From Ignavibacteria bacterium (GTDB taxonomy: Bacteria; Bacteroidota; Ignavibacteria; Ignavibacteriales; Ignavibacteriaceae), in contig JAFLBV010000001.1 in the NCBI GenBank assembly GCA_017302895.1, positions 1,054,001-1,118,000 of the forward strand: a stretch of 64,000 nt of DNA, in the 5' to 3' direction. The notes below the pieces were generated by a model that was given only the letters and a program-made list of their open reading frames with translations, was not told the origin of the DNA and did no database searches. The translations under genes were made by a program, and so were the position numbers. Positions 1-64,000 of this stretch are shown piece by piece (the stretch's first letter is position 1; the number at the start of each line of letters is the position of its first letter).

Positions 1-534
1 TGCAACAGTTTTCGCATCGGGCATTTCGGGGAGATCGTAGTTGATCATAATCGCCCTTTTGATCCCCAGATCACCCACAGGCAATACATTTGGTCTGATA
101 AGAGTGAACATCAGGAACATGTGGGCAGTCCACTCGCCGACACCTTTTATTTTAACAAGTTCCTTGATTATTTCTTCATCACTCATTTCCGGGAATTTGT
201 GGAAGTGTACCTCCTCATTCAGAAAGGCTGACGCAATTGCTTTAACATAAGTAACTTTTGCATTCGAAAGTCCGAGAGCCCTGACATCCTGGTGGTCAGC
301 CTCGAGAAGGGCGGTTAAATCGGGTGGATCCCCGAATTTTTTAAGGAATCGTTGCTCAATGGTGTAAGCTGCTTTTATCGAAAGCTGCTGATTTAATATG
401 GCTGTAATAAGGTCTTTTGCGTACTCCTCGCGGGGTTCATACCAGTAAGGAGGTATTTTTTCCGTTAAAGGTTTAAGGATTGGGTCATTTTTACGCAAAT
501 GATCGATACCTTTTTCTATTTCATTTCGATGCAT
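1..534 (-). CDS. DNA-3-methyladenine glycosylase II-like (HhH-GPD), 3' end cut by window
   Basis: Read on the minus strand from the ATG at 534, the frame stays open for 178 codons to the window edge, so the C-terminus is missing. The protein begins MHRNEIEKGIDHLRKNDPIL. It contains the helix-hairpin-helix of the HhH-GPD superfamily (LVKIKGVGEWTAHMFLMF, about residues 128-145), followed by a proline/glycine-rich stretch and the catalytic-aspartate region (VLPVGDLGIKRA, about residues 150-162). AlkA-type enzymes remove 3-methyladenine and other alkylated bases in base excision repair. It is divergent from the kinase gene at 586, and the short AT-rich gap between them should hold both promoters. 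Family assignment is firm; substrate range is inferred from the family. Confidence 0.85.
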   Translation of the reverse strand, partial: MHRNEIEKGIDHLRKNDPILKPLTEKIPPYWYEPREEYAKDLITAILNQQLSIKAAYTIEQRFLKKFGDPPDLTALLEADHQDVRALGLSNAKVTYVKAIASAFLNEEVHFHKFPEMSDEEIIKELVKIKGVGEWTAHMFLMFTLIRPNVLPVGDLGIKRAIMINYDLPEMPDAKTVA

Positions 535-585
535 TTAATTAAGTTAGTTGTTTATAAATGAAAAATTTTTTATTCTCAAACATAA

Positions 586-2937
586 ATGTTAACAACTTCA
601 AAATTAGTCGAAAAATTAAAGACGAACTTTTTCTTCAAAAAAGCTCCTGATGTTGCTGCCTCCCTCGGTGGTTTAAAGAGCAACATCGTTGAGGTTCCTG
701 AAGGTAAGCTGGTTTTCCAGAATGGAGAGCCCTCCGATAATGTGTACCTCATTCTGTATGGACTTGTGAAGATTAAGATCAAAACCAAAACCGGTGCCAA
801 GATAGTATCAAGGGCAGCGGGTGATTTTTTTGGCGAAAGGGAAGTGCTTGAGGGGAAAGAAAGAACCTCCACCGCTATAACAGAGATCGACTCTGAATTC
901 TTTGTATTGAGCAGAGAACGGTTTTTGGCATATCTGTACGGGAATGATGAAATTAGAATAAATGTAAAGATTAATCTCGCAAAAACCTATGATCTTACAA
1001 AAGAGGGTGCCGAGACAATCATCGACAATAATGAGCCTGACGGGAAACAGTTTTCAATTCCTCCCGATCCGGATGTGGTGCTTGAACCAGTGGAAGTTAG
1101 CCGAAGGGATGTTGAAACAGTCTCACCTGCGACACTTCCCGAAGAACCCGTAATTGAAGTACCTGCGGAAGAACCTGAGGAGGAAGGCGTTTACGATGAT
1201 TTCGATTTTGACGATGAGGACTTTGAGCCTGTAAATGAACCGGACACTCAGGATACAACTGAAAAACCAGACCGGTTGGATACCCTTTTTATACAGGAAG
1301 GTGAAGGCGGTGACGAGGTAATCAGTGAAGAAGAACTTCTTCGTGAAGTGGATGAGCTTGATGAAGCTGTTGTTGAAGAGGACTTTTTCGAAGATGACGA
1401 TGATTTTGAGGATTTCGAGGATGACGATTTCGAACTCGGCGATGAAGACGATGACGATTTCCGTTTACCTGAAGAAGATGAAGATTTTGTAGAAGAGATG
1501 GACGATTTTGATCCGAATAAGGAGTTGGAACTTCTTGACGGATATGCAGAGCCCCCGATGGAAATTGAGGAGCCTGACTACGACCTGCTAAACCGGTCAG
1601 CATTAGAGGAAACTGAAGAAGAACCCTATTTCGAAGCGGATGGTGACTTTTCATCTGTCGAGGTTGAACTGCCTTTACCGGAAGAACCGGCAGAGCAAAT
1701 CACCACTTCAGAAGAAGAGGAGCTTCGGGAGAATGTTGAAATTCCGTCGGTAGCCGGGCAGCCGGTACCCGAAAAAATCACAATTGTAAACAGCGGTGAA
1801 ACAATTGCCCTTAGGAAACAACTTGAGCTAATCACCTCCATCTGTACTGCTGAAAGACCGGTTGATATTTACGACATTGTAAAAGAAGATGTTTTAAAGC
1901 TCGTAAACGCCAAAGAATTCGTTATGTTTGTATTCGACGGCGGTTTCCTCTCCTCTGTTACGGGGCATATATCAGAGGATACAAACTTCGCCGTTCGTGA
2001 AAAAATAGCCTACGAGCTCATCACAATGCAGGAGCCCGTAACACTTTTCGACCTTGACAGTTCGGGAATGATGGAAGGGCTGGAAAATATCGACGAAAAA
2101 GAGATTCCCTCTTCACTTCTCTACTATCCCCTTATCGGGAGAGAAAACAAGGTGAATGGTTGCTTCCTTTTCTTCTCATCGAACAACGGAAGATTTACCA
2201 CACATGATGTGATGTCAATTGAAGATATTGCAAAAGCCTCTTCGGGAATCCTGGACAAAATAGCGGACGGCAAAACCTCACTGACAGGGAAATACGAGGA
2301 TCTTCAAAAATATACAGCATTTTTCGGATCGGAAATCAAAATCGCGGTCGAGACCATTCTTTCGATCAGTGAAACCCTTGACAGGGGAAAACTGACTGAC
2401 AAGGTCAGATACGGATTCGATATCATTCGCGAAAGAGCCGCCGGCTTAAAAGGATTTCTCGATTCAATACAATTTTTTGTGGGGAAAGTGTCGGGCTTTT
2501 CGAAACAGCCTTATCTGGTGAGTGAGCTTTTGGATGACTTCCTCGTGAAGGTCTCGGAGCCGGCGAAACAGAGGGAAGTTACACTTCTGAGAAAATATAA
2601 CGCCGACATGGTGATGTTCTTCAATAAAGAGCTTTTTATTCACGCCCTTACGCTCATCACACAGAATTCGTTCGATGCGATGCCTGAGGGGGGAAAGATT
2701 TATTTCTCCACTTCCGCGAATGAATCGAACATCCTCATCTCGATTCGAGATACCGGGACTGGGATTCACCCTGATCTTAGGGAAAAGATTTTTGAACCGT
2801 TCTACACCTACGGAAAAACAGGTGTCGGGTTGGGACTTCCAATCGCCAACAAGATAATTAAAGAACATGGTGGATTTATCTACCTGGAATCAACAAAAAC
2901 TCAGGGAACTGAGATAATTATAGCTTTGCCCGTATGA
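586..2937 (+). CDS. cNMP-binding / acidic linker / GAF / histidine-kinase-like ATPase
   Basis: A 783-residue soluble signalling protein. Residues about 15-130 form a cyclic-nucleotide-binding domain (EGKLVFQNGEPSDNVYLILY, then GDFFGEREVLEG). Residues about 130-395 are a very acidic low-complexity linker packed with Asp/Glu runs. About 405-565 looks like a GAF domain. The C-terminal 130 residues are a GHKL ATPase with N box (TQNSFDAMPEGG), G1 (DTGTGIHPD), F box (EPFYTYG) and G2 (GVGLGLPIANKI). The helical segment before the ATPase (about 590-650) has no His in an H-box context, so autophosphorylation by the usual route is doubtful. The gene overlaps the MiaA-like gene by 4 bases (ATGA). No signal peptide or membrane segment is visible. 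Ligand and output are unknown. Confidence 0.8.
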   Translation: MLTTSKLVEKLKTNFFFKKAPDVAASLGGLKSNIVEVPEGKLVFQNGEPSDNVYLILYGLVKIKIKTKTGAKIVSRAAGDFFGEREVLEGKERTSTAITEIDSEFFVLSRERFLAYLYGNDEIRINVKINLAKTYDLTKEGAETIIDNNEPDGKQFSIPPDPDVVLEPVEVSRRDVETVSPATLPEEPVIEVPAEEPEEEGVYDDFDFDDEDFEPVNEPDTQDTTEKPDRLDTLFIQEGEGGDEVISEEELLREVDELDEAVVEEDFFEDDDDFEDFEDDDFELGDEDDDDFRLPEEDEDFVEEMDDFDPNKELELLDGYAEPPMEIEEPDYDLLNRSALEETEEEPYFEADGDFSSVEVELPLPEEPAEQITTSEEEELRENVEIPSVAGQPVPEKITIVNSGETIALRKQLELITSICTAERPVDIYDIVKEDVLKLVNAKEFVMFVFDGGFLSSVTGHISEDTNFAVREKIAYELITMQEPVTLFDLDSSGMMEGLENIDEKEIPSSLLYYPLIGRENKVNGCFLFFSSNNGRFTTHDVMSIEDIAKASSGILDKIADGKTSLTGKYEDLQKYTAFFGSEIKIAVETILSISETLDRGKLTDKVRYGFDIIRERAAGLKGFLDSIQFFVGKVSGFSKQPYLVSELLDDFLVKVSEPAKQREVTLLRKYNADMVMFFNKELFIHALTLITQNSFDAMPEGGKIYFSTSANESNILISIRDTGTGIHPDLREKIFEPFYTYGKTGVGLGLPIANKIIKEHGGFIYLESTKTQGTEIIIALPV

Positions 2938-3866
2938 TGTATGATTATATTGCAGTTATTGGAGCGACCGCCACAGGCAAGACTGATCTTGCTGTAAAAA
3001 TCGCTTCTCTCGTCGATGGAGAGATAATCTCCTGCGACTCAAGACAGGTTTATCGCGGCATGAACATCGGTACCGGTAAGGACCTGAATGCTTACAGAAC
3101 CCCTAAAGGGAAAATCCCTTATCACCTCATTGATATTCTCGACCCGAAGGAAGACTACAGCGTTTTCCGTTTTCTCGAAGATTTCTACAACAGTTACTAC
3201 GACATAGTAAGCCGTGGTAAAGTGCCCGTGCTCTGCGGAGGCACTTACATGTATTTTACAGCTCTTTTCCTTCGTTACCCGCTGATCAAGGTTCTGAACC
3301 TCGAGGAAAAAGCTGAAGCGCTTATGGTACAGGAACATGAAGAACTGATCGCCGAGTTGAAAGAACTGAACCCCTTGCTTCATAACAGGACTGACCTCGT
3401 TGAGAAATTTAAAACAGCAAAAGCACTCGTAATTGCACGCGAGAGCATTCAGTATGAGAAGCAAAACGGACTTACCCACCCCCCAATCGAGTTGAATCCT
3501 CTCGTTATTTCCACACAGGTTTCCAGAGAAGAGTATTACAAAAGAATTCGAATCAGGCTTGCCGACCGTCTCCGTGAAGGTTTGGTTGATGAAGTCAGGG
3601 AACTGATGAATTCCGGAATCAAAGCCGAAAGACTCGAATATTTTGGTCTCGAATACAAATTTGCCGGTAAGTATCTCAAATCAGAACTTTCCAAAAACGA
3701 CATGATCCAAAAACTGCTCAATGCTATTAACGATTATGCCAAAAAGCAAATTACGGGTATAACCAAACTCGAAAAAAACGGCGTTCATGTTAACTGGGTT
3801 GCCCCCGAGGACATTACCGCAGCGAGAAAATTGATCGAAGAAGCAGGATTCGAAATATTTGAATAA
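2934..3866 (+). CDS. miaA: tRNA dimethylallyltransferase (MiaA-like, divergent)
   Basis: MiaA transfers a dimethylallyl group to N6 of A37 in tRNAs reading UNN codons. The 310-residue protein has the P-loop (GATATGKT, near residue 10), the substrate loop IISCDSRQVYRGMNIGTGK, the second conserved block (YHLIDILDPKEDYSVFRF) and VLCGGTYMY, all in MiaA order. Several signatures differ from the usual forms: GATATGKT instead of GPTASGKT, and GGTYMY where GGTGLY is typical. The C-terminal part keeps RIRIRLADRLREGLVDEV and YAKKQITGITKLE, where canonical enzymes have a Tyr-Ala-Lys-Arg-Gln-like motif. A second ATG follows three bases later. Translation is probably coupled to the kinase gene by the ATGA overlap. 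A divergent paralogue with another tRNA target is possible. Confidence 0.8.
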   Translation: MMYDYIAVIGATATGKTDLAVKIASLVDGEIISCDSRQVYRGMNIGTGKDLNAYRTPKGKIPYHLIDILDPKEDYSVFRFLEDFYNSYYDIVSRGKVPVLCGGTYMYFTALFLRYPLIKVLNLEEKAEALMVQEHEELIAELKELNPLLHNRTDLVEKFKTAKALVIARESIQYEKQNGLTHPPIELNPLVISTQVSREEYYKRIRIRLADRLREGLVDEVRELMNSGIKAERLEYFGLEYKFAGKYLKSELSKNDMIQKLLNAINDYAKKQITGITKLEKNGVHVNWVAPEDITAARKLIEEAGFEIFE

Positions 3867-5025
3867 ATTTAAGGACCCCGTCGCAGCATATCTTGCAAAA
3901 CGGGGTCTTCATCTTAAGCCGGATTATCAGAATTTTTCAAACTTCAGAGAAGTGGTTGTTGTGGTGCCCTGCTACAATGAACTTGAAAACCTTCCCCTCC
4001 TTTTGGAATCATTCCTCGCAAACGACCCTTCAACATTCGAAAAAATCGCCTGTCTTTTTGTCGTTAACCACCCTGAAGATGCTACATCCGAAATTAAAAA
4101 TGCAAGTCGTGAGACAGTAAGGATTTTGACTGATTTTGGCAACAGCTCCCCCCTTCCCGTTGCAATTATTGATATGCCCGGTGAGGGGAGGGAAGTGCCG
4201 GTAAAGTTTGCGGGAGCCGGGTACCCTAGGAAAACAGGTCTCGATTCGGCAATTTCCCTCACTGATCCCGCCCGACCCGATAACTCTCTCCTCGTCTCTG
4301 TCGATGCCGATTGCCTTGTTGCCACTTCGTATTTTACAACGCTCATCGAACTTGCCCAAAGAGGGTGCAAAGCCGCAGTTTTGGAATATAAACACAGAGA
4401 AGATGATGCTGAAAATATCGAAGCTATCAGGGAATATGAAGCTTATTTGAGATCGTACACCGAAGGACTCAAATACGCAGGTTCCCCATACGCATGGCAT
4501 TTTATCGGTTCGACCATGGTTTCGAATGTTTCAACTTATGTAAAGGCAGGGGGCATGAATACCCGGAGGGCTGCCGAGGATTTCTATTTTCTCGAGAGCA
4601 TCGCAAAGGTCGCTCAGATTGAAAGTATTGAAGAGGTCTTGGTGTTTCCCTCAAACAGAGTGAGTGATAGAGTAATTTTCGGAACAGGAAAGGCAATGAA
4701 CGACAGGAAAGAGACAGGAAAAGAGATCATGGCCTATCCCCCAATCGTGTTTGAACGGCTCAAATCGTTTTTGAGTGTATATCATGAAAATTACACTTCC
4801 GTTGAAGAACTGATTGACACCATCCGCAAAACAGATGAAGAGACCTTTGACTTTTTGGAGTCCTACAAATTCTCAACCGCGATGAGGAGCATTTACAAAT
4901 CATCGAAGAGTTCAGCCCAGATTTCAAAACAAAAAGACATCTGGTTCGATGCTCTGAAAACCATGAGGCTGGTCTCTCTTTTCAGAACCTCGGAAACCAG
5001 GAATCACAGAACCTCAGAAACTTAG
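3859..5025 (+). CDS. Glycosyltransferase family 2-like protein
   Basis: A 388-residue protein with a GT-A type nucleotide-sugar domain. The opening strand and loop VVVVPCYNELENLPLLLESF (from about residue 34) and the DxD-like VSVDADCLVATSYF (about 145-160) are typical of GT2 enzymes, which use UDP- or GDP-sugars with a metal. No transmembrane helix is visible, so it is probably cytosolic or peripheral. The best start is TTG at 3859, overlapping the end of the MiaA-like gene by 8 bases; no in-frame ATG precedes the catalytic fold. The last 15 or so residues (RTSETRNHRTSET) are encoded by short repeats that continue past the stop, so the C-terminus appears to have been extended or replaced by repeat DNA. 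Acceptor unknown. Confidence 0.7.
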   Translation: MNKFKDPVAAYLAKRGLHLKPDYQNFSNFREVVVVVPCYNELENLPLLLESFLANDPSTFEKIACLFVVNHPEDATSEIKNASRETVRILTDFGNSSPLPVAIIDMPGEGREVPVKFAGAGYPRKTGLDSAISLTDPARPDNSLLVSVDADCLVATSYFTTLIELAQRGCKAAVLEYKHREDDAENIEAIREYEAYLRSYTEGLKYAGSPYAWHFIGSTMVSNVSTYVKAGGMNTRRAAEDFYFLESIAKVAQIESIEEVLVFPSNRVSDRVIFGTGKAMNDRKETGKEIMAYPPIVFERLKSFLSVYHENYTSVEELIDTIRKTDEETFDFLESYKFSTAMRSIYKSSKSSAQISKQKDIWFDALKTMRLVSLFRTSETRNHRTSET

Positions 5026-5080
5026 ATCCTGTGGACTACGGAACCTAAAGGTACAGAGGTACCGAAATACCGGTTCACCT
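4984..5080 (+). repeat. Short degenerate repeat tract overlapping a gene end
   Basis: Iterations of a cagaacctcggaaacc-like unit (for example at 4984-5000 and 5007-5021) and of accgaaatacc / acggaacc-like words run from the last codons of the glycosyltransferase gene into the spacer. The repeat supplies the final residues of that protein. Function unknown. Confidence 0.5.
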
Positions 5081-5200
5081 GAAAAATTAGTTGCAAAGAG
5101 TTCAGCCAAAAAGTTTGATGCCTCTTCCCTGCCTTTTTTTTTCATCAATCCCAGAATTAAACCTTTTTCACCTTTGCTACTATTTTTCCCTGTAAACTAA
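5069..5200 (+). repeat. Left flanking direct repeat of the three-copy locus
   Basis: The stretch starting CGGTTCACCTGAAAAATTAG recurs at about 19997 as CGGTTCATCTGAAAAATTAG. After it, matching blocks follow in the same order in both places: a tcag-caaaaagtt block, a T-rich block, and tttgc-actatttttt near the end. The two copies lie just outside the 5.6-19.9 kb triplicated block, in the same orientation. The rest of the 5026-5621 spacer holds the block described at 5386. Confidence 0.55.
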
Positions 5201-5385
5201 ACAATTATTCTGCCCTCGAAAAATCATTCTGGAACTCTCAGAATTAAAAAAATTTTTCTATAATGCAATCAGGAAAATGTATTACTTTTTACCTTTTTTT
5301 ATTTGGATGTTGTTATGATTTTAAAGTGAGCGTTGGATTTTAATTTGATTCAATGTTGCGCAATTCATTGTGAGTAAAAGGTATA

Positions 5386-5621
5386 ATGGGTTCATTGTTT
5401 ATAGTTCTTAAAGCAGGGCTTATTATCAACACTTGGGAAATATTTTTGTTTTCTGCAGGGAAACAGACCCCACCTCCGTTTTGGTTTGTTATCCTGTCAT
5501 CTCCTGTTATTCCAAATCAATTCGATTTAGGATTGCCAATCGCTTTGTGCCTTCCGGTAACATTTCTAAAAAATATTTATTTTTTAATCCATCAACACAA
5601 AACTTTGTGTGAGGAAATTCT
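5386..5621 (+). promoter_or_regulatory. Duplicated upstream block of unit 1 (copy at 14023)
   Basis: About 236 bases before the unit 1 FG-GAP gene match 14023-14258 before unit 3 with roughly 87% identity and no insertions or deletions by hand alignment. The similarity continues through the signal-peptide codons. An 82-codon open frame spans the block in both copies and ends CLN over the start of the FG-GAP gene. Substitutions counted by eye at codon positions 1, 2 and 3 are 10, 9 and 13, which gives little support for coding. Most likely it is a promoter and leader region copied along with the gene. Confidence 0.5.
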
Positions 5622-7160
5622 ATGTCTAAACTAACTAATAACCCCTTTCAATTTGTTTCGTTTTCAGTTCTGTTTCTTTTAGTTGGTTGCACAACAGAGC
5701 TAAATGCGCAGTTCGATTCACTTATGTTATTAGACTCCGGATATTATTTGAATGAATCCGTTATCTACATGGGGGACCAAAACGATGACGGATGTGATGA
5801 TTTTATTATATGCAAGATGGATTCAAGATTTGACAACTGGGGATATGCACACTTCTTTTATGGCGGTAACCCTATACCGGATACATCAGCTTTCCGAATT
5901 AGAATACTTAATCCGCTAATTATTACGGGTTGCGATATGAATAGAGATGGTTATCGTGATATAGTAATGAGAATTGGAGGGATTTCACAAGATTTATACA
6001 GATACAATATATACTATGGTGGACCCGATTTGGATACAATACCCGATTATGTGCTAACACTTCCTGATTCGACAGTACCCGCTTATTTTATAGGGAAAAT
6101 GTGGCCAATAGATTTTGATGGTGATGGGTGGGAAGAATTGGTGTTTAAAACAGGCATCTCACACAAAATTGGGTTTGTTCGAAATTTTGAAGAAAATCAA
6201 CCACTTGAGTATTTCTCGATCCCCAGAATTGGAAACATGTATTATTTTGAAAATCTAATATTTTCTTCTGATCTTGATGGAGATGGAAAATCCGATTTAT
6301 CAGTTATTGCAGATGATGGAGAGAGTATACTACTCAGATTTTATTATGGGAATAGCAGTTTTAATTTCAGTGACTACTATGAATTCTCGTCTGATTCAGT
6401 GAATCATCTTCGTCAAGTGTATCTACTAAATGACATGAATGGAGACGGCAAAGGTGAAATATGTGTGCTCCTATCGATTGCAGGATCAGGCAAGTATGCT
6501 TTATCTTTTGGAAGCAAACCACCCGACCTTGTGCCTGATTTATTGATGAATGCGGGAGGAATCTCAGGAGGGTATGGATTTTCGCCCGGGGATGTAAACG
6601 GAGATGGATACGGTGATTTTTTGAAGTATGTTCCATATATCAGATTTGCATTATACTTGGGGGGCAGAACGATAACCGGTCAGGCTGCACAACAATATTT
6701 TTCCAACTACTGGTTAAACAGTATGCATTTGGGGGGAAGAGTTGGTGACATAAACGGAGACGGACTTGCAGATATTTGTGTTGGGGAGACAGCAGGTACC
6801 TCAGTACTGTCTCATATTTACATATACTCAGGGACAAGAACACCTGTATCGGTTAAAGAAGAAAAGGAGGAAAAAGAAGAAGAGAACATATTATTAGTGA
6901 CGGTATCACCAAACCCGACCACCGGACAGATTTCTGTTCAATATGCCCTGCCGGATTCCGGGGTACTCGGCCTTGAGATATATGATATCCTCGGTCAGAG
7001 AATATATAACGAATCATTACAAAAAGAGAAAGGGACCCAAACTGAACAGATAAACCTGGGAAACCATGCCGTTTCAAGCGGCACATATATAGTTAATATC
7101 ACCCTAAAAACGGGTGAAAAAACTTTAGCCAAAAGTGTTAAGGTTCAATTAATAAAATAG
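5622..7160 (+). CDS. Secreted FG-GAP (VCBS) repeat protein with T9SS tail, unit 1
   Basis: A 512-residue exported protein. The N-terminus has a hydrophobic signal (FVSFSVLFLLVGCTTELNAQ); cleavage is more likely after LNAQ than at the Cys, because unit 3 also has a Cys there without a full lipobox. Seven propeller-type calcium loops follow, including GDQNDDGCDDF, CDMNRDGYRD, DFDGDGWEE, DLDGDGKSD, DMNGDGKGE, GDVNGDGYGD and GDINGDGLAD, consistent with an integrin-like beta-propeller. The last 80 residues (VSPNPTTGQISVQY to KSVKVQLIK) form a T9SS sorting domain. It heads unit 1 and is followed by the decayed giant gene. Its body is the most divergent of the three paralogues. A surface binding role is inferred only. 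Confidence 0.8.
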   Translation: MSKLTNNPFQFVSFSVLFLLVGCTTELNAQFDSLMLLDSGYYLNESVIYMGDQNDDGCDDFIICKMDSRFDNWGYAHFFYGGNPIPDTSAFRIRILNPLIITGCDMNRDGYRDIVMRIGGISQDLYRYNIYYGGPDLDTIPDYVLTLPDSTVPAYFIGKMWPIDFDGDGWEELVFKTGISHKIGFVRNFEENQPLEYFSIPRIGNMYYFENLIFSSDLDGDGKSDLSVIADDGESILLRFYYGNSSFNFSDYYEFSSDSVNHLRQVYLLNDMNGDGKGEICVLLSIAGSGKYALSFGSKPPDLVPDLLMNAGGISGGYGFSPGDVNGDGYGDFLKYVPYIRFALYLGGRTITGQAAQQYFSNYWLNSMHLGGRVGDINGDGLADICVGETAGTSVLSHIYIYSGTRTPVSVKEEKEEKEEENILLVTVSPNPTTGQISVQYALPDSGVLGLEIYDILGQRIYNESLQKEKGTQTEQINLGNHAVSSGTYIVNITLKTGEKTLAKSVKVQLIK

Positions 7161-7317
7161 GTGAACAAACAACAAGAAAAGAGAATTAACCATGAAAAAG
7201 TTACTTTTTTTATTCGTATTCATTAACGGGTTAACATTTTCGCAAATGAGACCGGGCATCGATTACATGCCACAAATTGCATTTTTTGATCTTGTAGTGA
7301 ATTATTTTGGTCTAATA

Positions 7318-7362
7318 TTGTCTGAATCAGGATTAACAGAATTAAAGAATTTTCAGGATTGA
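7318..7362 (+). repeat. Nine-base iterated repeat at the deletion edge
   Basis: After the homologous part of the stub, the sequence iterates a GGATTAACA / GAATTAAA / GAATTTTCA / GGATT pattern with a period of eight to nine bases. This resembles dispersed intergenic repeats in this group of bacteria, from memory only. It marks where homology to the full-length genes ends. Confidence 0.45.
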
Positions 7363-7623
7363 CACCTCAGCCTTTTTCAAACTGATTACCCGGTAAAACA
7401 AAGAAACTTGCGCCATCACAATCCAAAACTTCCCTCCCATAGCAACATCAAGACTTACAGTTCTTAAAAGTTTTTTGCCTGAAGTTTAATCTAGGTTATC
7501 AGGACGAACTCAGAAATGTTTTTCTACGAATTAACAGATTTATTAATCAAAATATCATTCTCGGTCAATGGAAACGAGAAGCTTCATAACGCTGACAGTT
7601 TACAGCATCACTGGTCAGAAGGT

Positions 7624-7643
7624 GGTCCCGATAAATCGGGACC
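7624..7643 (+). repeat. Palindromic insert in the pseudogene
   Basis: GGTCCCGAT and ATCGGGACC form nine-base-pair arms around two bases. About 25 bases here replace the 18 bases encoding AELVSG in the intact paralogues, a net +7 that breaks the reading frame. Confidence 0.6.
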
Positions 7644-7847
7644 GCGGGCGAGATGGAAAAGGGTCTGCATGAAAAGAGATTCAATGGAACAAAACTCTCA
7701 TCAGGAGTTTACATTTTCCGCATTGAAGCCCTATCGCTTGAGAGCAGGACAACATACTCTAAAACGGTGAAAGGTTTGCTGCTTAAATAGGGCTGAGGAA
7801 TGAAGGTTGATGGCTGAAAAGCCCGCACCAGAATGTTAAATTATTAA

Positions 7848-7876
7848 GGCTGTATCGAGAGGGGCAGCCTTTTTTT
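7848..7876 (+). terminator. Rho-independent terminator after unit 1
   Basis: GGCTG at 7848-7852 pairs with CAGCC at 7865-7869, and a T-run follows directly. The region 7766-7870 closely matches the 3' flank of unit 3 (19885-19990), including the cccgcaccagaatgttaaat block. It ends the 3' end of the decayed gene. Confidence 0.7.
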
Positions 7877-8146
7877 GAAACAACTTCTCTGATAATAAAC
7901 TCGTAATAACCAATAACAACCACTCCCTTTTACAATTTATCTTTATAGGTCCGAGTCATATTGTTCAAAATTTATTTTTTCAACCTCTTGACTATATCAA
8001 ATTTTAAATGTAATTTCTTTCCAGTAAAGTTAATTTTTTATTTTAAGGAAGACCCATATCGATAAGATCAACAATAGACGGTGAATTAGCCGTAGGAGAC
8101 AATTGTTAATCTTTAAATAGTTTGTGTGTTTAGTAGTCCCGTATTA

Positions 8147-8221
8147 AAAACGGAGATTGACACATTGCCCCCGCGGACAGTTCGCTGCCCGATGGAATGG
8201 TTATGTGTGAATCTCCGTTTT
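8147..8221 (+). other. Long hairpin just before unit 2
   Basis: AAAACGGAGATTGACACAT (8147-8165) and ATGTGTGAATCTCCGTTTT (8203-8221) are 19-base inverted arms with one mismatch, around a 37-base GC-rich middle. The right arm ends in a T-run, so it could terminate transcription or act as a leader structure; it could also be a small mobile-element relic. It ends 30 bases before the unit 2 start. Apart from this, the spacer 7877-8146 shows no recognisable feature. Confidence 0.55.
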
Positions 8222-8251
8222 TTGTTTTAAATAATGCTAATTGGAGTAATA

Positions 8252-9868
8252 ATGAATATCAAATATTTCAACATTCGACTGTACTGTACCATTTTCTTTA
8301 CACTTGCTGTATTTGGTGAAGTTTCGGCCCAGTTCGATTCTGTTGTATTTGTTCGGCGAGCATGGCATTGGGATCTATCGGTTATCTATTTGGGAGATCA
8401 GAACAATGACGGCTTCGATGACTTTGTTCTTGTTGAACAGGACAGTGCAAATGGACAACTATATGGTGGTGGTTATGCACATTTTTTCTATGGAGGTAAC
8501 CCGTTAAGCAGTACTCCGGCTTTTTCTATCAGACATCCTGCAGGAGCCTACTCAATAACCGCTTGTGATGTAAACAGGGATAATTACAGAGACCTCATAA
8601 TCGGACAAAAAAAATGGCATGAAACCAATCATTGGTACAAAGTTTATTTTGGCGGTCCTGCTTTTGATACACTCCCCGATATGACCTTTAATTTTCCTGA
8701 TACAACAGGAGAAACGATCTATTTGCTTGGGAGAGAGTGGCCCGCTGATATTAACGGGGATGGATGGGAAGAACTGATAATATGCCAACATTATTTTACA
8801 ATTCCGCCCGATAATGGAGACCAAACTGGAACACTTTATTTTTTTGAAACATCAGCTACTACCCCATTGCAACAATATCATACCTACACCCCGCCTATAG
8901 AAATTGATAGATATGGAATGCAATGGTCTCTAAGAAGTTTTTCCTTTACAGATATTGATGGTGATGGTAGAGCAGACCCTTCTTTTGTGATTGGAGGAGC
9001 AGCCATTCCTGGAAGCGCACGACGATACCTTTATGGAGATAACACATATAGCTTTAATGAATATTCTGATATTAAGAATGCTTTTGCTTCTTACTCATCT
9101 AGCATTTTTTCCGTCCCCGATATGAATGGTGATGGAAGGGCGGATATAATTACAAAGAATGCACTTGAAGATATCTACCCGTTTTATTTCGGAGCCGTGA
9201 TGTTCAACGGTTCAAAACCCGTGAATACAACCGCCGTAGAGGGTTTTAATACTCAAGCCAACGGGTGGAGTTATCTATTTTCCCCGGGAGATGTGAACGG
9301 AGACTCTTACAATGATGTCGTGTTTCACACCTACCACACCGACGCGAGACTCTACCTTGGTGGCAATCCTGTCCCGGATGAAAAAGCAAGAATTTACTCA
9401 CCTCTTGATGGAGCGTGGTATTTTATTAATTTTGGCGGAAGGATTGGAGATGTTACAGGAGATGGAGCCGATGACATTTGTATAATGGAAAATGCAGACT
9501 ATGATAATAATTTACCAGCAGGAAACACTTTCATAATAAAAGGTACAAGAAAACCCACCTCTATCAAATCTGAATACAGCACAGATCTTGCTTCAGAGTT
9601 AAGAGTGTTTGCTTCTCCTAACCCCTTCAACAAAAATATTAAGATCAACTGCATCCAGCCGAATGATGGAGTTATTCGCATAGAAGTGTTTGACATAATG
9701 GGGAAAGAAATTTATTCAAAATCTGCCTTTGGAGCAAGGGGTGAACATAGTGAAGATTTAGATTTCAGTTCGCTTAATGTTTCAAGCAGTACATACTTGA
9801 TCAGGGTTTCATCCTACATGGAGAAAGGTTCATCTGTCACGACCGTAAAAGTGGCATATATTAAATAA
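8252..9868 (+). CDS. Secreted FG-GAP (VCBS) repeat protein with T9SS tail, unit 2
   Basis: A 538-residue exported propeller protein. I chose ATG 8252 over the in-frame ATG at 8234 because GGAG at 8243-8246 sits five bases before it and the next residues form a clean signal peptide (NIRLYCTIFFTLAVFGEVSAQ). Calcium-loop motifs include GDQNNDGFDDF, DVNRDNYRD, DINGDGWEE, DIDGDGRAD, DMNGDGRAD, GDVNGDSYND and GDVTGDGADD. The tail (ASPNPFNKNIKI to VKVAYIK) is a T9SS sorting domain. The body is closely similar to the unit 3 paralogue, including the RRAWHWD motif near the mature N-terminus, whereas the leader differs. It lies 18 bases before the giant gene and is probably cotranscribed with it. Confidence 0.85.
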   Translation: MNIKYFNIRLYCTIFFTLAVFGEVSAQFDSVVFVRRAWHWDLSVIYLGDQNNDGFDDFVLVEQDSANGQLYGGGYAHFFYGGNPLSSTPAFSIRHPAGAYSITACDVNRDNYRDLIIGQKKWHETNHWYKVYFGGPAFDTLPDMTFNFPDTTGETIYLLGREWPADINGDGWEELIICQHYFTIPPDNGDQTGTLYFFETSATTPLQQYHTYTPPIEIDRYGMQWSLRSFSFTDIDGDGRADPSFVIGGAAIPGSARRYLYGDNTYSFNEYSDIKNAFASYSSSIFSVPDMNGDGRADIITKNALEDIYPFYFGAVMFNGSKPVNTTAVEGFNTQANGWSYLFSPGDVNGDSYNDVVFHTYHTDARLYLGGNPVPDEKARIYSPLDGAWYFINFGGRIGDVTGDGADDICIMENADYDNNLPAGNTFIIKGTRKPTSIKSEYSTDLASELRVFASPNPFNKNIKINCIQPNDGVIRIEVFDIMGKEIYSKSAFGARGEHSEDLDFSSLNVSSSTYLIRVSSYMEKGSSVTTVKVAYIK

Positions 9869-9886
9869 ATTCAGGAGTTGAGTATT

Positions 9887-12800
9887 ATGAGACATGCAAG
9901 ATATTATCTCATATTCGTATTAGTTTCGTTTTGTGCATTCGCACAAAACAGACCGGGAGTAGATTACTTCCCTCAGATCGGATTCTTTGATTTTATGGTG
10001 CAGTACCTGCACCCGCCTCATGGTAACTCTGCCCAAATAGAATTATCAGTTAGTGACAGTAATTATTATCATCCAAGACTGAAGGAATTGGGAATAACGG
10101 ATATTGTAACTGATTGGGCGGAATACAAAAATGTTAGACCATCATCGGATCCTGCTACTGATTTTTTCATTCACGATATGGGATTTGAATGGAGAGATAA
10201 TGGTATTAGAGCCTTTACTCCCGCAGGATTTCTTAAATCATTTGGCCACATGGAAAACAAATATAGTCTTAGATTTGGTGGTACACCTGCAGATAACCTC
10301 TCTTTTGGGAACAACTTTGGCTTTTCATATTTGGATGGTCAAGACAGATCAAGTTATTGGTGCATGACAACTGATACAAAGCCTGTCCCTAACATAATCC
10401 CGGAGACGGGAGATAGTGTACGAGATGGAGCCAATTGGGTACGAAGAGCCCGTGTCGCCTTTGATGACAATGGCTTATTACTTTGGGGTCGCTTACCATG
10501 GTTGCAGTTCTTTTTTGAGAATATGAATTACTACATTGATATCAAAATTAAAAAAGTTCCCGCGGGAGGCTCAAATCCACTGCTTTTTAAAATTGTAGTT
10601 TGTCAAGCGGTTGAGAACAACACTCAACCGGCGCCCGATGGGTACTATAAAAAACCTTCAATCGTTTCTGAATCCTCAGATGCACCTTTGGCGAATGCAT
10701 ATCTTGAACAATATGTTTATTGGAATGATATCACTCACGCGGCCGGAACTTATGATTGGTTCCGATCTAATGCCTTCACAATAAACAGACAAACTACCAC
10801 ACAGTTTTACATAGTTTGGTATGATCAATCGGATATCTATATTGATCAAATTGCGATGTATAATGACAAGTATAAAAATTCATTTATAACAAATACACAT
10901 GATTATTTTAAGAATAATGTATTTCAACCATTACAAACCACTTATTCCGGAATAATTGATTCGAGATTTCAGGATTTTTACTTCGATGAACCGTTTATGC
11001 TCACAGCGAGAGCAAGAGGGAAGTTACAAGACACCCTGGGAAACATGTTTACAAATCGGCCGGATATACAAGTAAATGGTGCAACAGGGTCTTTACCTGA
11101 GTATTTTCTCCACTTCGATAACAAATACGCGCGTGAATCGCAGAACGCACCACACAAGAAGTACATCCTTTTCAACATGTATCCGTTTGGAGAGGATAAC
11201 ATGTATGATCAAACAACGGTTCAATACAAATTAAATGACCTTATTAAATGCCCCTCATTAGGTTCGACTCACGGAGCATATAGTTATAATTATGCCGGTT
11301 TACGCGCCTCTCAACTTGCGGCTCAACAATACGATAGTGACTCCCTGAATGATGTGCCTTTATTTATGACATTGCAGGTGCACGCTGAACATCAACTAAC
11401 TTCCAGCAATGAATATGTTCCTAATTCGCAGAGAGGGAAGCGCCCACCATCCAGGGATGAGATTTTTGCAATGGGTCATCTTTCTTTAGCATTTGGAGTG
11501 AAAGGATTTATGTATTACATGATTCCAACTCGATGCGAAATATGGGGAGCTGAAACTCGTTGGGGTACTTATGGGTTGTTTGATGAGGCTGGAAATCCTT
11601 ATGGTTATATTGGTAAGACTGGATTATGGCAAAATCCTGAGGCAGTACAAGTAAAAAACGAAAGATTTGATGCTGTTAAAGATTTTATTGCCTCCTTTAA
11701 GTCGTATGAAAATACCCTTCTAAAGTTAAGATGGCTTGATGCCAAATACTGGAACGAGAACTCGGCAATACCCAAACCTTGGATAAGTAACATTGAGACT
11801 TCACCCACCGGAAATTTCCCCGTGACTCCCACAGACCCCCCGATGGTACAAACAGGATATTTTGAAGAGTATAGCCATCTTGCGGGTTATAATCCAAAAT
11901 CCAAGTTCATCTACATAGTGAACAGAAGATGCAATACTCAGGGTAGTGACAACTCAAACCGCTACATCCGCTTTAAAATTGACTCCACGGTGGCCTCAAA
12001 TTACACCAATATTAAAGTCACCAACATGAAAACAGGGCAAACTTTCTTTACCTCAAAGAATTCATTGTTTACTCTTTTTCTTAATGCTGGTGATGGAACA
12101 CTTTTGAAGTTTGAACCGACAATTTTAGCCGGTGGTTTGCTTGTTGAAAACGAAACGGTCTCATCATCCATCGAAGTTGACAGCAGTCTGGAACTTTCTC
12201 AATACAAAAAACTCCGGATTGAAAATGGCGCTGATGTAACCTTTAAAAATTCTTCAAGGCTATATGTATATAATTCTGACCTTGAAATTGAGGGAACACC
12301 ATCAAATCCTTCAGTGATAAACTTTTTATCTCCGAACTGGACACTTGGTAATGGATTGGTTGCACGGTATGCTGATGTTTCCATAAATAATGCACGGATC
12401 AAAAATGCGAGCGCGGGGATTTACGCTTACAGGTGCTCGACCTTCGTTGTCAGCAATACAATTATCGACAGTTGTTATTTTGGAATATCCATGGAAGAAC
12501 AAGGTTCACCCTACGGAACAAATGTTCTTCAGAATATAACCTTAAACAAATGTATTACGCGTGGCATAACAACCAACCATGTAATATTAATGGCAGAGGA
12601 TGTTGTGATATCTGGCGGTGAAAATGCAATGATGTTTTGGGACAGTGAATTCAACTGCTTTTTGATGCAGGAAATCGCCAATATCAATATATTGAGTCAC
12701 ACTACCGGTGTTTATAGCAATAATTCGGAATTAAATTTTGGCTACGATGATGGTTCAGGGATACCAGACGGTGCATATAATACATTCCTGAGTGCTGATA

Positions 12801-13804
12801 ATTTTTATGTTGAGAATTATTCGGAAGTAATGGCTCAGTATGACTACTGGGAATCGAAATCGAATTATTGTGATTTAACAAGTTTACTTGTTGACGAACC
12901 ATCATTCAAGTACGAAGGTGATAATCCTCTTGTTATACCAAGTGACGAACTGGCATCGGTAAAACATAATTTTACGGGTGAAGGTGGTTCAACAGTTGAG
13001 AAATTTCAACTTGCAAAAAGGATGTACAAAAAGGGACATTTAAGACAAGCAAGAGACATCTGCAGCGACATAATAGATAATAACTCTAATGATGAGCTGA
13101 TTCCGGCTGTAATATCTTTATTGATCCGTACTTTTAAGGAGGAGGGTAAAGAAGCTCTTGGTCAATATATAGCAAACGGAAATAATGCAACGACAAATTC
13201 AACGGCAAAAGGATTGCTCCAGGCTACCACTGCACTTTTTACAGAGGATGTAAACACAGTATATGACGATATCATTACGAGATATCCGGGGAAATACCCT
13301 GCTGAATATTCCCTGTACAAAAAAGCATTGTATCAGACCGGTTCTCAAATGGATAAAAAAGGAGCAAAAATCACATTCAATAAATTGAGGACTGATTTTC
13401 CCAACTCCCTGTTCATCAAAGACCTTGTTGTAAGGCTCGCAGACACTATGGTGTTTTCCAACAAATCAGTTATTCCACTTGGACTTCCTAAACAACAATC
13501 TCAGACGACAAATTCGGAAGTTTTTGAATACAATCTTCTAAATAATTATCCTAATCCATTCAATCCTGAAACGGTTATTAAATTCTCCCTCAAGGAGAAG
13601 AGCGGTGTAACGCTGAATGTTTACAACATTGCAGGACAAAAGGTTGCAGAACTTGTATCAGGAGAGATGGAGAAAGGCATGTATGATAGAAAGTTCGATG
13701 GAACCAAACTCTCATCCGGAGTTTACATTTTCCGTTTGACAGCGCAATCGCTTGAGAGCAAGACAACTTATTCCAAAACGATGAAAGCCTTGCTGCTTAA
13801 ATAG
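9887..13804 (+). CDS. Giant secreted glycosidase-like / beta-helix protein with T9SS tail, unit 2
   Basis: A 1305-residue exported protein. ATG 9887 is preferred over TTG 9878 because it aligns with the paralogue start (MKHARFY versus MRHARYY). After the signal peptide (LIFVLVSFCAFAQ), residues about 20-630 resemble a TIM-barrel glycosidase fold: a DFYFDEPFML strand with an Asp-Glu pair, MTLQVHAEH, and GVKGFMYYMIPTR followed by WGTYGLFDEAGNP. Next come a beta-sandwich ending TLLKFEPTIL (about 745), a right-handed beta-helix-like stretch (about 750-1000), a helical repeat region (about 1035-1200), and the T9SS tail NYPNPFNPET to MKALLLK. No exact glycosidase family could be named, so activity is inferred. 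Likely surface-bound or released, working with the FG-GAP partner. Confidence 0.75.
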   Translation: MRHARYYLIFVLVSFCAFAQNRPGVDYFPQIGFFDFMVQYLHPPHGNSAQIELSVSDSNYYHPRLKELGITDIVTDWAEYKNVRPSSDPATDFFIHDMGFEWRDNGIRAFTPAGFLKSFGHMENKYSLRFGGTPADNLSFGNNFGFSYLDGQDRSSYWCMTTDTKPVPNIIPETGDSVRDGANWVRRARVAFDDNGLLLWGRLPWLQFFFENMNYYIDIKIKKVPAGGSNPLLFKIVVCQAVENNTQPAPDGYYKKPSIVSESSDAPLANAYLEQYVYWNDITHAAGTYDWFRSNAFTINRQTTTQFYIVWYDQSDIYIDQIAMYNDKYKNSFITNTHDYFKNNVFQPLQTTYSGIIDSRFQDFYFDEPFMLTARARGKLQDTLGNMFTNRPDIQVNGATGSLPEYFLHFDNKYARESQNAPHKKYILFNMYPFGEDNMYDQTTVQYKLNDLIKCPSLGSTHGAYSYNYAGLRASQLAAQQYDSDSLNDVPLFMTLQVHAEHQLTSSNEYVPNSQRGKRPPSRDEIFAMGHLSLAFGVKGFMYYMIPTRCEIWGAETRWGTYGLFDEAGNPYGYIGKTGLWQNPEAVQVKNERFDAVKDFIASFKSYENTLLKLRWLDAKYWNENSAIPKPWISNIETSPTGNFPVTPTDPPMVQTGYFEEYSHLAGYNPKSKFIYIVNRRCNTQGSDNSNRYIRFKIDSTVASNYTNIKVTNMKTGQTFFTSKNSLFTLFLNAGDGTLLKFEPTILAGGLLVENETVSSSIEVDSSLELSQYKKLRIENGADVTFKNSSRLYVYNSDLEIEGTPSNPSVINFLSPNWTLGNGLVARYADVSINNARIKNASAGIYAYRCSTFVVSNTIIDSCYFGISMEEQGSPYGTNVLQNITLNKCITRGITTNHVILMAEDVVISGGENAMMFWDSEFNCFLMQEIANINILSHTTGVYSNNSELNFGYDDGSGIPDGAYNTFLSADNFYVENYSEVMAQYDYWESKSNYCDLTSLLVDEPSFKYEGDNPLVIPSDELASVKHNFTGEGGSTVEKFQLAKRMYKKGHLRQARDICSDIIDNNSNDELIPAVISLLIRTFKEEGKEALGQYIANGNNATTNSTAKGLLQATTALFTEDVNTVYDDIITRYPGKYPAEYSLYKKALYQTGSQMDKKGAKITFNKLRTDFPNSLFIKDLVVRLADTMVFSNKSVIPLGLPKQQSQTTNSEVFEYNLLNNYPNPFNPETVIKFSLKEKSGVTLNVYNIAGQKVAELVSGEMEKGMYDRKFDGTKLSSGVYIFRLTAQSLESKTTYSKTMKALLLK

Positions 13805-13886
13805 GGCTGAGGGATCAAGGCAGAGGGCTGAAATACTTTCTTTATCACCGATCATTTATCATTGATCACTGATCACCACAAAAAGA

Positions 13887-13913
13887 GGCTGTCTCGAGAG
13901 AGGCAGCCTTTTA
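13887..13913 (+). terminator. Rho-independent terminator after unit 2
   Basis: GGCTGTCTC, loop GAGA, GAGGCAGCC (13887-13908) then TTTT. The stem is nine pairs with one G-T wobble. Related hairpins follow units 1 and 3. Confidence 0.75.
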
Positions 13914-14022
13914 TAAATCTTTTTTGAAATAAATTTCAATAATAGGAAAATATTTCTTGCACGGAATATGAAAAATAAGTAGATTATGTAAGAAAAAGGT
14001 AATCATTCGCAGGTTTACTCAA

Positions 14023-14258
14023 ATGAGTTTATTGTTTATTGTTTTCCAAGCCGGGTTTTTTATTAGCATTAGGGAAATATTTTTTTCTTCTGCCGGGAAA
14101 CAGATCATACCTCAGTTTTTGTTTGTTATCCTGTCATCTCCTGTAATTCCAAAACAATTCGATTTGGGATTGCCGATCGCTTTGCGCCTTCCGGAAACAT
14201 TTCTAAACAATATTTATTTCTTAATCCATCAACACAAAACCTTGTGTGAGGAAATTAT
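14023..14258 (+). promoter_or_regulatory. Duplicated upstream block of unit 3 (copy at 5386)
   Basis: Indel-free partner of the block before unit 1, ending GAGGAAATTATATG, with GAGGAAA as a plausible ribosome-binding site for the gene at 14259. Unit 2 lacks this block and has a hairpin leader instead. The rest of the 13805-14022 spacer holds gatcactgatcacc-like short repeats, the terminator and AT-rich DNA. Confidence 0.5.
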
Positions 14259-15887
14259 ATGTTTAAACTAACACACAACCCCTTTCAATTTGTTTCGTTT
14301 TCAGTTCTGCTTCTTTTAGTTGTTTGCACAAATGAAGTTAGTGCCCAGTTCGATTCTGTTGTGCTTGTCCGCCGGGCATGGCACTGGGATCAATCTGTAA
14401 TCTATATGGGAGATCAGAACAACGATGGTTACGATGACTTTGTACTTGTCGAACAAGACAGTGCAAATGGAGAATACAAAAAATGGGGATTTGCCCATTT
14501 CTTCTATGGAGGCGATCCACTGAGTTCTATTCCTGCATATTCGATCTTTCATCCTGCGGGTGCTTATGCTGTTACTGCCTGTGATGTAAACAGGGACAGC
14601 TACAGAGACCTTATAATTGGTCAAAAATCATTCAGGGAAAACAACCATTTCTACAAAGTGTATTATGGCGGACCGGATTTTGATACTATACCGGATTTTG
14701 AATTCCAGTTCCCTGATACTTCTGCATCTTACATACTTATGATGGGACGGGAATGGCCGGCGGATATTGACGGAGACGGATGGGAAGAATTGATACTGTG
14801 TCATCAATATTACACAATCCCACCTTCAAGCGGAAATCGCACAGGTACAATGTATTTTTTTAAGTCTTCAAACACAAATCCGCTTCAAGAGGTTTATACA
14901 TACACTCCACCAATCCAAACAGATGGATATGGGATTGCAGCGCGAGTAGAAGAGATACATTTTGCAGACATAGACGGAGATGGGAAGGCTGATCCGACAT
15001 TTATGATTTACAACCCTCAAGGAAATCCTACATTTGCAAGAAGATTTATCTATGGTGATCAGAACTTCGAATTTGGAGAATGGAGCGATATCAAAAATGT
15101 GTATGCAGAATTTTCCTCACGAATTTTTTCAGTGCCTGATATGAACGGAGACGGGAAAAGCGATATTATCACGGTAAACGCAATCGAAAATTTATTTCCT
15201 TACTGGTTCACAGCCGTGCTTTTCAACGGTTCAAGACCTGTGAACACAAATGCAGTTGAAGGTTTTAACACACAAAACAATGGTTGGTCATATCTGTTTT
15301 CCCCCGGTGATGTAAATGCAGATGGGTTTAACGACATAATAATTCACACATTCTACACCAGCGCGAGGCTTTACCTTGGAGGCAACCCAATTCCGGATGA
15401 AAAAGCGAGAGTCTATTCTCCCGCAGACCCCGGTTTTTATTCCTTTAATTTTGGCGGCAGGATAGGTGATGTTACGGGTGATGATGCTGATGATATATGT
15501 ATCCTGGAGAATGCTTACTACGATAATTCTGAGCCAAAGGGTAACACTTTTATAATAAAGGGGACACGAAAACCCACTGACATTGGAGATGAGAAGGATT
15601 TATCCCTTCCTTCAGAAATTGAGATATTTACCTCCCCAAATCCCATAGACGGGACCACAAATCTTAAATACATAATCCCCAAAGATGGAATTATACAAAT
15701 TCATGTATTCGACATAATGGGGAAAGAAATTTATTCGAAATCAAACTACAAAACAAGAGGTGAACACAATGAGGATATAAACTTTGGTGCCCTCAATATT
15801 TCAAGCGGCACCTACATGATCAGGGTTTCTTCTGACCTGCAGAAGGGGGCGACGACCAAAACCGTCAAAGTAATATATATTAAATAA
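14259..15887 (+). CDS. Secreted FG-GAP (VCBS) repeat protein with T9SS tail, unit 3
   Basis: A 542-residue exported propeller protein. The signal region (PFQFVSFSVLLLLVVCTNEV) is almost that of unit 1, while the mature part (FDSVVLVRRAWHWDQSVIYM onward) follows unit 2, so the gene is a mosaic. Calcium-loop motifs include GDQNNDGYDDF, DVNRDSYRD, DIDGDGWEE, DIDGDGKAD, DMNGDGKSD, GDVNADGFND and GDVTGDDADD. The tail runs TSPNPIDGTTNLKY to VKVIYIK, a T9SS sorting domain. The giant gene follows after 20 bases. The function is probably adhesive or scaffolding, inferred from fold and context. Confidence 0.85.
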   Translation: MFKLTHNPFQFVSFSVLLLLVVCTNEVSAQFDSVVLVRRAWHWDQSVIYMGDQNNDGYDDFVLVEQDSANGEYKKWGFAHFFYGGDPLSSIPAYSIFHPAGAYAVTACDVNRDSYRDLIIGQKSFRENNHFYKVYYGGPDFDTIPDFEFQFPDTSASYILMMGREWPADIDGDGWEELILCHQYYTIPPSSGNRTGTMYFFKSSNTNPLQEVYTYTPPIQTDGYGIAARVEEIHFADIDGDGKADPTFMIYNPQGNPTFARRFIYGDQNFEFGEWSDIKNVYAEFSSRIFSVPDMNGDGKSDIITVNAIENLFPYWFTAVLFNGSRPVNTNAVEGFNTQNNGWSYLFSPGDVNADGFNDIIIHTFYTSARLYLGGNPIPDEKARVYSPADPGFYSFNFGGRIGDVTGDDADDICILENAYYDNSEPKGNTFIIKGTRKPTDIGDEKDLSLPSEIEIFTSPNPIDGTTNLKYIIPKDGIIQIHVFDIMGKEIYSKSNYKTRGEHNEDINFGALNISSGTYMIRVSSDLQKGATTKTVKVIYIK

Positions 15888-15907
15888 AATAAAAGAAAAT
15901 TAAAAAG

Positions 15908-18900
15908 ATGAAACATGCAAGATTTTACATTATGTTTGTGTTCATTTCGTTTTGTGCATTCTCACAGAACAGACCGGGGATAGATTACTTTCCCCACACT
16001 AGCTTTTTTGATTTTTCCGTTCAATATCTTTATCCGCCAAACTCATTGGCAACCGGTACACAAATCAAAAATTCAATGAGCGGTTCACTAAATTATTATT
16101 ACCCTTACCTTAAAAAACTCGGTATCACCAATTTGGTGACTGACTGGGCAGAATATAAAGCATTAAATCCAAATACTGATCCTTCAACAGACTTCTTTAT
16201 AAACGATATGGGGTTTAGCTGGAGAGATATGGGGAACTTCTATTTCGGACCGGCAAACTATCTTTCTGCATTTGGACACTTTCGTGACAAATATACCCTT
16301 CAATTTGGTGGCGACCAAGTAACAAATCTAACAGATGGAAACAACTTTGGATTCGGTGTCGGGACCAACAAAGAGAGTTATTGGTGTATGACCGATGAAA
16401 CAAAACCGCCCGGTGATATGGATGTAATTGGCGCAAATAGTGAAGATGAGGGAATCTGGGTTCGGGTTGCAAAAGCCGACAAAGATTATGAAGGATTGCT
16501 GCTTTGGGGTGGTTTGCCTTGGACACAATTCTATTACGGTGATATGGAATATTTCATCGATATTAAATTGAAGAAAGTAACTGCTTCCGGTAATCCCCTT
16601 TTATTTAAAATTGTGGTACAATTACAGGAAGAACATGTTCAGCCGGTACCGAATGGATTCCACAAAAGGCCCCCAATAATTCCGGATGATACGGATGCAC
16701 CGCTTTCTAATATTTATCTTGAGCAGGATGTATCTTGGAATGATATTACACATGCTGCCGGGGTTTATGACTGGTTCAGGTCAAACGCGTTTAGTATTGC
16801 CGAAGGTGAAAATCTTCAGTTCTACATATACTGGTACGATCAATCCGATCTATATGTTGATCAGGTGGTGATTTATAACGAGAAATACAGGGATGCATTT
16901 ATCACCAACACAATTGATTTTCAGACTGATGTAGCCGGTCCATTACAAGACGCATATCAGAGTTCAATATCTGATACCTTATTACAGGATTTCTACTACG
17001 ATGAGCCTTTTATGCTTACTGCCAGGGCAAGAGGGATACTGCAAAATGCAATCCCATCCATACTGGGCAGTTCGACTAATGTTCAAGTTAACGGCGCAAC
17101 GGGAAGTGTACCTGAGTACTTTCTGCGTTTTGATCACAAGTATGCAAGGGAAACAGAAAATGCCCCACATAAGAACTATGTATTATTTAACATGTATCCG
17201 TTTGGCGAAAACTGTATCTATGAACAATGGAAAGTCCAGGAAAAATTAAGTGACCTGATAAAATGTTCTTCATTTGGACAGACGCATGGAGCATATAGTT
17301 ACAATTACGCCGGATTGTTGCCCTCACAGATCGCAGCACAGCAGTATGATGAAGAACCGGAAAATGATCTGCCTCTTTTCATGACACTTCAAGTACATGC
17401 AGAACATCAGTTGGATACAAATGGTAACTATGTTCAAAACCTTGTTAGAGGGAAACGACCTCCCACAAAAGATGAGATATTTGCAATGGGAAATTTGTCA
17501 CTGGCGTATGGAGTCAAGGGATTCATGTATTACATGATCCCAACCCGAAGTGAAGAATTAGCAAATAATAAAAGATGGGGCACTTATGGATTATTTGATC
17601 AAAATGAGCCACCAAATTACCCGAAATATAACTATGTAACAAAAGCAGGAACCTGGCAAAATCCTGCGTTTGAGCAGGATACTAACGAAAGATACACCGC
17701 CGTAAGAGATTTCATTGGTTCTGTTAAACCGATGGAATCTACTTTACTCAAACTCAGATGGCTTGCTGCCAAATATTGGGATGAAACTTCTGCAAATCCA
17801 AAAAACTGGATAAGTGAAATAGAAACATCACCTACGGGAAGTTTCCCTGTAAATCCTACAGACCCCCCGATGGTACAAACAGGATATTTTGAAGAGTATA
17901 GCCATCTTGCGGGTTATAATCCAAAATCTAAGTACATCTACATAGTGAACAGAAGATGCAATACTCAGGGCAGTGACAACTCAAACCGTTACATCCGCTT
18001 TAAAATTGATTCGACTGTAGCTTCAGGTTATACAAATATAAAAGTTACGAACCTTAAAACAGGTCAAACCTTCTTTACCTCGAAGAATTCATTGTTTACA
18101 CTGTTTCTAAATGCGGGAGATGGAACACTGTTGAAGTTTGAACCAACAATTCTGGCGGGAGGATCCCTCGTGGTCAGTGAGGCAGTACCTTCCGGCACCT
18201 ACGAAGTTGACACAACCCTTATTGTTCCGGACGGAGTAAAACTAACCGTGAATGCCGGTACAAAGCTTACCTTCCGGAATTCCGGAAGATTATTGGTTGA
18301 AGATGGCGAACTGGAAGTAAACGGAACAGAGAACAACAAGGTTGAGTTTGATTTTGGCTCAAAGAACTGGAGTGCGGGAAACGGTATCTACGCTTACAGA
18401 ACGCCCCTCAAGATTAAAAATGCAGTGATAAAGAACGCAAGTTGCGGGATTTATTCTCACATCAGTCCGGGTGACACGATCGACGGGGTGACCATTGACA
18501 ATACCCACTATGGGATAAGTTTATACTACAGCTATAACTACGGAGCCGACAACACAGTTATCCGCAACTCACAGATAACCAACAGTCAGTTGTCAGGAAT
18601 CACAATGGTTGGCTCAATGCCAAGGTTACATGACAACCATTTTGAGAGCAACGCCGGAAAGGGAGTGTCAGCATACACAGGTTCAGCACCCGTTTTGTTG
18701 GATACGGGCAACACTTCCGGTGGAAACTCATTCCTTAGCAATAATATCGCGATATATTCTCTCAATTCGCTTCCCGTACTCGGATATGCGGATGACAAGG
18801 AGAACTACACAGGAGGCAACTGTTTCGTTGAAGATGTAACAAGTCTCCATGCGATAAATGAAATACCAACAATTTATTATGAGATAGAAGCATATGGCAA

Positions 18901-19909
18901 TGACTGGGGTACTGAAGACCCCGGTGAATTCAGAATAGATTTGGATGGATATATCGGCGTAATTACCGACGGCTATAACACAGCCTGTTCCGGGATATGG
19001 TACAGACCTGTTGCAGGAAGCAGTACTTCCGGTACACCCAAGCTTATGGAGAGTGGTGATGGAGAAGACACGGTAAAATCAGTGTTGAAGAACGCCCGTA
19101 AACTTATCCGAAAGGGTCAACTCCGGGATGCCCTTTCCCTTCTTACGGGAGTGATAAAGGGTCAGTACGATTTAAGGTACAAGAGGGTTGCGGTATCGAT
19201 GGTGCCGGAATGTTTTAGTTTAGAAAGTATGGGCGAGCTGAAAAGCACCCTGCTTGAGGTGAGAGGAGAAAGCGGACTGTTCAAACCGGTGACTATGCTC
19301 CTTATGCACATCGACACTAAAAACATGGGAACCTACAAACAGGAAATCCTGAATGCCGGCAACAACAAGGCGCATGGAGCCGGCGACAACAGTGAACAAG
19401 TTATGATGATCTACAACAGTCTCCTCGAAGAGAAATATAAATCATCAGGTGTGATTGACACAGCCGGCAAGGTGGCACCCCTTCTTGCATACCTGAACGG
19501 GAATCATCCCGGCTCTGAATACACAAAGATGGCGAACCTGCTGTTCAGTGAACTGCCTGAGAGCAATCCCGTAAACAAACCGACAGGTAAACAAAAGCCG
19601 GGAAGCAGCAAACCGGAGACAGTTGTTTACGAGTACAACCTCTACAACAACTACCCCAACCCGTTCAACCCTGAAACTGTGATAAAGTTCTCGTTAAAAG
19701 AGAAAAGCAGTGTAACGCTGACGGTTTACAACATCACCGGACAGAAGGTGGCTGAACTTGTATCAGGAGAGATGGAGAAAGGCATGTATGATAGAAAGTT
19801 CGATGGAACCAAATTCTCATCCGGAGTTTATATCTTCAGGCTTGAAGCGCAATCGCTTGAGAGCAGGACATCATATTCCAAAACGATGAAGGCGTTGCTG
19901 CTTAAATAG
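15908..19909 (+). CDS. Giant secreted glycosidase-like / beta-helix protein with T9SS tail, unit 3
   Basis: A 1333-residue paralogue of the unit 2 giant protein. Signal peptide MKHARFYIMFVFISFCAFS; mature start QNRPGIDYFPH. The glycosidase-like part keeps DFYYDEPFML, MTLQVHAEHQ, GVKGFMYYMIPTR and WGTYGLFD. A tract around 17860-18010 is almost identical at DNA level to 11830-11985. After TLLKFEPTILAGG the beta-helix (about 750-1040) and the following helical region (about 1050-1230) differ greatly from unit 2, then the T9SS tail is again near-identical. So conserved ends flank a variable middle. Predicted to be exported by T9SS; enzymatic activity is unproven. Codon use in the 3' half looks more GC-rich than the 5' half. 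Confidence 0.75.
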   Translation: MKHARFYIMFVFISFCAFSQNRPGIDYFPHTSFFDFSVQYLYPPNSLATGTQIKNSMSGSLNYYYPYLKKLGITNLVTDWAEYKALNPNTDPSTDFFINDMGFSWRDMGNFYFGPANYLSAFGHFRDKYTLQFGGDQVTNLTDGNNFGFGVGTNKESYWCMTDETKPPGDMDVIGANSEDEGIWVRVAKADKDYEGLLLWGGLPWTQFYYGDMEYFIDIKLKKVTASGNPLLFKIVVQLQEEHVQPVPNGFHKRPPIIPDDTDAPLSNIYLEQDVSWNDITHAAGVYDWFRSNAFSIAEGENLQFYIYWYDQSDLYVDQVVIYNEKYRDAFITNTIDFQTDVAGPLQDAYQSSISDTLLQDFYYDEPFMLTARARGILQNAIPSILGSSTNVQVNGATGSVPEYFLRFDHKYARETENAPHKNYVLFNMYPFGENCIYEQWKVQEKLSDLIKCSSFGQTHGAYSYNYAGLLPSQIAAQQYDEEPENDLPLFMTLQVHAEHQLDTNGNYVQNLVRGKRPPTKDEIFAMGNLSLAYGVKGFMYYMIPTRSEELANNKRWGTYGLFDQNEPPNYPKYNYVTKAGTWQNPAFEQDTNERYTAVRDFIGSVKPMESTLLKLRWLAAKYWDETSANPKNWISEIETSPTGSFPVNPTDPPMVQTGYFEEYSHLAGYNPKSKYIYIVNRRCNTQGSDNSNRYIRFKIDSTVASGYTNIKVTNLKTGQTFFTSKNSLFTLFLNAGDGTLLKFEPTILAGGSLVVSEAVPSGTYEVDTTLIVPDGVKLTVNAGTKLTFRNSGRLLVEDGELEVNGTENNKVEFDFGSKNWSAGNGIYAYRTPLKIKNAVIKNASCGIYSHISPGDTIDGVTIDNTHYGISLYYSYNYGADNTVIRNSQITNSQLSGITMVGSMPRLHDNHFESNAGKGVSAYTGSAPVLLDTGNTSGGNSFLSNNIAIYSLNSLPVLGYADDKENYTGGNCFVEDVTSLHAINEIPTIYYEIEAYGNDWGTEDPGEFRIDLDGYIGVITDGYNTACSGIWYRPVAGSSTSGTPKLMESGDGEDTVKSVLKNARKLIRKGQLRDALSLLTGVIKGQYDLRYKRVAVSMVPECFSLESMGELKSTLLEVRGESGLFKPVTMLLMHIDTKNMGTYKQEILNAGNNKAHGAGDNSEQVMMIYNSLLEEKYKSSGVIDTAGKVAPLLAYLNGNHPGSEYTKMANLLFSELPESNPVNKPTGKQKPGSSKPETVVYEYNLYNNYPNPFNPETVIKFSLKEKSSVTLTVYNITGQKVAELVSGEMEKGMYDRKFDGTKFSSGVYIFRLEAQSLESRTSYSKTMKALLLK

Positions 19910-19966
19910 GGCTGAGGAATGAAGGTTGATTGCTGAAAAGCCCGCACCAGAATGTTAAATTATTAA

Positions 19967-19993
19967 GGCTGTCTCGAGAGGGTCAGCCTTTTA
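19967..19993 (+). terminator. Rho-independent terminator after unit 3
   Basis: GGCTG (19967-19971) pairs with CAGCC (19984-19988) and is followed by TTTT. The flank closely matches that of unit 1. Confidence 0.65.
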
Positions 19994-19995
19994 TA

Positions 19996-20118
19996 TCATC
20001 GGTTCATCTGAAAAATTAGTGTAATGCAGGTCAGGCAAAAAGTTCGGTACTGCTCCTCAATTTTTTATTTTTTATCCAAATTTGCTCCTTGTCTTTTGCC
20101 ACTATTTTTTAATAAAGA
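19996..20118 (+). repeat. Right flanking direct repeat of the three-copy locus
   Basis: Partner of the repeat at 5069-5200, in the same orientation: CGGTTCATCTGAAAAATTAG, then tcaggcaaaaagttc, a T-rich block and tttgccactatttttt. The remaining spacer to 20288 is AT-rich without other clear features. Confidence 0.55.
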
Positions 20119-20288
20119 TCTTCAATCTCTCAACTACTCAAGTCACACATAAAGGGTAATAAGATTGCCTTTAAATTCACTATTTTTAAAATTGCGTATT
20201 TTAAAATAAATCGGGAAACCGTATATCCTTTTACGGGGGACAAATCCCTTTGAAAAAGAATATTTCCCGGTCACAGTGATTGAAAAGA

Positions 20289-20795
20289 ATGAAAAATCCA
20301 ATTATAATAGTATCGAGTCTTGCGGTTATGATGCTGTTTACATCGTGCAGAACCACAACGAGTGACTATGACTTTCAGCAAAACTTCAATTTTTCGACGC
20401 TAAAAGTTTTCACTATCTATCCGAGTACCGCTCTGAAGAGTAATTCTCCCGTTATGGCTCAGGCTATTGGTGGAGAGATTGACTCCATTTTGCAGTCGAA
20501 GGGTTACAAAAAAGGAAATGAAGTTCATGACTTTGTTGTAACTTTTTATACTGAAGCAGAAGTGGAAACATCCTACGGTAGTGTAAACTTTGAGCGGTGG
20601 AAAGGATTCTGGTCGGTTAAAGAGGAACCTCTTTTTGCGATGAAGGGTCTGGTCGTCATAGATGTAATTGACGGAGAAACGGGCAATGTTGTCTGGCGCG
20701 GCTGGGATACCCGGCTGATCGGTAAGGAAGCTGACCCGCGAACCGTTTTGAAAAACACAGTTGCCGGAATTCTACGGCAGTTTCCACCCAAATAA
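20289..20795 (+). CDS. DUF4136-type lipoprotein
   Basis: A 168-residue envelope lipoprotein. ATG 20289 is preferred to TTG 20280; it gives a standard lipoprotein signal ending LFTSC at about residue 21. The body (YDFQQNFNFSTLKVFTIYPS near the start; VIDVIDGETGNVVWRGWDTR later) matches the DUF4136 pattern of small lipoproteins with a dynein-light-chain-like beta fold and a conserved W-R-G segment. Exact function of the family is unknown. It lies 11 bases before the DUF1460 gene and is probably cotranscribed with it. Confidence 0.75.
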   Translation: MKNPIIIVSSLAVMMLFTSCRTTTSDYDFQQNFNFSTLKVFTIYPSTALKSNSPVMAQAIGGEIDSILQSKGYKKGNEVHDFVVTFYTEAEVETSYGSVNFERWKGFWSVKEEPLFAMKGLVVIDVIDGETGNVVWRGWDTRLIGKEADPRTVLKNTVAGILRQFPPK

Positions 20796-20806
20796 AAGGA
20801 GAAAAA

Positions 20807-21808
20807 ATGTTTAAATATCTTGTTATTATCGTCCTTACGGCAGTTATATGTATTGTGCCTCAAAAAGGGAAGGACAAAAAGGGCGACAAAAACAAACCTT
20901 CTGAAGTGTCGATAGAATTAAATATTCCCGCTTCACTGGCTAATGTCACAATTCCGAAAGAGATGAAAAAACTTCTTCAGAAACCTCTTTATAAATTTAC
21001 TGAAGAGGAACTTGATCAGTATCTTTCATTTTTGCAGGAAACTGTGCCGGGACTAAGGGACAGAATTCAGATTCTTGCAAAACAGAACATGGGACAGAAA
21101 TATGACATCTACCTTCTCGGTGAGTTTCCGTTTGAGATAAAGGATAAACAACCTCTGTTCAACCTGAACAAGAGTGATTGTGTGGTATTCAGCGAGCACA
21201 TATATGCCATGTCGCTAAGTCACAACTGGAAGGAATTTTTTGCGATGTTGCAGAGAATCCGCTACAAAGACGGCGAAATCGGCATGCTCACGAGAAACCA
21301 TTATACTGAAGCTGACTGGGTGAAGAACAACACCTGGCTTATAACTGAAATTACGGATGAAATCGGCGGAAACGCTGTCGTGAAAACTTCTTCCGAGATT
21401 GACAGGGCTAAATTCTTCAAAAAACACGGTATAGGACAGAATATACCCAAAGAAAAAATTGAATGGACTTATATCCCTGGTGATTCCCTCTACAAGGTGC
21501 TCCCTTACTTAAAAACAGGTGACTTTGTAAATATCGTAAGGGCATATCCCGGAAGCGAACCGTGGGTTGGACATGTAGGACTTGTCTCCGTTGAAAAAGA
21601 CGGACAGGTTAATTTTATGCATTCTGCCGATCCTGTGGTTAAGATTCAGACGATTCAGTCGTACTGGGATGAATTTAAGGCAAAGAAAAAGAAAAACGGT
21701 TGGAATTTCCTCGGATTCCGGTTCTACCGGCTGAATGAAAATGCCATTGAAAATCTGAAAAAGATTGACGGACCGAGAGCTCCAAAGCTCACCATTTATG
21801 GAAATTAG
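20807..21808 (+). CDS. DUF1460 family protein (N-acetylmuramoyl-L-alanine amidase-like)
   Basis: A 333-residue protein with a short hydrophobic export signal (YLVIIVLTAVICIV) and a DUF1460 / NlpC-P60-like cysteine peptidase core. NKSDCVVFSEHIYAMSL carries the likely catalytic Cys (about residue 125), followed by IRYKDGEIGMLTRNHYTEADW and, later, GHVGLVSVEKDGQVNFMHSA with the probable catalytic His. Members are thought to act on peptidoglycan or muropeptides in the envelope. An AGGAG ribosome-binding site lies a few bases upstream. The lipoprotein before it may be a partner. Confidence 0.75.
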   Translation: MFKYLVIIVLTAVICIVPQKGKDKKGDKNKPSEVSIELNIPASLANVTIPKEMKKLLQKPLYKFTEEELDQYLSFLQETVPGLRDRIQILAKQNMGQKYDIYLLGEFPFEIKDKQPLFNLNKSDCVVFSEHIYAMSLSHNWKEFFAMLQRIRYKDGEIGMLTRNHYTEADWVKNNTWLITEITDEIGGNAVVKTSSEIDRAKFFKKHGIGQNIPKEKIEWTYIPGDSLYKVLPYLKTGDFVNIVRAYPGSEPWVGHVGLVSVEKDGQVNFMHSADPVVKIQTIQSYWDEFKAKKKKNGWNFLGFRFYRLNENAIENLKKIDGPRAPKLTIYGN

Positions 21809-21840
21809 CAGTTGAAACACATTAAGAACACGGAGAAAAG

Positions 21841-22740
21841 ATGAAAATAGGATTTGTAGGTCTTGGTAAAATGGGAGCAAACATGGTTGAGAGACTTCTG
21901 CTTGGTGGACACGAAGTGGTGGTCTATAACCGCTCTGAAGGGAAGGTAAAAGAAGCAGTTGCCAAAGGCGCTGTTGGTTCCACCTCCATAGCAGACCTTT
22001 GCTCTAAACTCGAAGGAAGAAAAGTTGTCTGGCTTATGGTTCCCTCGGGACAGGCAGTCGACGATAACATCGCTGAGACTGTAAAATATTTGAACAAAGG
22101 CGATATCATAGTTGACGGTGGAAATTCATACTGGAGGGACACACAGGCACGCAATAAAATGGTGGAAGAACTCGGATTTGAGTATCTCGACTGCGGTACC
22201 AGTGGCGGAGTATGGGGTCTCCAAAACGGATACTGCCTCATGTACGGCGGCAAAAAAGAAGCTGTTGATTTTATTCTCCCCGTTCTCGAGACACTCGCAC
22301 CAGTTGGCGGTCATGCTTACTGTGGAACGAGCGGTGCAGGACATTTTGTTAAGATGGTACACAACGGAATTGAATATGGAATGATGCAGGCTTATGCCGA
22401 GGGATTTGAGATAATGGAGAAATCCCCGTTCAACATCGATCTTGAGAAAGTAACAGGAATCTGGCAGCACGGAAGTGTAGTCAGGTCATGGCTTCTTGAT
22501 CTTGCAAATCTCGCATTCAAGGAAGACCCAAAACTTGAAAAAGTAAAAGATTTTGTTGCCGACAGCGGTGAAGGAAGATGGACAGTACAGACAGCAATAG
22601 ATTTTGATGTTCCCGCTCATGTAATAACCACTTCGCTTTTTAACAGATTCCAGAGCCGTCAGGATGAAAGTTTCGCGATGAAAACCCTTTCTGCTCTCAG
22701 AAACAAGTTTGGCGGACACGAAATGAAAACCAAGGAGTAA
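21841..22740 (+). CDS. gnd: 6-phosphogluconate dehydrogenase, decarboxylating (short form)
   Basis: Oxidises 6-phosphogluconate to ribulose 5-phosphate and CO2 with NAD(P)+ in the cytosol. The 299-residue length fits the short YqeC/GndA-like group rather than the ~470-residue form. Visible motifs: Rossmann GFVGLGKMGANM at the N-terminus, IVDGGNSYWRDT substrate loop, YLDCGTSGGVWGLQNGYCLM, and the catalytic Lys/Asn region GAGHFVKMVHNGIEYGMMQ. The next gene, zwf, starts 7 bases after the stop. It opens a compact operon holding the whole oxidative pentose-phosphate branch. Cofactor preference cannot be told by eye. Confidence 0.9.
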   Translation: MKIGFVGLGKMGANMVERLLLGGHEVVVYNRSEGKVKEAVAKGAVGSTSIADLCSKLEGRKVVWLMVPSGQAVDDNIAETVKYLNKGDIIVDGGNSYWRDTQARNKMVEELGFEYLDCGTSGGVWGLQNGYCLMYGGKKEAVDFILPVLETLAPVGGHAYCGTSGAGHFVKMVHNGIEYGMMQAYAEGFEIMEKSPFNIDLEKVTGIWQHGSVVRSWLLDLANLAFKEDPKLEKVKDFVADSGEGRWTVQTAIDFDVPAHVITTSLFNRFQSRQDESFAMKTLSALRNKFGGHEMKTKE

Positions 22741-22747
22741 GAAGCAA

Positions 22748-24247
22748 GTGCCGGCTGATCAAATACTGGTAATTTTCGGAGCCTCGGGTGACCTGACCGA
22801 GAGGAAACTGATTCCCGCACTCTATGCGCTAAAGCAACGGGAGTTGCTTCCAAAGAATTTTGCTGTTCTCGGGACAGGCAGAACCTCGATGACCGATGAT
22901 GAGTTCCGAAAGAAAATGGCTCAGAAAGGGGAGGGATATGACGATGAATTTCTCTCTCAACTTCATTACATCTCAATTGATCCGCTAAATCCTGAGAACT
23001 ACTACCAGCTTCGTGAGAGACTGAGGCAGATCGACCATGATTTTGAAGTAAAAGGCAACTACATCTTTTATCTTGCGACTCCACCACTTCTCTACGAAAC
23101 CGTGGCAGAAGGACTTGCCGCTGCAGGACTGAACCATAACGAACCGAATGGCGGACTTAAAAAACTTGTAATCGAAAAGCCGTTCGGATACAGTCTTGAA
23201 ACTGCCAAAGCTCTCAATAAAAAGCTTTTGATGTTTTTTGACGAGAATCAACTCTTCAGAATTGATCATTACCTCGGCAAGGAAACTGCTCAAAACATTC
23301 TTGTTTTCAGATTCGCGAACGGGATATTTGAGCCTCTTTGGAACCGGAACTATATCGATCACATTCAGGTGACTTCCTCCGAGAGCATAGGAGTTGAAAA
23401 CAGGGGCGGATACTATGACACCGCCGGTGCATTGAGGGATATGGTGCAAAACCATCTGTTGCAACTTGTAGCGCTTGCTGCGATGGAGCCCCCTGCAGGA
23501 TTTGATGCCGACTCCATCAGGAACGAAACGGTTAAAGTGTTTCAGTCAATCAAACCTTTTTCAGATAGTGATATCCGAAAGAATGTCATCAGAGGGCAGT
23601 ACATCGCTTCAAAGATAAAAGGCGAACCGATTGGTGCTTACAGGGAGGAAAAGGGGGTTGACCCTCACTCCCGTACCGAGACCTTTGTTGCGCTTAAATT
23701 CTTCATTGATAACTGGAGATGGGGAGGTATCCCGTTTTACATTCGAACCGGGAAAAGGCTTCCTACCCGGGTAACGGAGATTGTGGTCCGGTTTAAGAAC
23801 ACCCCTCACCGCCTTTTTAGAAGTATATTTGACGATGAATCGGGAACAAACCAATTAATCATTCGGATTCAACCTGATGAAGGGATACTCATTCGGTTTG
23901 CATTAAAGCAACCCGGTGCAGGTTACCAGGTGAAAAATGCCTCACTGGATTTCCATTATTCATCATTATCGGAGGGGAGACTTCCCGAAGCATATGAGCG
24001 TTTGATATATGACTGCATGATGGGTGATTCCACGCTTTATACACGCGGAGATGCACTTGAAGCCTGCTGGAAATTTATCGATCCTCTGTTGCAGGCATGG
24101 AAAGAGGATGAAAAAATTAAGATTTACGGTTATCCTGCGGGTACCTGGGGTCCAGAGGAGGCGGATGCACTTCTGCACTCCAACGGACAGACTTGGCGTT
24201 ATCCGTGCAAAAACCTGACTGATGATGAAACCTATTGTGAGCTTTAG
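22748..24247 (+). CDS. zwf: Glucose-6-phosphate 1-dehydrogenase
   Basis: First step of the oxidative pentose-phosphate pathway, glucose 6-phosphate to 6-phosphogluconolactone. 499 residues, the usual length, starting at GTG 22748. N-terminal dinucleotide site IFGASGDLTERKLIPALYAL, active-site peptide FRIDHYLGKETAQN (catalytic His in the DHYLGKE motif), and RTGKRLPTRVTEIVVRFK in the substrate/NADP part. It abuts pgl with no spacer, as expected for translational coupling. Confidence 0.95.
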   Translation: MPADQILVIFGASGDLTERKLIPALYALKQRELLPKNFAVLGTGRTSMTDDEFRKKMAQKGEGYDDEFLSQLHYISIDPLNPENYYQLRERLRQIDHDFEVKGNYIFYLATPPLLYETVAEGLAAAGLNHNEPNGGLKKLVIEKPFGYSLETAKALNKKLLMFFDENQLFRIDHYLGKETAQNILVFRFANGIFEPLWNRNYIDHIQVTSSESIGVENRGGYYDTAGALRDMVQNHLLQLVALAAMEPPAGFDADSIRNETVKVFQSIKPFSDSDIRKNVIRGQYIASKIKGEPIGAYREEKGVDPHSRTETFVALKFFIDNWRWGGIPFYIRTGKRLPTRVTEIVVRFKNTPHRLFRSIFDDESGTNQLIIRIQPDEGILIRFALKQPGAGYQVKNASLDFHYSSLSEGRLPEAYERLIYDCMMGDSTLYTRGDALEACWKFIDPLLQAWKEDEKIKIYGYPAGTWGPEEADALLHSNGQTWRYPCKNLTDDETYCEL

Positions 24248-24964
24248 ATGAAGGATGTGATAAGAATATACCCGTCACCTGAGATGTCGGCATCTGCCTG
24301 TGCAGCTTTTATCGACAGGCAAATCGGGGAAGTGTTGCAGGAAAAAGAGTTTGTAACGATGGCACTTTCGGGAGGAAGCACCCCGGCGCTTCTTTTTTCG
24401 GCGCTTGTCGGAGAGTATTCGAACACAGGTTACTGGAACAAGGTTAAGTTTTTCTGGGTCGATGAAAGGTGCGTGGCTCCCTCTGACCCTGAAAGCAATT
24501 ATGGAAATGCAAAAAATCATTTTCTTGATCCGCTCAACATTCCCGAAGAGAACATTTTCAGAATTCAGGGTGAAAACAAACCTGAAGAGGAAGTGAAACG
24601 ATATACGGGAGTACTCGAGGCACAACTTGGCCCTGAGTTGCAATTGGATATCTGTCTTCTCGGTATGGGGGCAGACGGGCACACCGCCTCAATCTTTCCT
24701 CCTGCGATCAAGCTGATGGAGAGCAAAGAAATCGTTGCGGTGGCTACACATCCTGATTCGGGACAACGCAGAATAACAATCACAGGTAAATTGATAAATA
24801 AGAGTAAAACAACAATATTTTTAGCTTTTGGCAAAGAAAAGAAAAGCGTTGTGGAACAGATACTTAATAACAAGGGGCGGGAGAAATACCCCGCAGGCCT
24901 TGTGAGCAATTCCTTTAGCGGAGTTGTCTGGTATCTGGATACTGAAGCATACAGACTGCCGTAA
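24248..24964 (+). CDS. pgl: 6-phosphogluconolactonase
   Basis: Hydrolyses 6-phosphogluconolactone to 6-phosphogluconate. The 238-residue protein has the DevB/Pgl-type signatures: MALSGGSTPALLFSAL, FFWVDERCVAPSDPESNYGN and LLGMGADGHTASIFP. It begins directly after the zwf stop. With gnd and zwf it completes the oxidative branch in one transcript. Confidence 0.92.
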   Translation: MKDVIRIYPSPEMSASACAAFIDRQIGEVLQEKEFVTMALSGGSTPALLFSALVGEYSNTGYWNKVKFFWVDERCVAPSDPESNYGNAKNHFLDPLNIPEENIFRIQGENKPEEEVKRYTGVLEAQLGPELQLDICLLGMGADGHTASIFPPAIKLMESKEIVAVATHPDSGQRRITITGKLINKSKTTIFLAFGKEKKSVVEQILNNKGREKYPAGLVSNSFSGVVWYLDTEAYRLP

Positions 24965-24999
24965 AGCATCATTTAGTATTTTTTTCATTGGAGAATAAT

Positions 25000-25983
25000 A
25001 TGATATTGGCATGTGACGCCGGTGGAACCAAAACGGTTCTTTCGGTATTTTCGATTGAAGGTAAAAAACTTACAGCCCACAAGTCGGAAAGATACAATTC
25101 GACTGATTATGCGAGCCTCGAAGATATAATTTGTCATTTTTTAAGTGATACAGGTTATAAAATTGAGACAGGGTGTGCCGGTGTTCCCGGTCCTGTGGTC
25201 GACGGAATCAGCAGTTCCACAAACCTTACCTGGGCAATGGATGAAGCTGTGATTGCCAAAGCAACGGGCATTCAGAATTTTAAGCTTGTAAACGATCTTT
25301 ACGCTCTCGCTTCCGCAATCCCTTTTCTTACTGATGATGATCTGCTTACTGTTTATCCAGGTTCACCAACCAACGGATATGGCGTTAAGGCTGTCCTCGC
25401 ACCCGGAACGGGTCTCGGTCAGGGATTCCTTGTACCTCTCGGTGACGGAAAGTTCAAAGTGATTCCTTCAGAGGGAAGTCACGCAGATTTCGCACCGGTT
25501 GATGACCTGCAAATTGATATGATGAAGTTCATGAAAGCAGAATACGGGCGCGTAAGTGTCGAGAGAATTGCTTCAGGGCTTGGTCTCAGGGGTATCTACA
25601 AGTTTTTAAAGGAAACAGGTATCGCCACACCTTCCGCAGAATTTCTCGAAGCCATCGAGACAGAGGATCTGGCGGCAATGATCTCAAAATTTGCACTTGA
25701 AGGTAAAGATGAACTGGCTGTTTTGGCTCTTGAAATCTTCATCCGGGTGCTCGGAGCTCAGGCGGGAAATCTGGTTCTCACACTTATGGCAACGGGTGGC
25801 ATCTACCTCGGTGGTGGAATTCCTCCGAAAATAACCGAAAAGATTATCGAAGGTTCCTTTGTTGAGACCTACACCAAAAAAGGGAGACTCAGCTATATTG
25901 TAGAGAATACTCCCGTTTATCTTATCAAAGACAGCGCCGCTGGGCTTCATGGTTCAGCTTATATAGCTGCCGGATTGATTTAA
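25000..25983 (+). CDS. glk: Glucokinase (Glk family)
   Basis: Phosphorylates glucose to glucose 6-phosphate with ATP, feeding zwf. 327 residues from ATG 25000, chosen over TTG 24988 because TTGGAG itself is the ribosome-binding site. The ATP phosphate-1 motif LACDAGGTKTVLSVFS is at the N-terminus, GCAGVPGPVVDG and KLVNDLYALASAIP follow, and VLAPGTGLGQGFLVP carries the second phosphate motif. TGGIYLGGGIPPKI near the C-terminus is the usual adenosine-binding region of bacterial Glk. Sits inside the pentose-phosphate operon. Confidence 0.88.
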   Translation: MILACDAGGTKTVLSVFSIEGKKLTAHKSERYNSTDYASLEDIICHFLSDTGYKIETGCAGVPGPVVDGISSSTNLTWAMDEAVIAKATGIQNFKLVNDLYALASAIPFLTDDDLLTVYPGSPTNGYGVKAVLAPGTGLGQGFLVPLGDGKFKVIPSEGSHADFAPVDDLQIDMMKFMKAEYGRVSVERIASGLGLRGIYKFLKETGIATPSAEFLEAIETEDLAAMISKFALEGKDELAVLALEIFIRVLGAQAGNLVLTLMATGGIYLGGGIPPKITEKIIEGSFVETYTKKGRLSYIVENTPVYLIKDSAAGLHGSAYIAAGLI

Positions 25984-26000
25984 ATTTCAGGAGATGGAAA

Positions 26001-28790
26001 ATGAGTAAAATTGAAAAACTCGCGGAACTTGGTCAGTCGCTTTGGCTGGACTTTATCAGTCGCGATTACATAAACGGAGGAAAACTTGCCGTAATGATTG
26101 ATGACGGATTAAGGGGGATCACCTCAAATCCCACCATCTTCGACAAGGCGATTGCCGGAAGCAATGCGTATGATTCTGAAATAAGGGAATTGCTGGCAAA
26201 GGGAGCCGGAACACTTGAAATTTATGAGCAGCTTGCGATTAAGGATATAAAATCCGCTTGCAAAATGATGCTTCCCGTTTATGAAAAGACCAAAAGGCTG
26301 GACGGATATGTCAGTCTCGAGGTTAACCCTAAACTCGCATACAAAACTAAAGAGACAATCGAGGAAGCGGTCAGACTCTATCAGGCAGTTGGTGCCCCTA
26401 ATCTTATGATCAAGGTGCCGGCTACAAAGGAGGGAATACCCGCGGTAAAAGAGCTTGTTTCGCACGGTATTTCAGTAAATGTAACACTGATATTCTCGAT
26501 CGACAGTTATATTGAAACTGCAATGGCTTTTATTGAGGGACTCGAAATTCTGAAAGCAAACGGAGGAGATGTTTCAAAGGTTGCTTCCGTAGCATCATTT
26601 TTTGTGAGTCGAGTTGATTCCTCGGTCGATTCAGCACTTGAGAAAGCGGGCAACACTTCACTTCAGGGGAAGATTGCTGTCGCGAATGCAAAGATCGCCT
26701 TTAAGGAATTCGGGAAGCTCTTCTCCGGCGAACGCTGGGGAAAACTTTCTGAATCGGGTGCCATGCCTCAGAGAGTTTTGTGGGCGAGCACAGGTACAAA
26801 GAACCCCGCATATTCTGATGTTTTATATGTTGATGAACTGATTGGCAGTCCTACGGTAAACACGATGCCTCCTGCAACAATAGACTCGTTCCTCGATCAC
26901 GGGAAACTTGAAATCACGCTTGACAAGGGTGTGGAAGAAGCAGAAGCACAGGTTGCGGCTCTTGCCGGTGCGGGTGTCGATCTTGCTGCGATTACAGATA
27001 AACTCCAGACAGATGGCGTCAGGCTTTTTGCCGAGTCATTCGATTCCCTTCTGGGGTCTGTTGAGAAAAAGTCGCTTGCCATTTTGAGGGAAGGGAATAC
27101 GGTTAATTTCCACCCGACAGTATTGGCGGATTCTTTGGCATCAGGCATGAAAAAACTTGCTGAAGAGGATGTTCCCGGCAGAATATTTGCCCGTGATCAT
27201 ACCGTTTGGAGTGATTCTCCTGTCGAAATATCCAACAGACTCGGCTGGCTTGACAGTCCGGCGAATACATATTCCTCCCTCGATGAGATAAACAGTTTTG
27301 TTGCCAATATCAAATCGGAAGGTTTTACAAATGCGCTCCTCCTTGGCATGGGTGGTTCCTCCCTCGCTCCCGAGGTTTTCAGCCAGATGTTTGGTACTAA
27401 AGAGGGATATCTTTCTTTGGAGATTTTGGACAGCACTCATCCGGCCGCGGTTCTTGAGAAGGAAGCAAAGCTCGCCGACAGGAAGACTCTGTACATTGTT
27501 TCCACAAAATCAGGCGGTACAGTTGAAACACTTTCATTTATGAAGTATTTCTTCACTTCCGTGGCAAATAAATTCGGAAAAGAAACTGCTCAAAAAAGAT
27601 TTATTGCGATTACCGATCCCGGAAGTGGTCTCGAGGATATGGCGAAATCACTCGGATTCAGAAAAATATTCATAAACGATCCGAACATCGGAGGAAGATA
27701 TTCCGCTCTCTCTTTGTTTGGCATGGTTCCCGCAGCTCTCTGTGGAATTGATATAAAAGACCTGCTTGATAAAACCTTCATGATGGTTGCCGAATCAAAA
27801 CTCGCTTCAGGATCTCCTGCCGCGCTGGGTGTTCTGATGTCTGAAGGTGCCAAAGCTGCTTACGATAAAGTCACTTTCATCACTCCGGGAGTTTTCTCGT
27901 ATTTCGGACCCTGGGCAGAGCAGTTGATAGCTGAGAGTACGGGAAAAGTTGGGAAAGGGATTTTACCCGTAGAGGGAGAAGAAGTTCTCGATCCATCAGG
28001 ATATGCAGGTGACAGAATATTTGTCTACCTCTCCGATGAGAAAACGGGAGAATTGAAAGACAAATTTGATGCGCTCGTGGAAGCCGGCCACCCCGGAGTA
28101 GAGATAATCGTTCCCGACAAATCTTTCCTCGGTTACGAATTTCTCCGCTGGGAAATTGCCACTGCGATCGCGGGATGGGGATTGGGTATCCATCCGTTTG
28201 ACCAGCCTGATGTTGAATCCGCAAAGGTCTCTGCCAGAGCAGTACTTAAACAGTACAAGGAAGAGGGAAAGCTGCCTGAACCAGTCGTAGCTTTTGAAGA
28301 AAACGGTTTGAAGGTAGTCGGCGATATTTCCGCCAAAGAGATCAAAGGAGCGATTGCTGAATTTATGAAAAATCTTCACGAAGGTAACCCCGGCGATGAC
28401 CTTAGAAGCTACCTCTCCATTCAGGCTTATGTGCCTTCATCTCCTGAAACAGATCATCTTTTGAAAGAAATCAGGGACAGATTTCAGACGAAATACCGTC
28501 TGGCTGTCTCAACAGGATACGGTCCGAGATTCCTTCATTCAACGGGTCAGTTGCACAAGGGAGACTCAGGTAACGGTCTATTCCTTCAGGTGATTGCAGG
28601 TATTGATAAAGATGCCATGATCCCCGAGGAAGCAGGAAATCCCGAGGGTTCCATGTCGTTCGGTACACTGGTCGTTGCTCAGGCAATGGGAGACCGGTCT
28701 GCACTCACAACCAATGGAAGAAAGGTCATTACCTTTTTTGGCGGTTCAGATGTGAGAGCAGTTCTTGAGGTTATAAAAGCGGCAATTTAA
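26001..28790 (+). CDS. tal-pgi: Bifunctional transaldolase / glucose-6-phosphate isomerase
   Basis: A 929-residue fusion. Residues about 1-365 are a class I transaldolase: GITSNPTIFDKAIAGS, then NLMIKVPATKEGIPAVKEL with the Schiff-base Lys in IKVPAT, and NVTLIFSIDSYIE. Residues about 400-929 are a glucose-6-phosphate isomerase: LLGMGGSSLAPEVFSQMFG, ILDSTHPAAV, VSTKSGGTVETLSFMKYF, and late QAYV and STGYGPRFLHSTGQLHKG. Fused Tal-Pgi proteins are known in several bacterial lineages. It joins the non-oxidative branch to glycolysis and is the last gene of the operon; a hairpin follows at 28803. Confidence 0.93.
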   Translation: MSKIEKLAELGQSLWLDFISRDYINGGKLAVMIDDGLRGITSNPTIFDKAIAGSNAYDSEIRELLAKGAGTLEIYEQLAIKDIKSACKMMLPVYEKTKRLDGYVSLEVNPKLAYKTKETIEEAVRLYQAVGAPNLMIKVPATKEGIPAVKELVSHGISVNVTLIFSIDSYIETAMAFIEGLEILKANGGDVSKVASVASFFVSRVDSSVDSALEKAGNTSLQGKIAVANAKIAFKEFGKLFSGERWGKLSESGAMPQRVLWASTGTKNPAYSDVLYVDELIGSPTVNTMPPATIDSFLDHGKLEITLDKGVEEAEAQVAALAGAGVDLAAITDKLQTDGVRLFAESFDSLLGSVEKKSLAILREGNTVNFHPTVLADSLASGMKKLAEEDVPGRIFARDHTVWSDSPVEISNRLGWLDSPANTYSSLDEINSFVANIKSEGFTNALLLGMGGSSLAPEVFSQMFGTKEGYLSLEILDSTHPAAVLEKEAKLADRKTLYIVSTKSGGTVETLSFMKYFFTSVANKFGKETAQKRFIAITDPGSGLEDMAKSLGFRKIFINDPNIGGRYSALSLFGMVPAALCGIDIKDLLDKTFMMVAESKLASGSPAALGVLMSEGAKAAYDKVTFITPGVFSYFGPWAEQLIAESTGKVGKGILPVEGEEVLDPSGYAGDRIFVYLSDEKTGELKDKFDALVEAGHPGVEIIVPDKSFLGYEFLRWEIATAIAGWGLGIHPFDQPDVESAKVSARAVLKQYKEEGKLPEPVVAFEENGLKVVGDISAKEIKGAIAEFMKNLHEGNPGDDLRSYLSIQAYVPSSPETDHLLKEIRDRFQTKYRLAVSTGYGPRFLHSTGQLHKGDSGNGLFLQVIAGIDKDAMIPEEAGNPEGSMSFGTLVVAQAMGDRSALTTNGRKVITFFGGSDVRAVLEVIKAAI

Positions 28791-28802
28791 ACCATTTTGC
28801 AT

Positions 28803-28830
28803 GAAGACCTGTCAAAAAAGACGGGTCTTC
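28803..28830 (+). terminator. Hairpin after the pentose-phosphate operon
   Basis: GAAGACCTGTC (28803-28813) pairs with GACGGGTCTTC (28820-28830) around six A bases; eleven pairs with one wobble. The T-run is weak, but the position just after tal-pgi suits a terminator. Confidence 0.6.
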
Positions 28831-28934
28831 TGCAAAAATATTTGGAAATTGAACTTTTTTTATCGTCATATCCTCTATTTACTTGCAGGTTTGGGAAAAT
28901 TGTCTTTTATTTGGCAACTTAATTGGGAAAATTG

Positions 28935-30314
28935 ATGGATGACGCATCTTTTTTTAATAGTGAGAGCGCAAATAGCGTGAAAATTAATAATATTAATCTC
29001 TTTTTGTTGCTGGTTTTCCTTTCTTTTTTTAGCGCAAACGCCCAGCAGGCGAATCTTGCTGCGGGTCCGATGCCTTGCTACACCGAGAAGAGGGAGGTAT
29101 TGATTTGGTTACAGACTTCCTCTACTGCGCGGGTTTCACTTCAGTACTATCCGGTTGACAACATTTCTGAAAAAATCACTTCTGATGAAATAATCACTAC
29201 AGCATCCGACGGATTTACCGCCCGGATTATCCTCAAAAGACTCGATCCGGGAAAAACTTATAATTATGACCTCTACATTAACGGGGTGAAGACAGAAAAA
29301 CCGTGGAAGTTTTCTTTTAAGACTCAAAAATTGTGGGAATGGCGTGAAGATGCGCCCGATTTCTCTTTCATCACCGGCAGTTGTGCCTATGTGAATGAGG
29401 AAATATACGACAGACCGGGAACCCCATATGGCGGTGACTATGGGATATATGAAAAAATCGCAGCCAACAAGGGTGATTTTATGCTCTGGCTCGGTGACAA
29501 TGTATACCTTCGGGAGGCTGAATGGGCAACGCGCGACGGGATGATTTATCGTTACTCCCACACCCGTGCACTGCCTGAAATGCAGCAGATGCTCGCCTCA
29601 ATGCACCATTATGCCATTTGGGACGATCACGATTTTGGTCCCGACGACAGCGACAGAAGCTGGAGAAACAAAGCCGATGCCCTCGATGTTTTTAAGATGT
29701 TTTGGGGCAACCCGACTTACGGAGTGGAAGGGAAGCCCGGCATTACCACTTCTTTCAGATATTCAGATGCTGAGTTTTTTCTTTTGGACAACAGATACTA
29801 CAGGACACCCAACAACCGTAAAACGGGTGAAAGAACCGTCCTTGGTGAACATCAAAGGGAATGGCTGATAGATGCTCTGGCAAAAAGCAACGCTACATTT
29901 AAGTTTATTTGTATGGGCGGACAGTTCCTGAATCCTGTGGCAAGATTTGAAAATTATGCCAATTTTGAAGAAGAGCGGAAGTGGTTGCTCGATCATATTC
30001 TTGCTGAGGGAATCAAGGGTGTAATTTTCCTTACCGGCGACAGGCACAGCTCCGAAGTGGATGTGATGCCGAGGGAGGGAAGTTACCCGTTGCATGAATT
30101 TACCATATCGACATTTTCCGCAGGAGCAAGTAATTCTGCTATTAAAGAGGAGAACTACTTCCGGAAAGAAGGGACACTTTTCACGGAGAGGAATTTTGCA
30201 AAAATTTCAATCACAGGGAAGAAAAAAGAGCGTGTTCTTACTTGTAAATTGTTTGACAAAAACGGAATCGAAAAATGGTCGTATTCCATAAAAGAGTCTG
30301 AGTTAGGGAAGTAG
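28935..30314 (+). CDS. PhoD-like metallophosphatase, exported
   Basis: A 459-residue enzyme of the PhoD-like alkaline phosphatase / phosphodiesterase family. ATG 28935 is preferred to TTG 28923. A signal segment (INLFLLLVFLSFFSANAQQ, about residues 20-38) directs export. Then comes a fibronectin-like N-terminal domain ending KFSFKTQ, and the calcineurin-like core with FITGSCAYVNE, FMLWLGDNVYLREAEW, YAIWDDHDFGPDDSDRSW and IFLTGDRHSSEVDVM, which supply the metal and phosphate ligands. PhoD enzymes commonly use Fe3+/Ca2+. No Tat twin-arginine is visible. Substrate unknown. It seems monocistronic. Confidence 0.85.
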   Translation: MDDASFFNSESANSVKINNINLFLLLVFLSFFSANAQQANLAAGPMPCYTEKREVLIWLQTSSTARVSLQYYPVDNISEKITSDEIITTASDGFTARIILKRLDPGKTYNYDLYINGVKTEKPWKFSFKTQKLWEWREDAPDFSFITGSCAYVNEEIYDRPGTPYGGDYGIYEKIAANKGDFMLWLGDNVYLREAEWATRDGMIYRYSHTRALPEMQQMLASMHHYAIWDDHDFGPDDSDRSWRNKADALDVFKMFWGNPTYGVEGKPGITTSFRYSDAEFFLLDNRYYRTPNNRKTGERTVLGEHQREWLIDALAKSNATFKFICMGGQFLNPVARFENYANFEEERKWLLDHILAEGIKGVIFLTGDRHSSEVDVMPREGSYPLHEFTISTFSAGASNSAIKEENYFRKEGTLFTERNFAKISITGKKKERVLTCKLFDKNGIEKWSYSIKESELGK

Positions 30315-30332
30315 ATGTTAATTTGCCGTGAT

Positions 30333-30348
30333 TGTGACAATTGTCACC
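30333..30348 (+). promoter_or_regulatory. CRP/FNR-family operator-like palindrome
   Basis: TGTGACAATTGTCACC fits the TGTGA-N6-TCACA consensus at nine of ten positions, and GTGACAATTGTCAC (30334-30347) is a perfect 14-base palindrome. It lies about 100 bases before the sugar transferase gene. Confidence 0.45.
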
Positions 30349-30407
30349 TCCGGGTTGAATCAGGTTATGATATGACATGGCGCAAAAATTTTTTCACTAT
30401 TGATAGT

Positions 30408-30418
30408 TATCTTGCATA
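30408..30418 (+). promoter_or_regulatory. Possible -7/-10 box shared with a cytochrome gene
   Basis: TATCTTGCATA occurs 29 bases before the sugar transferase start and again at 39227-39237 before the triheme cytochrome gene. It resembles the TAnnTTTG box of Bacteroidota-type promoters less one T. Confidence 0.3.
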
Positions 30419-30446
30419 AGATTTAATCAAAAATGTTTTAATAAGT

Positions 30447-31574
30447 ATGAATTCCGAAACACCAAAGAACAAAGCCGTTTTCAACTACGAGGATCACAAC
30501 ATCCCCGTGGGTGAAGGTATTCCCGTTGAGAGCCTGATGCTCGACTACCGGATTGCCAATACAGTCGGCTCAAAAGCTTTGAGTTTCATAAGAAAACATG
30601 TCAGACTAAACAGCGTCGAAACGAAAGTGTTACACACTTCATCCAAGTTTAATGTCGAATCTCTCCCCGAGGATGAGGTCTTCGACTTCGTCAATATCCG
30701 GTCTCTGAACCATATCCGCTACTTGAACAAGTTTTTTGAAGCAGTCAACAGGAAACTCCCTGAAAATGGAGTTTTTATCGGCACATTCGAGACCTTTTCG
30801 CAAAGAAGACGCAGGATATTCAGCAAATACAAAAAGTGGGTGGCAGCGCCTGTCTATTTTGTAGATTTTATGTTTCATCGTGTCTTCCCCAAGATGAAAA
30901 TAACCCGAAAGATTTATTTTTTCCTGACGGGTGGATCAAACCGGGTTTACTCGCTGACCGAAGTGCTGGGCAGACTTGTCTCCTGCGGGTTTGAGATTGT
31001 GGAATACAAGGCTTTTGAAGAGCAGACCTACTTCGCTGTAAGAAAAATTTCAGAGCCCGAGTACAACGAAGAACCATCTTACGGACCTCTATTCAGAATG
31101 CGACGCATCGGAAAAAATGGCAAAGTTATTTTTGTTTACAAGTTCCGCACTATGCATCCTTATTCAGAATATCTGCAAAAATATGTTTATGAAAGAAACA
31201 GTCTCCAGGACGGTGGAAAAATCAGGGATGATTTCAGAGTAACCTACTGGGGAAGAATTATGCGGAAACTCTGGATAGACGAACTTCCAATGTTTATAAA
31301 TTTCTTTAAAGGAGAGTTAAAGCTTGTAGGTGTAAGACCTTTAAGCACTCATTATTTGAGTCTCTATGATGACGAACTTCGGGAAATGCGACTTAAGCAC
31401 AAACCGGGTTTGCTCCCTCCATTTTATGCCGATCTCCCAACCACACTCGAGGAAATCATCGAATCGGAGAAAAAGTATCTCCGTGCCTACGATCAATACG
31501 GTCTGATTACCGATGTCCGCTACCTCTTTGCTGCCATGTACAACATCCTCATAAAAAGAGCAAGAAGCAACTAA
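30447..31574 (+). CDS. Sugar transferase with N-terminal methyltransferase-like domain
   Basis: A 375-residue protein in two parts. Residues about 205-375 are a bacterial sugar transferase (WcaJ/PssY-like phosphoglycosyl transferase core): FRMRRIGKNGKVIFVYKFRT, MRKLWIDELPMFINFFKGEL, KLVGVRPLS and RLKHKPGLLPPF. The usual N-terminal membrane hairpin is not obvious. Residues about 40-200 instead look like a reduced SAM-methyltransferase fold: FDFVNIRSLNHIRYLNKFF, KLPENGVFIGTFETFSQRRR, then VYSLTEVLGRLVSCGFEIVEYK, as in methyltransferase-11 type domains, but no SAM-binding glycine motif remains. Likely starts a lipid-linked glycan. An operator-like palindrome and a possible -10 box precede it. 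Confidence 0.7.
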   Translation: MNSETPKNKAVFNYEDHNIPVGEGIPVESLMLDYRIANTVGSKALSFIRKHVRLNSVETKVLHTSSKFNVESLPEDEVFDFVNIRSLNHIRYLNKFFEAVNRKLPENGVFIGTFETFSQRRRRIFSKYKKWVAAPVYFVDFMFHRVFPKMKITRKIYFFLTGGSNRVYSLTEVLGRLVSCGFEIVEYKAFEEQTYFAVRKISEPEYNEEPSYGPLFRMRRIGKNGKVIFVYKFRTMHPYSEYLQKYVYERNSLQDGGKIRDDFRVTYWGRIMRKLWIDELPMFINFFKGELKLVGVRPLSTHYLSLYDDELREMRLKHKPGLLPPFYADLPTTLEEIIESEKKYLRAYDQYGLITDVRYLFAAMYNILIKRARSN

Positions 31575-31670
31575 ACTCGAAGGCTGAAAGAAGAAGGCTG
31601 AAGGCTGAAAACAAATATTCGCTATTCATCCTTCGCCATTCATCCCTCTCCATTCATCCTTCATTTTTCA
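31575..31670 (+). repeat. Short tandem words after the sugar transferase gene
   Basis: aaggctgaa is repeated three times (31579-31609) and then cattcatcc-like words are repeated four times (31624-31660). Similar low-complexity words follow other stop codons in the window. Confidence 0.5.
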
Positions 31671-31679
31671 AACTTTTTG

Positions 31680-31688
31680 TATATTTGC
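31680..31688 (+). promoter_or_regulatory. TAnnTTTG-type promoter box
   Basis: TATATTTGC matches the Bacteroidota -7 element TAnnTTTG and lies 43 bases before the ATG at 31731. A clear -33 TTTG is not seen at the ideal distance. Confidence 0.4.
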
Positions 31689-31730
31689 CCGTTATTTCAT
31701 CTAATTTAATCATCATCAAACGGAGTCTTT

Positions 31731-32402
31731 ATGAAAAAGATCTATGCAGTTCTCTTTGTTTTGTTCTTTGTACCCTTGACATTCGGACAGTTGGTCCCCA
31801 AATTCGGTTTGGGTGTGAATGTCGGAATGGCATTACCCCAGGGTGATATGGGTGATTTGTATAAAACAGGATATGGCGGAAGTCTCACGGTTATACTCCC
31901 TGTTCCGGGACCATTTGAGGTGTCGGCTTCTGTCGGTTATAATCAGTTTAAATTTAACAATGATTACATAAACAAACTTTTTAAAGAAGCTACCGGTACT
32001 GATCCAAATCTGGATCTCGATATGCCTTTAAGCGTGGTACCAATAACTGCAAATGCGAGATATTATTTTACTCCGGCTCTTGTTCGTCCTTATGCCGAGG
32101 TAAATCTTGGAGTATCGATTGCCACCATTAAGGCAACCCTTCCCGATCCAATACCCGGAAATCCTTATCATGTAAAGACTTCTGAAGCATCAGAAACAAA
32201 GCAATATCTCGGAATTGGTGTTGGTGTGGTTTTTGGAATCGGTGTTGTAGCTAATCTCGATGTGAACGCAAGGTATGCCCTTCTCGGACATGAATTTGCT
32301 CAGCAGACTGTCTCTACATCGGGCGGAAGCACTACCTACACAGAATCGAAATCGAACGGATCATATTTCGGAATTTCCGCAGGCGTAAGAGTAAAATTAT
32401 AA
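31731..32402 (+). CDS. Outer-membrane beta-barrel protein
   Basis: A 223-residue protein with a signal peptide (MKKIYAVLFVLFFVPLTFGQ). The mature part alternates short amphipathic strands and glycine-rich turns: FGLGVNVGMALPQGDMGD, PFEVSASVGYNQFKF, PITANARYYFTP, PYAEVNLGVSIATIK, YLGIGVGVVFGIGVVANLDV. It ends in SYFGISAGVRVKL, an aromatic/hydrophobic C-terminal strand typical of BAM-inserted barrels of the OmpW/OprF-like or outer membrane protein beta-barrel class. No transport substrate can be read from the sequence. Confidence 0.75.
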   Translation: MKKIYAVLFVLFFVPLTFGQLVPKFGLGVNVGMALPQGDMGDLYKTGYGGSLTVILPVPGPFEVSASVGYNQFKFNNDYINKLFKEATGTDPNLDLDMPLSVVPITANARYYFTPALVRPYAEVNLGVSIATIKATLPDPIPGNPYHVKTSEASETKQYLGIGVGVVFGIGVVANLDVNARYALLGHEFAQQTVSTSGGSTTYTESKSNGSYFGISAGVRVKL

Positions 32403-32409
32403 AAAAATT

Positions 32410-32443
32410 CCCGGTGACCCTCCCGAAAAGGGAGGGTGCCGGG
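32410..32443. terminator. Convergent terminator hairpin
   Basis: CCCGG...CCCTCCC, loop GAAAA, GGGAGGG...CCGGG. The A-run at 32401-32407 provides the T-run for the leftward cytochrome transcript, so it serves the minus strand best. Confidence 0.7.
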
Positions 32444-32467
32444 ATAGCGATCATTTGCTTCTCAATG

Positions 32468-33874
32468 TTACTTGAGGAGAATCATCTTCTGGGTGCTCAC
32501 GAATTTCCCACTCGTAAGTCTTGCAAAATAAACTCCGCTCGCCAATTTTGAACCGTCAAAAGTGAAGTTATAAAGTCCGGTGTTCATCGGTCCATTCAAT
32601 AATGTCTGAACAAGTTTACCATTACTGTCATAGATGTGAAGTGTAACTTCGCCATCATTCGGCAGTGAGAAGGATATTTTGGTCGATGGATTGAACGGAT
32701 TTGGGTAGTTCTGATTCAGTCTGAATTCAAATTTGGATGTATTGAAATCATCGACTGAAGTTGGGGTCATACCAAGTTTCTGCATCTGCTGATAGGTCAA
32801 AGGATTTGTGTACTGCATATGTGCACCGTCAGCCACATCTTCTCCGATTGGAATCCAGTTTTTCGATGGTGCAACAGGGTCTCCTGTACTTCCCATGTAT
32901 TTCAGGAAGTCCATTTTAAAGGAGGTCTGATAGTTGTTAGGTATGGGGATAACACCTTTAAGGTTCGACATGGTGCTGTCAGCAGGATTCCAGGTTGCAA
33001 ACTTAATGGCACCTGTTGTATTGAATTCAGTGATTGCAGGAATGGAACCGCCAAAGTTTGCGTGGCAGTCTGTACATGTTCTGGCACCAGTTTTTACGAT
33101 GGTATGTGAGGAGTAAACACCAATTGCGTAAAATGATTTGTTACCCTGATAGGTGAGACTCTGCATCGAACCGACACCTACTTTATTGTCTTTTACCCGG
33201 TTTACGAGGAAAACGAAATCTTTCATTTGCTGGCGAGGTCTCTTAAGGTGATGTTCAACCTGCGAGTCAAAGTGGCAGTTGTAGCATGTTATAGCCGATT
33301 TTGCATGGCATGAATTACAGTGGAGTTTCCCTTGGTGCGGGTCATATCCGGCATGTGCAGCAGTAAGGGTAACATGGCAACCTGACTGCTGGCAGTCGGT
33401 TTTCATGGCTCCGGGTTGCAACATCGAGTTGTACTGAACGCCGTCACCGTGCATATCCTCTGTACCATGGCAGTCCCAGCATTTCATATTTACAGCTCTG
33501 TGCACATCATTGTAACCGAGAGAAATTTCGGTATTTTGTCTTGAATGGCAGCTTTTACACTGGGCTTCTTTAAGTGAATCAGGATTGAAAGCACTGTTTG
33601 AGGGATGGCAATCGATACATGATGGTGAGTAGGTACCTGTATAAGCCTGTCCGTCTGCATTGGTTGCTCCGTGGCAGCCTTCACATTCAAGATTGGGATG
33701 AGTTCCGGGAACTCCGGTTAGACCCTCGAAACCGCCGTTGGCGGCTGAATACCAGAAGTACTTACCGGCGCGGGTTTTATGAAGTGAAGTGTTAAAATTC
33801 TGAGGTTGTGCAAAGCCGTCAGATGTTAGAAACAATATTAATGCTAAAGAAAATAGCACGGTAGATATTTTCAT
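32468..33874 (-). CDS. Eight-haem cytochrome c with T9SS sorting tail
   Basis: A 468-residue exported protein. Signal peptide about 1-22 (ISTVLFSLALILFLTSDGFAQ). Eight haem c sites lie between residues about 40 and 280: CEGCH, CIDCH, CKSCH, CWDCH, CQQSGCH (a CX4CH variant), CNSCH, CYNCH and CTDCH. Extra His residues (for example DVHRAVNMK, AAHAGYDPH) could give bis-His ligation. The last 85 residues hold NQNYPNPFNPSTKISFSLPN and LASGVYFARL, a T9SS tail, so the electron carrier is predicted to cross the outer membrane. It follows the TPR gene by 5 bases and should be under the sigma-54-type promoter at 34352. Redox partner unknown. Confidence 0.88.
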   Translation of the reverse strand: MKISTVLFSLALILFLTSDGFAQPQNFNTSLHKTRAGKYFWYSAANGGFEGLTGVPGTHPNLECEGCHGATNADGQAYTGTYSPSCIDCHPSNSAFNPDSLKEAQCKSCHSRQNTEISLGYNDVHRAVNMKCWDCHGTEDMHGDGVQYNSMLQPGAMKTDCQQSGCHVTLTAAHAGYDPHQGKLHCNSCHAKSAITCYNCHFDSQVEHHLKRPRQQMKDFVFLVNRVKDNKVGVGSMQSLTYQGNKSFYAIGVYSSHTIVKTGARTCTDCHANFGGSIPAITEFNTTGAIKFATWNPADSTMSNLKGVIPIPNNYQTSFKMDFLKYMGSTGDPVAPSKNWIPIGEDVADGAHMQYTNPLTYQQMQKLGMTPTSVDDFNTSKFEFRLNQNYPNPFNPSTKISFSLPNDGEVTLHIYDSNGKLVQTLLNGPMNTGLYNFTFDGSKLASGVYFARLTSGKFVSTQKMILLK

Positions 33875-33879
33875 TGGGA

Positions 33880-34338
33880 TTACTCCGTTGAATTAATCAT
33901 TAGATTGTGGTTTATGTGTTTTTGTATTTGAAATTTCAGTTCGTTTACTTTGGGGTGTTCGTTGAGTGAAGTGAGCATTTCGAGATAATGAAGTGAGTTT
34001 TCAAGGCTGCAATAAAGCCAGAGAATGGAAATGGAGAGGAGGCAAAAATCATCTTCCTGTGAAAAGCCGGGTCGTTGTTCGAGCTCACAAATGAGATCTC
34101 TACAGGGGCAGTCCTCCAACTCCAAATCGGTCTTGAAAATAAACCCGGGATTCTGGACCACCAGAGGCAAAAGATAGTCCAGTGCTGACAGGGGATTCCC
34201 GAGAAATATTTCACACAATACAAGTTTTTTCTTTACTGCATCGCTGTTTCGTACGCTTTCCGGAAGCCTTAGAAAAACCTCTCTGGCTTTAGCGTAGTTT
34301 CTGACTATAAAATAATTGTTTGCTAACATTTCTGACAT
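33880..34338 (-). CDS. Small TPR-like helical protein
   Basis: A 152-residue helical protein. The frame is open from 34425, but the sigma-54-like promoter (34352-34368) and an enhancer-like palindrome lie inside that extra stretch, so I place the start at ATG 34338 or 34329. Helix pairs such as NYFIVRNYAKAREVFLRLPE and LVLCEIFLGNPLSALDYLLPLV look like tetratricopeptide units. No signal peptide or membrane segment remains with the short start. No Shine-Dalgarno is visible, and the predicted transcript would be nearly leaderless. It precedes the eight-haem cytochrome by 5 bases and may help its expression or assembly (inference). Confidence 0.6.
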   Translation of the reverse strand: MSEMLANNYFIVRNYAKAREVFLRLPESVRNSDAVKKKLVLCEIFLGNPLSALDYLLPLVVQNPGFIFKTDLELEDCPCRDLICELEQRPGFSQEDDFCLLSISILWLYCSLENSLHYLEMLTSLNEHPKVNELKFQIQKHINHNLMINSTE

Positions 34339-34351
34339 AGTGCAGTAATGC

Positions 34352-34368
34352 TGCAAAAACCTTGCCAA
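34352..34368 (-). promoter_or_regulatory. Sigma-54 (-24/-12) promoter for TPR-cytochrome operon
   Basis: On the minus strand TTGGCAAGGTTTTTGCA matches TTGGCACGNNNNTTGCA at every fixed position but one, with GG (34366-34365) and GC (34354-34353) exactly 12 apart. Transcription should begin near 34341. The sigma-54 activator gene lies immediately upstream. Confidence 0.72.
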
Positions 34369-34417
34369 AAAAAAGCTGGATTTAACGAGCGGAAATGAGG
34401 ATAAAAAGGAGGCATAA

Positions 34418-34434
34418 TGAAACATGATGTTTCA
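34418..34434 (-). promoter_or_regulatory. Proximal enhancer-like site (TGAAAC-N5-GTTTCA)
   Basis: TGAAACATGATGTTTCA, within the 9-1-9 palindrome 34417-34435, is centred about 85 bases before the predicted start of transcription. The same half-sites and spacing recur at 34487-34503. Confidence 0.55.
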
Positions 34435-34486
34435 TTAGAGCGCTAATTGAGAGATAAGTTGTCTGATTAAAACGGGTTAGGGGATA

Positions 34487-34503
34487 AGAAACAAATCGTT
34501 TCA
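34487..34503 (-). promoter_or_regulatory. Distal enhancer-like site (AGAAAC-N5-GTTTCA)
   Basis: Same arrangement as the proximal site with one base changed, centred 69 bases farther upstream (about -154). It also overlaps GTTTCACAATTGAAAC (34498-34513). Typical spacing for sigma-54 activator binding. Confidence 0.5.
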
Positions 34504-34516
34504 CAATTGAAACAAT

Positions 34517-35854
34517 TTATTTCTCTTCGATGCCAAGTGATTTCATTTTTCTCCAGAGGGTGGTTCGTCCCATGTTCAGCTCAGATGCGACTTTTCCTTT
34601 GTTCCACCGGTGTCTGGTGAGGGCTGTGAGAATTCTTTCCTTTTCGGAGAAATCGTGGCTGAACATTGTGCTTATGAACCGTTCGTTTTCTGTTGATTCC
34701 GCTTTACGGGCACTTTTCAGATTTTCGGGAAGTTTTGAGGCAGTAATGCGGTCATCATGACGCGACCTGACAAAAAGATATTCCATCACATTCTCAAGTT
34801 CACGGATATTGCCGGGCCAGTCATATTTCATTAACACATCGAGGGCATCATCGTCAAGGAATTTTTCCCCTGACTTGAAAATGCTGGAGAATTTTTTCAA
34901 AAAATGATGGACGAGCAATGGAATATCATCCCTTCTTTTCCTAAGGGGCGGGACAATGATCGGTACAACATTCAGTCTGTAGTAAAGGTCTTCTCTCATT
35001 GTTCCTGAGGCAAGAGCGCGGTCGATATCGATATTCGTAGCTGCAATTACCCTGACATCCACTTTTCTCGTGGTTGACTCACCCAGTCTTTCGAAAGTCC
35101 CTTCCTGAAGGACACGAAGAAGTTTTATTTGCATCGATAGCGGTATTTCTGCTATCTCATCGAGGAAAATGGTACCGGTGTCTGCAATTTCAAATCTTCC
35201 GGTTCTTTCCTTGTGTGCGTCTGTAAATGCCCCCTTTGCATGACCAAACAACTCACTGACGAGGAGATTGTCATGGAAGATCGAACAGGAGACTTTCAGG
35301 TAAGGATTGAACCGTCTGTTGGAGAGAATCTGAATGGCATTTGCAACCATTTCCTTCCCGGTACCCGACTCACCTCTTATAAATACCGGGACATCACTTG
35401 AAGCCACATCCTGAATAAGATCAAAAATTTCCCTCATTTCGGGGGTTCTTCCCACAATGCCATGGAAATCGGTTTCTCCTTCAAGTTCCCTTTTCAACTT
35501 CTCAATTTCCGAGACGGGTGTTACGGAGATAATTCCTCCCTCGGGTGTGCCGTCGTCAGCGCGCAGGAGAGAAGCTGACATTTTCACCTGCTTCCTTTCA
35601 CCGCTTGAAGTGCAGATTTCGGAATAAAAATCGTTCACCTTTTTCTTTGATTCAAGTACCATTAGCATGGGACATTTGACACAGCAGTTTGACGGCTGGA
35701 ATACCCGCTTGCAAATTTTGTTCAGTACTTCTTCCTTCAGATGACCGGTCAGTTCCTCGGCGGCACTGTTGAAATAGGTAATCCTGAGATTCTTGTCCAC
35801 AGTAAACACTGCTTCACTAATTGAGTCGAGTATCTGGTCTCTAAGATTATCCAT
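34517..35854 (-). CDS. Sigma-54-dependent activator with cysteine-rich PAS domain
   Basis: A 445-residue NtrC-family activator without a receiver domain. Residues about 1-120 are a PAS domain with a Cys cluster (CKRVFQPSNCCVKCPM), as in redox-associated PAS activators. About 135-375 is the AAA+ domain: Walker A GESGTGKE, sigma-54 contact loop GAFTDA (a variant of GAFTGA), IFLDEIAEIP Walker B, and RLGESTTRKVDVRVIAATN. The C-terminus (RHRWNKGKVASELNMGRTTL) is a Fis-type helix-turn-helix. It is separated by 3 bases from the sensor kinase gene. A sigma-54 promoter and two palindromic sites lie just after it, suggesting direct control of the cytochrome operon. Confidence 0.88.
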   Translation of the reverse strand: MDNLRDQILDSISEAVFTVDKNLRITYFNSAAEELTGHLKEEVLNKICKRVFQPSNCCVKCPMLMVLESKKKVNDFYSEICTSSGERKQVKMSASLLRADDGTPEGGIISVTPVSEIEKLKRELEGETDFHGIVGRTPEMREIFDLIQDVASSDVPVFIRGESGTGKEMVANAIQILSNRRFNPYLKVSCSIFHDNLLVSELFGHAKGAFTDAHKERTGRFEIADTGTIFLDEIAEIPLSMQIKLLRVLQEGTFERLGESTTRKVDVRVIAATNIDIDRALASGTMREDLYYRLNVVPIIVPPLRKRRDDIPLLVHHFLKKFSSIFKSGEKFLDDDALDVLMKYDWPGNIRELENVMEYLFVRSRHDDRITASKLPENLKSARKAESTENERFISTMFSHDFSEKERILTALTRHRWNKGKVASELNMGRTTLWRKMKSLGIEEK

Positions 35855-35857
35855 ATT

Positions 35858-38800
35858 CTATTTGTTGAGTGGTTTCAGGGTAAATATTGTTTTGACAGCA
35901 TTCAAAATGGCTTCTTTAAATTTCTGAAGATTGACGGGCTTATTGAATATGGCTTCCGCTCCTGCTTCTGAATAAGCAATGTTTTCGCTTTTACCGAGCC
36001 CGTTTCCGAGAATTATCACAGGTATCCTTGCCCTGTCGAAGGATGAGTTGATACTTTTAATCAGGTCAAGTCCCGTCCTCTCATCGAAGGAATGTCCCGA
36101 GATTACCAAAGCTGGTACAGAATTGATGATACTTTTTGCAGCACTTTCGATATCCTTAAATTGATCAACCTCATAACCCGGCAGGAGATTGGAGATGATC
36201 TTTGCGTACAGTACCCGGTCGGTGGCACTGGATTCCACGAGAGCAATACGGGATGAGGCGATTGGCAACGAGAGGTTGAAGGTCGTCCCTTCTCCTTCCT
36301 TGCTTGTCAGATCAATACTCCCTCCATGTTTCTCAACAATTTCCTTTACGAGGCTTAAACCGAGACCTGTTCCTTTTTCACCGGCAGTACCGACAGTTGT
36401 GAATTTTGTGTCTACCTTGAAAACCTTGTCCAAATCCCCCTTCTTTATTCCGACTCCTGTATCCCTCACAAATACTTCAAGGAATCGGCCCTCCACTTTC
36501 CCTGTAATCCCGGCGGTAATCAAACCTCCTTTGGGAGTGAATTTAATGGCATTGGAGAAGAGATTGTTGAAAACCTGCAACACAAGATTTTGATCGACAA
36601 AAACAACCACTTCCTCAGGTATATTATTTTGAAGTGTAATATTTTTTTGCAGGGCTGTTCCGGATACTGCAGAAAAAGATTTACTGACGATAAGATGCAG
36701 ATTTTGTTTGACGGGTTCGAACTTCATTTTTCCTGTCTGGAGCCGTGTCCAGTCGAGAAGGGAGTTTACCAGTCCAAGCATGATTTTTGTCGAATCCTGA
36801 ATATAAGTGATGTATTTTTTCATCTCTTCGGGCGACATTTCCTCGGAGAGAAGGAAATCGGTAAATCCCAAGATGGAACTGAACGGGGTTCTCATGTCGT
36901 GAGAGATAATCGAGATAAATCTGTCTTTGGCTTCGTTCAGTTTTTTCAGGTTTTCGGTGGACTGGTTAATTTCGTCTTCAGCCTGCTTTTGTTTTGTGAT
37001 ATCAGAAACAAGCCCGAACATTTTTACAATCTTGTCGCCCTCCCTCACGAAAGAAATTTTATTTTTTACCCAGATTGAGGCGCCGTTTTTTGCGATTATT
37101 CTGCATTCAAGAGCACCGCCGTTTTTGTATTTGTTCCTGAGCAGGTTTTTGAGGTCAAGGAAATAGCCATCGAGGTCTTCGGGGTGGATTATCCTGAACC
37201 AGAAATGGTTGTTTCCGACAAATTCTGAGACTTTAAAACCGGTCATGGCGACAAATGAGGAGGTGACAAAAACAGGAGAGAGCCGGTTTTCGACTATTTC
37301 GGAGACCCACAAAAAGTCATCAATATTCTCGGCTATACTTCTGTATTTTGCTTCGGACTCCTCGATCAGTTTCCTGGCGAGCCTCATCTGAGTGATGTCC
37401 CTGACGATTAGGACATTAAAGGTTTTGTTGTTAAATTCGAATGAAGCTCTCGACACCTCTGCGATGAAAGCATTCCCGTCTTTTTTTACTCCGTTAAATT
37501 CCTTTCCCTCTGTTGAGTTCAACGGGTCATCTACAGGATGTATGAAGGAATTGAAGCTTTTCCCGATAATCTCGAGTTCAGAATCATATCCGAATATTCT
37601 CACAAAGCTGTTGTTCACAAAGATGAGAGAATCCGCTTCTTCAACGGCAATTCCATCGTTGGATGCCTCGAAGATTGACTGCATCAGAAGGATGTCCTGA
37701 GTAGTCTTCTCCCTTGAGGAAATATCCCTTATCAGGCAGGCAAAGCTTGAGAATGTCTCGTCTTCCTCAAAATAAACGAAAGTAACTTCCGCCGGGAAGA
37801 CTCTGCCGGTGCTCGTTTTAGCTCTTAAATTTCTTTTTTGAATGCCGGAAGTTCGCACCTGGTCAATTACGATGCTCTCATCCGTAAAAAGATCGTTAAG
37901 ATTCAGGTCTCTTTTTTGTGAATCATATGAGAGGATCGAGTAAAATCTTTCATTTGCCTTAATGATCCGTCCTTCATTGTCGAATTCGCAGATGAGGTCT
38001 TCGGATGAATTCAAAAAGGTTCTCAACTGCCGGTTTGTAAGTTGCAGAGCCCGTTTTTCCTTTTCCTCTTCGAAAATATCCCGGCAGATAATGGTGGCGC
38101 CGCCCTGGGAATCGATATTTTCGATCAGTCTGAACTCACCGAGTCCGGTGTTTTTTGCAGAGTTGTAGAGAGACCTGAAAACACCCCCCTTGAGTAACGG
38201 CGGGAAGTGGTTGATAATCAGGGAGACATTTTTGTTGAAGACCTCAAGTTTTTTGTAGCCAAAAAAGTTTTCGGCTTCCTTGCTCCATGATACGATTTCC
38301 TTTTTTTTGTTTACGGAGAAAATCGCCAGCCCCCCTTTTTCAGCGAGAACTGCGTAAGTCGAGAGTTCTCCTATTTGCTTTTCAAGAGATTTCAAATTCA
38401 TCTCCTGATGCGACACATCATCAAGGGTGAACAGAATTCTGGGTTTTTCGTCAGCATCGAAAAAAGGAATTGACTTAAGGTTCAGAAAGTGTAATTCCCG
38501 GTCCTTTTTAAGTTCAATCAGAGTGGATGATTGCAGTTCTGTCACTTTAATGGAAGTCGGATTCAGTTTCAGGAGTGAAAAAACAGACTCTTTCAGGACA
38601 GGTGAACTTTCGCTTAAATACTTGAAGACCTGTCGCCCTCCGTAAAAAAGAATTTTACCATCATCCTTTGTTATGAAGACGAGATCGTACAATGACGAAA
38701 GGATGTCGCCGGTCTTTTCATAGTGGAGATTCGTACTCATTACGAGTTCGGGAATTACCCGGAGATCCTCCACTATTATCAGCCCACCTGAAAAGTCATC

Positions 38801-39124
38801 ATCCGAATAAAGAGGAACACATTTACAAATCAGGCTTATGTTTCTTTTCCCCGAACTTATTCTTCTTATCTCTCTTTCGAAGGCTATTCCATCTTTTACT
38901 TTGAGGAGGTCTTCAGCAAGATCGACATAATCGAAAAGCCGGGTTTCAAGAAGATTGACGGATTGGTTGTCCTCCGAAATTGACTGATTAAGAACTCCCA
39001 TCCTGAAGAGGGCGGAGTTGATGGATGTGGTCACGAGGTCGTTGTCGAAAATCACGATCCCAATCGGAAGTGAATCCACGGGCAGGAAAGAATAAGCGGA
39101 ATTGTCTGTTTTTTTCTTTGGCAT
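35858..39124 (-). CDS. Six-PAS sensor histidine kinase with degenerate receiver domain
   Basis: A 1088-residue cytosolic sensor from ATG 39124; the open frame reaches TTG 39148 but without a ribosome-binding site. Six PAS-like domains fill residues about 12-715. The HisKA H-box FISIISHDMRTPFSSILGF puts the phosphorylated His near residue 742. The ATPase has N box VLQVFNNLFSNAIKFTPKGG, G1 RDTGVGIKKGDL and G2 GEKGTGLGLSLV. The last ~115 residues have a receiver-like fold (RIALVESSATDRV, ALVISGHSF, IFNKPVN) but lack the acidic pair and the phosphoacceptor Asp. No membrane segments. In one transcript with the sigma-54 activator, which has no receiver, so signal transfer between them is unclear. 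Confidence 0.85.
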   Translation of the reverse strand: MPKKKTDNSAYSFLPVDSLPIGIVIFDNDLVTTSINSALFRMGVLNQSISEDNQSVNLLETRLFDYVDLAEDLLKVKDGIAFEREIRRISSGKRNISLICKCVPLYSDDDFSGGLIIVEDLRVIPELVMSTNLHYEKTGDILSSLYDLVFITKDDGKILFYGGRQVFKYLSESSPVLKESVFSLLKLNPTSIKVTELQSSTLIELKKDRELHFLNLKSIPFFDADEKPRILFTLDDVSHQEMNLKSLEKQIGELSTYAVLAEKGGLAIFSVNKKKEIVSWSKEAENFFGYKKLEVFNKNVSLIINHFPPLLKGGVFRSLYNSAKNTGLGEFRLIENIDSQGGATIICRDIFEEEKEKRALQLTNRQLRTFLNSSEDLICEFDNEGRIIKANERFYSILSYDSQKRDLNLNDLFTDESIVIDQVRTSGIQKRNLRAKTSTGRVFPAEVTFVYFEEDETFSSFACLIRDISSREKTTQDILLMQSIFEASNDGIAVEEADSLIFVNNSFVRIFGYDSELEIIGKSFNSFIHPVDDPLNSTEGKEFNGVKKDGNAFIAEVSRASFEFNNKTFNVLIVRDITQMRLARKLIEESEAKYRSIAENIDDFLWVSEIVENRLSPVFVTSSFVAMTGFKVSEFVGNNHFWFRIIHPEDLDGYFLDLKNLLRNKYKNGGALECRIIAKNGASIWVKNKISFVREGDKIVKMFGLVSDITKQKQAEDEINQSTENLKKLNEAKDRFISIISHDMRTPFSSILGFTDFLLSEEMSPEEMKKYITYIQDSTKIMLGLVNSLLDWTRLQTGKMKFEPVKQNLHLIVSKSFSAVSGTALQKNITLQNNIPEEVVVFVDQNLVLQVFNNLFSNAIKFTPKGGLITAGITGKVEGRFLEVFVRDTGVGIKKGDLDKVFKVDTKFTTVGTAGEKGTGLGLSLVKEIVEKHGGSIDLTSKEGEGTTFNLSLPIASSRIALVESSATDRVLYAKIISNLLPGYEVDQFKDIESAAKSIINSVPALVISGHSFDERTGLDLIKSINSSFDRARIPVIILGNGLGKSENIAYSEAGAEAIFNKPVNLQKFKEAILNAVKTIFTLKPLNK

Positions 39125-39226
39125 AATAACTGAGATTAAGGAATGCAATTTAATCTATTGCCATGACATAAAAATAATGGAACTTTTTTGATTTTGGGTG
39201 GTAAAATAGTGAAAGATGTTACAAAA

Positions 39227-39237
39227 TATCTTGCATA
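39227..39237 (+). promoter_or_regulatory. Possible -7/-10 box
   Basis: TATCTTGCATA, identical to 30408-30418, 62 bases before the cytochrome start. Confidence 0.3.
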
Positions 39238-39298
39238 TAAATATAAAGAGGATTATTTTAAGTTGCGAAAAAAATTAATTAGTAAAGGACAAAACCCT

Positions 39299-39706
39299 AT
39301 GAAGAACCTTTTATTGTTAGCCGCTGTGGTATTCTTTTTTACCGCCGGTACAGTAACCGCCCAAAAGGCACCCGCTGATGCAAAAATAAAAATGTGCAAC
39401 AGTTGTCATAAAGAAGGCAAAAACAAATTTGATGAGTTCAAGGCATGGCTTCAGACCAATCATGCCAAAGTAACTGAAGCTTTCGACAAACCGGAAGCAA
39501 AGGAAATCGCTGACAAGAACAAAGTTGCCAATCCAAAAGAAGCAGCAGCCTGTCTTTCATGCCATGTCGACAAAATGAAGGTTGAAAACTTTAACCCTAA
39601 AGATATCGATTGCATGAGCTGTCATAATCCTGAAAGCAAAGTGCACGCGATACCCGAAAAGGTTACACACCCAAGCGCTAAAAAAGCCGGTACTACTCAA
39701 AACTAA
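39299..39706 (+). CDS. Small triheme cytochrome c
   Basis: A 135-residue periplasmic protein. ATG 39299 is chosen because AAAGGA lies 9 bases upstream and a clean signal peptide follows (MKNLLLLAAVVFFFTAGTVTAQ); the frame is open from 39188 but that would bury the signal. Three haem sites: CNSCH, CLSCH and CMSCH, with further His residues (NHAKVTE, KVHAIPEKVTH) as possible distal ligands. It resembles small cytochrome c7/c3-like carriers, though spacing differs. It is divergent from the sensor kinase operon that ends in the eight-haem cytochrome, so it may pass electrons to it (inference). Confidence 0.82.
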   Translation: MKNLLLLAAVVFFFTAGTVTAQKAPADAKIKMCNSCHKEGKNKFDEFKAWLQTNHAKVTEAFDKPEAKEIADKNKVANPKEAAACLSCHVDKMKVENFNPKDIDCMSCHNPESKVHAIPEKVTHPSAKKAGTTQN

Positions 39707-39727
39707 TTCCGGTTGGAGCTTTTTATC

Positions 39728-39757
39728 AAAGGCTGTCTGAAAATGGCAGCCTTTTTT
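39728..39757. terminator. Convergent terminator
   Basis: GGCTGTC (39731-39737) pairs with GGCAGCC (39745-39751), flanked by AAA and TTTTTT. Serves the cytochrome gene and probably the leftward thioesterase gene. Confidence 0.7.
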
Positions 39758-39761
39758 ATGT

Positions 39762-40169
39762 TTAAATAGAGTAGTAGGAGATTACATCATCGGGGAGGCG
39801 AACCGGACGCCCAGTTTCAGAAGATACCAAAGTGTAGAAGAACTTTCCGGTTGCGACGATCTTCATGGTTTTTTTATTAAATATGGTAAAATCAACCGTA
39901 CAGTTGGCTCCCCCGAAAGATTCCATTCCGGTCTCAACCAGTGCAGTGTCACCCATCATGAGCGATCGTTTATATTCAATTGTGGTTTTTGAGACGACCC
40001 ATGTGAGTTTTCTTTTCAGAAAATCATCCATCGGGAATTTATAGTTGTTTTCCATCTGGTCATATCTTGCGGCAAGTACATAATCGAGATATTTTGTGAA
40101 ATGGACATGATTATTCACATCCACATCATCGGGGCGGACTTTAATTTCACTTCTGAATTTTGAGAACAA
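39762..40169 (-). CDS. Acyl-CoA thioesterase-like hotdog protein
   Basis: A 135-residue single-hotdog protein of the YbgC/4-hydroxybenzoyl-CoA thioesterase type. The motif DVDVNNHVHFTKYLDYVLAA (about residues 15-35) holds the catalytic Asp and the N-H pair of this family. It starts with TTG at 40169 directly after the TAG of the response-regulator gene; GGAG six bases before that TTG supports the start and translational coupling. The coupling to a regulator is unusual. Substrate not predictable. Confidence 0.75.
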   Translation of the reverse strand: MFSKFRSEIKVRPDDVDVNNHVHFTKYLDYVLAARYDQMENNYKFPMDDFLKRKLTWVVSKTTIEYKRSLMMGDTALVETGMESFGGANCTVDFTIFNKKTMKIVATGKFFYTLVSSETGRPVRLPDDVISYYSI

Positions 40170-40856
40170 CTACAGCTCCGGGTCAGAAAGCTTTGTTGAA
40201 CTCTCGATATCGACCATTTTCACATCTTTTACATAGTCCGACATCTTCGGCTCCTGTATTTCCTTGAGCTGATCGAGGATGTAGGCGACATCGTTCACTG
40301 CGGTTTCGATGTAGTCAATTCTTTTCGTAATGGCTTCTTTCGAAAGTTCCGGTTTGCTGATTTCTCTTTTCAGTGCAGAAACAGCCAGTTTAATTACGGT
40401 AAGCGGCTGCTTTATTTTGTGATTGGCGGTTACCACTGTCGCGGCGAACATATTCAGTCTCTCCGACTCGATCATCTGTTTTCTGATCTCTCTGAATTTC
40501 AGGGCTGAATGGATCCTTGCGAGAATCTCCACTCTGTCGAACGGTTTTTTAACATAGTCATGGGCACCTGCCTGTAAACCGATGGAGGTGTCTTCGGCCG
40601 TTACTCTTGCGGTAACGAGAATTATCGGAATGTCGGCTGTTTTTTCGTCGGAACTGAGATTTTGGCACACCTCAAGTCCGTTCATTCCCGGAAGCATGAT
40701 ATCCAGCAGAATCAGGTCGGGGAGATATTCAAACGCCATTTTCATCCCTGTTTCACCATCATACGCAAATATGAAGTCGTGCTTCTCCCGCTTTAGTATT
40801 GTTTCAAGATACTTGATATTCTGTTCGTGGTCATCGACCGCTAAAATTAGACTCAT
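40170..40856 (-). CDS. Response regulator fused to a kinase dimerisation helix
   Basis: A 228-residue protein. Residues about 1-120 are a receiver with the acidic pair (LAVDDHEQN), phosphoacceptor Asp (LILLDIMLPGMNGLEV), LVTARVT and the conserved Lys (HDYVKKPFDRVE). Residues about 135-215 look like a HisKA helical hairpin: FAATVVTANHKIKQPLTVIK with a His where the H-box His would be. There is no ATPase domain, so it may be a phosphotransfer (Hpt-like) or dimerisation module. It overlaps no DNA-binding domain and should act through another protein. Cotranscribed with the thioesterase. Confidence 0.75.
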   Translation of the reverse strand: MSLILAVDDHEQNIKYLETILKREKHDFIFAYDGETGMKMAFEYLPDLILLDIMLPGMNGLEVCQNLSSDEKTADIPIILVTARVTAEDTSIGLQAGAHDYVKKPFDRVEILARIHSALKFREIRKQMIESERLNMFAATVVTANHKIKQPLTVIKLAVSALKREISKPELSKEAITKRIDYIETAVNDVAYILDQLKEIQEPKMSDYVKDVKMVDIESSTKLSDPEL

Positions 40857-40889
40857 GGCAACTCTGTAAAATATTGAAACAAAATATAA

Positions 40890-41756
40890 TCAATCACTAA
40901 CTTTTAATTCAACCAAATCAACTTCATTCCTGTTAAGAAAGAGGACTTTTACGCTGTTTTCGGTGATTTCCTTTATTATCCCGTGTTTTACTTCATCCCC
41001 CGTCTTCAAAACCATTTTTGTATTGAATCTCAGATGCTGGAACACAGCTTCCCCGTTCTTAATGGAACGAAGTTCATACTCGGAAAGGTCTATTGTTCCT
41101 GCATCGGAAACTGACTGGATGTTTGGAACAAAAGGAAGAAAAATATCAACCTGCTCAAACAGACTGTCAGCCTCCCAGGTAACCTGAGGCAGAAAAAATC
41201 CTTCCGGTTGAAGTGGTACTGCGAGCACCAGTTCGTACTCGACAAATGAAACACTCCCTTCCAGAACGCCATAATACTTGAAATCGGCGGATGCAAATCT
41301 CATGAGCATCGGATATTCTTCAATTGATGATATAAAACCGGAGAGACCGAGGAATGAAGATTTTCCCTGGATTTTGAACTGTTTGATAACAAAATCTTTG
41401 TATTTTACAGAATCCATCTCGGAAATGGAATATCTGAATCCGGTCGTAAGTGAAAACTGGATACTGTCCACAAGAAGACGAAGTTGTCGCGTTTCCACTG
41501 AGGGAAAGAGGTTATATCTTGTTGTGGTATCATTGTTGATCAAGAGGTCGATTTTTGAATAAATCGCCTGCATTCCCGTATTGATATCATCTCCCGGAGT
41601 CAGTCCGAGAGATGCAAATTCCTTTCTTATTTCCGCACGGGCAGGAAGCAGGAAGAAAAAATTCAGAAGGAGCAGCACGACGCAACCTGCAGCGAAAAGA
41701 AAAGCTGGCTTCAAGTGGGGCTTCAATTCACTAAATTTCATTACGCTGAGTTTCAC
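40890..41756 (-). CDS. PilO-like bitopic inner-membrane protein
   Basis: A 288-residue protein with one N-terminal transmembrane helix (PAFLFAAGCVVLLLLNFFFL, about 16-37), a short helical part and a periplasmic region with alternating strands. This layout, and its position after a PilN-like gene, suggest PilO of the type IV pilus / type II secretion inner-membrane platform. The last 60 residues (LKTGDEVKHGIIKEITENSV) look like an extra SH3-like or PilP-like piece. It starts at GTG 41756, overlapping the preceding stop (GTGA); ATG 41741 is an alternative. Sequence motifs are too weak for a firm name. Confidence 0.5.
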   Translation of the reverse strand: MKLSVMKFSELKPHLKPAFLFAAGCVVLLLLNFFFLLPARAEIRKEFASLGLTPGDDINTGMQAIYSKIDLLINNDTTTRYNLFPSVETRQLRLLVDSIQFSLTTGFRYSISEMDSVKYKDFVIKQFKIQGKSSFLGLSGFISSIEEYPMLMRFASADFKYYGVLEGSVSFVEYELVLAVPLQPEGFFLPQVTWEADSLFEQVDIFLPFVPNIQSVSDAGTIDLSEYELRSIKNGEAVFQHLRFNTKMVLKTGDEVKHGIIKEITENSVKVLFLNRNEVDLVELKVSD

Positions 41757-43015
41757 TTCACTTCTCCGGGAATCATTATTCGAAAGGCAGTGAAAGTATC
41801 CGCATCGGTTCTAAAAATTTCTGAGGAAAGAAGTTGAGCCCCGGTAATTTTATCAACAAATCCGGATGCGACTGCAGGAGATTCAGCGTAACCACGGATC
41901 AGAATATAGTTATTGGGCTCCACGGTTATTTTCGTGATTTGGATGTTTTTATCGACCGCATAGCTTTCAATCTTCTTTAGAAATGCAGAAATTTCGACGA
42001 ATTTCGACTTAATCATTGGCAGTTTCTCCCTGCTGCCGGGTATCTGCAAAACTTTCTCACCGTACTCACTCACAGTTTGATAAATCTCTTTTTTAGAGGT
42101 TTTGTAAGCCTCAAGTTCGTCTGCTGCGTTTGAGAGGGAGATAAGGCCAAGGGTTGAAATGAGAGTGAAAAGCACAACCAATGCAAAAACGGCAGCGGCT
42201 GCCTTGTTTATTTTATTGGCGGCTCTGATTGCAAGATTTTTTTCGGATTCTTCCACTTCCTCTTTAGTAAGTAGTCCAGGAACAGGAAGTGACATTGAGA
42301 AGTATAATGTTGAGACCATCTCGCAGAGATTGTAAATACCTTTGTAAGATTTTCCATCTTCGCTGTTTTCCTCAAGAGTGAAGTTCTCGTTGTTTGCCAC
42401 GAGAACATTGTCATTCCTGATTTGTTCTATTGCCTCCTCAAACCTGAAGGCATAGGGGTCGGCAGTGAAAGTAATGAGGTGGTCGCAGTTCTCATATTCC
42501 TTGTTTGCAGGGTCGAAGTTATCGAAATGCAGGAGCCTGGCTTCTGCGAGTCCTTTCCCTCTAAGTCTGGCTTCGAAGATGAGATCATCGTCGCCCGAGA
42601 GGATGTAGGTACGGTCGTCGGGGAAAAATTTCAGGTTTTTGGCGTAATAGTGGAACAGAATCTCAGGGGAAGCAAGCGACGAGATTATTACAGGTGCCTT
42701 TACTCCCTGATGGTTAAGGTAATTGAAAAGTTCATCTATGATTCTGTTCGAAAAAGTTATGTTTCCGGCATTTTTATTCTCGTGATGCAGGAGTTCGCTG
42801 TCGGAAACGAGAACGATGTTGCTGTCAGACAGTTTTTTAATGACTTCCGGAGGTAAAGCCGCGGAGAATCCGGGATTCTCGCCTGAAGATTCAACCTGAA
42901 AGACTTTGAACCTTTTTTTGCCGGAATACCTCTTTGCATTGTTGTAATAAAAGGCAAATAAGTGATTGCTGAGGAAAATGATTGATAAGTTTTTGTTGTA
43001 TGCTCGTGTATTCAA
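41753..43015 (-). CDS. PilM/PilN-like fusion protein
   Basis: A 420-residue protein starting at TTG 43015 (no ATG fits). Residues about 1-250 are cytoplasmic and loosely recall an actin-like PilM fold (LSIIFLSNHLFAFYYNNAKR early; VLVSDSELLHHENK; VIISSLASPEILFHYY). A transmembrane helix follows at about 268-292 (AAAVFALVVLFTLISTLGLI), then a PilN-type periplasmic domain (IPGSREKLPMIKSKFVEI, then ITVEPNNYILIRGYAESPAV). The layout equals PilM plus PilN, with a PilO-like gene next. No other pilus genes are in the window. The assignment rests on architecture. Confidence 0.45.
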   Translation of the reverse strand: MNTRAYNKNLSIIFLSNHLFAFYYNNAKRYSGKKRFKVFQVESSGENPGFSAALPPEVIKKLSDSNIVLVSDSELLHHENKNAGNITFSNRIIDELFNYLNHQGVKAPVIISSLASPEILFHYYAKNLKFFPDDRTYILSGDDDLIFEARLRGKGLAEARLLHFDNFDPANKEYENCDHLITFTADPYAFRFEEAIEQIRNDNVLVANNENFTLEENSEDGKSYKGIYNLCEMVSTLYFSMSLPVPGLLTKEEVEESEKNLAIRAANKINKAAAAVFALVVLFTLISTLGLISLSNAADELEAYKTSKKEIYQTVSEYGEKVLQIPGSREKLPMIKSKFVEISAFLKKIESYAVDKNIQITKITVEPNNYILIRGYAESPAVASGFVDKITGAQLLSSEIFRTDADTFTAFRIMIPGEVK

Positions 43016-43110
43016 TTTTTTTGTGTCTAAATCACATATTCTTATAGATTAATTGTTTAATTTCGTAAATTGAATTCGTAAAAAAAGTATTTCACAAATA
43101 ATAAAACAAC

Positions 43111-43611
43111 ATGAACAGCAAAATAAAAATTTTAATCGTACTTTTACTTTCTTTTAACATCTTTTTTACAGGATGTACCAAAAAAGATAAACCCGCAGCC
43201 CAGCCGGACACCACCAAACAGGTAACCACCGACACTTCAAAAACCGTTTCAGACACCTCAAAATCGAAAGATTCTGTCAAATCCGATACAGCCGGTGTGA
43301 AAAAAGTTGCCACAGTTACAGGAACCTGGCAGGGAAAGCTGGCGAATTATGACGCCACCCTGAAAATCACCAATCAGACCGGAAATCAGTTTACGGGGGT
43401 GATTGTCGTCAACTATCGCAATGTTGCCACGCACAGCGTTGCCGGAACAGTAAATCCTGAGACAGGGGCATTTTACATGTCCGATACTGATCAGACAAGA
43501 TCATCAGGAACCTACTCAGGAAAAGTAGCACCAAACGGTAGAAACATATCCGGTAGCTTTACAGAAAAACGACAGGGCGGTATTACCGTTAATTTTTCAT
43601 TTAATAAATAA
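43111..43611 (+). CDS. Lipoprotein with Ser/Thr/Asp-rich linker
   Basis: A 166-residue lipoprotein: signal IKILIVLLLSFNIFFTGC with lipid Cys at about residue 22. Residues about 25-68 are a flexible linker rich in Lys, Thr, Ser and Asp (DTSKTVSDTSKSKDSVKSDT). The rest (VTGTWQGKLANYDATLKITN to GSFTEKRQGGITVNFSFNK) is an all-beta domain that looks like small lipocalin/META-like barrels. Function unknown. Divergent from the PilM/N-like gene. Confidence 0.7.
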   Translation: MNSKIKILIVLLLSFNIFFTGCTKKDKPAAQPDTTKQVTTDTSKTVSDTSKSKDSVKSDTAGVKKVATVTGTWQGKLANYDATLKITNQTGNQFTGVIVVNYRNVATHSVAGTVNPETGAFYMSDTDQTRSSGTYSGKVAPNGRNISGSFTEKRQGGITVNFSFNK

Positions 43612-43639
43612 CAACCATCCATATTCGGAGGAATAATAC

Positions 43640-44578
43640 ATGACAAGGAAACTCCTTTTCACCATCTTTACTCTCTCAACCATTCTGTTTCTTACAGGAT
43701 GCGATAACAAAGATAACCCGCTTAACCCTGACACAGGAAAAGTATTTATCACTTCAACCCCGACTTCAGCAGACATCTATGTCAATGGCTCAAGCTCAGG
43801 TAAAAAAACAGGCGACACTCTTTCACTTAATGCAGGCACATACAACATAACACTGAAGAAAACCCTTTACAAAGATACAACCTTCAGCGTAACCGTTCTT
43901 GCGAACCAGACAGTTTCAAAAAGTGTAGCACTTACAGAAGCTTCATTCCAGGTAAGTTCGACACCTGCAGGTGCAAAAATTTATCTTAACGGCGTAAACA
44001 CCGGAAGTGTAACCCCTGCCGGAATCCGTCTCGCACTCGGTACAAACACCATCACGCTCTCCCTTATCGGTTATGCGGATACCACATTTACGATACCTGC
44101 TGATTCACCTCTCACAGGCGTTTCGGTCACTTTGAAGGCTTTAAATGTTGTTGAATTCGTTTCAGTGAAAATCTACGAATCATTCTCAACTGCAAGTGTT
44201 CCAAGTGGACTTATCCTGTCGGTGGGCAGAGCTTCAACTATCGGATCAGGCGTGAGCAAGGATTCAGTTGATATCTACTACAGAACAGCCGGTTACATCA
44301 TTTCATCTGCTAAAGATTTCGGTCTTCCAAGAGAGACTTTCTTCAAACTTGGAACAGGTACAAACCTCGCTGATGGCGAAGATTCACCTGTAAAAGACAA
44401 TACCTGGACACTCAGCGTTGGCGATAGAGTAAATAACTACTTCTTCATGTATACTGCTGACCAGAACTATTCCAAGATGAAAATCACAGGCTTCGGCGGT
44501 GGATCAAGTGTCTCCGACCCTGCTTATGTTGAGCTTCGCTGGTATTATAACAGAACAAAGAACGACACAAGATTCTAA
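43640..44578 (+). CDS. PEGA-domain lipoprotein
   Basis: A 312-residue lipoprotein (LFTIFTLSTILFLTGC). Two PEGA repeats follow: VFITSTPTSADIYVNGSSSG to about residue 95 and FQVSSTPAGAKIYLNGVNTG to about 165. PEGA domains occur on bacterial surface proteins and probably bind glycan. The C-terminal ~140 residues (FVSVKIYESFSTASVPSGLI onward) form a separate beta-rich domain with no family I recognise. A GGAGG ribosome-binding site precedes the ATG. It follows the previous lipoprotein by 28 bases; both may share a promoter. Confidence 0.78.
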   Translation: MTRKLLFTIFTLSTILFLTGCDNKDNPLNPDTGKVFITSTPTSADIYVNGSSSGKKTGDTLSLNAGTYNITLKKTLYKDTTFSVTVLANQTVSKSVALTEASFQVSSTPAGAKIYLNGVNTGSVTPAGIRLALGTNTITLSLIGYADTTFTIPADSPLTGVSVTLKALNVVEFVSVKIYESFSTASVPSGLILSVGRASTIGSGVSKDSVDIYYRTAGYIISSAKDFGLPRETFFKLGTGTNLADGEDSPVKDNTWTLSVGDRVNNYFFMYTADQNYSKMKITGFGGGSSVSDPAYVELRWYYNRTKNDTRF

Positions 44579-44651
44579 CGGATTAAGTGTGAATCATGAT
44601 TACGGGGGAAACCCTGTAAATAATTGATTTTTCTTTGGTTTGAATTTATGA

Positions 44652-44679
44652 GGCTGCCTGATCAGGCAGCCTTTTTTTT
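44652..44679. terminator. Strong convergent terminator
   Basis: GGCTGCCTGATCAGGCAGCC is a perfect 20-base palindrome followed by eight Ts. It ends the PEGA lipoprotein transcript and touches the stop of the leftward AAA+ gene. Confidence 0.8.
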
Positions 44680-47617
44680 ATTCGAGGAAGTCTTCTCCGG
44701 TGAGCGTCCGCAGTTCATCATCATTCGGCATTGCAAGATTTGCCAGCCTTTTTTCCTGACGGGAGATCGCATTAAAAACGATATTTCTTACTGTCCTGGC
44801 ATTACCAAAGTTTTTGTCCCTCGTGCTGAAAACTGATTCCAGAGTCAGTTTAAGTTTTTCCGTTCCAGATGAATCAGCAACATACCCGTTGGCAGACATT
44901 AATCTTTCGGCAATTACCAGCAATTCATCGGGTGTGTAATCTTCAAAGACAATATTGTTGGTGAATCTTGAGGTGAGCCCCGGATTGGTTTCCAGGAAAA
45001 GCCCCATTTCTCTGGAGTACCCTGCAACAATCACAATCAGATCGCTGCTGTTATCTTCCATTTTCTTGAGCAGTACTTCAACAGCCTCCTGACCAAAGTC
45101 GTTTGCCTGTTTTGTAAGAGTATATGCCTCATCGATGAAGAGGGTGCCACCCTTTGCCTCTTCGATTACCTTCCCGGTTTTTATGGCTGTTTGTCCTACA
45201 TATCCGGCAACCAGTTTTGCCCTGTCCACTTCTATGAGGTGACCCTTTGAAAGGAGTCCAAGTTCCCTGAAGATATTACTTAACAGCCGGGCAACCGTGG
45301 TTTTTCCCGTTCCCGGATTCCCTGAGAAGACGCAATGAAGAGGTTTGTTGATCACGGTCATTCCTCTTTCTGCCCGCAGTTTTGAAATTCGAAGACCCTT
45401 TACAAGGTCGTCAATTTTTTCTTTAACACCCTGCAAACCGGTAAGAGCATCGAGCTCTTTCAGATATTTATCGAGATTATTATCTGCTCTGCTTTTTAAT
45501 AGCCAGGATTTATCATCCTTTATGTCGGGTTGCCGGCCTTTGAAAATGGCGGCTATATGGTCGTGTTCAATTTGGGAAAGTTTTTCCATTGTCCGCTCCC
45601 GTGATGAGAGTTGAGCGTATGATCTGCCCAGTTCCAGCTTGACTTCTTCAAATATTTTTCTTACTTCCCTTGCATTTCCGAAAGAGGAGTCCCTTTTCCG
45701 GTAGATTCCTGTAAATTCAGTTATAAGGGTTTTTTCGGCAGTTTCTGAGATTTTATATTCCTCAGTTGCTGCGAATGAGCGGAAAATTTCCATCAACTCT
45801 TCGGGGGAGTAGTCTTCAAACATAAACTCATGATTAAATCTTGATCTTAACCCTGGATTGCTGTTCATAAATTCTGTCATGTTTGCAGGGTAACCGGCAA
45901 CTATCACAAAAAACTCACCGCGTCTGTCTTCCATCCTTTTGAGCAATGTGTCGATTGCCTCCTGACCGAAATCGTTGGATACTCCCGCTTTTACAAGGGT
46001 ATATGCCTCATCAATGAAGAGGACATTCCCAATGGATTTCTCGATGACAGCATCGGTAATCTTTGCTGTTTCGCCCACATACTGACCCACAAGGGAAGAG
46101 CGGTCTACTTCGATCACCTCTCCATTTGTCAATAGTCCGAGTTTTTTATAGATTCTTCCCATCAGCCGTGCAACTGTTGTCTTACCTGTTCCGGGATTTC
46201 CCATAAAAACGGCATTGATGGCAACGCCCTCTTTGGTTTCAAGCCCTTTTTCCTTTCGGTCACGCAGAAATTCAAGATATCCCGCAAGGTCTTTTACGCT
46301 TTTTTTAATTCCACTTAACCCTGTTAATTTGTTAAGCGACTCCAGTTCCACTTCAATGCCGTCAGAGTCGGAATCCTGTGCGTTCAGGTTCTTTGATTCC
46401 GGAACTTTGTTCGCTGCTTCAAAATGGTCTGACAGTTCAAATGAATAAGTAAAGAGCTTTTTTTGCTCAGTAAAAAACTCAATTTTAGCAGCACCTTTTA
46501 CCCATAATGAAACTCCTGATGTATCGCACAATTCCAGAAGTGAAAAGCGATTTACATCGGAGGAAATATCGAGGTCCATCGCCACTTGTGCAAGAAGTGT
46601 ATCCTCAGAATACCATGCGAGAAATGCATTTAATGGCCTTCCCGGATCTTGAAATCCCGGGCTTTTTTCAAGTACAATTTCAACTCCGAAGACCCTGCTT
46701 CTATCGAAATCGAAGACAGAGTAAGATGTTTTTGTGGCATTTCCGGGGTCGGAAGCTGCATCAAACAGACAGACCTTGGAAACAGAAAGTAAACCCGCGT
46801 CGTGAATGACAAGTCCCGCATCTTTTTCGGGATTAGTGAGAATTTCGGAATTTGTGAGTGCCATTTCCTCACTTCTGAAAAGTGTCAGTCTCAATTTTTC
46901 GATGGCGGGATGCGAAGACTGTCTGACCTCAGGGGAATTTAATCTTTCCCTCAAGGCATGCAATTGACTCATTTTGAACATTGACTGAAGTTCATACGGG
47001 AGAATATCAGAGGAATATTCTGACTGTGTCAGAAACTTTTTTAGAGTGTCAGAAACCCGTAGAACAAACCAGAACTCATTTTGCTCGAAAGCTTCTCCAA
47101 CCAGTAGTTTAAGCCTGTCCGGATTAGAGCGATTAGCCTCAACATTCGCCAGAAGTTCCCCTGCTTCAAAAAATTTTCGTAATTTGCTCCACTCCGGGTA
47201 GTTCTTTTTAGCCATCAGCCACGCAAGCTCATAATAAGTGGATGCGTCATCGAATTCCCCGTTTCCCCCGAGTATTCTGGCTTTATTCAGATAAGTGAGA
47301 GCCAAAAGCTCTTTTTGTTCCCCTTCGGTTGTGTTCAGTTCCTGAATGGCTGATTCATAATTTGAAAGCCGAAATTCGAGAAACCCTCTGTGAATCATGG
47401 TGAAGACATTTTCACCCCTGAGATTTCGGGAGCGGTCGAGGAGGGTTTGAGCGGTTACAGGGTCACCATTTTCCAGTAGCGCCCAGGCGTAACAGACTGC
47501 TGCATCCACATCGTCAGTATTTCTCAGGTAGTATGTTTTCGCTCCATCCAGGGCGACCCGGTATCTGCCCTTTCGGAGATGCTCAATAATTTCATTCAGT
47601 GTAATGGTTGTATTCAT
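44678..47617 (-). CDS. TPR plus double CbxX-type AAA+ ATPase
   Basis: A 979-residue cytosolic protein. Residues about 1-200 hold TPR-like helices (YRVALDGAKTYYLRNTDDVD, SNYESAIQELNTTEGE). About 250-400 is a beta-rich middle domain. Then two AAA+ modules of the CbxX/CfqX/SpoVK type: Walker A GNPGTGKTTVARLMGRIY and GNPGTGKTTVARLLSNIF, Walker B NVLFIDEAYTL and GTLFIDEAYTL, and matching sensor blocks FFVIVAGYPANM and LIVIVAGYSREM. Such double modules form hexameric remodelling machines. It is last in an operon with a PP2C phosphatase and a SiaC-like protein, so its activity may be set by that partner switch (inference). Substrate unknown. Confidence 0.85.
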   Translation of the reverse strand: MNTTITLNEIIEHLRKGRYRVALDGAKTYYLRNTDDVDAAVCYAWALLENGDPVTAQTLLDRSRNLRGENVFTMIHRGFLEFRLSNYESAIQELNTTEGEQKELLALTYLNKARILGGNGEFDDASTYYELAWLMAKKNYPEWSKLRKFFEAGELLANVEANRSNPDRLKLLVGEAFEQNEFWFVLRVSDTLKKFLTQSEYSSDILPYELQSMFKMSQLHALRERLNSPEVRQSSHPAIEKLRLTLFRSEEMALTNSEILTNPEKDAGLVIHDAGLLSVSKVCLFDAASDPGNATKTSYSVFDFDRSRVFGVEIVLEKSPGFQDPGRPLNAFLAWYSEDTLLAQVAMDLDISSDVNRFSLLELCDTSGVSLWVKGAAKIEFFTEQKKLFTYSFELSDHFEAANKVPESKNLNAQDSDSDGIEVELESLNKLTGLSGIKKSVKDLAGYLEFLRDRKEKGLETKEGVAINAVFMGNPGTGKTTVARLMGRIYKKLGLLTNGEVIEVDRSSLVGQYVGETAKITDAVIEKSIGNVLFIDEAYTLVKAGVSNDFGQEAIDTLLKRMEDRRGEFFVIVAGYPANMTEFMNSNPGLRSRFNHEFMFEDYSPEELMEIFRSFAATEEYKISETAEKTLITEFTGIYRKRDSSFGNAREVRKIFEEVKLELGRSYAQLSSRERTMEKLSQIEHDHIAAIFKGRQPDIKDDKSWLLKSRADNNLDKYLKELDALTGLQGVKEKIDDLVKGLRISKLRAERGMTVINKPLHCVFSGNPGTGKTTVARLLSNIFRELGLLSKGHLIEVDRAKLVAGYVGQTAIKTGKVIEEAKGGTLFIDEAYTLTKQANDFGQEAVEVLLKKMEDNSSDLIVIVAGYSREMGLFLETNPGLTSRFTNNIVFEDYTPDELLVIAERLMSANGYVADSSGTEKLKLTLESVFSTRDKNFGNARTVRNIVFNAISRQEKRLANLAMPNDDELRTLTGEDFLE

Positions 47618-47626
47618 CTTGGCCGG

Positions 47627-47860
47627 TTAGTCTTTAATTTTGTCGATCATCTCTTTATATTTTATCAGTCTTGCCTGAGCTCTGTCGCCAAGTTTGGCAA
47701 GTTTTACAACTGACTTCAGCAATTTCTTGTAGCTTTCAAGCAGTTTCATGTATTCCAAGGAAATCTCCTCACGGTTGATGTTCCCGAGCAGTTCCTTCAC
47801 TTTTTCTGCATCTTCGAGCTGAGCAAAATATTCCTGAAACACTTTTTCATTTTTGTCCAT
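47627..47860 (-). CDS. Small coiled-coil protein
   Basis: A 77-residue, charged, all-helical protein (YFAQLEDAEKVKELLGNINR, then LLKSVVKLAKLGDRAQARLI). No family recognised. Its ATG shares a base with the stop of the SiaC-like gene (TAATG), and the AAA+ gene begins 9 bases after it, so it belongs to the same translational unit. A role as adaptor between the SiaC-like protein and the ATPase is possible. Confidence 0.65.
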   Translation of the reverse strand: MDKNEKVFQEYFAQLEDAEKVKELLGNINREEISLEYMKLLESYKKLLKSVVKLAKLGDRAQARLIKYKEMIDKIKD

Positions 47861-48243
47861 TACTGAGCCCTTTCCGCGACAATATCAAAATTAAAGGATA
47901 CATCCTCTCTAAAATCGGCACCTGTTTCAGCAGAATCATTATCATCTTCATCATGGTACCAGACGAGTGAGACAACACCACCGGAGGAGTGGAACAATTC
48001 AAGTTTTTCCATGATATCCGACATAAATTTTATACTGCTTGAATTCAGGTAATAGACTCGCAGCTCAAACTTCAATTTACCAGAACCGCTAATTGTGAAG
48101 TCAGAAATCCAGTCGATCACGGGAGCAAAAAATGCACTTGAATCCTCGGGCAACGATGATCCTGTTATAGTGCAGACTCCTGTAACACAATTAAAATCAA
48201 TCCCAAGTGTTTTTTTTGATTGCTTAATTATTAAATTTGTCAA
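47860..48243 (-). CDS. SiaC-like regulatory phosphoprotein (DUF1987)
   Basis: A 127-residue protein of the SiaC / DUF1987 family. In Pseudomonas SiaC is phosphorylated by SiaB and dephosphorylated by the PP2C SiaA, controlling a diguanylate cyclase. Visible: GVCTITGSSLPEDSSAFFAP, then LRVYYLNSSSIKFMSDIMEK, where the Ser run lies where the phosphorylated Thr/Ser is expected. It starts at TTG 48243, supported by GGAG six bases upstream. The PP2C gene lies 27 bases upstream. No SiaB kinase or SiaD gene is in the window; the ATPase takes the effector place. Confidence 0.75.
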   Translation of the reverse strand: MTNLIIKQSKKTLGIDFNCVTGVCTITGSSLPEDSSAFFAPVIDWISDFTISGSGKLKFELRVYYLNSSSIKFMSDIMEKLELFHSSGGVVSLVWYHDEDDNDSAETGADFREDVSFNFDIVAERAQ

Positions 48244-48270
48244 TGCTATCTCCGGTTTGAATACATTAAA

Positions 48271-50307
48271 TTAACGAACTGGATGCCGCCTGTTCACTCT
48301 GAAACCAATAACAGTTACATCATCCCGCTGTTCCTCAGTTCCGCGATGTTGCAGGAAAGCGGCAAGGACAAGTTCTTTTTGTTCCGGGAGGGGCTTCTCA
48401 AATCCGGTGGAAAAGAGTTCCTTTAGTTTATTGCTTCCGAGTTTTTTGTTCCCGTCGTTGTTTTGGTCCACAATTCCATCAGAAAAGAGAAAGAAGGAAT
48501 CATCGGATTTGGGGAATAAAACAGTTTCGGTAAATTTGCGTTCTTTTCTTTTCAGGTCACCCACTGATCTTGAAACACCTTTTATCTCAAACAGGTTTCC
48601 TTCAGAAATGTAGATTAATGGTCTGTAGGCACCTGCAAAAGTAAGGGACCCGTCGATCTCATCGACAACACATATGCCCATGTCCATCCCGTCAATTGAA
48701 CCTGAATGTTGCCGTTTCTTAAGCTCCTCAATAATTCTTTCATCCATTTCCTCTAAAATCTCCGCAGGGGAAGTGACCTGATTTCTCAGGATTATTTCGT
48801 TGAGCAACAGTTTCCCGATTATCGACATAAAGGCTCCGGGGACACCGTGACCGGTGCAATCAGCGAGGACAATAACTGTTTTTCTGTCAACCTTCTCGAC
48901 CCAGTAAAAATCGCCACTCACAACATCTTTTGGCAGATAAATCAGGAAATACTCATCAAGCAATCCGATTAAATGTGTGTCTTCGGGAAGAATGGCTTCC
49001 TGGATTTTCTTTGCATAGTTAATGCTGTCCGAGATAAGTTTGTTCCTTATACCGAGTTCATCATTACTTTTGGCAAGGAGTTCGGCAGTTTTACGGAGCT
49101 CTTTTGTCCGGTCAGCAACCTTGTTTTCAAGTTCTCTGTTAATCTCCTTAAGTTCTTCTTCCCTTTGCGACAGGGTTGCCTGCATCAGATTCAGATCAGT
49201 AGCAAGTTCATTAAACTCATCCGAACTGTTTATCAACAATTCTCCCTTATAGTCTCCCTTGACGATTTTTGCAAGAAATTTTCTGACGGTTTGAAGTGGC
49301 GCGAGGGCATTGCCTGTTCCGAAGTAGACAAAAATCAATACAACAATTAACCCTGCAACAAAAAAGAGAATTGAAACAAGGAAAACCGAATTGATGGAAG
49401 CAAAAAGCTCATCCTCGTATTCATATAAAATTACCCGCCATCCATTCAGAGATATATACGAGTAAAAAGCGTGGATTTTTCTCTCTCCTGTTTTATCATC
49501 TATTACCAGTTTGCCGTTTCTACCCAGATTCAGACTGTCCACCAAAATTTTTCTGGATTGTTCGGATGCCACTGAATTGAGGTCTGTCAGAAGATTTTTG
49601 TTGAGAATCCTGCCGCTGTCAGGGTGGGAAATGTAGGTGGCCTGGCCATCGATTACAAGGAAACGGTTTGAGTAGCTTTTGAAGTTGCTGATTAGAAATC
49701 CGTTCATGTCGCCAAGTGAAAAATCGACTACAACTACACCGATACATTTCGAATCCCTTATTATCGGAGCAGAATAAGTCACAACTTTCACTCCCTTTAA
49801 CAAGGAAGAGTAAAATGGTGAACTCCAGTAAGGTTTCCCTGTCATGACAGGTTTATTGTACCAGTTATATGAAGTGTCCCGGTAATTGTACCGGGTACTG
49901 TCCAGTCCAAAATCGATAACAGCGTTCTCTCCTCCCTTTTCATAAATAAAGAAACCATGATGATGCTTGTTTGGCAGGAAAGCATAGGGCTCGAATGCGA
50001 TTCCGGCAGCAAAAAGCACCGTGTCGCGAGCAATTATTTTGGCAAGCAGCGCTTTTAGTTCAGCATCATCGAATCCATTCGATTTGCCGACCACATCTGC
50101 AAGTTGATCAGCGAGATGGGTAGCCGAGCTCAGAATGGTTTCAACGCGGGTAGCATAAGAAAAGACGAGCTTTTCATATCTTTCTTCAAAATTCGCAATT
50201 GTTGAATCTTTCAACACAGAGGTTGTATACCATGCAGTACCTCCAAATATCAGGGAGAAAACGATGCAGAGAAATGTAATTAATTTGGCTTTCAGTGAGA
50301 ATTTCAT
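48271..50307 (-). CDS. SiaA-like membrane PP2C (SpoIIE) phosphatase
   Basis: A 678-residue membrane receptor phosphatase. N-terminal transmembrane helix (LITFLCIVFSLIFGGTAWYT, about 9-28), a periplasmic Cache-type domain (to about 300; YRDTSYNWYNKPVMTGKPYW and VVDFSLGDMNGFLI are typical), a second helix (about 310-330, VFLVSILFFVAGLIVVLIFV), HAMP and coiled coil (to about 415), then the SpoIIE PP2C domain with VSGDFYWVEK, VIVLADCTGHGVPGAFMSII and FLFSDGIVDQNN holding metal-binding Asp residues. It should dephosphorylate the SiaC-like protein encoded next. Divergent from the lipase gene. Confidence 0.85.
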   Translation of the reverse strand: MKFSLKAKLITFLCIVFSLIFGGTAWYTTSVLKDSTIANFEERYEKLVFSYATRVETILSSATHLADQLADVVGKSNGFDDAELKALLAKIIARDTVLFAAGIAFEPYAFLPNKHHHGFFIYEKGGENAVIDFGLDSTRYNYRDTSYNWYNKPVMTGKPYWSSPFYSSLLKGVKVVTYSAPIIRDSKCIGVVVVDFSLGDMNGFLISNFKSYSNRFLVIDGQATYISHPDSGRILNKNLLTDLNSVASEQSRKILVDSLNLGRNGKLVIDDKTGERKIHAFYSYISLNGWRVILYEYEDELFASINSVFLVSILFFVAGLIVVLIFVYFGTGNALAPLQTVRKFLAKIVKGDYKGELLINSSDEFNELATDLNLMQATLSQREEELKEINRELENKVADRTKELRKTAELLAKSNDELGIRNKLISDSINYAKKIQEAILPEDTHLIGLLDEYFLIYLPKDVVSGDFYWVEKVDRKTVIVLADCTGHGVPGAFMSIIGKLLLNEIILRNQVTSPAEILEEMDERIIEELKKRQHSGSIDGMDMGICVVDEIDGSLTFAGAYRPLIYISEGNLFEIKGVSRSVGDLKRKERKFTETVLFPKSDDSFFLFSDGIVDQNNDGNKKLGSNKLKELFSTGFEKPLPEQKELVLAAFLQHRGTEEQRDDVTVIGFRVNRRHPVR

Positions 50308-50500
50308 TGCGGAACTGCTATTAAACAGGTTGTTAAAAGGGAAATTAAAAAGAAAATATCGATTGCTTAAAATAATGAAAAGTGATCTAAGAGTAATTTA
50401 AATGAATCACATTTTTTTTATTTATACCCGTTAGAATAATCAGTAATTTTTTGTAGTTTTTGTGGTCAAATTTTGTTGATTTCAAATCACAGGAAATCCA

Positions 50501-51835
50501 ATGCAGAAGCGATTTACACCCCTCGTGGTAATAATTTCCCTTTTTCTTTTAACCTTTTACGGATGTAAAAGCGATCCGGTCTCAACCCCTGTTGACCCTC
50601 TCAGCAATTACCAGAAGCCGTTTTCGACAAGCGGGATTACGATTCTTGATGCACAATATATCGACACTACACAACTTATGTCGCACATCGATAAATTTGC
50701 TGCTTCACCAAACTACTATCTCGCCGACTTTGGGAATCATGTACAAAATCTCCCGAATGTTTCAGGCGCCCGTATCATCTGGTATTGTAAAATCAGCTAT
50801 ACTTCAACCGATAACAAGGGGGCTCCCATTACCCTCACAGGGAAGTTGATATACCCCTATTTCCCCGGAAAGGATATAACTGCACCGCTTATTTCGTTTC
50901 AGCACGCTACGGAACTCATGAAAAAGAACGCACCGTCACAATGGCAGATAAACTCCAATCCCGGGGAGTTCAGTGAGGTTACAATTGCTGCCGGACTTGC
51001 TTTTAAGAACAGTTGGGCTGTAATCCTTCCCGATTATCAGGGGATGGGTGACGACACAGGAGAACCGCATCCGCTTTGTAATGCCGACAGGCTTGGGAAA
51101 TCCACCGCTGATCTGATAGCCAACATGGAAGCGTATCTGAAGTCGAAAAGCAACAACACAAATCTTGTCTGGAACGGTCAGTTGTTCCTGATGGGCTTTT
51201 CAGAAGGCGGATATGCAACTCTTGCTGCTGTGAAAGAATTGGAAAAAAGGGGTGGAATCACCATTACGGGTGCTGCATGTATGGATGCCCCTCTTGACAT
51301 CACCGGCGCCATGATTGATGTAATGCTCTCTGATTCTCCGTTTGGTGCTCCATACTTCCTGCCATATCTGCTTAGAGGTTACAATTCTGTTTATGAGTCA
51401 TCAAAGGTCTTTAATTTCGACTCGATTCTGGTGGCACCCTACAACAAGGATCTTTGGACGCTTGCTGACGGTTTCCACACCACAGCCGAGGTTAATGCCA
51501 AAATGCCGTCTGATAAAATTGTAAAGAAGATTTTCAAACAGTCAACTATCGACTCTATGCGAACTCCGAACAGCTCAATCTGGAAAATTCTGCATGAAAA
51601 TGATATCTGGAACGGTTGGGTTCCCAAGAGTAAAATCATGATAGCTCATTGCATGAATGACGATCTTGTTCCTTACGGTAATTACACAAAAGTAAAATCA
51701 GTATGGAGCGGACAATCCAATATCGAGTTTTTCGAATTGGGGCAATGCCGGAACTATCTTGGTTCTGTGCATGTATCCATTGCGCCGTGGGCATTTTTGC
51801 AGGGGACTCTGTGGATATCAGAACAGGTGAAATGA
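50501..51835 (+). CDS. Secretory lipase-like alpha/beta hydrolase lipoprotein
   Basis: A 444-residue envelope lipoprotein (VVIISLFLLTFYGC). The fold is of the secretory lipase (LIP) type: oxyanion/strand region APLISFQHATELM, AVILPDYQGMGDDTGEPHPL, nucleophile elbow LFLMGFSEGGYATLAAV (Ser in GFSEG), a lid region, then CMNDDLVPYGNYTKV with the probable Asp, and a late His in SVHVSIAPWAF. It may be an esterase or lipase for exogenous esters. The 193-base spacer before it holds only AT-rich DNA. A terminator follows the stop. Confidence 0.78.
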   Translation: MQKRFTPLVVIISLFLLTFYGCKSDPVSTPVDPLSNYQKPFSTSGITILDAQYIDTTQLMSHIDKFAASPNYYLADFGNHVQNLPNVSGARIIWYCKISYTSTDNKGAPITLTGKLIYPYFPGKDITAPLISFQHATELMKKNAPSQWQINSNPGEFSEVTIAAGLAFKNSWAVILPDYQGMGDDTGEPHPLCNADRLGKSTADLIANMEAYLKSKSNNTNLVWNGQLFLMGFSEGGYATLAAVKELEKRGGITITGAACMDAPLDITGAMIDVMLSDSPFGAPYFLPYLLRGYNSVYESSKVFNFDSILVAPYNKDLWTLADGFHTTAEVNAKMPSDKIVKKIFKQSTIDSMRTPNSSIWKILHENDIWNGWVPKSKIMIAHCMNDDLVPYGNYTKVKSVWSGQSNIEFFELGQCRNYLGSVHVSIAPWAFLQGTLWISEQVK

Positions 51836-51872
51836 CACTTCGGTGAGTTTCACTTTCTAACTTTTAAGTAAG

Positions 51873-51906
51873 AAAAAGCCCCGATTTGTTTGGGGCTTTT
51901 TTTTGT
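51873..51906 (+). terminator. Rho-independent terminator after the lipase gene
   Basis: AAAAAGCCCC (51873-51882) pairs with GGGGCTTTTT (51892-51901), followed by further Ts. Confidence 0.75.
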
Positions 51907-51913
51907 ATTTTTG
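51885..51913 (+). promoter_or_regulatory. Possible Bacteroidota-type promoter of the amylase gene
   Basis: TTTG at 51885-51888 and TATTTTTG at 51906-51913 match the -33 and -7 elements (TTTG, TAnnTTTG) with 17 bases between. It overlaps the terminator. The ATG follows 37 bases on. Confidence 0.35.
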
Positions 51914-51950
51914 AAAATTGAAATAATAAGATTAAACCGGAGCAAAAAAG

Positions 51951-53765
51951 ATGTTCAGACTGGCGTTACTGTTTTTTACATTTGCCTTTTTTGTTAGTGC
52001 ACAGACTCTAAAAATAAATAAAGTGGAACCTCCCAACTGGTGGACGGGAATGACTAAAAATAAAATCCAGTTGATGGTGTACGGAGAGGGGTTGTCGGGT
52101 GCTACGGCAGCATCAAAATCGGGTGTAAAGATACTTGGGACAAGCAGTTTCAACGATGGCTATTTGTTCATCGATATTGAAATACCTTCAGATACAAAAC
52201 CGGGTGATTATGAGATCGAAGTAACCTCAAAAGGTAAAACCACAAAACTGAATTTCCCCGTCCAAAAAAGAACAGGGAAAAAACCCGCAGGATTCTCTTC
52301 AGATGATATTATTTATCTTGTAATGCCCGACAGGTTTGTGAATGGCGATACAAAAAATGATGCCGTTAAAGGGCTTTCAGAATCGGTAGACAGAGGATTT
52401 TATGACGGCAGACACGGGGGCGACCTGCAAGGTATAATTAACAAACTCGACTATATAAAAGAGCTCGGTTTTACAGCATTGTGGCTGACCCCTGTAGTCG
52501 AAAACAACACATTCAGAAGCTATCACGGCTACTCTGCTACGGATTTCTACAGTGTGGATGCGCGGCTTGGTGATAATGCCCTCTACAAAAAAATGGTTGA
52601 AGAGGCGCAAAAAAGGGGAATCAAGGTAATCCTCGATCATGTGGCGAATCATTTCAGCAAAGATCATCAGTGGGCAAAACTGCTCCCTCATCCGGGCTGG
52701 GTAAACGGTTCGTTCGCTTCACCTCCGCCTCCTGTTCACCATAAACAGGTGTTCCCCGACATTAATAGCGACAGTTCAACCATAAAAAAAGTGGTTGAGG
52801 GCTGGTTCACTGACTACATGCCCGATTTTAATCAGACCAACAGTTTTGTTGCAAATTACATAACGCAAAACACCATCTGGTGGGTCGAATTCGCGGGTCT
52901 CGATGGCATTCGTGAAGATACATATCCCTATAACCATGAAGGATACATGGCTGAGTGGGCAAAAACGATTCTGGAAGAATATCCCACCATGAATATTGTT
53001 GCAGAGGTGTGGACAGGTGAACCGTCATTTCTCTCCTACTATCAAAGCGGAAGCAGAACCCGTAAAAATTTCGATAATTACATTAAATCTCTTACAGATT
53101 TTGGTCTGAGGGATGTAATCTACCAGTGGCTCGAGGGGAGAGGCAACATGTACAATGTTTACAGTGCCCTCGCTATGGATTTTCTCTATGGTGACCCGAA
53201 CGAGCTTGTCACCTTTGTCGATAATCACGATATCAACCGTGGAATGTTCGGAGCAAACGGAAATATTGCCAAGTTCAAAACTGCTTTCACATTGCTCCTG
53301 ACAACGAGGGGGATCCCTCAGATTTTTTACGGTACTGAAATCGGCATAAAAGGAACGGATCATCACGGCTACCTGAGGGCGGACTTCCCCGGTGGCTGGA
53401 AAGAGGATCAGAGGGATGCCTTCACCAAAGAGGGACGGACTTCTACTGAAAACGACCTTTACAATCATCTGAAAAAACTGATAGAGATAAGAAGAAACAA
53501 TAAAGCCTTCACCCATGGGAAACTTACACACTTCCCCCCTGTGCAGGATGTGTATGTCTATTTCAGAGAATTTAACGGTGAAAGATTCATGGTTGCAATC
53601 AATGGAAGTGACAAAGAAAGAACCGTAGGCTTCGATAATTTTGGTGAAAGACTCAACGGAATATTCTCAGGCAAAGACCTCCTGACAGATGAAGAAATGA
53701 AGATAGCCTCTGACAGGAAACTTGTTTTGGGTGCGTATCAGTCGGTAGTATTGAAGTTGAGGTAG
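51951..53765 (+). CDS. GH13 alpha-amylase family enzyme, exported (neopullulanase-like)
   Basis: A 604-residue exported enzyme with a signal peptide (MFRLALLFFTFAFFVSAQ). Residues about 20-110 are an IPT/E-set-like N-domain. The GH13 barrel has all four signature regions: I, VILDHVANHF; II, GLDGIREDTYPY (nucleophile Asp); III, IVAEVWTGEPSF (acid Glu); IV, FVDNHDINR. A short C-terminal beta domain ends the protein. Best fit is the cyclomaltodextrinase/neopullulanase group, like SusA of Bacteroides. It probably degrades alpha-glucans in the periplasm; no SusC/D genes are nearby. Glucose released would suit the glk-zwf operon. Confidence 0.88.
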   Translation: MFRLALLFFTFAFFVSAQTLKINKVEPPNWWTGMTKNKIQLMVYGEGLSGATAASKSGVKILGTSSFNDGYLFIDIEIPSDTKPGDYEIEVTSKGKTTKLNFPVQKRTGKKPAGFSSDDIIYLVMPDRFVNGDTKNDAVKGLSESVDRGFYDGRHGGDLQGIINKLDYIKELGFTALWLTPVVENNTFRSYHGYSATDFYSVDARLGDNALYKKMVEEAQKRGIKVILDHVANHFSKDHQWAKLLPHPGWVNGSFASPPPPVHHKQVFPDINSDSSTIKKVVEGWFTDYMPDFNQTNSFVANYITQNTIWWVEFAGLDGIREDTYPYNHEGYMAEWAKTILEEYPTMNIVAEVWTGEPSFLSYYQSGSRTRKNFDNYIKSLTDFGLRDVIYQWLEGRGNMYNVYSALAMDFLYGDPNELVTFVDNHDINRGMFGANGNIAKFKTAFTLLLTTRGIPQIFYGTEIGIKGTDHHGYLRADFPGGWKEDQRDAFTKEGRTSTENDLYNHLKKLIEIRRNNKAFTHGKLTHFPPVQDVYVYFREFNGERFMVAINGSDKERTVGFDNFGERLNGIFSGKDLLTDEEMKIASDRKLVLGAYQSVVLKLR

Positions 53766-53830
53766 GCAGTTATCTTTGTTGAAAAGGGAAGAATGACAGA
53801 GTGAAATCGATCATTCTTCCCGTTTGTAAA

Positions 53831-54382
53831 CTATTTTAACTGGTTGATGGCATTTTCATAAACGCTGATATCCACCAGACCCACATGTTTTTCAACGATG
53901 TTTCCATCCTGATCGATAATGAAAGAAGTGGGAATCGCTTCAATTCCACCGTAAGCGGCGGCAATTTCACTGTTTGCATATGCAACAGGATAATTGATGT
54001 TCATCGACTTAATAAAGCCGGGAACCTCACCAATCGTATTTTGATCATCCACCGAAACACCTATTACAACAACCCTGTCACCATATTTTTTCTGTAATTC
54101 GATCAGATCGGGAATTCCTTTTCTACAAGGCGGGCACCATGTAGCCCAAAAATCCAGAATAACGACTTTCCCTTTATAGTCGGAAAGTTTAACATCCATT
54201 CCGCCACCCGCATTTTTAAGCGTGAAGTCGGCGGCTTTCTCCGTGCCGGTTCCAAGCGGTTTTGTTTCAGGCTGTTCCGTTTTTTTGTTTTCTACCGGTT
54301 TCGTTTCCGTTTTTTTGCTGCATGAAGTAAAAGCGATGAGCGATACGACGAGCAGGGCTGCCAGTGCAAATTTGATTCTCAT
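53831..54382 (-). CDS. TlpA-like thiol-disulfide oxidoreductase lipoprotein
   Basis: A 183-residue thioredoxin-fold lipoprotein from ATG 54382, chosen over 54439 because AGGAGA lies 6 bases upstream and a lipoprotein signal follows directly (LAALLVVSLIAFTSC). Residues about 50-183 are of TlpA/AhpC-TSA type: VVILDFWATWCPPCRKGIPD with the CPPC redox pair, VVIGVSVDD, the cis-Pro region AIPTSFIIDQDGNIV. It likely reduces apocytochrome or other periplasmic thiols, which fits the c-type cytochromes in this genome. It lies 57 bases after the small membrane protein gene. Confidence 0.85.
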   Translation of the reverse strand: MRIKFALAALLVVSLIAFTSCSKKTETKPVENKKTEQPETKPLGTGTEKAADFTLKNAGGGMDVKLSDYKGKVVILDFWATWCPPCRKGIPDLIELQKKYGDRVVVIGVSVDDQNTIGEVPGFIKSMNINYPVAYANSEIAAAYGGIEAIPTSFIIDQDGNIVEKHVGLVDISVYENAINQLK

Positions 54383-54439
54383 TAATAATCTCCTAAAAAG
54401 TTGAGATAGTTGGATGAACAAAAGTCGATTAAGATTCAA

Positions 54440-54715
54440 TTATTTTTTGACAGTACTGTCTTTAAGCAGTGTATCTTTTGTCACCACTTCATTTTTTAGA
54501 AGATTTTTCACGCTGTCAGGAGTAATTCCGGGTGGAAGATTGCCGCTCTCGGGTTCTGTCCGTGTGTTGTTTAAAATCAGAAAAAAGATAACCACAATTC
54601 CAAAAACGACTCCCTGAATCCAGCTTTTATGTTTTCTGTAGTATGCGAGCCACTCGGGAACAGGTTTTTCAGTCTCTTTTTTCCCGATTTTGCGTTCTTT
54701 GTTCTCTTTTGCCAT
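54440..54715 (-). CDS. Small single-pass membrane protein
   Basis: A 91-residue protein. Residues about 1-32 are basic (KENKERKIGKKETEKP) and cytoplasmic; SWIQGVVFGIVVIFFLILN (about 31-49) is a transmembrane helix; the rest faces the periplasm. No family recognised. It is transcribed with tlpA and may anchor or regulate that system. Confidence 0.6.
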   Translation of the reverse strand: MAKENKERKIGKKETEKPVPEWLAYYRKHKSWIQGVVFGIVVIFFLILNNTRTEPESGNLPPGITPDSVKNLLKNEVVTKDTLLKDSTVKK

Positions 54716-54811
54716 TAACTTCCATTTCGTGAAAATTCTTAAATTGAAGTGTAAAAATAATCTAATATGTAATCAAAACTATACCCAAAAATAAATATCA
54801 GGAACTCATAT

Positions 54812-54832
54812 TATCTTAAGAGCGTTAAGATA
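54812..54832. promoter_or_regulatory. Inverted repeat upstream of the Mrp operon
   Basis: TATCTTAA, five bases, TTAAGATA: eight-base perfect arms, 61 bases before mrpA. It could be an operator or leader hairpin. Confidence 0.35.
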
Positions 54833-54893
54833 TAATAAGTAAAATTTCAATAAACAAATAATATCCTGACAAAAGAGAGAAGTTTAGAGTAAA

Positions 54894-57185
54894 ATGCTCA
54901 TACTGCAAGTGCTGCTTCCCTTCATTTTTGCACCGTTCGTTCCTGTTATTTCAAAAAATATCAGCGGACGGGTCACGGGTATTCTTTTTTCTCTTCTGCC
55001 GCTCGGCTTGTTCCTCCTTTTCCTTTTCGATTTCTTCTCGTTGCCTGTCTCAGGATTCCCTCCTGTTGTATATGAGTGGATTCCTTCGATGGGGGTGGAA
55101 CTGGCGATGAGAGCTGATGGATTGAGTCTTCTCTTTGGATTGATTATTACGGGAATTGGTGCTGCTGTCTTCCTTTTTGCGGGGAGCTATCTTGGGACCG
55201 GAAAAGACACGGTAAAATTCTACATCTACATAATGATTTTCATGGGAGCGATGCTCGGAGTGGTTTTCTCCGACAATCTTCTCCTTCTCTTCATTTTCTG
55301 GGAGCTTACATCCCTCTCATCATTTCTGCTTATTGGTTTCAAACACAAGTACCTCGAATCGAGATATGCGGCGCTTCAGGCATTGCTTGTTACGGGAATT
55401 GGTGGTTTGTCGCTTCTCGCTGCGGTGATTCTGATTTATCTCTCGGCTGGTACATTTTCGATCTCTGAACTGATAAAAAATCCCTCATTGATAACGGGAA
55501 GCAGCAACCTGACCGCAATAATCCTCCTTATGCTCGGCGGGGCATTTACCAAATCTGCACAATTTCCGTTCCATTTTTGGCTTCCCAATGCCATGGAAGC
55601 TCCTACGCCTGTAAGTGCTTACCTTCATTCTGCCACCATGGTGAAAGCGGGAGTGTTTCTCGTGGCGCGTATGAACCCCGTTTTTGCTGAAATTGGATTG
55701 TGGGGTGATCTGCTCCTCTGGTTTGGCGGATATACAATGATTCTGGGTGCATTTCTTGCCCTCAAGCAGACTGATCTTAAACGAATACTTGCCTACACAA
55801 CACTCAGTGTACTTGGTACGCTCATGATGTTGATTGGTTACGGTACAGAACTTGCCATTAAAACTATGATAATCTATCTCGTGGCACATGCACTCTACAA
55901 GGGAACACTTTTCCTGACTGCCGGAGCGATTGATCACTCGACGGGAACGAGGGATGTCCGGATACTGGGAGGGCTTGCAAGAAAAATGCCTGTTACCGCC
56001 TTTGCCGGAATTGCGGCTGCACTTTCCATGTCGGGTGTAATACCTTTTGTAGGATTTATCGGTAAGGAATATCTCTATGAAAATGCGCTAAAAGGGGAAC
56101 CCTTTCTCGTTTTTGCTGTTTTCTTTGCAGGTGTTGTGATGGTATTTTCTGCGATTCAGGCGGGTTTTCATCCATGGTTCGGACAGGGAAGTGAAACCCC
56201 AAAAGAACCGCATGAAGGTGATTTTACTCTTACTCTTGGCATTGGCGTAACCGCTACACTTGGACTGGTTCTCGGACTTTTTTCCTCATCTCTCCTTTCA
56301 GGTATCGCGACAATGGCGGTTTCACCCGTTCTGGGGAGGGAGATCGTTGTGAAAGCGGGACTGTGGCACGGTTTCAATTTTATTTTCATTCTTAGTCTTG
56401 CCACACTTGCTGCCGGTTACGGTTTCTATAAAGTGAGGGAGAAGTTTTACCTTCTGCCCCAGGTTTACGGTCCACTCGAATATTTAATGCCCTCAAAACT
56501 TTACGATAAAGCCCTTAAATTATTGGTAATTACATCAAAAAAGCAGACGACTTTCTTTCAGAACGGATATTTGCGTTATTATATAATTACAATATTTGCC
56601 ACAGCGGTACTACTTGCCGGTGGTTATTTTGTCCCCCACTTCGATGCGGGTACCATTTCCATCGATCCCCAGATTGAAATTTATGAGGTCCTCGTCGGAC
56701 TCGTGATGATCTCTGGGGCTCTCATTGCGGCACTTGCCAACAGCAGACTCTATGCCGTTACAGGACTGGGTATCACCGGGTTCGGAATGGCGATGATTTT
56801 TATCCTCTACGGCGCACCCGACCTCGCTTTGACACAGTTTTCCATCGAGACCCTTTCGGTAATACTTTTTGTTCTCGCTCTTTACAAGTTACCCCGTTTC
56901 CTGAAAATATCAAACAAAAGTGCGAAAATCAGGGATGTTGTCATCGCTTCCACAGTTGGGATACTCATTACATTTGTAATTCTTGCCGTTTACTCTGTGG
57001 AGCACAGCACGGATCTCAAACAGTTCTTTGCTGAAAAAAGCCTTACTGAGGGGAAGGGGAGAAACATTGTCAATGTGATTCTGGTCGACTTTCGCTCAAT
57101 CGATACCATGGGTGAGATAACCGTGCTGGGAATTGCTGCCATTGGCATCTACGGGCTTGTGAAACTGATCAGGAGGGACGGATAA
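54894..57185 (+). CDS. mrpA: Mrp Na+/H+ antiporter subunit A
   Basis: A 763-residue polytopic membrane protein related to NuoL. It has many transmembrane helices, the ion-path motif [20 protein letters not shown] with the conserved Lys, and a late MbhD/MbhE-like part ([20 protein letters not shown] and [15 protein letters not shown]). As the largest subunit it carries ion translocation. First gene of a complete operon; its stop overlaps the mrpB start by one base. Its length is typical of group 1 MrpA. Confidence 0.92.
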
Positions 57186-57604
57186 TGCCGAGTTTAATCC
57201 TGAGAACTGCATTAAAATATTTGATGCCGGGATTGTTCCTCTTTTCCCTTTTTCTTCTCTTCAGAGGCCACAACGAACCGGGAGGCGGATTTGTCGGTGG
57301 ACTTGTGGCATCGGCTGCCATCGTCCTCTATACTCTCTCTTCAGGAGTTAAGGAAGCAAGTGAAATGCTTCGTGTTCCTCCCGTCATGCTGATTGCAACC
57401 GGTTTGTTCGTCGCACTTCTGGCAGGTTTCCCCGGCTTGATTGCGGGTGGTGAATTCATGCAGGGGGTATGGCTCGACATGAAAATTCCCGTAATCGGAA
57501 AGTTTGGCACTCCTGTCCTCTTCGACATGGGAGTCTATCTCCTTGTAACCGGGATGGTGGTGAAAGTAATTTTTACCCTCGCAGAGAAAGAGGAGGAGGG
57601 CTGA
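57185..57604 (+). CDS. mrpB: Mrp Na+/H+ antiporter subunit B
   Basis: A 139-residue membrane protein with four helices. [20 protein letters not shown] (about 22-42) is the signature of MrpB/MnhB. It shares a base with the mrpA stop and ends 1 base before mrpC. Structural subunit of the antiporter. Confidence 0.92.
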
Positions 57605-57605
57605 T

Positions 57606-57959
57606 ATGGTTCTTTTTCTTGCGATAATCACGGGAGTTCTGACGGCTGTCGGAATTTATATGATCCTCAGAAGAAGCATGGTGAAAATGATAATTGGTCT
57701 TGCATTTCTGGGGCATGCAGCGAACCTTCTCATTTTTACAATCGGCAGAATAACAAAGGGGAAAGCCGCTTTTGTACCTGAAGGGCTCGATTCTCCTTTT
57801 GAACCGTTTGCGGATCCGCTTCCACAGGCTCTGATTCTTACAGCCATTGTAATCGGTTTTGGTGTTCAGGCGTTTCTGATAGTTCTCTTCAAGCAGAATT
57901 ACAAGAGCCTGCAATCTGACGATCTTGATGACATGAACACAACAGACAGGCTGGGTTGA
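57606..57959 (+). CDS. mrpC: Mrp Na+/H+ antiporter subunit C
   Basis: A 117-residue NuoK-like membrane protein with three helices (FLAIITGVLTAVGIYMILRR, MIIGLAFLGHAANLLIFTIG, ALILTAIVIGFGVQAFLIVL). The segment DPLPQALILTAIVIGFGVQA is the MrpC hallmark. Between mrpB and mrpD. Confidence 0.92.
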   Translation: MVLFLAIITGVLTAVGIYMILRRSMVKMIIGLAFLGHAANLLIFTIGRITKGKAAFVPEGLDSPFEPFADPLPQALILTAIVIGFGVQAFLIVLFKQNYKSLQSDDLDDMNTTDRLG

Positions 57960-57963
57960 TGGC

Positions 57964-59469
57964 ATGAAACTCCTGATTTTATTACCACTTCTTATACCGT
58001 TTTTTGCTGCAATTCTAACCATCTTCTTCAGGGAGAGAATTCAGGCACAAAGGATAATATTCTCTGCATCATCAGGTTTTGTCCTTCTTGTTTCCGTTTT
58101 TCTGCTGCAGCATGTCTTTACATCCGGAACTTATGCTGTTCAGGTTGGCGGTTGGGAGGCACCCTTTGGAATATCATTTGTGGTCGATAAATTAGCTGCA
58201 ATAATGATCGCTATCTCCGGCTTAATGGCTTTTGCCTCCTCGTTTTATGCCTTCGCAACGATAGATGCTGAAAGGGAGAAATTCGGATTTTACACACTCC
58301 TTTCCACTCTTTTTATGGGGATCAACGGCAGTTTTCTTACGGGTGACATCTTCAACCTTTATGTCTGGTTCGAAGTGATGCTGATGTCGTCGTTTGTGCT
58401 TATTTCCCTAGGGGGTACCAAAGCCCAACTCGAGGGTGCGATAAAGTATGTAACGCTCAATCTCGTTTCCTCCCTCTTTTTCCTTGTTGCGGTCGGAATA
58501 TTGTATGGAATTGCCGGTACTCTGAACATGGCTGATCTTGCGGTGAAGATTCCCGCAATCAAAGAGCAATGGCTTACCACAACAGTCGCGATCTTTTTTC
58601 TGATAGCTTTTGGTATCAAATCAGCAGTATTTCCCCTCTTCTTCTGGCTGCCGGCTTCGTATCACACACCTCCTGCGGTTGTTTCCGCTGTTTTTGCGGG
58701 AATGCTCACAAAAGTTGGTGTTTATGCCATGATCCGGGTATTCACCTTGATTTTTGATAACAATACTGAGGTGACACACACAATCCTGCTGGTAATTTCG
58801 GGATTCACCATGGTGGTTGGTGTTTTGGGAGCCGCCGCTCAGAATGACATTAGGCGGATTCTCTCGTTTCACATCGTCAGTCAGATAGGGTACATGATCA
58901 TGGGGCTTGCCCTCAATTCTCCGCTCGCACTTGCGGGTGCAATTTTCTATATAATACACCACATCATTGTAAAGACGAATCTGTTTCTCGTAGGAGGCAT
59001 AATAAGGGAGATCAAAGGAAGTTACGCACTCGACAGACTCGGGGGTGTTTACAAGGCATATCCTTTGCTTGGCTTGCTTTTCCTTGTTCCTGCCCTCTCA
59101 CTTGCGGGAATACCTCCTCTTTCGGGATTTTGGGCAAAATTTTCATTAGTCAAGGCGGGTTTTGCTGCTGAAGCATGGCTGATTACCGGTGTGTCGCTTT
59201 TTGTCTCAATTCTTACCCTCTATTCGATGATGAAAATCTGGAACGAGGTTTTCTGGAAGGATCTGCCCAAAGATGTTCCTGAAATCGACAGGTATTCTTC
59301 GATCTCCCGCAATAAAAAAATAATGCTCATTGCTCCCGCTGTGGCTTTGGCAGTCTGCACTCTTGTCATCGGTTTTTATACCGCACCTTTTTTTGATGCT
59401 GCTGCGGAGTCTGCAAGAGAATTATTGAACAAAACTGATTACATCAATTCCGTGCTGAGGTTCAAATGA
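57964..59469 (+). CDS. mrpD: Mrp Na+/H+ antiporter subunit D
   Basis: A 501-residue NuoM/NuoN-like proton-channel subunit with about 14 helices. GIKSAVFPLFFWLPASYHTP and VFAGMLTKVGVYAMIRVFTL carry the conserved Lys residues of the channel family; AGIPPLSGFWAKFSLVKAGF is another family block. It ends with a 4-base overlap with mrpE (ATGA). Confidence 0.92.
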   Translation: MKLLILLPLLIPFFAAILTIFFRERIQAQRIIFSASSGFVLLVSVFLLQHVFTSGTYAVQVGGWEAPFGISFVVDKLAAIMIAISGLMAFASSFYAFATIDAEREKFGFYTLLSTLFMGINGSFLTGDIFNLYVWFEVMLMSSFVLISLGGTKAQLEGAIKYVTLNLVSSLFFLVAVGILYGIAGTLNMADLAVKIPAIKEQWLTTTVAIFFLIAFGIKSAVFPLFFWLPASYHTPPAVVSAVFAGMLTKVGVYAMIRVFTLIFDNNTEVTHTILLVISGFTMVVGVLGAAAQNDIRRILSFHIVSQIGYMIMGLALNSPLALAGAIFYIIHHIIVKTNLFLVGGIIREIKGSYALDRLGGVYKAYPLLGLLFLVPALSLAGIPPLSGFWAKFSLVKAGFAAEAWLITGVSLFVSILTLYSMMKIWNEVFWKDLPKDVPEIDRYSSISRNKKIMLIAPAVALAVCTLVIGFYTAPFFDAAAESARELLNKTDYINSVLRFK

Positions 59470-59942
59470 TGGGTAAACTCTCACTCAACATCACACTTGG
59501 AGTTGTCTGGATGTTCCTTTCAGGCAGTTTTGGCATATTTGCTTTGTTTGAAGGACTGGCAGTTGGATTTGGTGTAATATTCCTTCTCGAGAGAGTGATA
59601 GGAGCTTCAAACTATACCAAAAAACTCTTTAAGGCAGTGAATCTGCTCTTCTTCTTTATTTGGGAATTGATTGTGTCGAATTACAATGTTGCGAAGGAGC
59701 TGCTTACACCACAATTCCTTTCCGAACCTGCAATAGTGGCAGTGCCTCTTTCTCTAAAAGGTGATTTTGAGATTACGCTTCTTGCAAACCTGATTACACT
59801 CACCCCGGGGACGCTGAGCATAGATGTGTCGCCTGACAGGAAGTTTCTCTATGTCCATTTGATGTACGCCGGTGATCCCGACAAGGCAATTGCAGATATC
59901 AAATCGGGATTCGAAAGAAGGATACTGGAGGTGTTTGAATAA
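59466..59942 (+). CDS. mrpE: Mrp Na+/H+ antiporter subunit E
   Basis: A 158-residue MnhE family protein: two or three N-terminal helices, IWELIVSNYNVAKELLTPQF, then LLANLITLTPGTLSIDVSPD, the family signature. Overlaps mrpD and mrpF. Confidence 0.9.
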   Translation: MMGKLSLNITLGVVWMFLSGSFGIFALFEGLAVGFGVIFLLERVIGASNYTKKLFKAVNLLFFFIWELIVSNYNVAKELLTPQFLSEPAIVAVPLSLKGDFEITLLANLITLTPGTLSIDVSPDRKFLYVHLMYAGDPDKAIADIKSGFERRILEVFE

Positions 59943-60211
59943 TGTTTCTTGAATTTGCATTAACCTATTCCCTGATACTTATCTCCCTTTCCATGCTTAT
60001 CGTATTAATAAGGCTGGTAAAGGGACCTCACACTGCCGACAGGGTTGTGGCTCTTGACCTTACAACCTCACTTGGAATTGCATTCATTGCGGTTTATTCC
60101 ATAAAAAGCGGTGAAACCTACATTCTCGATGCGGGCCTTGTTCTCGGCTTTGTCAGTTTTCTTGGCACAGCGGGATTTGCATATTATCTACAATTACGGA
60201 GTAAAAAATGA
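59942..60211 (+). CDS. mrpF: Mrp Na+/H+ antiporter subunit F
   Basis: An 89-residue three-helix protein. VRLVKGPHTADRVVALDLTT-like sequence (here IRLVKGPHTADRVVALDL) is the MrpF signature. It starts on the last base of mrpE and overlaps mrpG by 4 bases. Confidence 0.92.
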   Translation: MFLEFALTYSLILISLSMLIVLIRLVKGPHTADRVVALDLTTSLGIAFIAVYSIKSGETYILDAGLVLGFVSFLGTAGFAYYLQLRSKK

Positions 60212-60525
60212 GCGACATTCTCACCGGTTCTTTTCTCATCCTCGGCAGTTTTGTTATTCTTCTCGCCGCTCTCGGTATCCTGAAGATGCCAGATATCTAC
60301 CTTAGAATGTCAGCCTCCACGAAAGCCTCAACTCTCGGTATTTCAATAATCCTGATAACCACCGGGCTCCACTTCGGTACGACAGAAATAATTTCCCGAA
60401 CCATTCTCATAGTTGTTTTTCTGATGATTACCGCCCCCGTGGCATCCCACCTTCTCGGTAAAGCCGCGTACCTTAACAAGTTACCGCTCTGGAACACAAA
60501 GAGGGATGACCTGAAGAAGCTATGA
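60208..60525 (+). CDS. mrpG: Mrp Na+/H+ antiporter subunit G
   Basis: A 105-residue three-helix MnhG/PhaG protein: LAALGILKMPDIYLRMSAST is the diagnostic segment and TAPVASHLLGKAAY closes the fold. Last gene of the operon, so the antiporter has all seven subunits A-G. The system exports Na+ in exchange for protons and supports pH and salt balance. Confidence 0.92.
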   Translation: MSDILTGSFLILGSFVILLAALGILKMPDIYLRMSASTKASTLGISIILITTGLHFGTTEIISRTILIVVFLMITAPVASHLLGKAAYLNKLPLWNTKRDDLKKL

Positions 60526-60655
60526 GTTATTAGTTATGATTTATGAGTTTTTAGTTATTGGTTAAATTGCTGAGACAGGAACTATGCCGGAGTATCACAA
60601 AATTTTCGGGTTAAATCTTAACTCATAACTAATAATTCATAACTCATAATTCTCT
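60524..60655. repeat. Inverted low-complexity repeats after the Mrp operon
   Basis: atgagttattagttatgatt-like words (60524-60562) recur inverted as taactcataactaataattc-like words (60617-60650). A transcript could fold into a long AT-rich hairpin here. Confidence 0.55.
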
Positions 60656-60716
60656 TAGAGTTCTTTTTTTGGTACATTTAAAGACGGAGATTTTTAAAAT
60701 TTGAAAAAGGATATTC

Positions 60717-61919
60717 ATGAACTCAAAAGATTATATTGCAATTGAAGAAAAGTTTGGTGCCCACAATTATCATCCGCTGGATGTGGTGATTGATCATGCA
60801 GAAGGTGTTTACATGTGGGATGTTGACGGTAAAAAATATTTGGACTGTCTTGCTGCCTATTCAGCAGTAAATCAGGGACATTGCCATCCCAGAATTGTAA
60901 AGGTATTGAAAGATCAGGCAGAAAAGGTTACATTGACCTCGAGGGCTTTCAGAAACAACCAGTTGCCTCTGCTCGCTCAGGAATTGTGCGAACTGACCGG
61001 TTATCAGATGATGCTTCCCATGAACTCGGGTGCGGAAGCTGTTGAGACCGCTCTTAAGGCTGCCCGTAAATGGGGACACAAGGTGAAAGGAATTGCCGAA
61101 GATAAAGGGACAATCCTTACCTGTACAAACAATTTTTCGGGAAGAACCATCTCCATCGTTAGTTTTTCGACTGAAGAACAATATAAAGACGGATTTGGAC
61201 CTTTTACCCCCGGTTTTCACAATGTTGAATACGGTAACATTGAATCGCTTAAAGCGGCAATTAATGATGATACCATCGCGTTCCTTATCGAACCGATTCA
61301 GGGTGAAGCAGGTATCATAATACCACCCGACGGTTATTTGAAAGAGGCTTTTGACCTGTGCAAAAAACACAATGTTCTTTTTATCGCTGATGAAATTCAG
61401 TCAGGTCTCGGTCGTTCAGGCAAGCTTTTTGCTTTCCAGTATGAAGACATTAAACCGGATGTGGTGATTATAGGAAAAGCCCTTTCGGGTGGCTGTTATC
61501 CTGTGTCAGCAGTTCTATCCGACAGGGAAGTGCTGGGAGTTTTCAATCCCGGTGACCACGGATCAACATTCGGCGGAAATCCGCTCGGTGCCGCAGTGGC
61601 AAGAGAGAGCCTTAAAGTTCTGGTTGAAGAGAAACTCGTTGAGAACTCTTTTGAACTCGGAAATTACTTCCGTGCAGAACTTTCCAAAATCGCCTCGGCT
61701 CATGTGAAAGAGATCAGAGGAAAAGGGTTGTTCATCGGTGTTGAGCTGCATGAGTCCTCAGGCGGTGCCAGAAGATTCTGCGAAGCACTCGCTGAAAGAG
61801 GAATTTTATGTAAAGAAACACATACACATGTCATCCGTTTCGCTCCTCCGCTTGTGATTACAAAAGCGGAAATAGATGAGGCTCTCGGGCACATCCGCGA
61901 AGTCCTTCTGATGGCATGA
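60717..61919 (+). CDS. rocD: Ornithine aminotransferase
   Basis: A 400-residue PLP-dependent class III aminotransferase converting ornithine and 2-oxoglutarate to glutamate semialdehyde and glutamate. Motifs: GAHNYHPLDVVIDHAEGVYM at the N-terminus (as in RocD), MNSGAEAVETALKAARKWG, FIADEIQSGLGRSGKLFAF with the PLP-ring Asp, and VVIIGKALSGGCYPVSAVLS with the Schiff-base Lys near residue 255. The N-terminal HNYHPL motif distinguishes it from acetylornithine aminotransferases. It seems monocistronic. Confidence 0.9.
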   Translation: MNSKDYIAIEEKFGAHNYHPLDVVIDHAEGVYMWDVDGKKYLDCLAAYSAVNQGHCHPRIVKVLKDQAEKVTLTSRAFRNNQLPLLAQELCELTGYQMMLPMNSGAEAVETALKAARKWGHKVKGIAEDKGTILTCTNNFSGRTISIVSFSTEEQYKDGFGPFTPGFHNVEYGNIESLKAAINDDTIAFLIEPIQGEAGIIIPPDGYLKEAFDLCKKHNVLFIADEIQSGLGRSGKLFAFQYEDIKPDVVIIGKALSGGCYPVSAVLSDREVLGVFNPGDHGSTFGGNPLGAAVARESLKVLVEEKLVENSFELGNYFRAELSKIASAHVKEIRGKGLFIGVELHESSGGARRFCEALAERGILCKETHTHVIRFAPPLVITKAEIDEALGHIREVLLMA

Positions 61920-61992
61920 TAAAAACAATTTTCAATACCGTGAGATATTGATCATTTTTATTCTCAAACATTAAAGAATCGGAATAAATGAA

Positions 61993-62466
61993 ATGAAACT
62001 TTCTGATCTGCTGAAAAAGGAATTTATAATTCCTGAACTCTCAGGTAACACAAAAGAAGAAGTTATTAACCAAATGGTGGATCTTTTTGCTGAAGATCCT
62101 CGTGTAAACGATCTCGAAAAAGTAAGAACTTCAGTTTTTGAGAGAGAGAAAATAATATCAACGGGAATTGGCAAAAACTTTGCACTTCCTCACGGCAAGA
62201 CAGACGCAATAACGGAGATTCTCTGTGCATTTGGCAAGGCTTCGCACCCTGTGGAGTATAATGCGCACGATGGTCAGCCCGTTCACCTTGTTTTTCTTCT
62301 CGTGGGGAAGGAAAATCTCGTCAGCCTTCACATCAAACTTCTTAGCAGGATATCAAGGATGATGACCAAGGATGAGTTCCGTCGTAAACTGATGGAAGCC
62401 AAAACTTCTGACGAAATAATGAACATCTTCAATACCGAAGAAGAAACCTACTACGAAAACCTGTAA
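61993..62466 (+). CDS. PTS EIIA-2 / PtsN-like protein
   Basis: A 157-residue EIIA domain of the fructose/nitrogen-PTS type. The phosphorylated His lies in FALPHGKTDAI (about residue 66). MTKDEFRRKLMEAKTSDEIM is the usual C-terminal helix pair. It stands without EIIB/EIIC genes, so a regulatory role as in PtsN is more likely than sugar transport. ATG 61993 is in frame; ATG 61988 is not. It is followed after 15 bases by a gene of unknown function. Confidence 0.82.
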   Translation: MKLSDLLKKEFIIPELSGNTKEEVINQMVDLFAEDPRVNDLEKVRTSVFEREKIISTGIGKNFALPHGKTDAITEILCAFGKASHPVEYNAHDGQPVHLVFLLVGKENLVSLHIKLLSRISRMMTKDEFRRKLMEAKTSDEIMNIFNTEEETYYENL

Positions 62467-62481
62467 TCTGACAGAAAACTG

Positions 62482-63003
62482 ATGCCTTTACGCAAGCAAG
62501 AGGGTGTCCCCAAGATACCCAAAACAAGAAAAAAGACCATCGACAAGATGATGAATACCACCCCTGTGAAAACAGAGGATTCCATCGAGTACAAAGCGAT
62601 GGTATATTACTTCTTCGACAAAGTTCAGAAAAAACAGTTCTATGTACTGACAATCATGACGGTAAAAGAGTTTGTTTATCTGAACTATGAGATATCGGTG
62701 GATGTCAGGAAGGTCAGAAACACTATTGATGTCAGCCTGCTTGGTCTTAACACCCGGCAGGCTTATCATGTTCAGGCGGGTCCCGCTCGCGTAGACCTCT
62801 TTTTTGAAGACCTTTTCGGTAAACACACATTCAATGTTATCAAACAGGACGGCAGTATAAACTCCATTTCGGTTGATTTTAATATCTACAAAAAGGAAAT
62901 GCTGCTGGTTGAAGAGTCGATGCCTGACAAGAAAAACAACAGACTTTTCTGCGGGTTCCGGCTTGCTCCCGAGTTAAACACTTTTGAAGAGGTTGACAGA
63001 TAG
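62482..63003 (+). CDS. Conserved-looking protein of unknown function
   Basis: A 173-residue soluble protein: a basic N-terminus (LRKQEGVPKIPKTRKKTIDK), then alternating strands (KAMVYYFFDKVQKKQFYVLT, NYEISVDVRKVRNTIDVSLL, GPARVDLFFEDLFGKHTFNV), all-beta in appearance. No family recognised. Between ptsN-like and lgt genes with short gaps, so probably cotranscribed; its stop is directly before the lgt start. Confidence 0.6.
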   Translation: MPLRKQEGVPKIPKTRKKTIDKMMNTTPVKTEDSIEYKAMVYYFFDKVQKKQFYVLTIMTVKEFVYLNYEISVDVRKVRNTIDVSLLGLNTRQAYHVQAGPARVDLFFEDLFGKHTFNVIKQDGSINSISVDFNIYKKEMLLVEESMPDKKNNRLFCGFRLAPELNTFEEVDR

Positions 63004-63888
63004 ATGTATCCTGAAATATTGACAATCGGACCCTTTACAGTCCACAGTTACGGCTTGATGCTCGGAATTTCCTTCATTGTCGCAAGCTGGATGCTCTCGA
63101 AGGAATTTGAAAGAAGGGGAGTTGATACCAATTTTGCAACTGAAATTACACTTCTCGCCATCGTCTTTGGTGTGGCAGGAAGCAAGCTTTTTCACCTCCT
63201 GGCTAATCCCGGTGAATTCAGAACTGACCCGGTAGCTGCGATTTTTTCCCCCGGCGGACTCACATTCCACGGTGGCCTCCTTCTTGCAATGCTTGCAATA
63301 TTTCTCAGGATGAAACAAAAGAAAATCCCCTTCCTTTTTGTGGCTGATGCAGTTGCCCCGGCACTCGCTCTCGCATACGGAATCGGAAGAATCGGCTGTC
63401 ACCTCGCAGGTGACGGTGACTACGGTCTGCCAACCGACCTGCCTTGGGGTACCAACTATGAAAACGGTATTGTAAAACCTTCATTGATGTTCCTCGGAAC
63501 AGAGGTGGGTAAAGCCTTCCCCGGTGGAATGGTGCCCGATAATACCCCTCTGCACCCGACCCCGATCTATGAATTTCTTTTGATGTGTGTTTTGTCATTC
63601 GGTTTGTGGAAACTAAGAACAAAAGACTGGCCGACAGGTAAGCTTTTTTCAATCTATCTCATTTTTGCCGGTCTCGAAAGATTCATGATTGAGTTTATCA
63701 GACTGAATCCAAGATTGTTTCTCGGACTCAGTGAAGCTCAACTCGTGGCTCTTGGTCTCTTTTTTGCCGGTGCATGGGGCTTCTACTATTACACCTGGCA
63801 GAATCCGGATAAACCAAGGTTTGTTCCGCCCGATTCTCTAAAACCGAAAAAAGAAGAAAAACAAGCGGCAAAGAAAACCAAAAAGTGA
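63004..63888 (+). CDS. lgt: Prolipoprotein diacylglyceryl transferase
   Basis: Transfers diacylglycerol from phosphatidylglycerol to the lipobox Cys of prolipoproteins in the inner membrane. 294 residues, with about seven transmembrane helices. Family marks: HSYGLMLGISFIVASW (conserved His-Tyr-Gly), FHGGLLLAMLAIFLRM, and YGIGRIGCHLAGDGDYGLPT, the Lgt signature with the essential Arg. Essential for the many lipoproteins in this window. The Lys-rich C-terminus (KPKKEEKQAAKKTKK) is cytoplasmic. It overlaps the next gene by 4 bases (GTGA). Confidence 0.92.
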   Translation: MYPEILTIGPFTVHSYGLMLGISFIVASWMLSKEFERRGVDTNFATEITLLAIVFGVAGSKLFHLLANPGEFRTDPVAAIFSPGGLTFHGGLLLAMLAIFLRMKQKKIPFLFVADAVAPALALAYGIGRIGCHLAGDGDYGLPTDLPWGTNYENGIVKPSLMFLGTEVGKAFPGGMVPDNTPLHPTPIYEFLLMCVLSFGLWKLRTKDWPTGKLFSIYLIFAGLERFMIEFIRLNPRLFLGLSEAQLVALGLFFAGAWGFYYYTWQNPDKPRFVPPDSLKPKKEEKQAAKKTKK

Positions 63889-64000
63889 GCGAGTCGATCG
63901 TAATAGCGGGCAGAAAACCCGTTTTGGAAGCTCTTAAAGCGACTGCCAAAGTTGATATTGTCTTTTTTCAAAGGGGTATCAAAGGCGAACTCTTAAAGGA
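63885..64000 (+). CDS. TrmH/SpoU-type rRNA 2'-O-methyltransferase, 5' part only
   Basis: From GTG 63885 the frame is open to the window edge (38 codons). SESIVIAGRKPVLEALKATA is the N-terminal substrate-binding start of RlmB/TrmH family enzymes, which methylate the ribose of 23S rRNA G2251 or related sites. The catalytic SPOUT domain lies beyond the window. The GTGA overlap with lgt suggests coupling. Confidence 0.7.
   Translation, partial: MSESIVIAGRKPVLEALKATAKVDIVFFQRGIKGELLK

Follow-up and report, generated by a model that had tools for sequence, protein, structure and literature searches.

A probable pseudogene remnant in a mosaic family of FG-GAP/giant gene units from an Ignavibacteria bacterium

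Introduction

Several bacterial multigene families, including vls, tprK and pil, combine constant ends with variable cores and evolve by gene conversion. Integron gene cassettes, on the other hand, offer exchangeable gene content between fixed borders. The family of two-gene units described here shares constant flanks, variable middles and partial copies with vls, tprK and pil, but there is no indication that it switches in a programmed way or is expressed from a single site. It shares exchangeable content and fixed borders with integron cassettes, but there is no integrase in the units examined and no attC-like site was identified. Its borders, unlike those of integrons, consist of ∼125-bp direct repeats, leaders and tails.

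The closest published analogue is the gingipain/HagA family of Porphyromonas gingivalis, a case of modular diversification. These are described as large T9SS-secreted surface proteins in which the leader and the C-terminal domain are conserved, the inner modules are combined differently from strain to strain and the mosaic departs from the species tree (PMC5266723). The two families are alike in having constant ends, variably combined inner modules and a mosaic make-up. They differ in that gingipain/HagA act as proteases and adhesins in an oral pathogen, whereas the proteins described here, FG-GAP proteins and putatively GH42-like giants with a beta-helix, come from an environmental lineage close to Ignavibacteriales. 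Moreover, unlike gingipain/HagA as depicted there, our family has a constant non-coding leader, a tail and terminal repeats, and its units occupy differing sites in sister species. A literature search, with subscription papers and preprints outside its scope, found no paper describing a family of FG-GAP and giant proteins.

Results

The window, i.e. the whole 64,000-nucleotide stretch of DNA that was analyzed, lies on a 1.9-Mb contig of a 3.98-Mb genome assembled in six contigs (G000). It was compared with a same-genus genome from a sister species (G003) and with two further congeners (G001 and G002). Site W is the locus of the window array, and sites A, C, X, C1 etc. are other unit loci in G000 and G003. 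Three tandem units, in each of which a giant gene comes after the gene for an FG-GAP protein, occupy 5.0–20.1 kb of the window, with their leaders, genes, tails and terminal repeats on the forward strand. The array starts with the left copy of a ∼125-bp terminal repeat (CGGTTCACCTGAAAAATTAG..., 5068–5195), which is 79% identical to the repeat at the right end of the G003 site X unit. Unit 1 has a type II non-coding leader (5385–5621; 94% identical to the G003 C1 leader and 87% to that of unit 3), an intact gene for a 512-aa FG-GAP protein with a T9SS sorting domain (5622–7160; Pfam FG-GAP and Por_Secre_tail), and what is left of its giant. Unit 2 encodes an FG-GAP protein of 544 aa (8234–9868) and an intact giant of 1305 aa (9887–13804). 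Unit 3 has a type II leader (14022–14258), an FG-GAP protein of 542 aa (14259–15887), an intact giant of 1333 aa (15908–19909) and a 3' tail (19902–19992), followed by the right copy of the terminal repeat (19999–20115). All five FG-GAP and giant proteins that are intact in the window have a Por_Secre_tail sorting domain scoring above cut-off. Directly before the unit 2 FG-GAP gene, there is a long, strongly self-complementary hairpin (8146–8222; approximately −41 kcal/mol), for which we found no second copy in the loci compared and no Rfam match. Intergenic tandem repeats of seven and fourteen bases are also present in the window, at 31579–31662 and 60521–60652.

The first-pass annotation of this DNA had described the unit 1 giant (7192–7790) as reduced to its two ends, with about 1,200 codons lost between them. 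Comparison with units 2 and 3 bears this out. When 7161–8233 was searched by blastn against these units, it matched the 5' end of unit 3 (73% over 59 bp, E 3e-4) and its 3' end (82% over 290 bp, E 3e-80), with nothing significant between the two. A gene of ∼1,330 codons thus retains its first ∼38 and its last ∼65 codons, with ∼280 bp of mostly unrelated DNA in place of the interior. The 5' stub (7192–7305, forward strand) is part of an ORF of 56 aa (7192–7362), in which homology is confined to the first ∼38 codons; the alignment of 7161–7305 with the giant of G003 site X (L080; 89% nucleotide identity over its first 145 bp, including the preceding spacer) fails past ∼7305. The 3' remnant (7586–7790, forward strand) starts near codon ∼1269 of 1333, which gives ∼1,230 missing codons. 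It comprises the last ∼65 codons with the stop and the sorting domain, but its frame is broken, and it is open in two frames (7565–7633 and 7644–7769). It is 82% identical to unit 3 and closest, with 88% nucleotide identity, to the copy at the end of G003 contig C5. The filler between the two ends (7306–7585) has no homology to any giant. Its sole matching part, 7510–7577, is 77% identical over 69 bp to the DNA just upstream of the giant tail at site C, in both genomes. Behind the remnant, a 3' tail (7783–7873, forward strand; 97% identical to that of unit 3) comprises the last codons and a downstream non-coding element with a terminator-like hairpin end. This end (AGGCTG...CAGCCT, 7847–7873) recurs at dozens of places in G000. 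Judged from its sequence, 7192–7790 is a pseudogene remnant of a giant, not a conserved short gene.

The same annotation had placed the edge of the loss at a nine-base iterated repeat (7318–7362, forward strand). This assignment does not hold. The iteration is weak (18 of 36 lag-9 matches), because 352 of the 63,955 window positions, in 38 clusters, equal or beat its lag-9 score, and it begins ∼13 nt into the filler, not at the homology edge. The iterated repeat was also rejected as a dispersed deletion hot spot, with AGGATTNACAGGATTNACAGGATT giving no match in the whole genome at up to three mismatches. The further claim that a palindrome at 7624–7643 breaks the frame again is correct. The palindrome (GGTCCCGATAAATCGGGACC) is exact. 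Compared with the two undamaged copies in the alignment, the region has 7 extra nt, and these put the 3' remnant out of frame. The core of the palindrome (TCCCGATNNATCGGGA) is found at five places in the 3.98-Mb genome, and a reversed control at none. As for the idea of a deletion by recombination at repeat DNA, the interior loss, the broken frame and recombination in general as the cause are supported. The nine-base repeat as the cause is not, and neither is a simple deletion, since 280 bp of other DNA lie at the joint.

The FG-GAP partner of unit 1 is, as previously proposed, intact and the most diverged of the three. Its body is 35–36% identical to the bodies of units 2 and 3, which are 69% identical to each other. 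The suggestion that it took on a role of its own is not sustained, because its body class recurs at G000 site A and G003 site X (52% identity to each). Neofunctionalization was therefore discarded, all the usable comparisons being moreover synonymous-saturated. The difference in FG-GAP class is independent of the loss of the giant, because at site X this class precedes a giant of near full length. The signal peptide of the unit 1 FG-GAP protein is 75–79% identical to the unit 3 class, whereas the start of the unit 1 giant is of the site X type and its end of the C5 type. Unit 1 is thus a patchwork, in which leader, signal peptide, body, giant start and giant end match different units.

G003 contains a relative that escaped the deletion. 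The giant of site X is near full length over two contigs, with the codons up to ∼940 at the beginning of contig C8 (C8:1–2794) and codons 1110–1333 at the beginning of contig C12. These contigs belong together, their flanks being adjacent in G000, 15 bp apart. A junction of contigs C5 and C8 was rejected, as their flanks map 160 kb apart in G000. In the site X giant, the frame is interrupted by exactly two stops, each of them a TGA at a position occupied by Trp in aligned relatives; this copy may therefore be dead as well. Open full-length giants are present at other sites.

To place unit 1 among its relatives, we took a census of 14 slots, seven in G000 (W1, W2, W3, A, C, C4:74436 and C2:928585) and seven in G003 (A, C, X, C4 end, C21, C1:642892 and C8 end). 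The readings of slots C21 and X rely on the ends of contigs, and at the C4 end the giant was called open from the stretch between matched ends. The census leaves aside three distant FG-GAP genes of G000 without giant pieces (C2:912821, C2:915153 and C2:345832), G003 C4:961–6609, where an open giant precedes the FG-GAP gene, a unit truncated by the end of G003 contig C8, an 803-aa stand-alone N-module gene present in both genomes, and the units in G001, G002, G024 and G027. Five giants are open at full length (W2, W3 and C in G000, C and C4 end in G003), eight are broken, cut down or replaced, and the slot at G000 C2:928585 has no giant trace. Besides unit 1, the sole giant piece at G000 C4:74436 is a 5' stub, and at G000 site A the FG-GAP gene is separated from the last giant codons by a 321-aa gene on the opposite strand. 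An AbiEi-type assignment of this 321-aa gene was dropped, because it has no Pfam or PADLOC match. In G003, site A retains codons 4–46, 573–684 and a unit 2-type C terminus in three frames, site X has the giant with two stops, C21 has an out-of-frame chimera, and at C1 (L105) the first 14 codons are joined to the last ∼28 in a different frame. At the C8 end, 48 codons remain of the FG-GAP gene, followed by two ORFs with sorting domains, one of which is a 298-aa chimera ending in the sorting domain of a giant. Because breakpoints differ among slots, the remnants do not represent a single conserved short gene; no such gene was found in the relatives, whose reduced copies at other sites have other breakpoints. 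In relative L079, one joint shows little microhomology and the other a 13-nt near-match, which makes illegitimate joining as likely as homologous exchange.

Strong giant matches were found in six of the 59 genomes compared, four of which are from the window's own genus. Among the 80 named loci kept from a wide scan, a single one, in an Ignavibacteriales MAG, has a whole-length giant match, and the others match mostly through the sorting domain. Within the family, identity varies along the proteins. The giants of units 2 and 3 are mostly 50–78% identical in the N-module and 90% at the end, with 16–34% around residues 840–1200 (identity profiles). The site C giants of G000 and G003 are 75–96% identical from residue ∼660 to the end and mostly 29–65% before. 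For this site C pair (L078/L086), dS is 0.09–0.10 in flank genes, 1.72 in the FG-GAP gene, and 2.47 and 0.65 in the N- and C-parts of the giant, respectively. Trees built from nine giants for the N-module, the middle module (M) and the helical module (H) reject one shared history. The N-module data reject the M and H trees (p-AU at most 1e-39), the M data reject the N tree (p-AU 4e-6), and the H data reject both the N tree (p-AU 1e-11) and the M tree (6e-4). The H tree is rejected weakly by the M data (AU 0.034, SH 0.14).

The non-coding leaders and tails are better conserved than the coding cores. Leaders are 78–94% (type I) or 72–94% (type II) identical. Eight of the nine tails in G000 and G003 are 91–98% identical, and the ninth, behind a site C giant, is 59–65% identical. 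No leader or tail in the window and nine loci matched a structured RNA at the Rfam gathering score, and a relaxed threshold returned two rows at chance level. A 429-aa lipoprotein-like gene (7757–9046 in L078, 8879–10168 in L086) has a type I leader upstream and, in G000, a giant tail downstream; it contains a patch that is diverged between G000 and G003.

Units also vary in their occurrence at conserved sites. In the window, 816–4995 and 20137–23895 correspond to one continuous stretch of G003, in which 62 bp take the place of the 15,141 bp (4996–20136, forward strand) containing the whole array. Site W has no unit in G003, G002 or G001, and because the last two (L103 and L104, respectively) have other, unrelated genes there, it looks insertion-prone. 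Conversely, the G003 site X unit is absent from G000, where 15 bp separate the flanks. Presence/absence at conserved-flank sites, which we examined as a test for a mobile element, was thus found at W and X. Site A has a unit in both genomes, with flanks 96–97% identical and different contents; the G000 unit is similar to the one at G003 site X (90% over 1.9 kb), and the G003 unit to window unit 3 (88% over 2 kb). Related direct repeats of ∼125 bp delimit four units or arrays at both ends, i.e. W and G003 A, X and C1. All nine genome hits of one repeat copy are at unit ends, with none in G001. This search missed some copies, two more of which were found later, and all 11 copies compared are at unit ends. 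Left and right repeats are 58–81% alike within a unit. No target-site duplication was seen at X or W, where there are 15 and 62 bp of other DNA, and no recombinase or transposase gene was found among the ORFs of the units examined. Movement of units between sites is plausible, its main rival being loss from a larger ancestral set.

A predicted propeller (Pfam) makes up the FG-GAP partner. From N to C terminus, the giants consist of an N-module, a beta-helix, a helical part and the sorting domain, and the fold of the unit 3 N-module is putatively GH42-like. Best structural matches of the N-module model, which is poor (mean pLDDT 58.8), are glycosidases of the GH42 and GH164 clan. The match to 4oif has a VIA Z of 15.3 with an rmsd of 3.4 over 250 residues, and the top Foldseek rows have TM of 0.2 or less. 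The N-module has no Pfam glycosidase hit. The motif Asp365-Glu366-Pro367 is invariant in 12 of 12 N-module rows, its glutamate being a candidate catalytic residue; a second candidate, Glu497, is absent in row L088. The FG-GAP protein and the giant would thus be a putative secreted glycan-acting pair.

Discussion

Most likely, the unit 1 giant is a dead remnant within a mosaic, multi-copy family of two-gene units whose copies recombine. The leader, the signal peptide, the FG-GAP body and, in the giant, the N-module, the middle modules and the C-terminal sorting domain each have a history of their own, and the 5' leader and the 3' end with its tail are nearly constant across units. Copies would recombine through these constant stretches, by homologous recombination or gene conversion, and a mismatched or short-homology exchange between constant ends would delete or replace the interior. 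Unit 1 would be one product of such an exchange, with the palindrome inserted later. Its flanks are still recognizable because the ends are common to all units. The presence of the ∼280-bp filler indicates that the interior was not lost in one clean crossover between giants, and unit 1 bears no direct sign of which event removed it.

A simpler scenario, which we regard as unlikely, is a one-off decay in which tandem duplication produced three units and the redundant giant lost its middle by ordinary deletion. It fits three tandem units with two intact giants and the pseudogene marks of unit 1, but leaves unexplained the mosaic nature of unit 1, the many collapsed slots at other sites, the tree conflict and the differing content of site A in G000 and G003. 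Slightly less likely still is that truncated copies are retained on purpose as silent cassettes that donate sequence to the expressed giants by gene conversion, as in antigenic or phase variation. Constant ends around variable cores, their retention in collapsed copies and the exchange of content at sites A and C agree with this, yet unit 1 has almost no variable core to donate and no dedicated recombination genes were found. An assembly collapse is hardly credible. Repeated ends are prone to it and G003 contigs break exactly in giant genes, but G000 is in six contigs with the window in one of 1.9 Mb, the filler and palindrome are unique sequence, the neighboring intact units 2 and 3 were assembled, and other units show a like collapse.

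The distribution of units among sites raises two other explanations. Units or arrays with their ∼125-bp repeats might move as a non-autonomous element, collapsed giants being worn-out passengers. This possibility deserves serious attention, even though we would not favor it. The 62- and 15-bp empty sites at W and X speak for it, as do the repeats that flank W, G003-A, G003-X and G003-C1 on both sides, with nine of nine hits at units. However, no recombinase or transposase gene was seen in units, there is no target duplication at empty sites with 15 or 62 bp of other DNA, left and right repeats are just 58–81% alike, and losses in one lineage could mimic movement. Such differential loss (hidden paralogy), in which many ancestral units were lost differently per lineage and nothing moved, seems rather improbable. 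FG-GAP pairs at different G000 and G003 sites have dS of 0.27–0.32, near the 0.40 of a W-site flank gene and as expected for genes split by speciation. Nevertheless, G003, G002 and G001 all have no unit at W, and the losses would have to be clean, with no leftover repeat.

Building on the family of recombining copies, we tentatively suggest that leader, signal peptide, sorting-domain end, tail and terminal repeats could together serve as the invariable framework of an exchange cassette that is non-autonomous. In this view, units would move between sites while their inner content is swapped by module, i.e. other FG-GAP and giant modules, a metalloprotease-like gene and the 429-aa lipoprotein-like gene, and collapsed giants would be by-products. 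The recombining family accounts for the repeated occurrence of ends-only remnants. It implies that large secreted proteins diversify by whole-module swaps among copies at several sites in a little-studied T9SS-bearing lineage, and it provides a concrete, testable case of secreted-repertoire turnover between sister species. If the exchange-cassette interpretation is true, it would represent a general route by which a T9SS bacterium renews its secreted repertoire.

What the first reader, a model, noticed from the sequence alone, without database searches (positions are those of the whole stretch)
32468..33874. T9SS-tagged octahaem cytochrome: a candidate extracellular electron carrier
Seen: eight haem sites and a C-terminal NYPNPFNPST / SGVYFARL tail. 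Known: T9SS tails take proteins across the outer membrane. Inference: this would place a multihaem cytochrome on the cell surface without a porin-cytochrome conduit, a less studied path for electron exchange. The divergent triheme cytochrome (39299) could be its periplasmic partner.
Basis: partly seen in the sequence, partly recalled or inferred. Interest (0 to 1): 0.65.

Follow-up and report, generated by a model that had tools for sequence, protein, structure and literature searches.

The report
Exported eight-haem surface cytochrome, sigma-54 switched
This Ignavibacteria gene encodes an electron-transfer protein with eight haem sites and an export tag that should place it on the cell surface, and its relatives sit beside, or share a genome with, a known type of outer-membrane electron conduit, so it probably extends that conduit outside the cell.

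Summary
Window 32468-33874 (-) encodes 468 aa with seven CXXCH, one CX4CH and a type A T9SS tail well above the curated cut-off. In 31 of 391 sampled class genomes the haem domain carries this tail. The own genome has SprA, PorU and at least 150 tail proteins, so surface export is likely. 'Without a porin-cytochrome conduit' is not supported: the same genome encodes an Ignavibacterium album-type conduit (porin, 14-haem, 7-haem lipoprotein), and in Melioribacteraceae that cluster lies directly upstream of this operon. New here: (1) a conserved operon, sigma-54 PAS activator - TPR/CPC protein - octahaem, with a sigma-54 promoter at a fixed position; (2) 16- and 24-haem tandem versions that arose several times; (3) tailless relatives, so the tail was gained or lost at least twice; (4) the haem domain is a remote, unnamed cousin of ExtM and octahaem tetrathionate reductase, with only five invariant distal histidines for eight haems, so catalysis is possible. 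Best reading: a sigma-54-switched, T9SS-exported electron acceptor or terminal reductase for a conventional conduit. New variant of a known kind. Localisation and activity are untested.

The parts
32468..33874 (-). octahaem cytochrome with T9SS type A sorting tail, 468 aa (P0001)
33809..33874 (-). N-terminal Sec-type signal peptide, about aa 1-22 (MKISTVLFSLALILFLTSDGFA/Q)
   Evidence: read from the sequence; no signal-peptide predictor was available
32759..33796 (-). octahaem domain, aa 27-372; eight haem sites, only five invariant non-motif His
   Evidence: A3/A5 alignments and column count; model pLDDT 89.4, pTM 0.87
33671..33685 (-). haem site 1 CEGCH
33605..33619 (-). haem site 2 CIDCH
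33545..33559 (-). haem site 3 CKSCH
33467..33481 (-). haem site 4 CWDCH
33374..33394 (-). haem site 5 CQQSGCH (CX4CH; CXXCH in most relatives)
33305..33319 (-). haem site 6 CNSCH
33272..33286 (-). haem site 7 CYNCH
33062..33076 (-). haem site 8 CTDCH
32480..32707 (-). T9SS type A C-terminal sorting domain (Ig-like fold)
   Evidence: TIGR04183/PF18962; structural match to T9SS CTDs
33880..34338 (-). small TPR-like protein with conserved DCPC motif (start MSEML), 5 nt from the octahaem gene on the same strand
   Evidence: conserved gene order in about 18 loci; TPR match in a relative
34352..34367 (-). sigma-54 promoter TGGCAAGGTTTTTGCA (29 of 31 points), 13 nt before the start codon
   Evidence: same position (11-14 nt) in 16 of 18 loci
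34517..35854 (-). sigma-54 enhancer-binding activator with Cys-rich PAS domain; conserved upstream neighbour
   Evidence: Pfam, gene order, Cys motif
35858..39148 (-). PAS-rich hybrid sensor histidine kinase; neighbour kept only in close relatives
39299..39706 (+). triheme c554-like cytochrome, possible periplasmic donor

Best explanation
The gene encodes a T9SS-exported octahaem cytochrome, switched on by its own neighbouring sigma-54 activator. Haem is attached in the periplasm, the folded protein crosses the outer membrane through the SprA translocon, the tail is cut or replaced by PorU, and the mature haem domain sits on the cell surface. There it takes electrons from, or gives them to, an Ignavibacterium album-type porin-cytochrome conduit encoded elsewhere in the same genome, and passes them to an outside partner (mineral, other cell or soluble compound). 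Tandem 16- and 24-haem versions extend the same module. Shown here: motifs, tail, tail fold, T9SS core genes, conserved operon and promoter, presence of the conduit and its adjacency in Melioribacteraceae. Inferred: surface location, haem loading, control by the activator, coupling to the conduit and direction of electron flow.
For: Eight haem sites kept over 32 relatives; TIGR04183 in 28 of 32, missing only in the acidobacterial and deltaproteobacterial relatives; T9SS CTD fold; full-length SprA and PorU, at least 150 tail proteins in the genome. Porin and 14-haem cytochrome in the own genome at 50-52% identity to the Melioribacteraceae genes that lie directly upstream of the octahaem operon, followed by a 7-haem lipoprotein; I. 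album cluster of the same make-up (PMC4245776). 33 of 36 octahaem-positive genomes have the porin against 198 of 355 others (Fisher p about 1e-5, shared ancestry not corrected). Repeated tandem growth to 16 and 24 haems. sigma-54 promoter at a fixed place.
Against: No localisation, haem loading or activity has been measured. The conduit genes are not next to the octahaem gene in this genome. The porin is common in the class (231 of 391), so co-occurrence is weak evidence. Tailless relatives exist even in Ignavibacteria, so the haem domain can work without export. At least three of eight haems lack a conserved distal His, which fits an enzyme as well as a wire.
Confidence: 0.52

Rival explanations
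1. It is a surface-exposed terminal reductase rather than a carrier: an ExtM/OTR-type octahaem enzyme that reduces a soluble oxyanion (sulfur, selenium, tellurium or nitrogen compound) outside the cell, fed by the conduit.
For: Best structural match among solved proteins is octahaem tetrathionate reductase 1sp3 (Z 8.0, 235 residues, 17% identity), also first in the profile search (E 3.8e-6); hhalign to genuine OTR proteins 96.3%, E 1.8e-9; ExtM model hit by 27-31 of 32 members; rhodanese-like lipoproteins in the L098 operon, as in the Geobacter ext cluster (PMC5877670); only five invariant distal His for eight haems.
Against: Scores are far below the OTR and ExtM family cut-offs; Foldseek alone found no significant match; haem order differs (no OTR haem 1, one extra haem 7); tandem 16/24-haem forms look more like a wire; no substrate evidence.
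Confidence: 0.25
2. It is a building block of an extracellular redox-active polymer or biofilm matrix (wire or electron store), with T9SS only releasing it; the conduit contact is indirect.
For: Head-to-tail modules of 8, 16 and 24 haems arose separately in several lineages; no lipid anchor.
Against: Most members have a single module; no sequence or fold match to OmcS, OmcE or OmcZ nanowires was returned, though that was not a direct test; T9SS type A cargo is usually anchored to the cell surface (own knowledge).
Confidence: 0.1
3. It stays in the periplasm: the tail folds as a domain but the protein is not exported, and it works as a periplasmic electron carrier like its tailless relatives.
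For: Tailless relatives in Acidobacteriota, a deltaproteobacterial lineage and five Ignavibacteria-class genomes.
Against: The tail is kept in 28 of 32 aligned members over wide divergence and is missing in phyla where T9SS is not expected; the own genome has T9SS.
Confidence: 0.08

Closest known systems
ExtM of the Geobacter extHIJKLMNOPQS cluster (NCBIfam NF040943; 12 haems; PMC5877670)
   Same: Best-scoring named cytochrome model for most members; shares the DVHR..C..CH...E(L/M)HGDG..Y.S motif block; in L098 rhodanese-like lipoproteins are also in the operon
   Different: 32-52 bits in the single-module members that score best (window protein lower) against a cut-off of 800; 8 not 12 haems; T9SS tail; sigma-54 operon; no Rieske/cyt b genes beside it
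Octahaem tetrathionate reductase OTR (1sp3, TIGR04315)
   Same: Eight haems; predicted fold overlaps over the whole domain (Z 8.0); six haem sites align in order
   Different: TIGR04315 at most about 20 bits against 375; lacks OTR haem 1, has an extra haem 7; OTR proper is a separate gene in the same genome (L189, 579 bits)
Porin-cytochrome (Pcc) conduit of Ignavibacterium album (IALB_1837-1840; PMC4245776)
   Same: The same porin, 14-haem and CX4CH-lipoprotein set exists in the window's genome and, in Melioribacteraceae, next to the octahaem operon
   Different: The octahaem is exported by T9SS and has no lipid anchor; it is an added, not an original, Pcc component
Decahaem lipoprotein family of Ignavibacteria (A6, unnamed)
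   Same: Homologous haem domain (hhalign 99.6%, E 3.5e-24); often within 7 kb of the porin (positions)
   Different: Lipid-anchored, ten haems, no T9SS tail; not found in the window's genome

Membership tests
T9SS type A cargo | C-terminal sorting domain above curated cut-off | tested here: met
   TIGR04183 46.3 vs 23 bits, PF18962 44.6 vs 27
T9SS type A cargo | Ig-like CTD fold | tested here: met
   matches mirolase 8qb1, NucA 8glk, PorU 6za2 CTDs; other Ig-like folds score alike
T9SS type A cargo | Sec signal peptide | tested here: inconclusive
   MKISTVLFSLALILFLTSDGFAQ read by eye; no predictor run
T9SS type A cargo | SprA translocon and PorU sortase in the genome | tested here: met
   SprA 989 bits, PorU 934 bits
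T9SS type A cargo | surface location of the mature protein | not testable with these tools
   needs cells
ExtM (NF040943) | score above equivalog cut-off 800 | tested here: not met
   at most 52 bits in single-module members scanned, 157.6 bits in a 24-haem member
ExtM (NF040943) | 12 haems and ext operon context | tested here: not met
   8 haems; no ext operon in the window
OTR (TIGR04315) | score above cut-off 375 | tested here: not met
   no hit for the window protein, best member about 20 bits
OTR (TIGR04315) | OTR fold | tested here: inconclusive
   VIA-align Z 8.0 over 235 residues, rmsd 4.6; Foldseek not significant
OTR (TIGR04315) | catalytic haem with Lys ligand | not testable with these tools
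   model holds no haems; site could not be mapped
Pcc/Mtr conduit | porin and periplasmic multihaem encoded with the surface cytochrome | tested here: not met
   not in the window; about 820 kb away in the genome; adjacent only in Melioribacteraceae and G229
OmcS/OmcE/OmcZ nanowire cytochromes | sequence or fold similarity | tested here: inconclusive
   no such chain among matches; not a direct comparison

The most novel reading that the evidence does not exclude
Ignavibacteria and allies evolved a T9SS-delivered, sigma-54-switched family of extendable (8/16/24-haem) surface cytochromes with an ExtM/OTR-like, partly open haem core, which acts as terminal reductase or wire tip on a standard porin-cytochrome conduit: a route of surface cytochrome delivery other than lipoprotein export.
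Probability: 0.4. Interest if true: 0.75.

Novelty: new variant of a known kind. Interest (0 to 1): 0.58.

Why it matters
Known surface cytochromes of Gram-negative electroactive bacteria reach the surface as lipoproteins or through type II secretion (own knowledge). A haem-loaded T9SS cargo would show that a folded multihaem protein passes the SprA pore, and would give Ignavibacteria, reported on anodes and in iron-reducing and anammox communities, a distinct surface electron port. The conserved sigma-54 operon, the tandem 16/24-haem versions and the tailless relatives give clear, testable handles on regulation, length and location. No paper found in the searched library joins T9SS with multihaem cytochromes.

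Tried and rejected
A full-length protein search of relatives was swamped by tail-only hits; the haem domain alone was used afterwards. The first pattern search used a wrong pattern (three bases between cysteine codons) and is uninformative. Membership in OTR or ExtM was considered and rejected on curated cut-offs. Foldseek with the full-length model found only the tail, with the haem domain nothing significant; HAO, octahaem nitrite reductase and MtrA appeared only at Z 2.0-2.5. Mutual exclusion of the octahaem and decahaem families was looked for by eye and not seen (about 5 of 36 against 63 of 355). Literature searches joining T9SS or sorting domain with multihaem cytochromes found no paper; most subscription papers and all bioRxiv preprints are missing from that library. 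I. album and M. roseus loci were not read directly; one accession look-up failed.

Full report
OBSERVATION. The ORF at 32468-33874 on the minus strand encodes 468 residues. It holds seven CXXCH motifs and one CX4CH motif (aa 161, CQQSGCH); 20,000 shuffles never gave more than two. The CX4CH column is CXXCH in most relatives, so eight haem sites is the right count. The C-terminus is a type A T9SS sorting domain by TIGR04183 (46.3 bits, cut-off 23) and PF18962 (44.6 bits, cut-off 27). A model of the whole protein (pLDDT 84.5) places the tail among solved T9SS C-terminal domains: mirolase, NucA bound to the translocon, PorU, though other Ig-like domains score equally.

EXPORT. The same genome (3.98 Mb, six contigs) has a full-length SprA (2304-aa frame, 989 bits), PorU (934 bits) and at least 150 tail-bearing proteins above the cut-off, this one ranking twentieth. 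Two further haem proteins of this genome carry tails: 787 aa with nine CXXCH, and 624 aa with five CXXCH resembling ExtKL. The octahaem is therefore one of at least three candidate T9SS-exported c-type cytochromes here.

FAMILY. Haem-domain searches found 36 strong members in 391 sampled genomes of the class. Thirty-one have a tail; five (G308, G117, G066, G252, G227) do not. Outside the class, records labelled Deferribacteres (L079) and unclassified (L080) have the tail, while Acidobacteriota (L077, L078) and two 'Deltaproteobacteria' MAGs (L085, L086) lack it. TIGR04183 is found in 28 of 32 aligned members, all but those four. The tree needs two tail changes: one between the tailless and the tailed group, and one in the acidobacterial pair, which sits inside the tailed group. 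Two-module (16-haem) and three-module (24-haem) proteins with a single tail occur in Melioribacteraceae and relatives and in L079/L080; the modules of a protein group with each other or with close relatives, so tandem growth happened several times.

OPERON. In the window the order is sigma-54 activator (34517-35854), small TPR-like protein with a DCPC motif (start at 34338), octahaem, all on the minus strand. The order activator - TPR protein - octahaem recurs in about 18 loci over several families. Tailless deltaproteobacterial members and two tailless class members also lie near an activator of this kind. A sigma-54 promoter (TGGCAAGGTTTTTGCA, 29 of 31 points; random 250-base stretches of the window reached 27 or more in 10 of 2000) stands 13 nt before the TPR start codon, and such a site stands at 11-14 nt in 16 of 18 loci. 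In loci without the TPR gene, near-perfect sites stand 47-49 nt before the octahaem gene in L077, L078 and L107. The activators share a Cys motif in the PAS domain. Control by this activator is inferred from position.

CONDUIT. In Melioribacteraceae-type loci L071 and L090 the operon follows, on the same strand, a multihaem/cytochrome b561 protein, two tetrahaem c554-like proteins, a beta-barrel-like protein without a significant Pfam family, a 13-haem protein and a 5-6-haem lipoprotein; L098 (G229) keeps most of it. The barrel and 13-haem proteins have orthologues in the window's genome at 50 and 52% identity, adjacent, followed by a lipoprotein with six CXXCH and one CX4CH. This matches the porin, 400-aa 14-haem and atypical-motif outer cytochrome of I. 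album (PMC4245776). The genome also has an 18-haem/cytochrome b561 protein that could be the quinol oxidase. The porin is present in 231 of 391 class genomes and in 33 of 36 octahaem-positive ones (Fisher p about 1e-5, uncorrected for ancestry). The triheme at 39299 matches the cluster's tetrahaem protein at 30% over 87 residues: a possible but unproven donor.

WHAT THE HAEM DOMAIN IS. Modelled alone (pLDDT 89.4, pTM 0.87) it gives no significant Foldseek match, but the re-alignment puts octahaem tetrathionate reductase 1sp3 first (Z 8.0, 235 residues, rmsd 4.6, 17% identity) with the next at 2.5. The profile search of PDB sequences also ranks 1sp3 first (E 3.8e-6), and hhalign to two OTR-type proteins gives 96.3%, E 1.8e-9, pairing haems 1-6 with OTR haems 2-7 (my reading of the alignment). 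The best named model is ExtM, hit by 27-31 of 32 members. A class-wide family of decahaem lipoproteins is homologous (99.6%, E 3.5e-24) and often lies within 7 kb of the porin (positions). So the domain belongs to an ExtM/OTR-like superfamily but to no curated family. Over 32 members only five non-motif histidines are invariant (32, 125, 142, 180, 257), and several members have 15 His in the first 370 residues, below the 16 needed for eight bis-His haems. Some haems must have other ligands or open sites; which ones cannot be told from the model.

JUDGEMENT. Export to the surface is likely. Electron exchange with an I. album-type conduit is the best single account of the neighbourhood and distribution. 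Whether the octahaem is a carrier or a terminal reductase is open. It is a new variant of known kinds (T9SS cargo; outer-surface multihaem cytochrome), not a new category. Nothing here was measured in cells.

Noticed in passing
window 34352-34367 and 34338: sigma-54 promoter only 13 nt before the TPR gene start codon, kept at 11-14 nt in 16 of 18 loci: the transcript should be nearly leaderless.
   Followed up: partly
window 33880-34338: Small TPR-like protein with conserved DCPC(P) motif between activator and cytochrome; role unknown, perhaps a modulator of the activator.
   Followed up: partly
window 34517-35854: PAS domain of the sigma-54 activator has a conserved Cys motif (CKRVFQPSNCCVKCP here) in nearly all octahaem-linked copies, a possible metal or redox sensor.
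   Followed up: partly
L054/L098, L044/L071, L045/L090, L079, L080: Tandem 16- and 24-haem versions of the octahaem module with one T9SS tail, arisen several times.
   Followed up: yes
L185:1807-4167 and L186:2838-4709 (window's genome): Two further haem proteins with T9SS tails: nonahaem 787 aa and pentahaem ExtKL-like 624 aa.
   Followed up: partly
L187:4643-7897 (window's genome): A 1085-residue frame with 43 CXXCH motifs just after a 531-residue frame with 20.
   Followed up: no
L077, L078: Acidobacterial relatives sit inside the tailed group but end right after the haem domain, with perfect or near-perfect sigma-54 sites 47 nt upstream: tail lost, promoter kept.
   Followed up: yes
L192-L211: Class-wide family of decahaem lipoproteins, homologous to the octahaem domain and often within 7 kb of the conduit porin.
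   Followed up: partly
L189:3425-5014 (window's genome): A genuine OTR-family octahaem protein (TIGR04315, 579 bits), separate from the finding; NrfH- and NrfA-like genes in L190.
   Followed up: no
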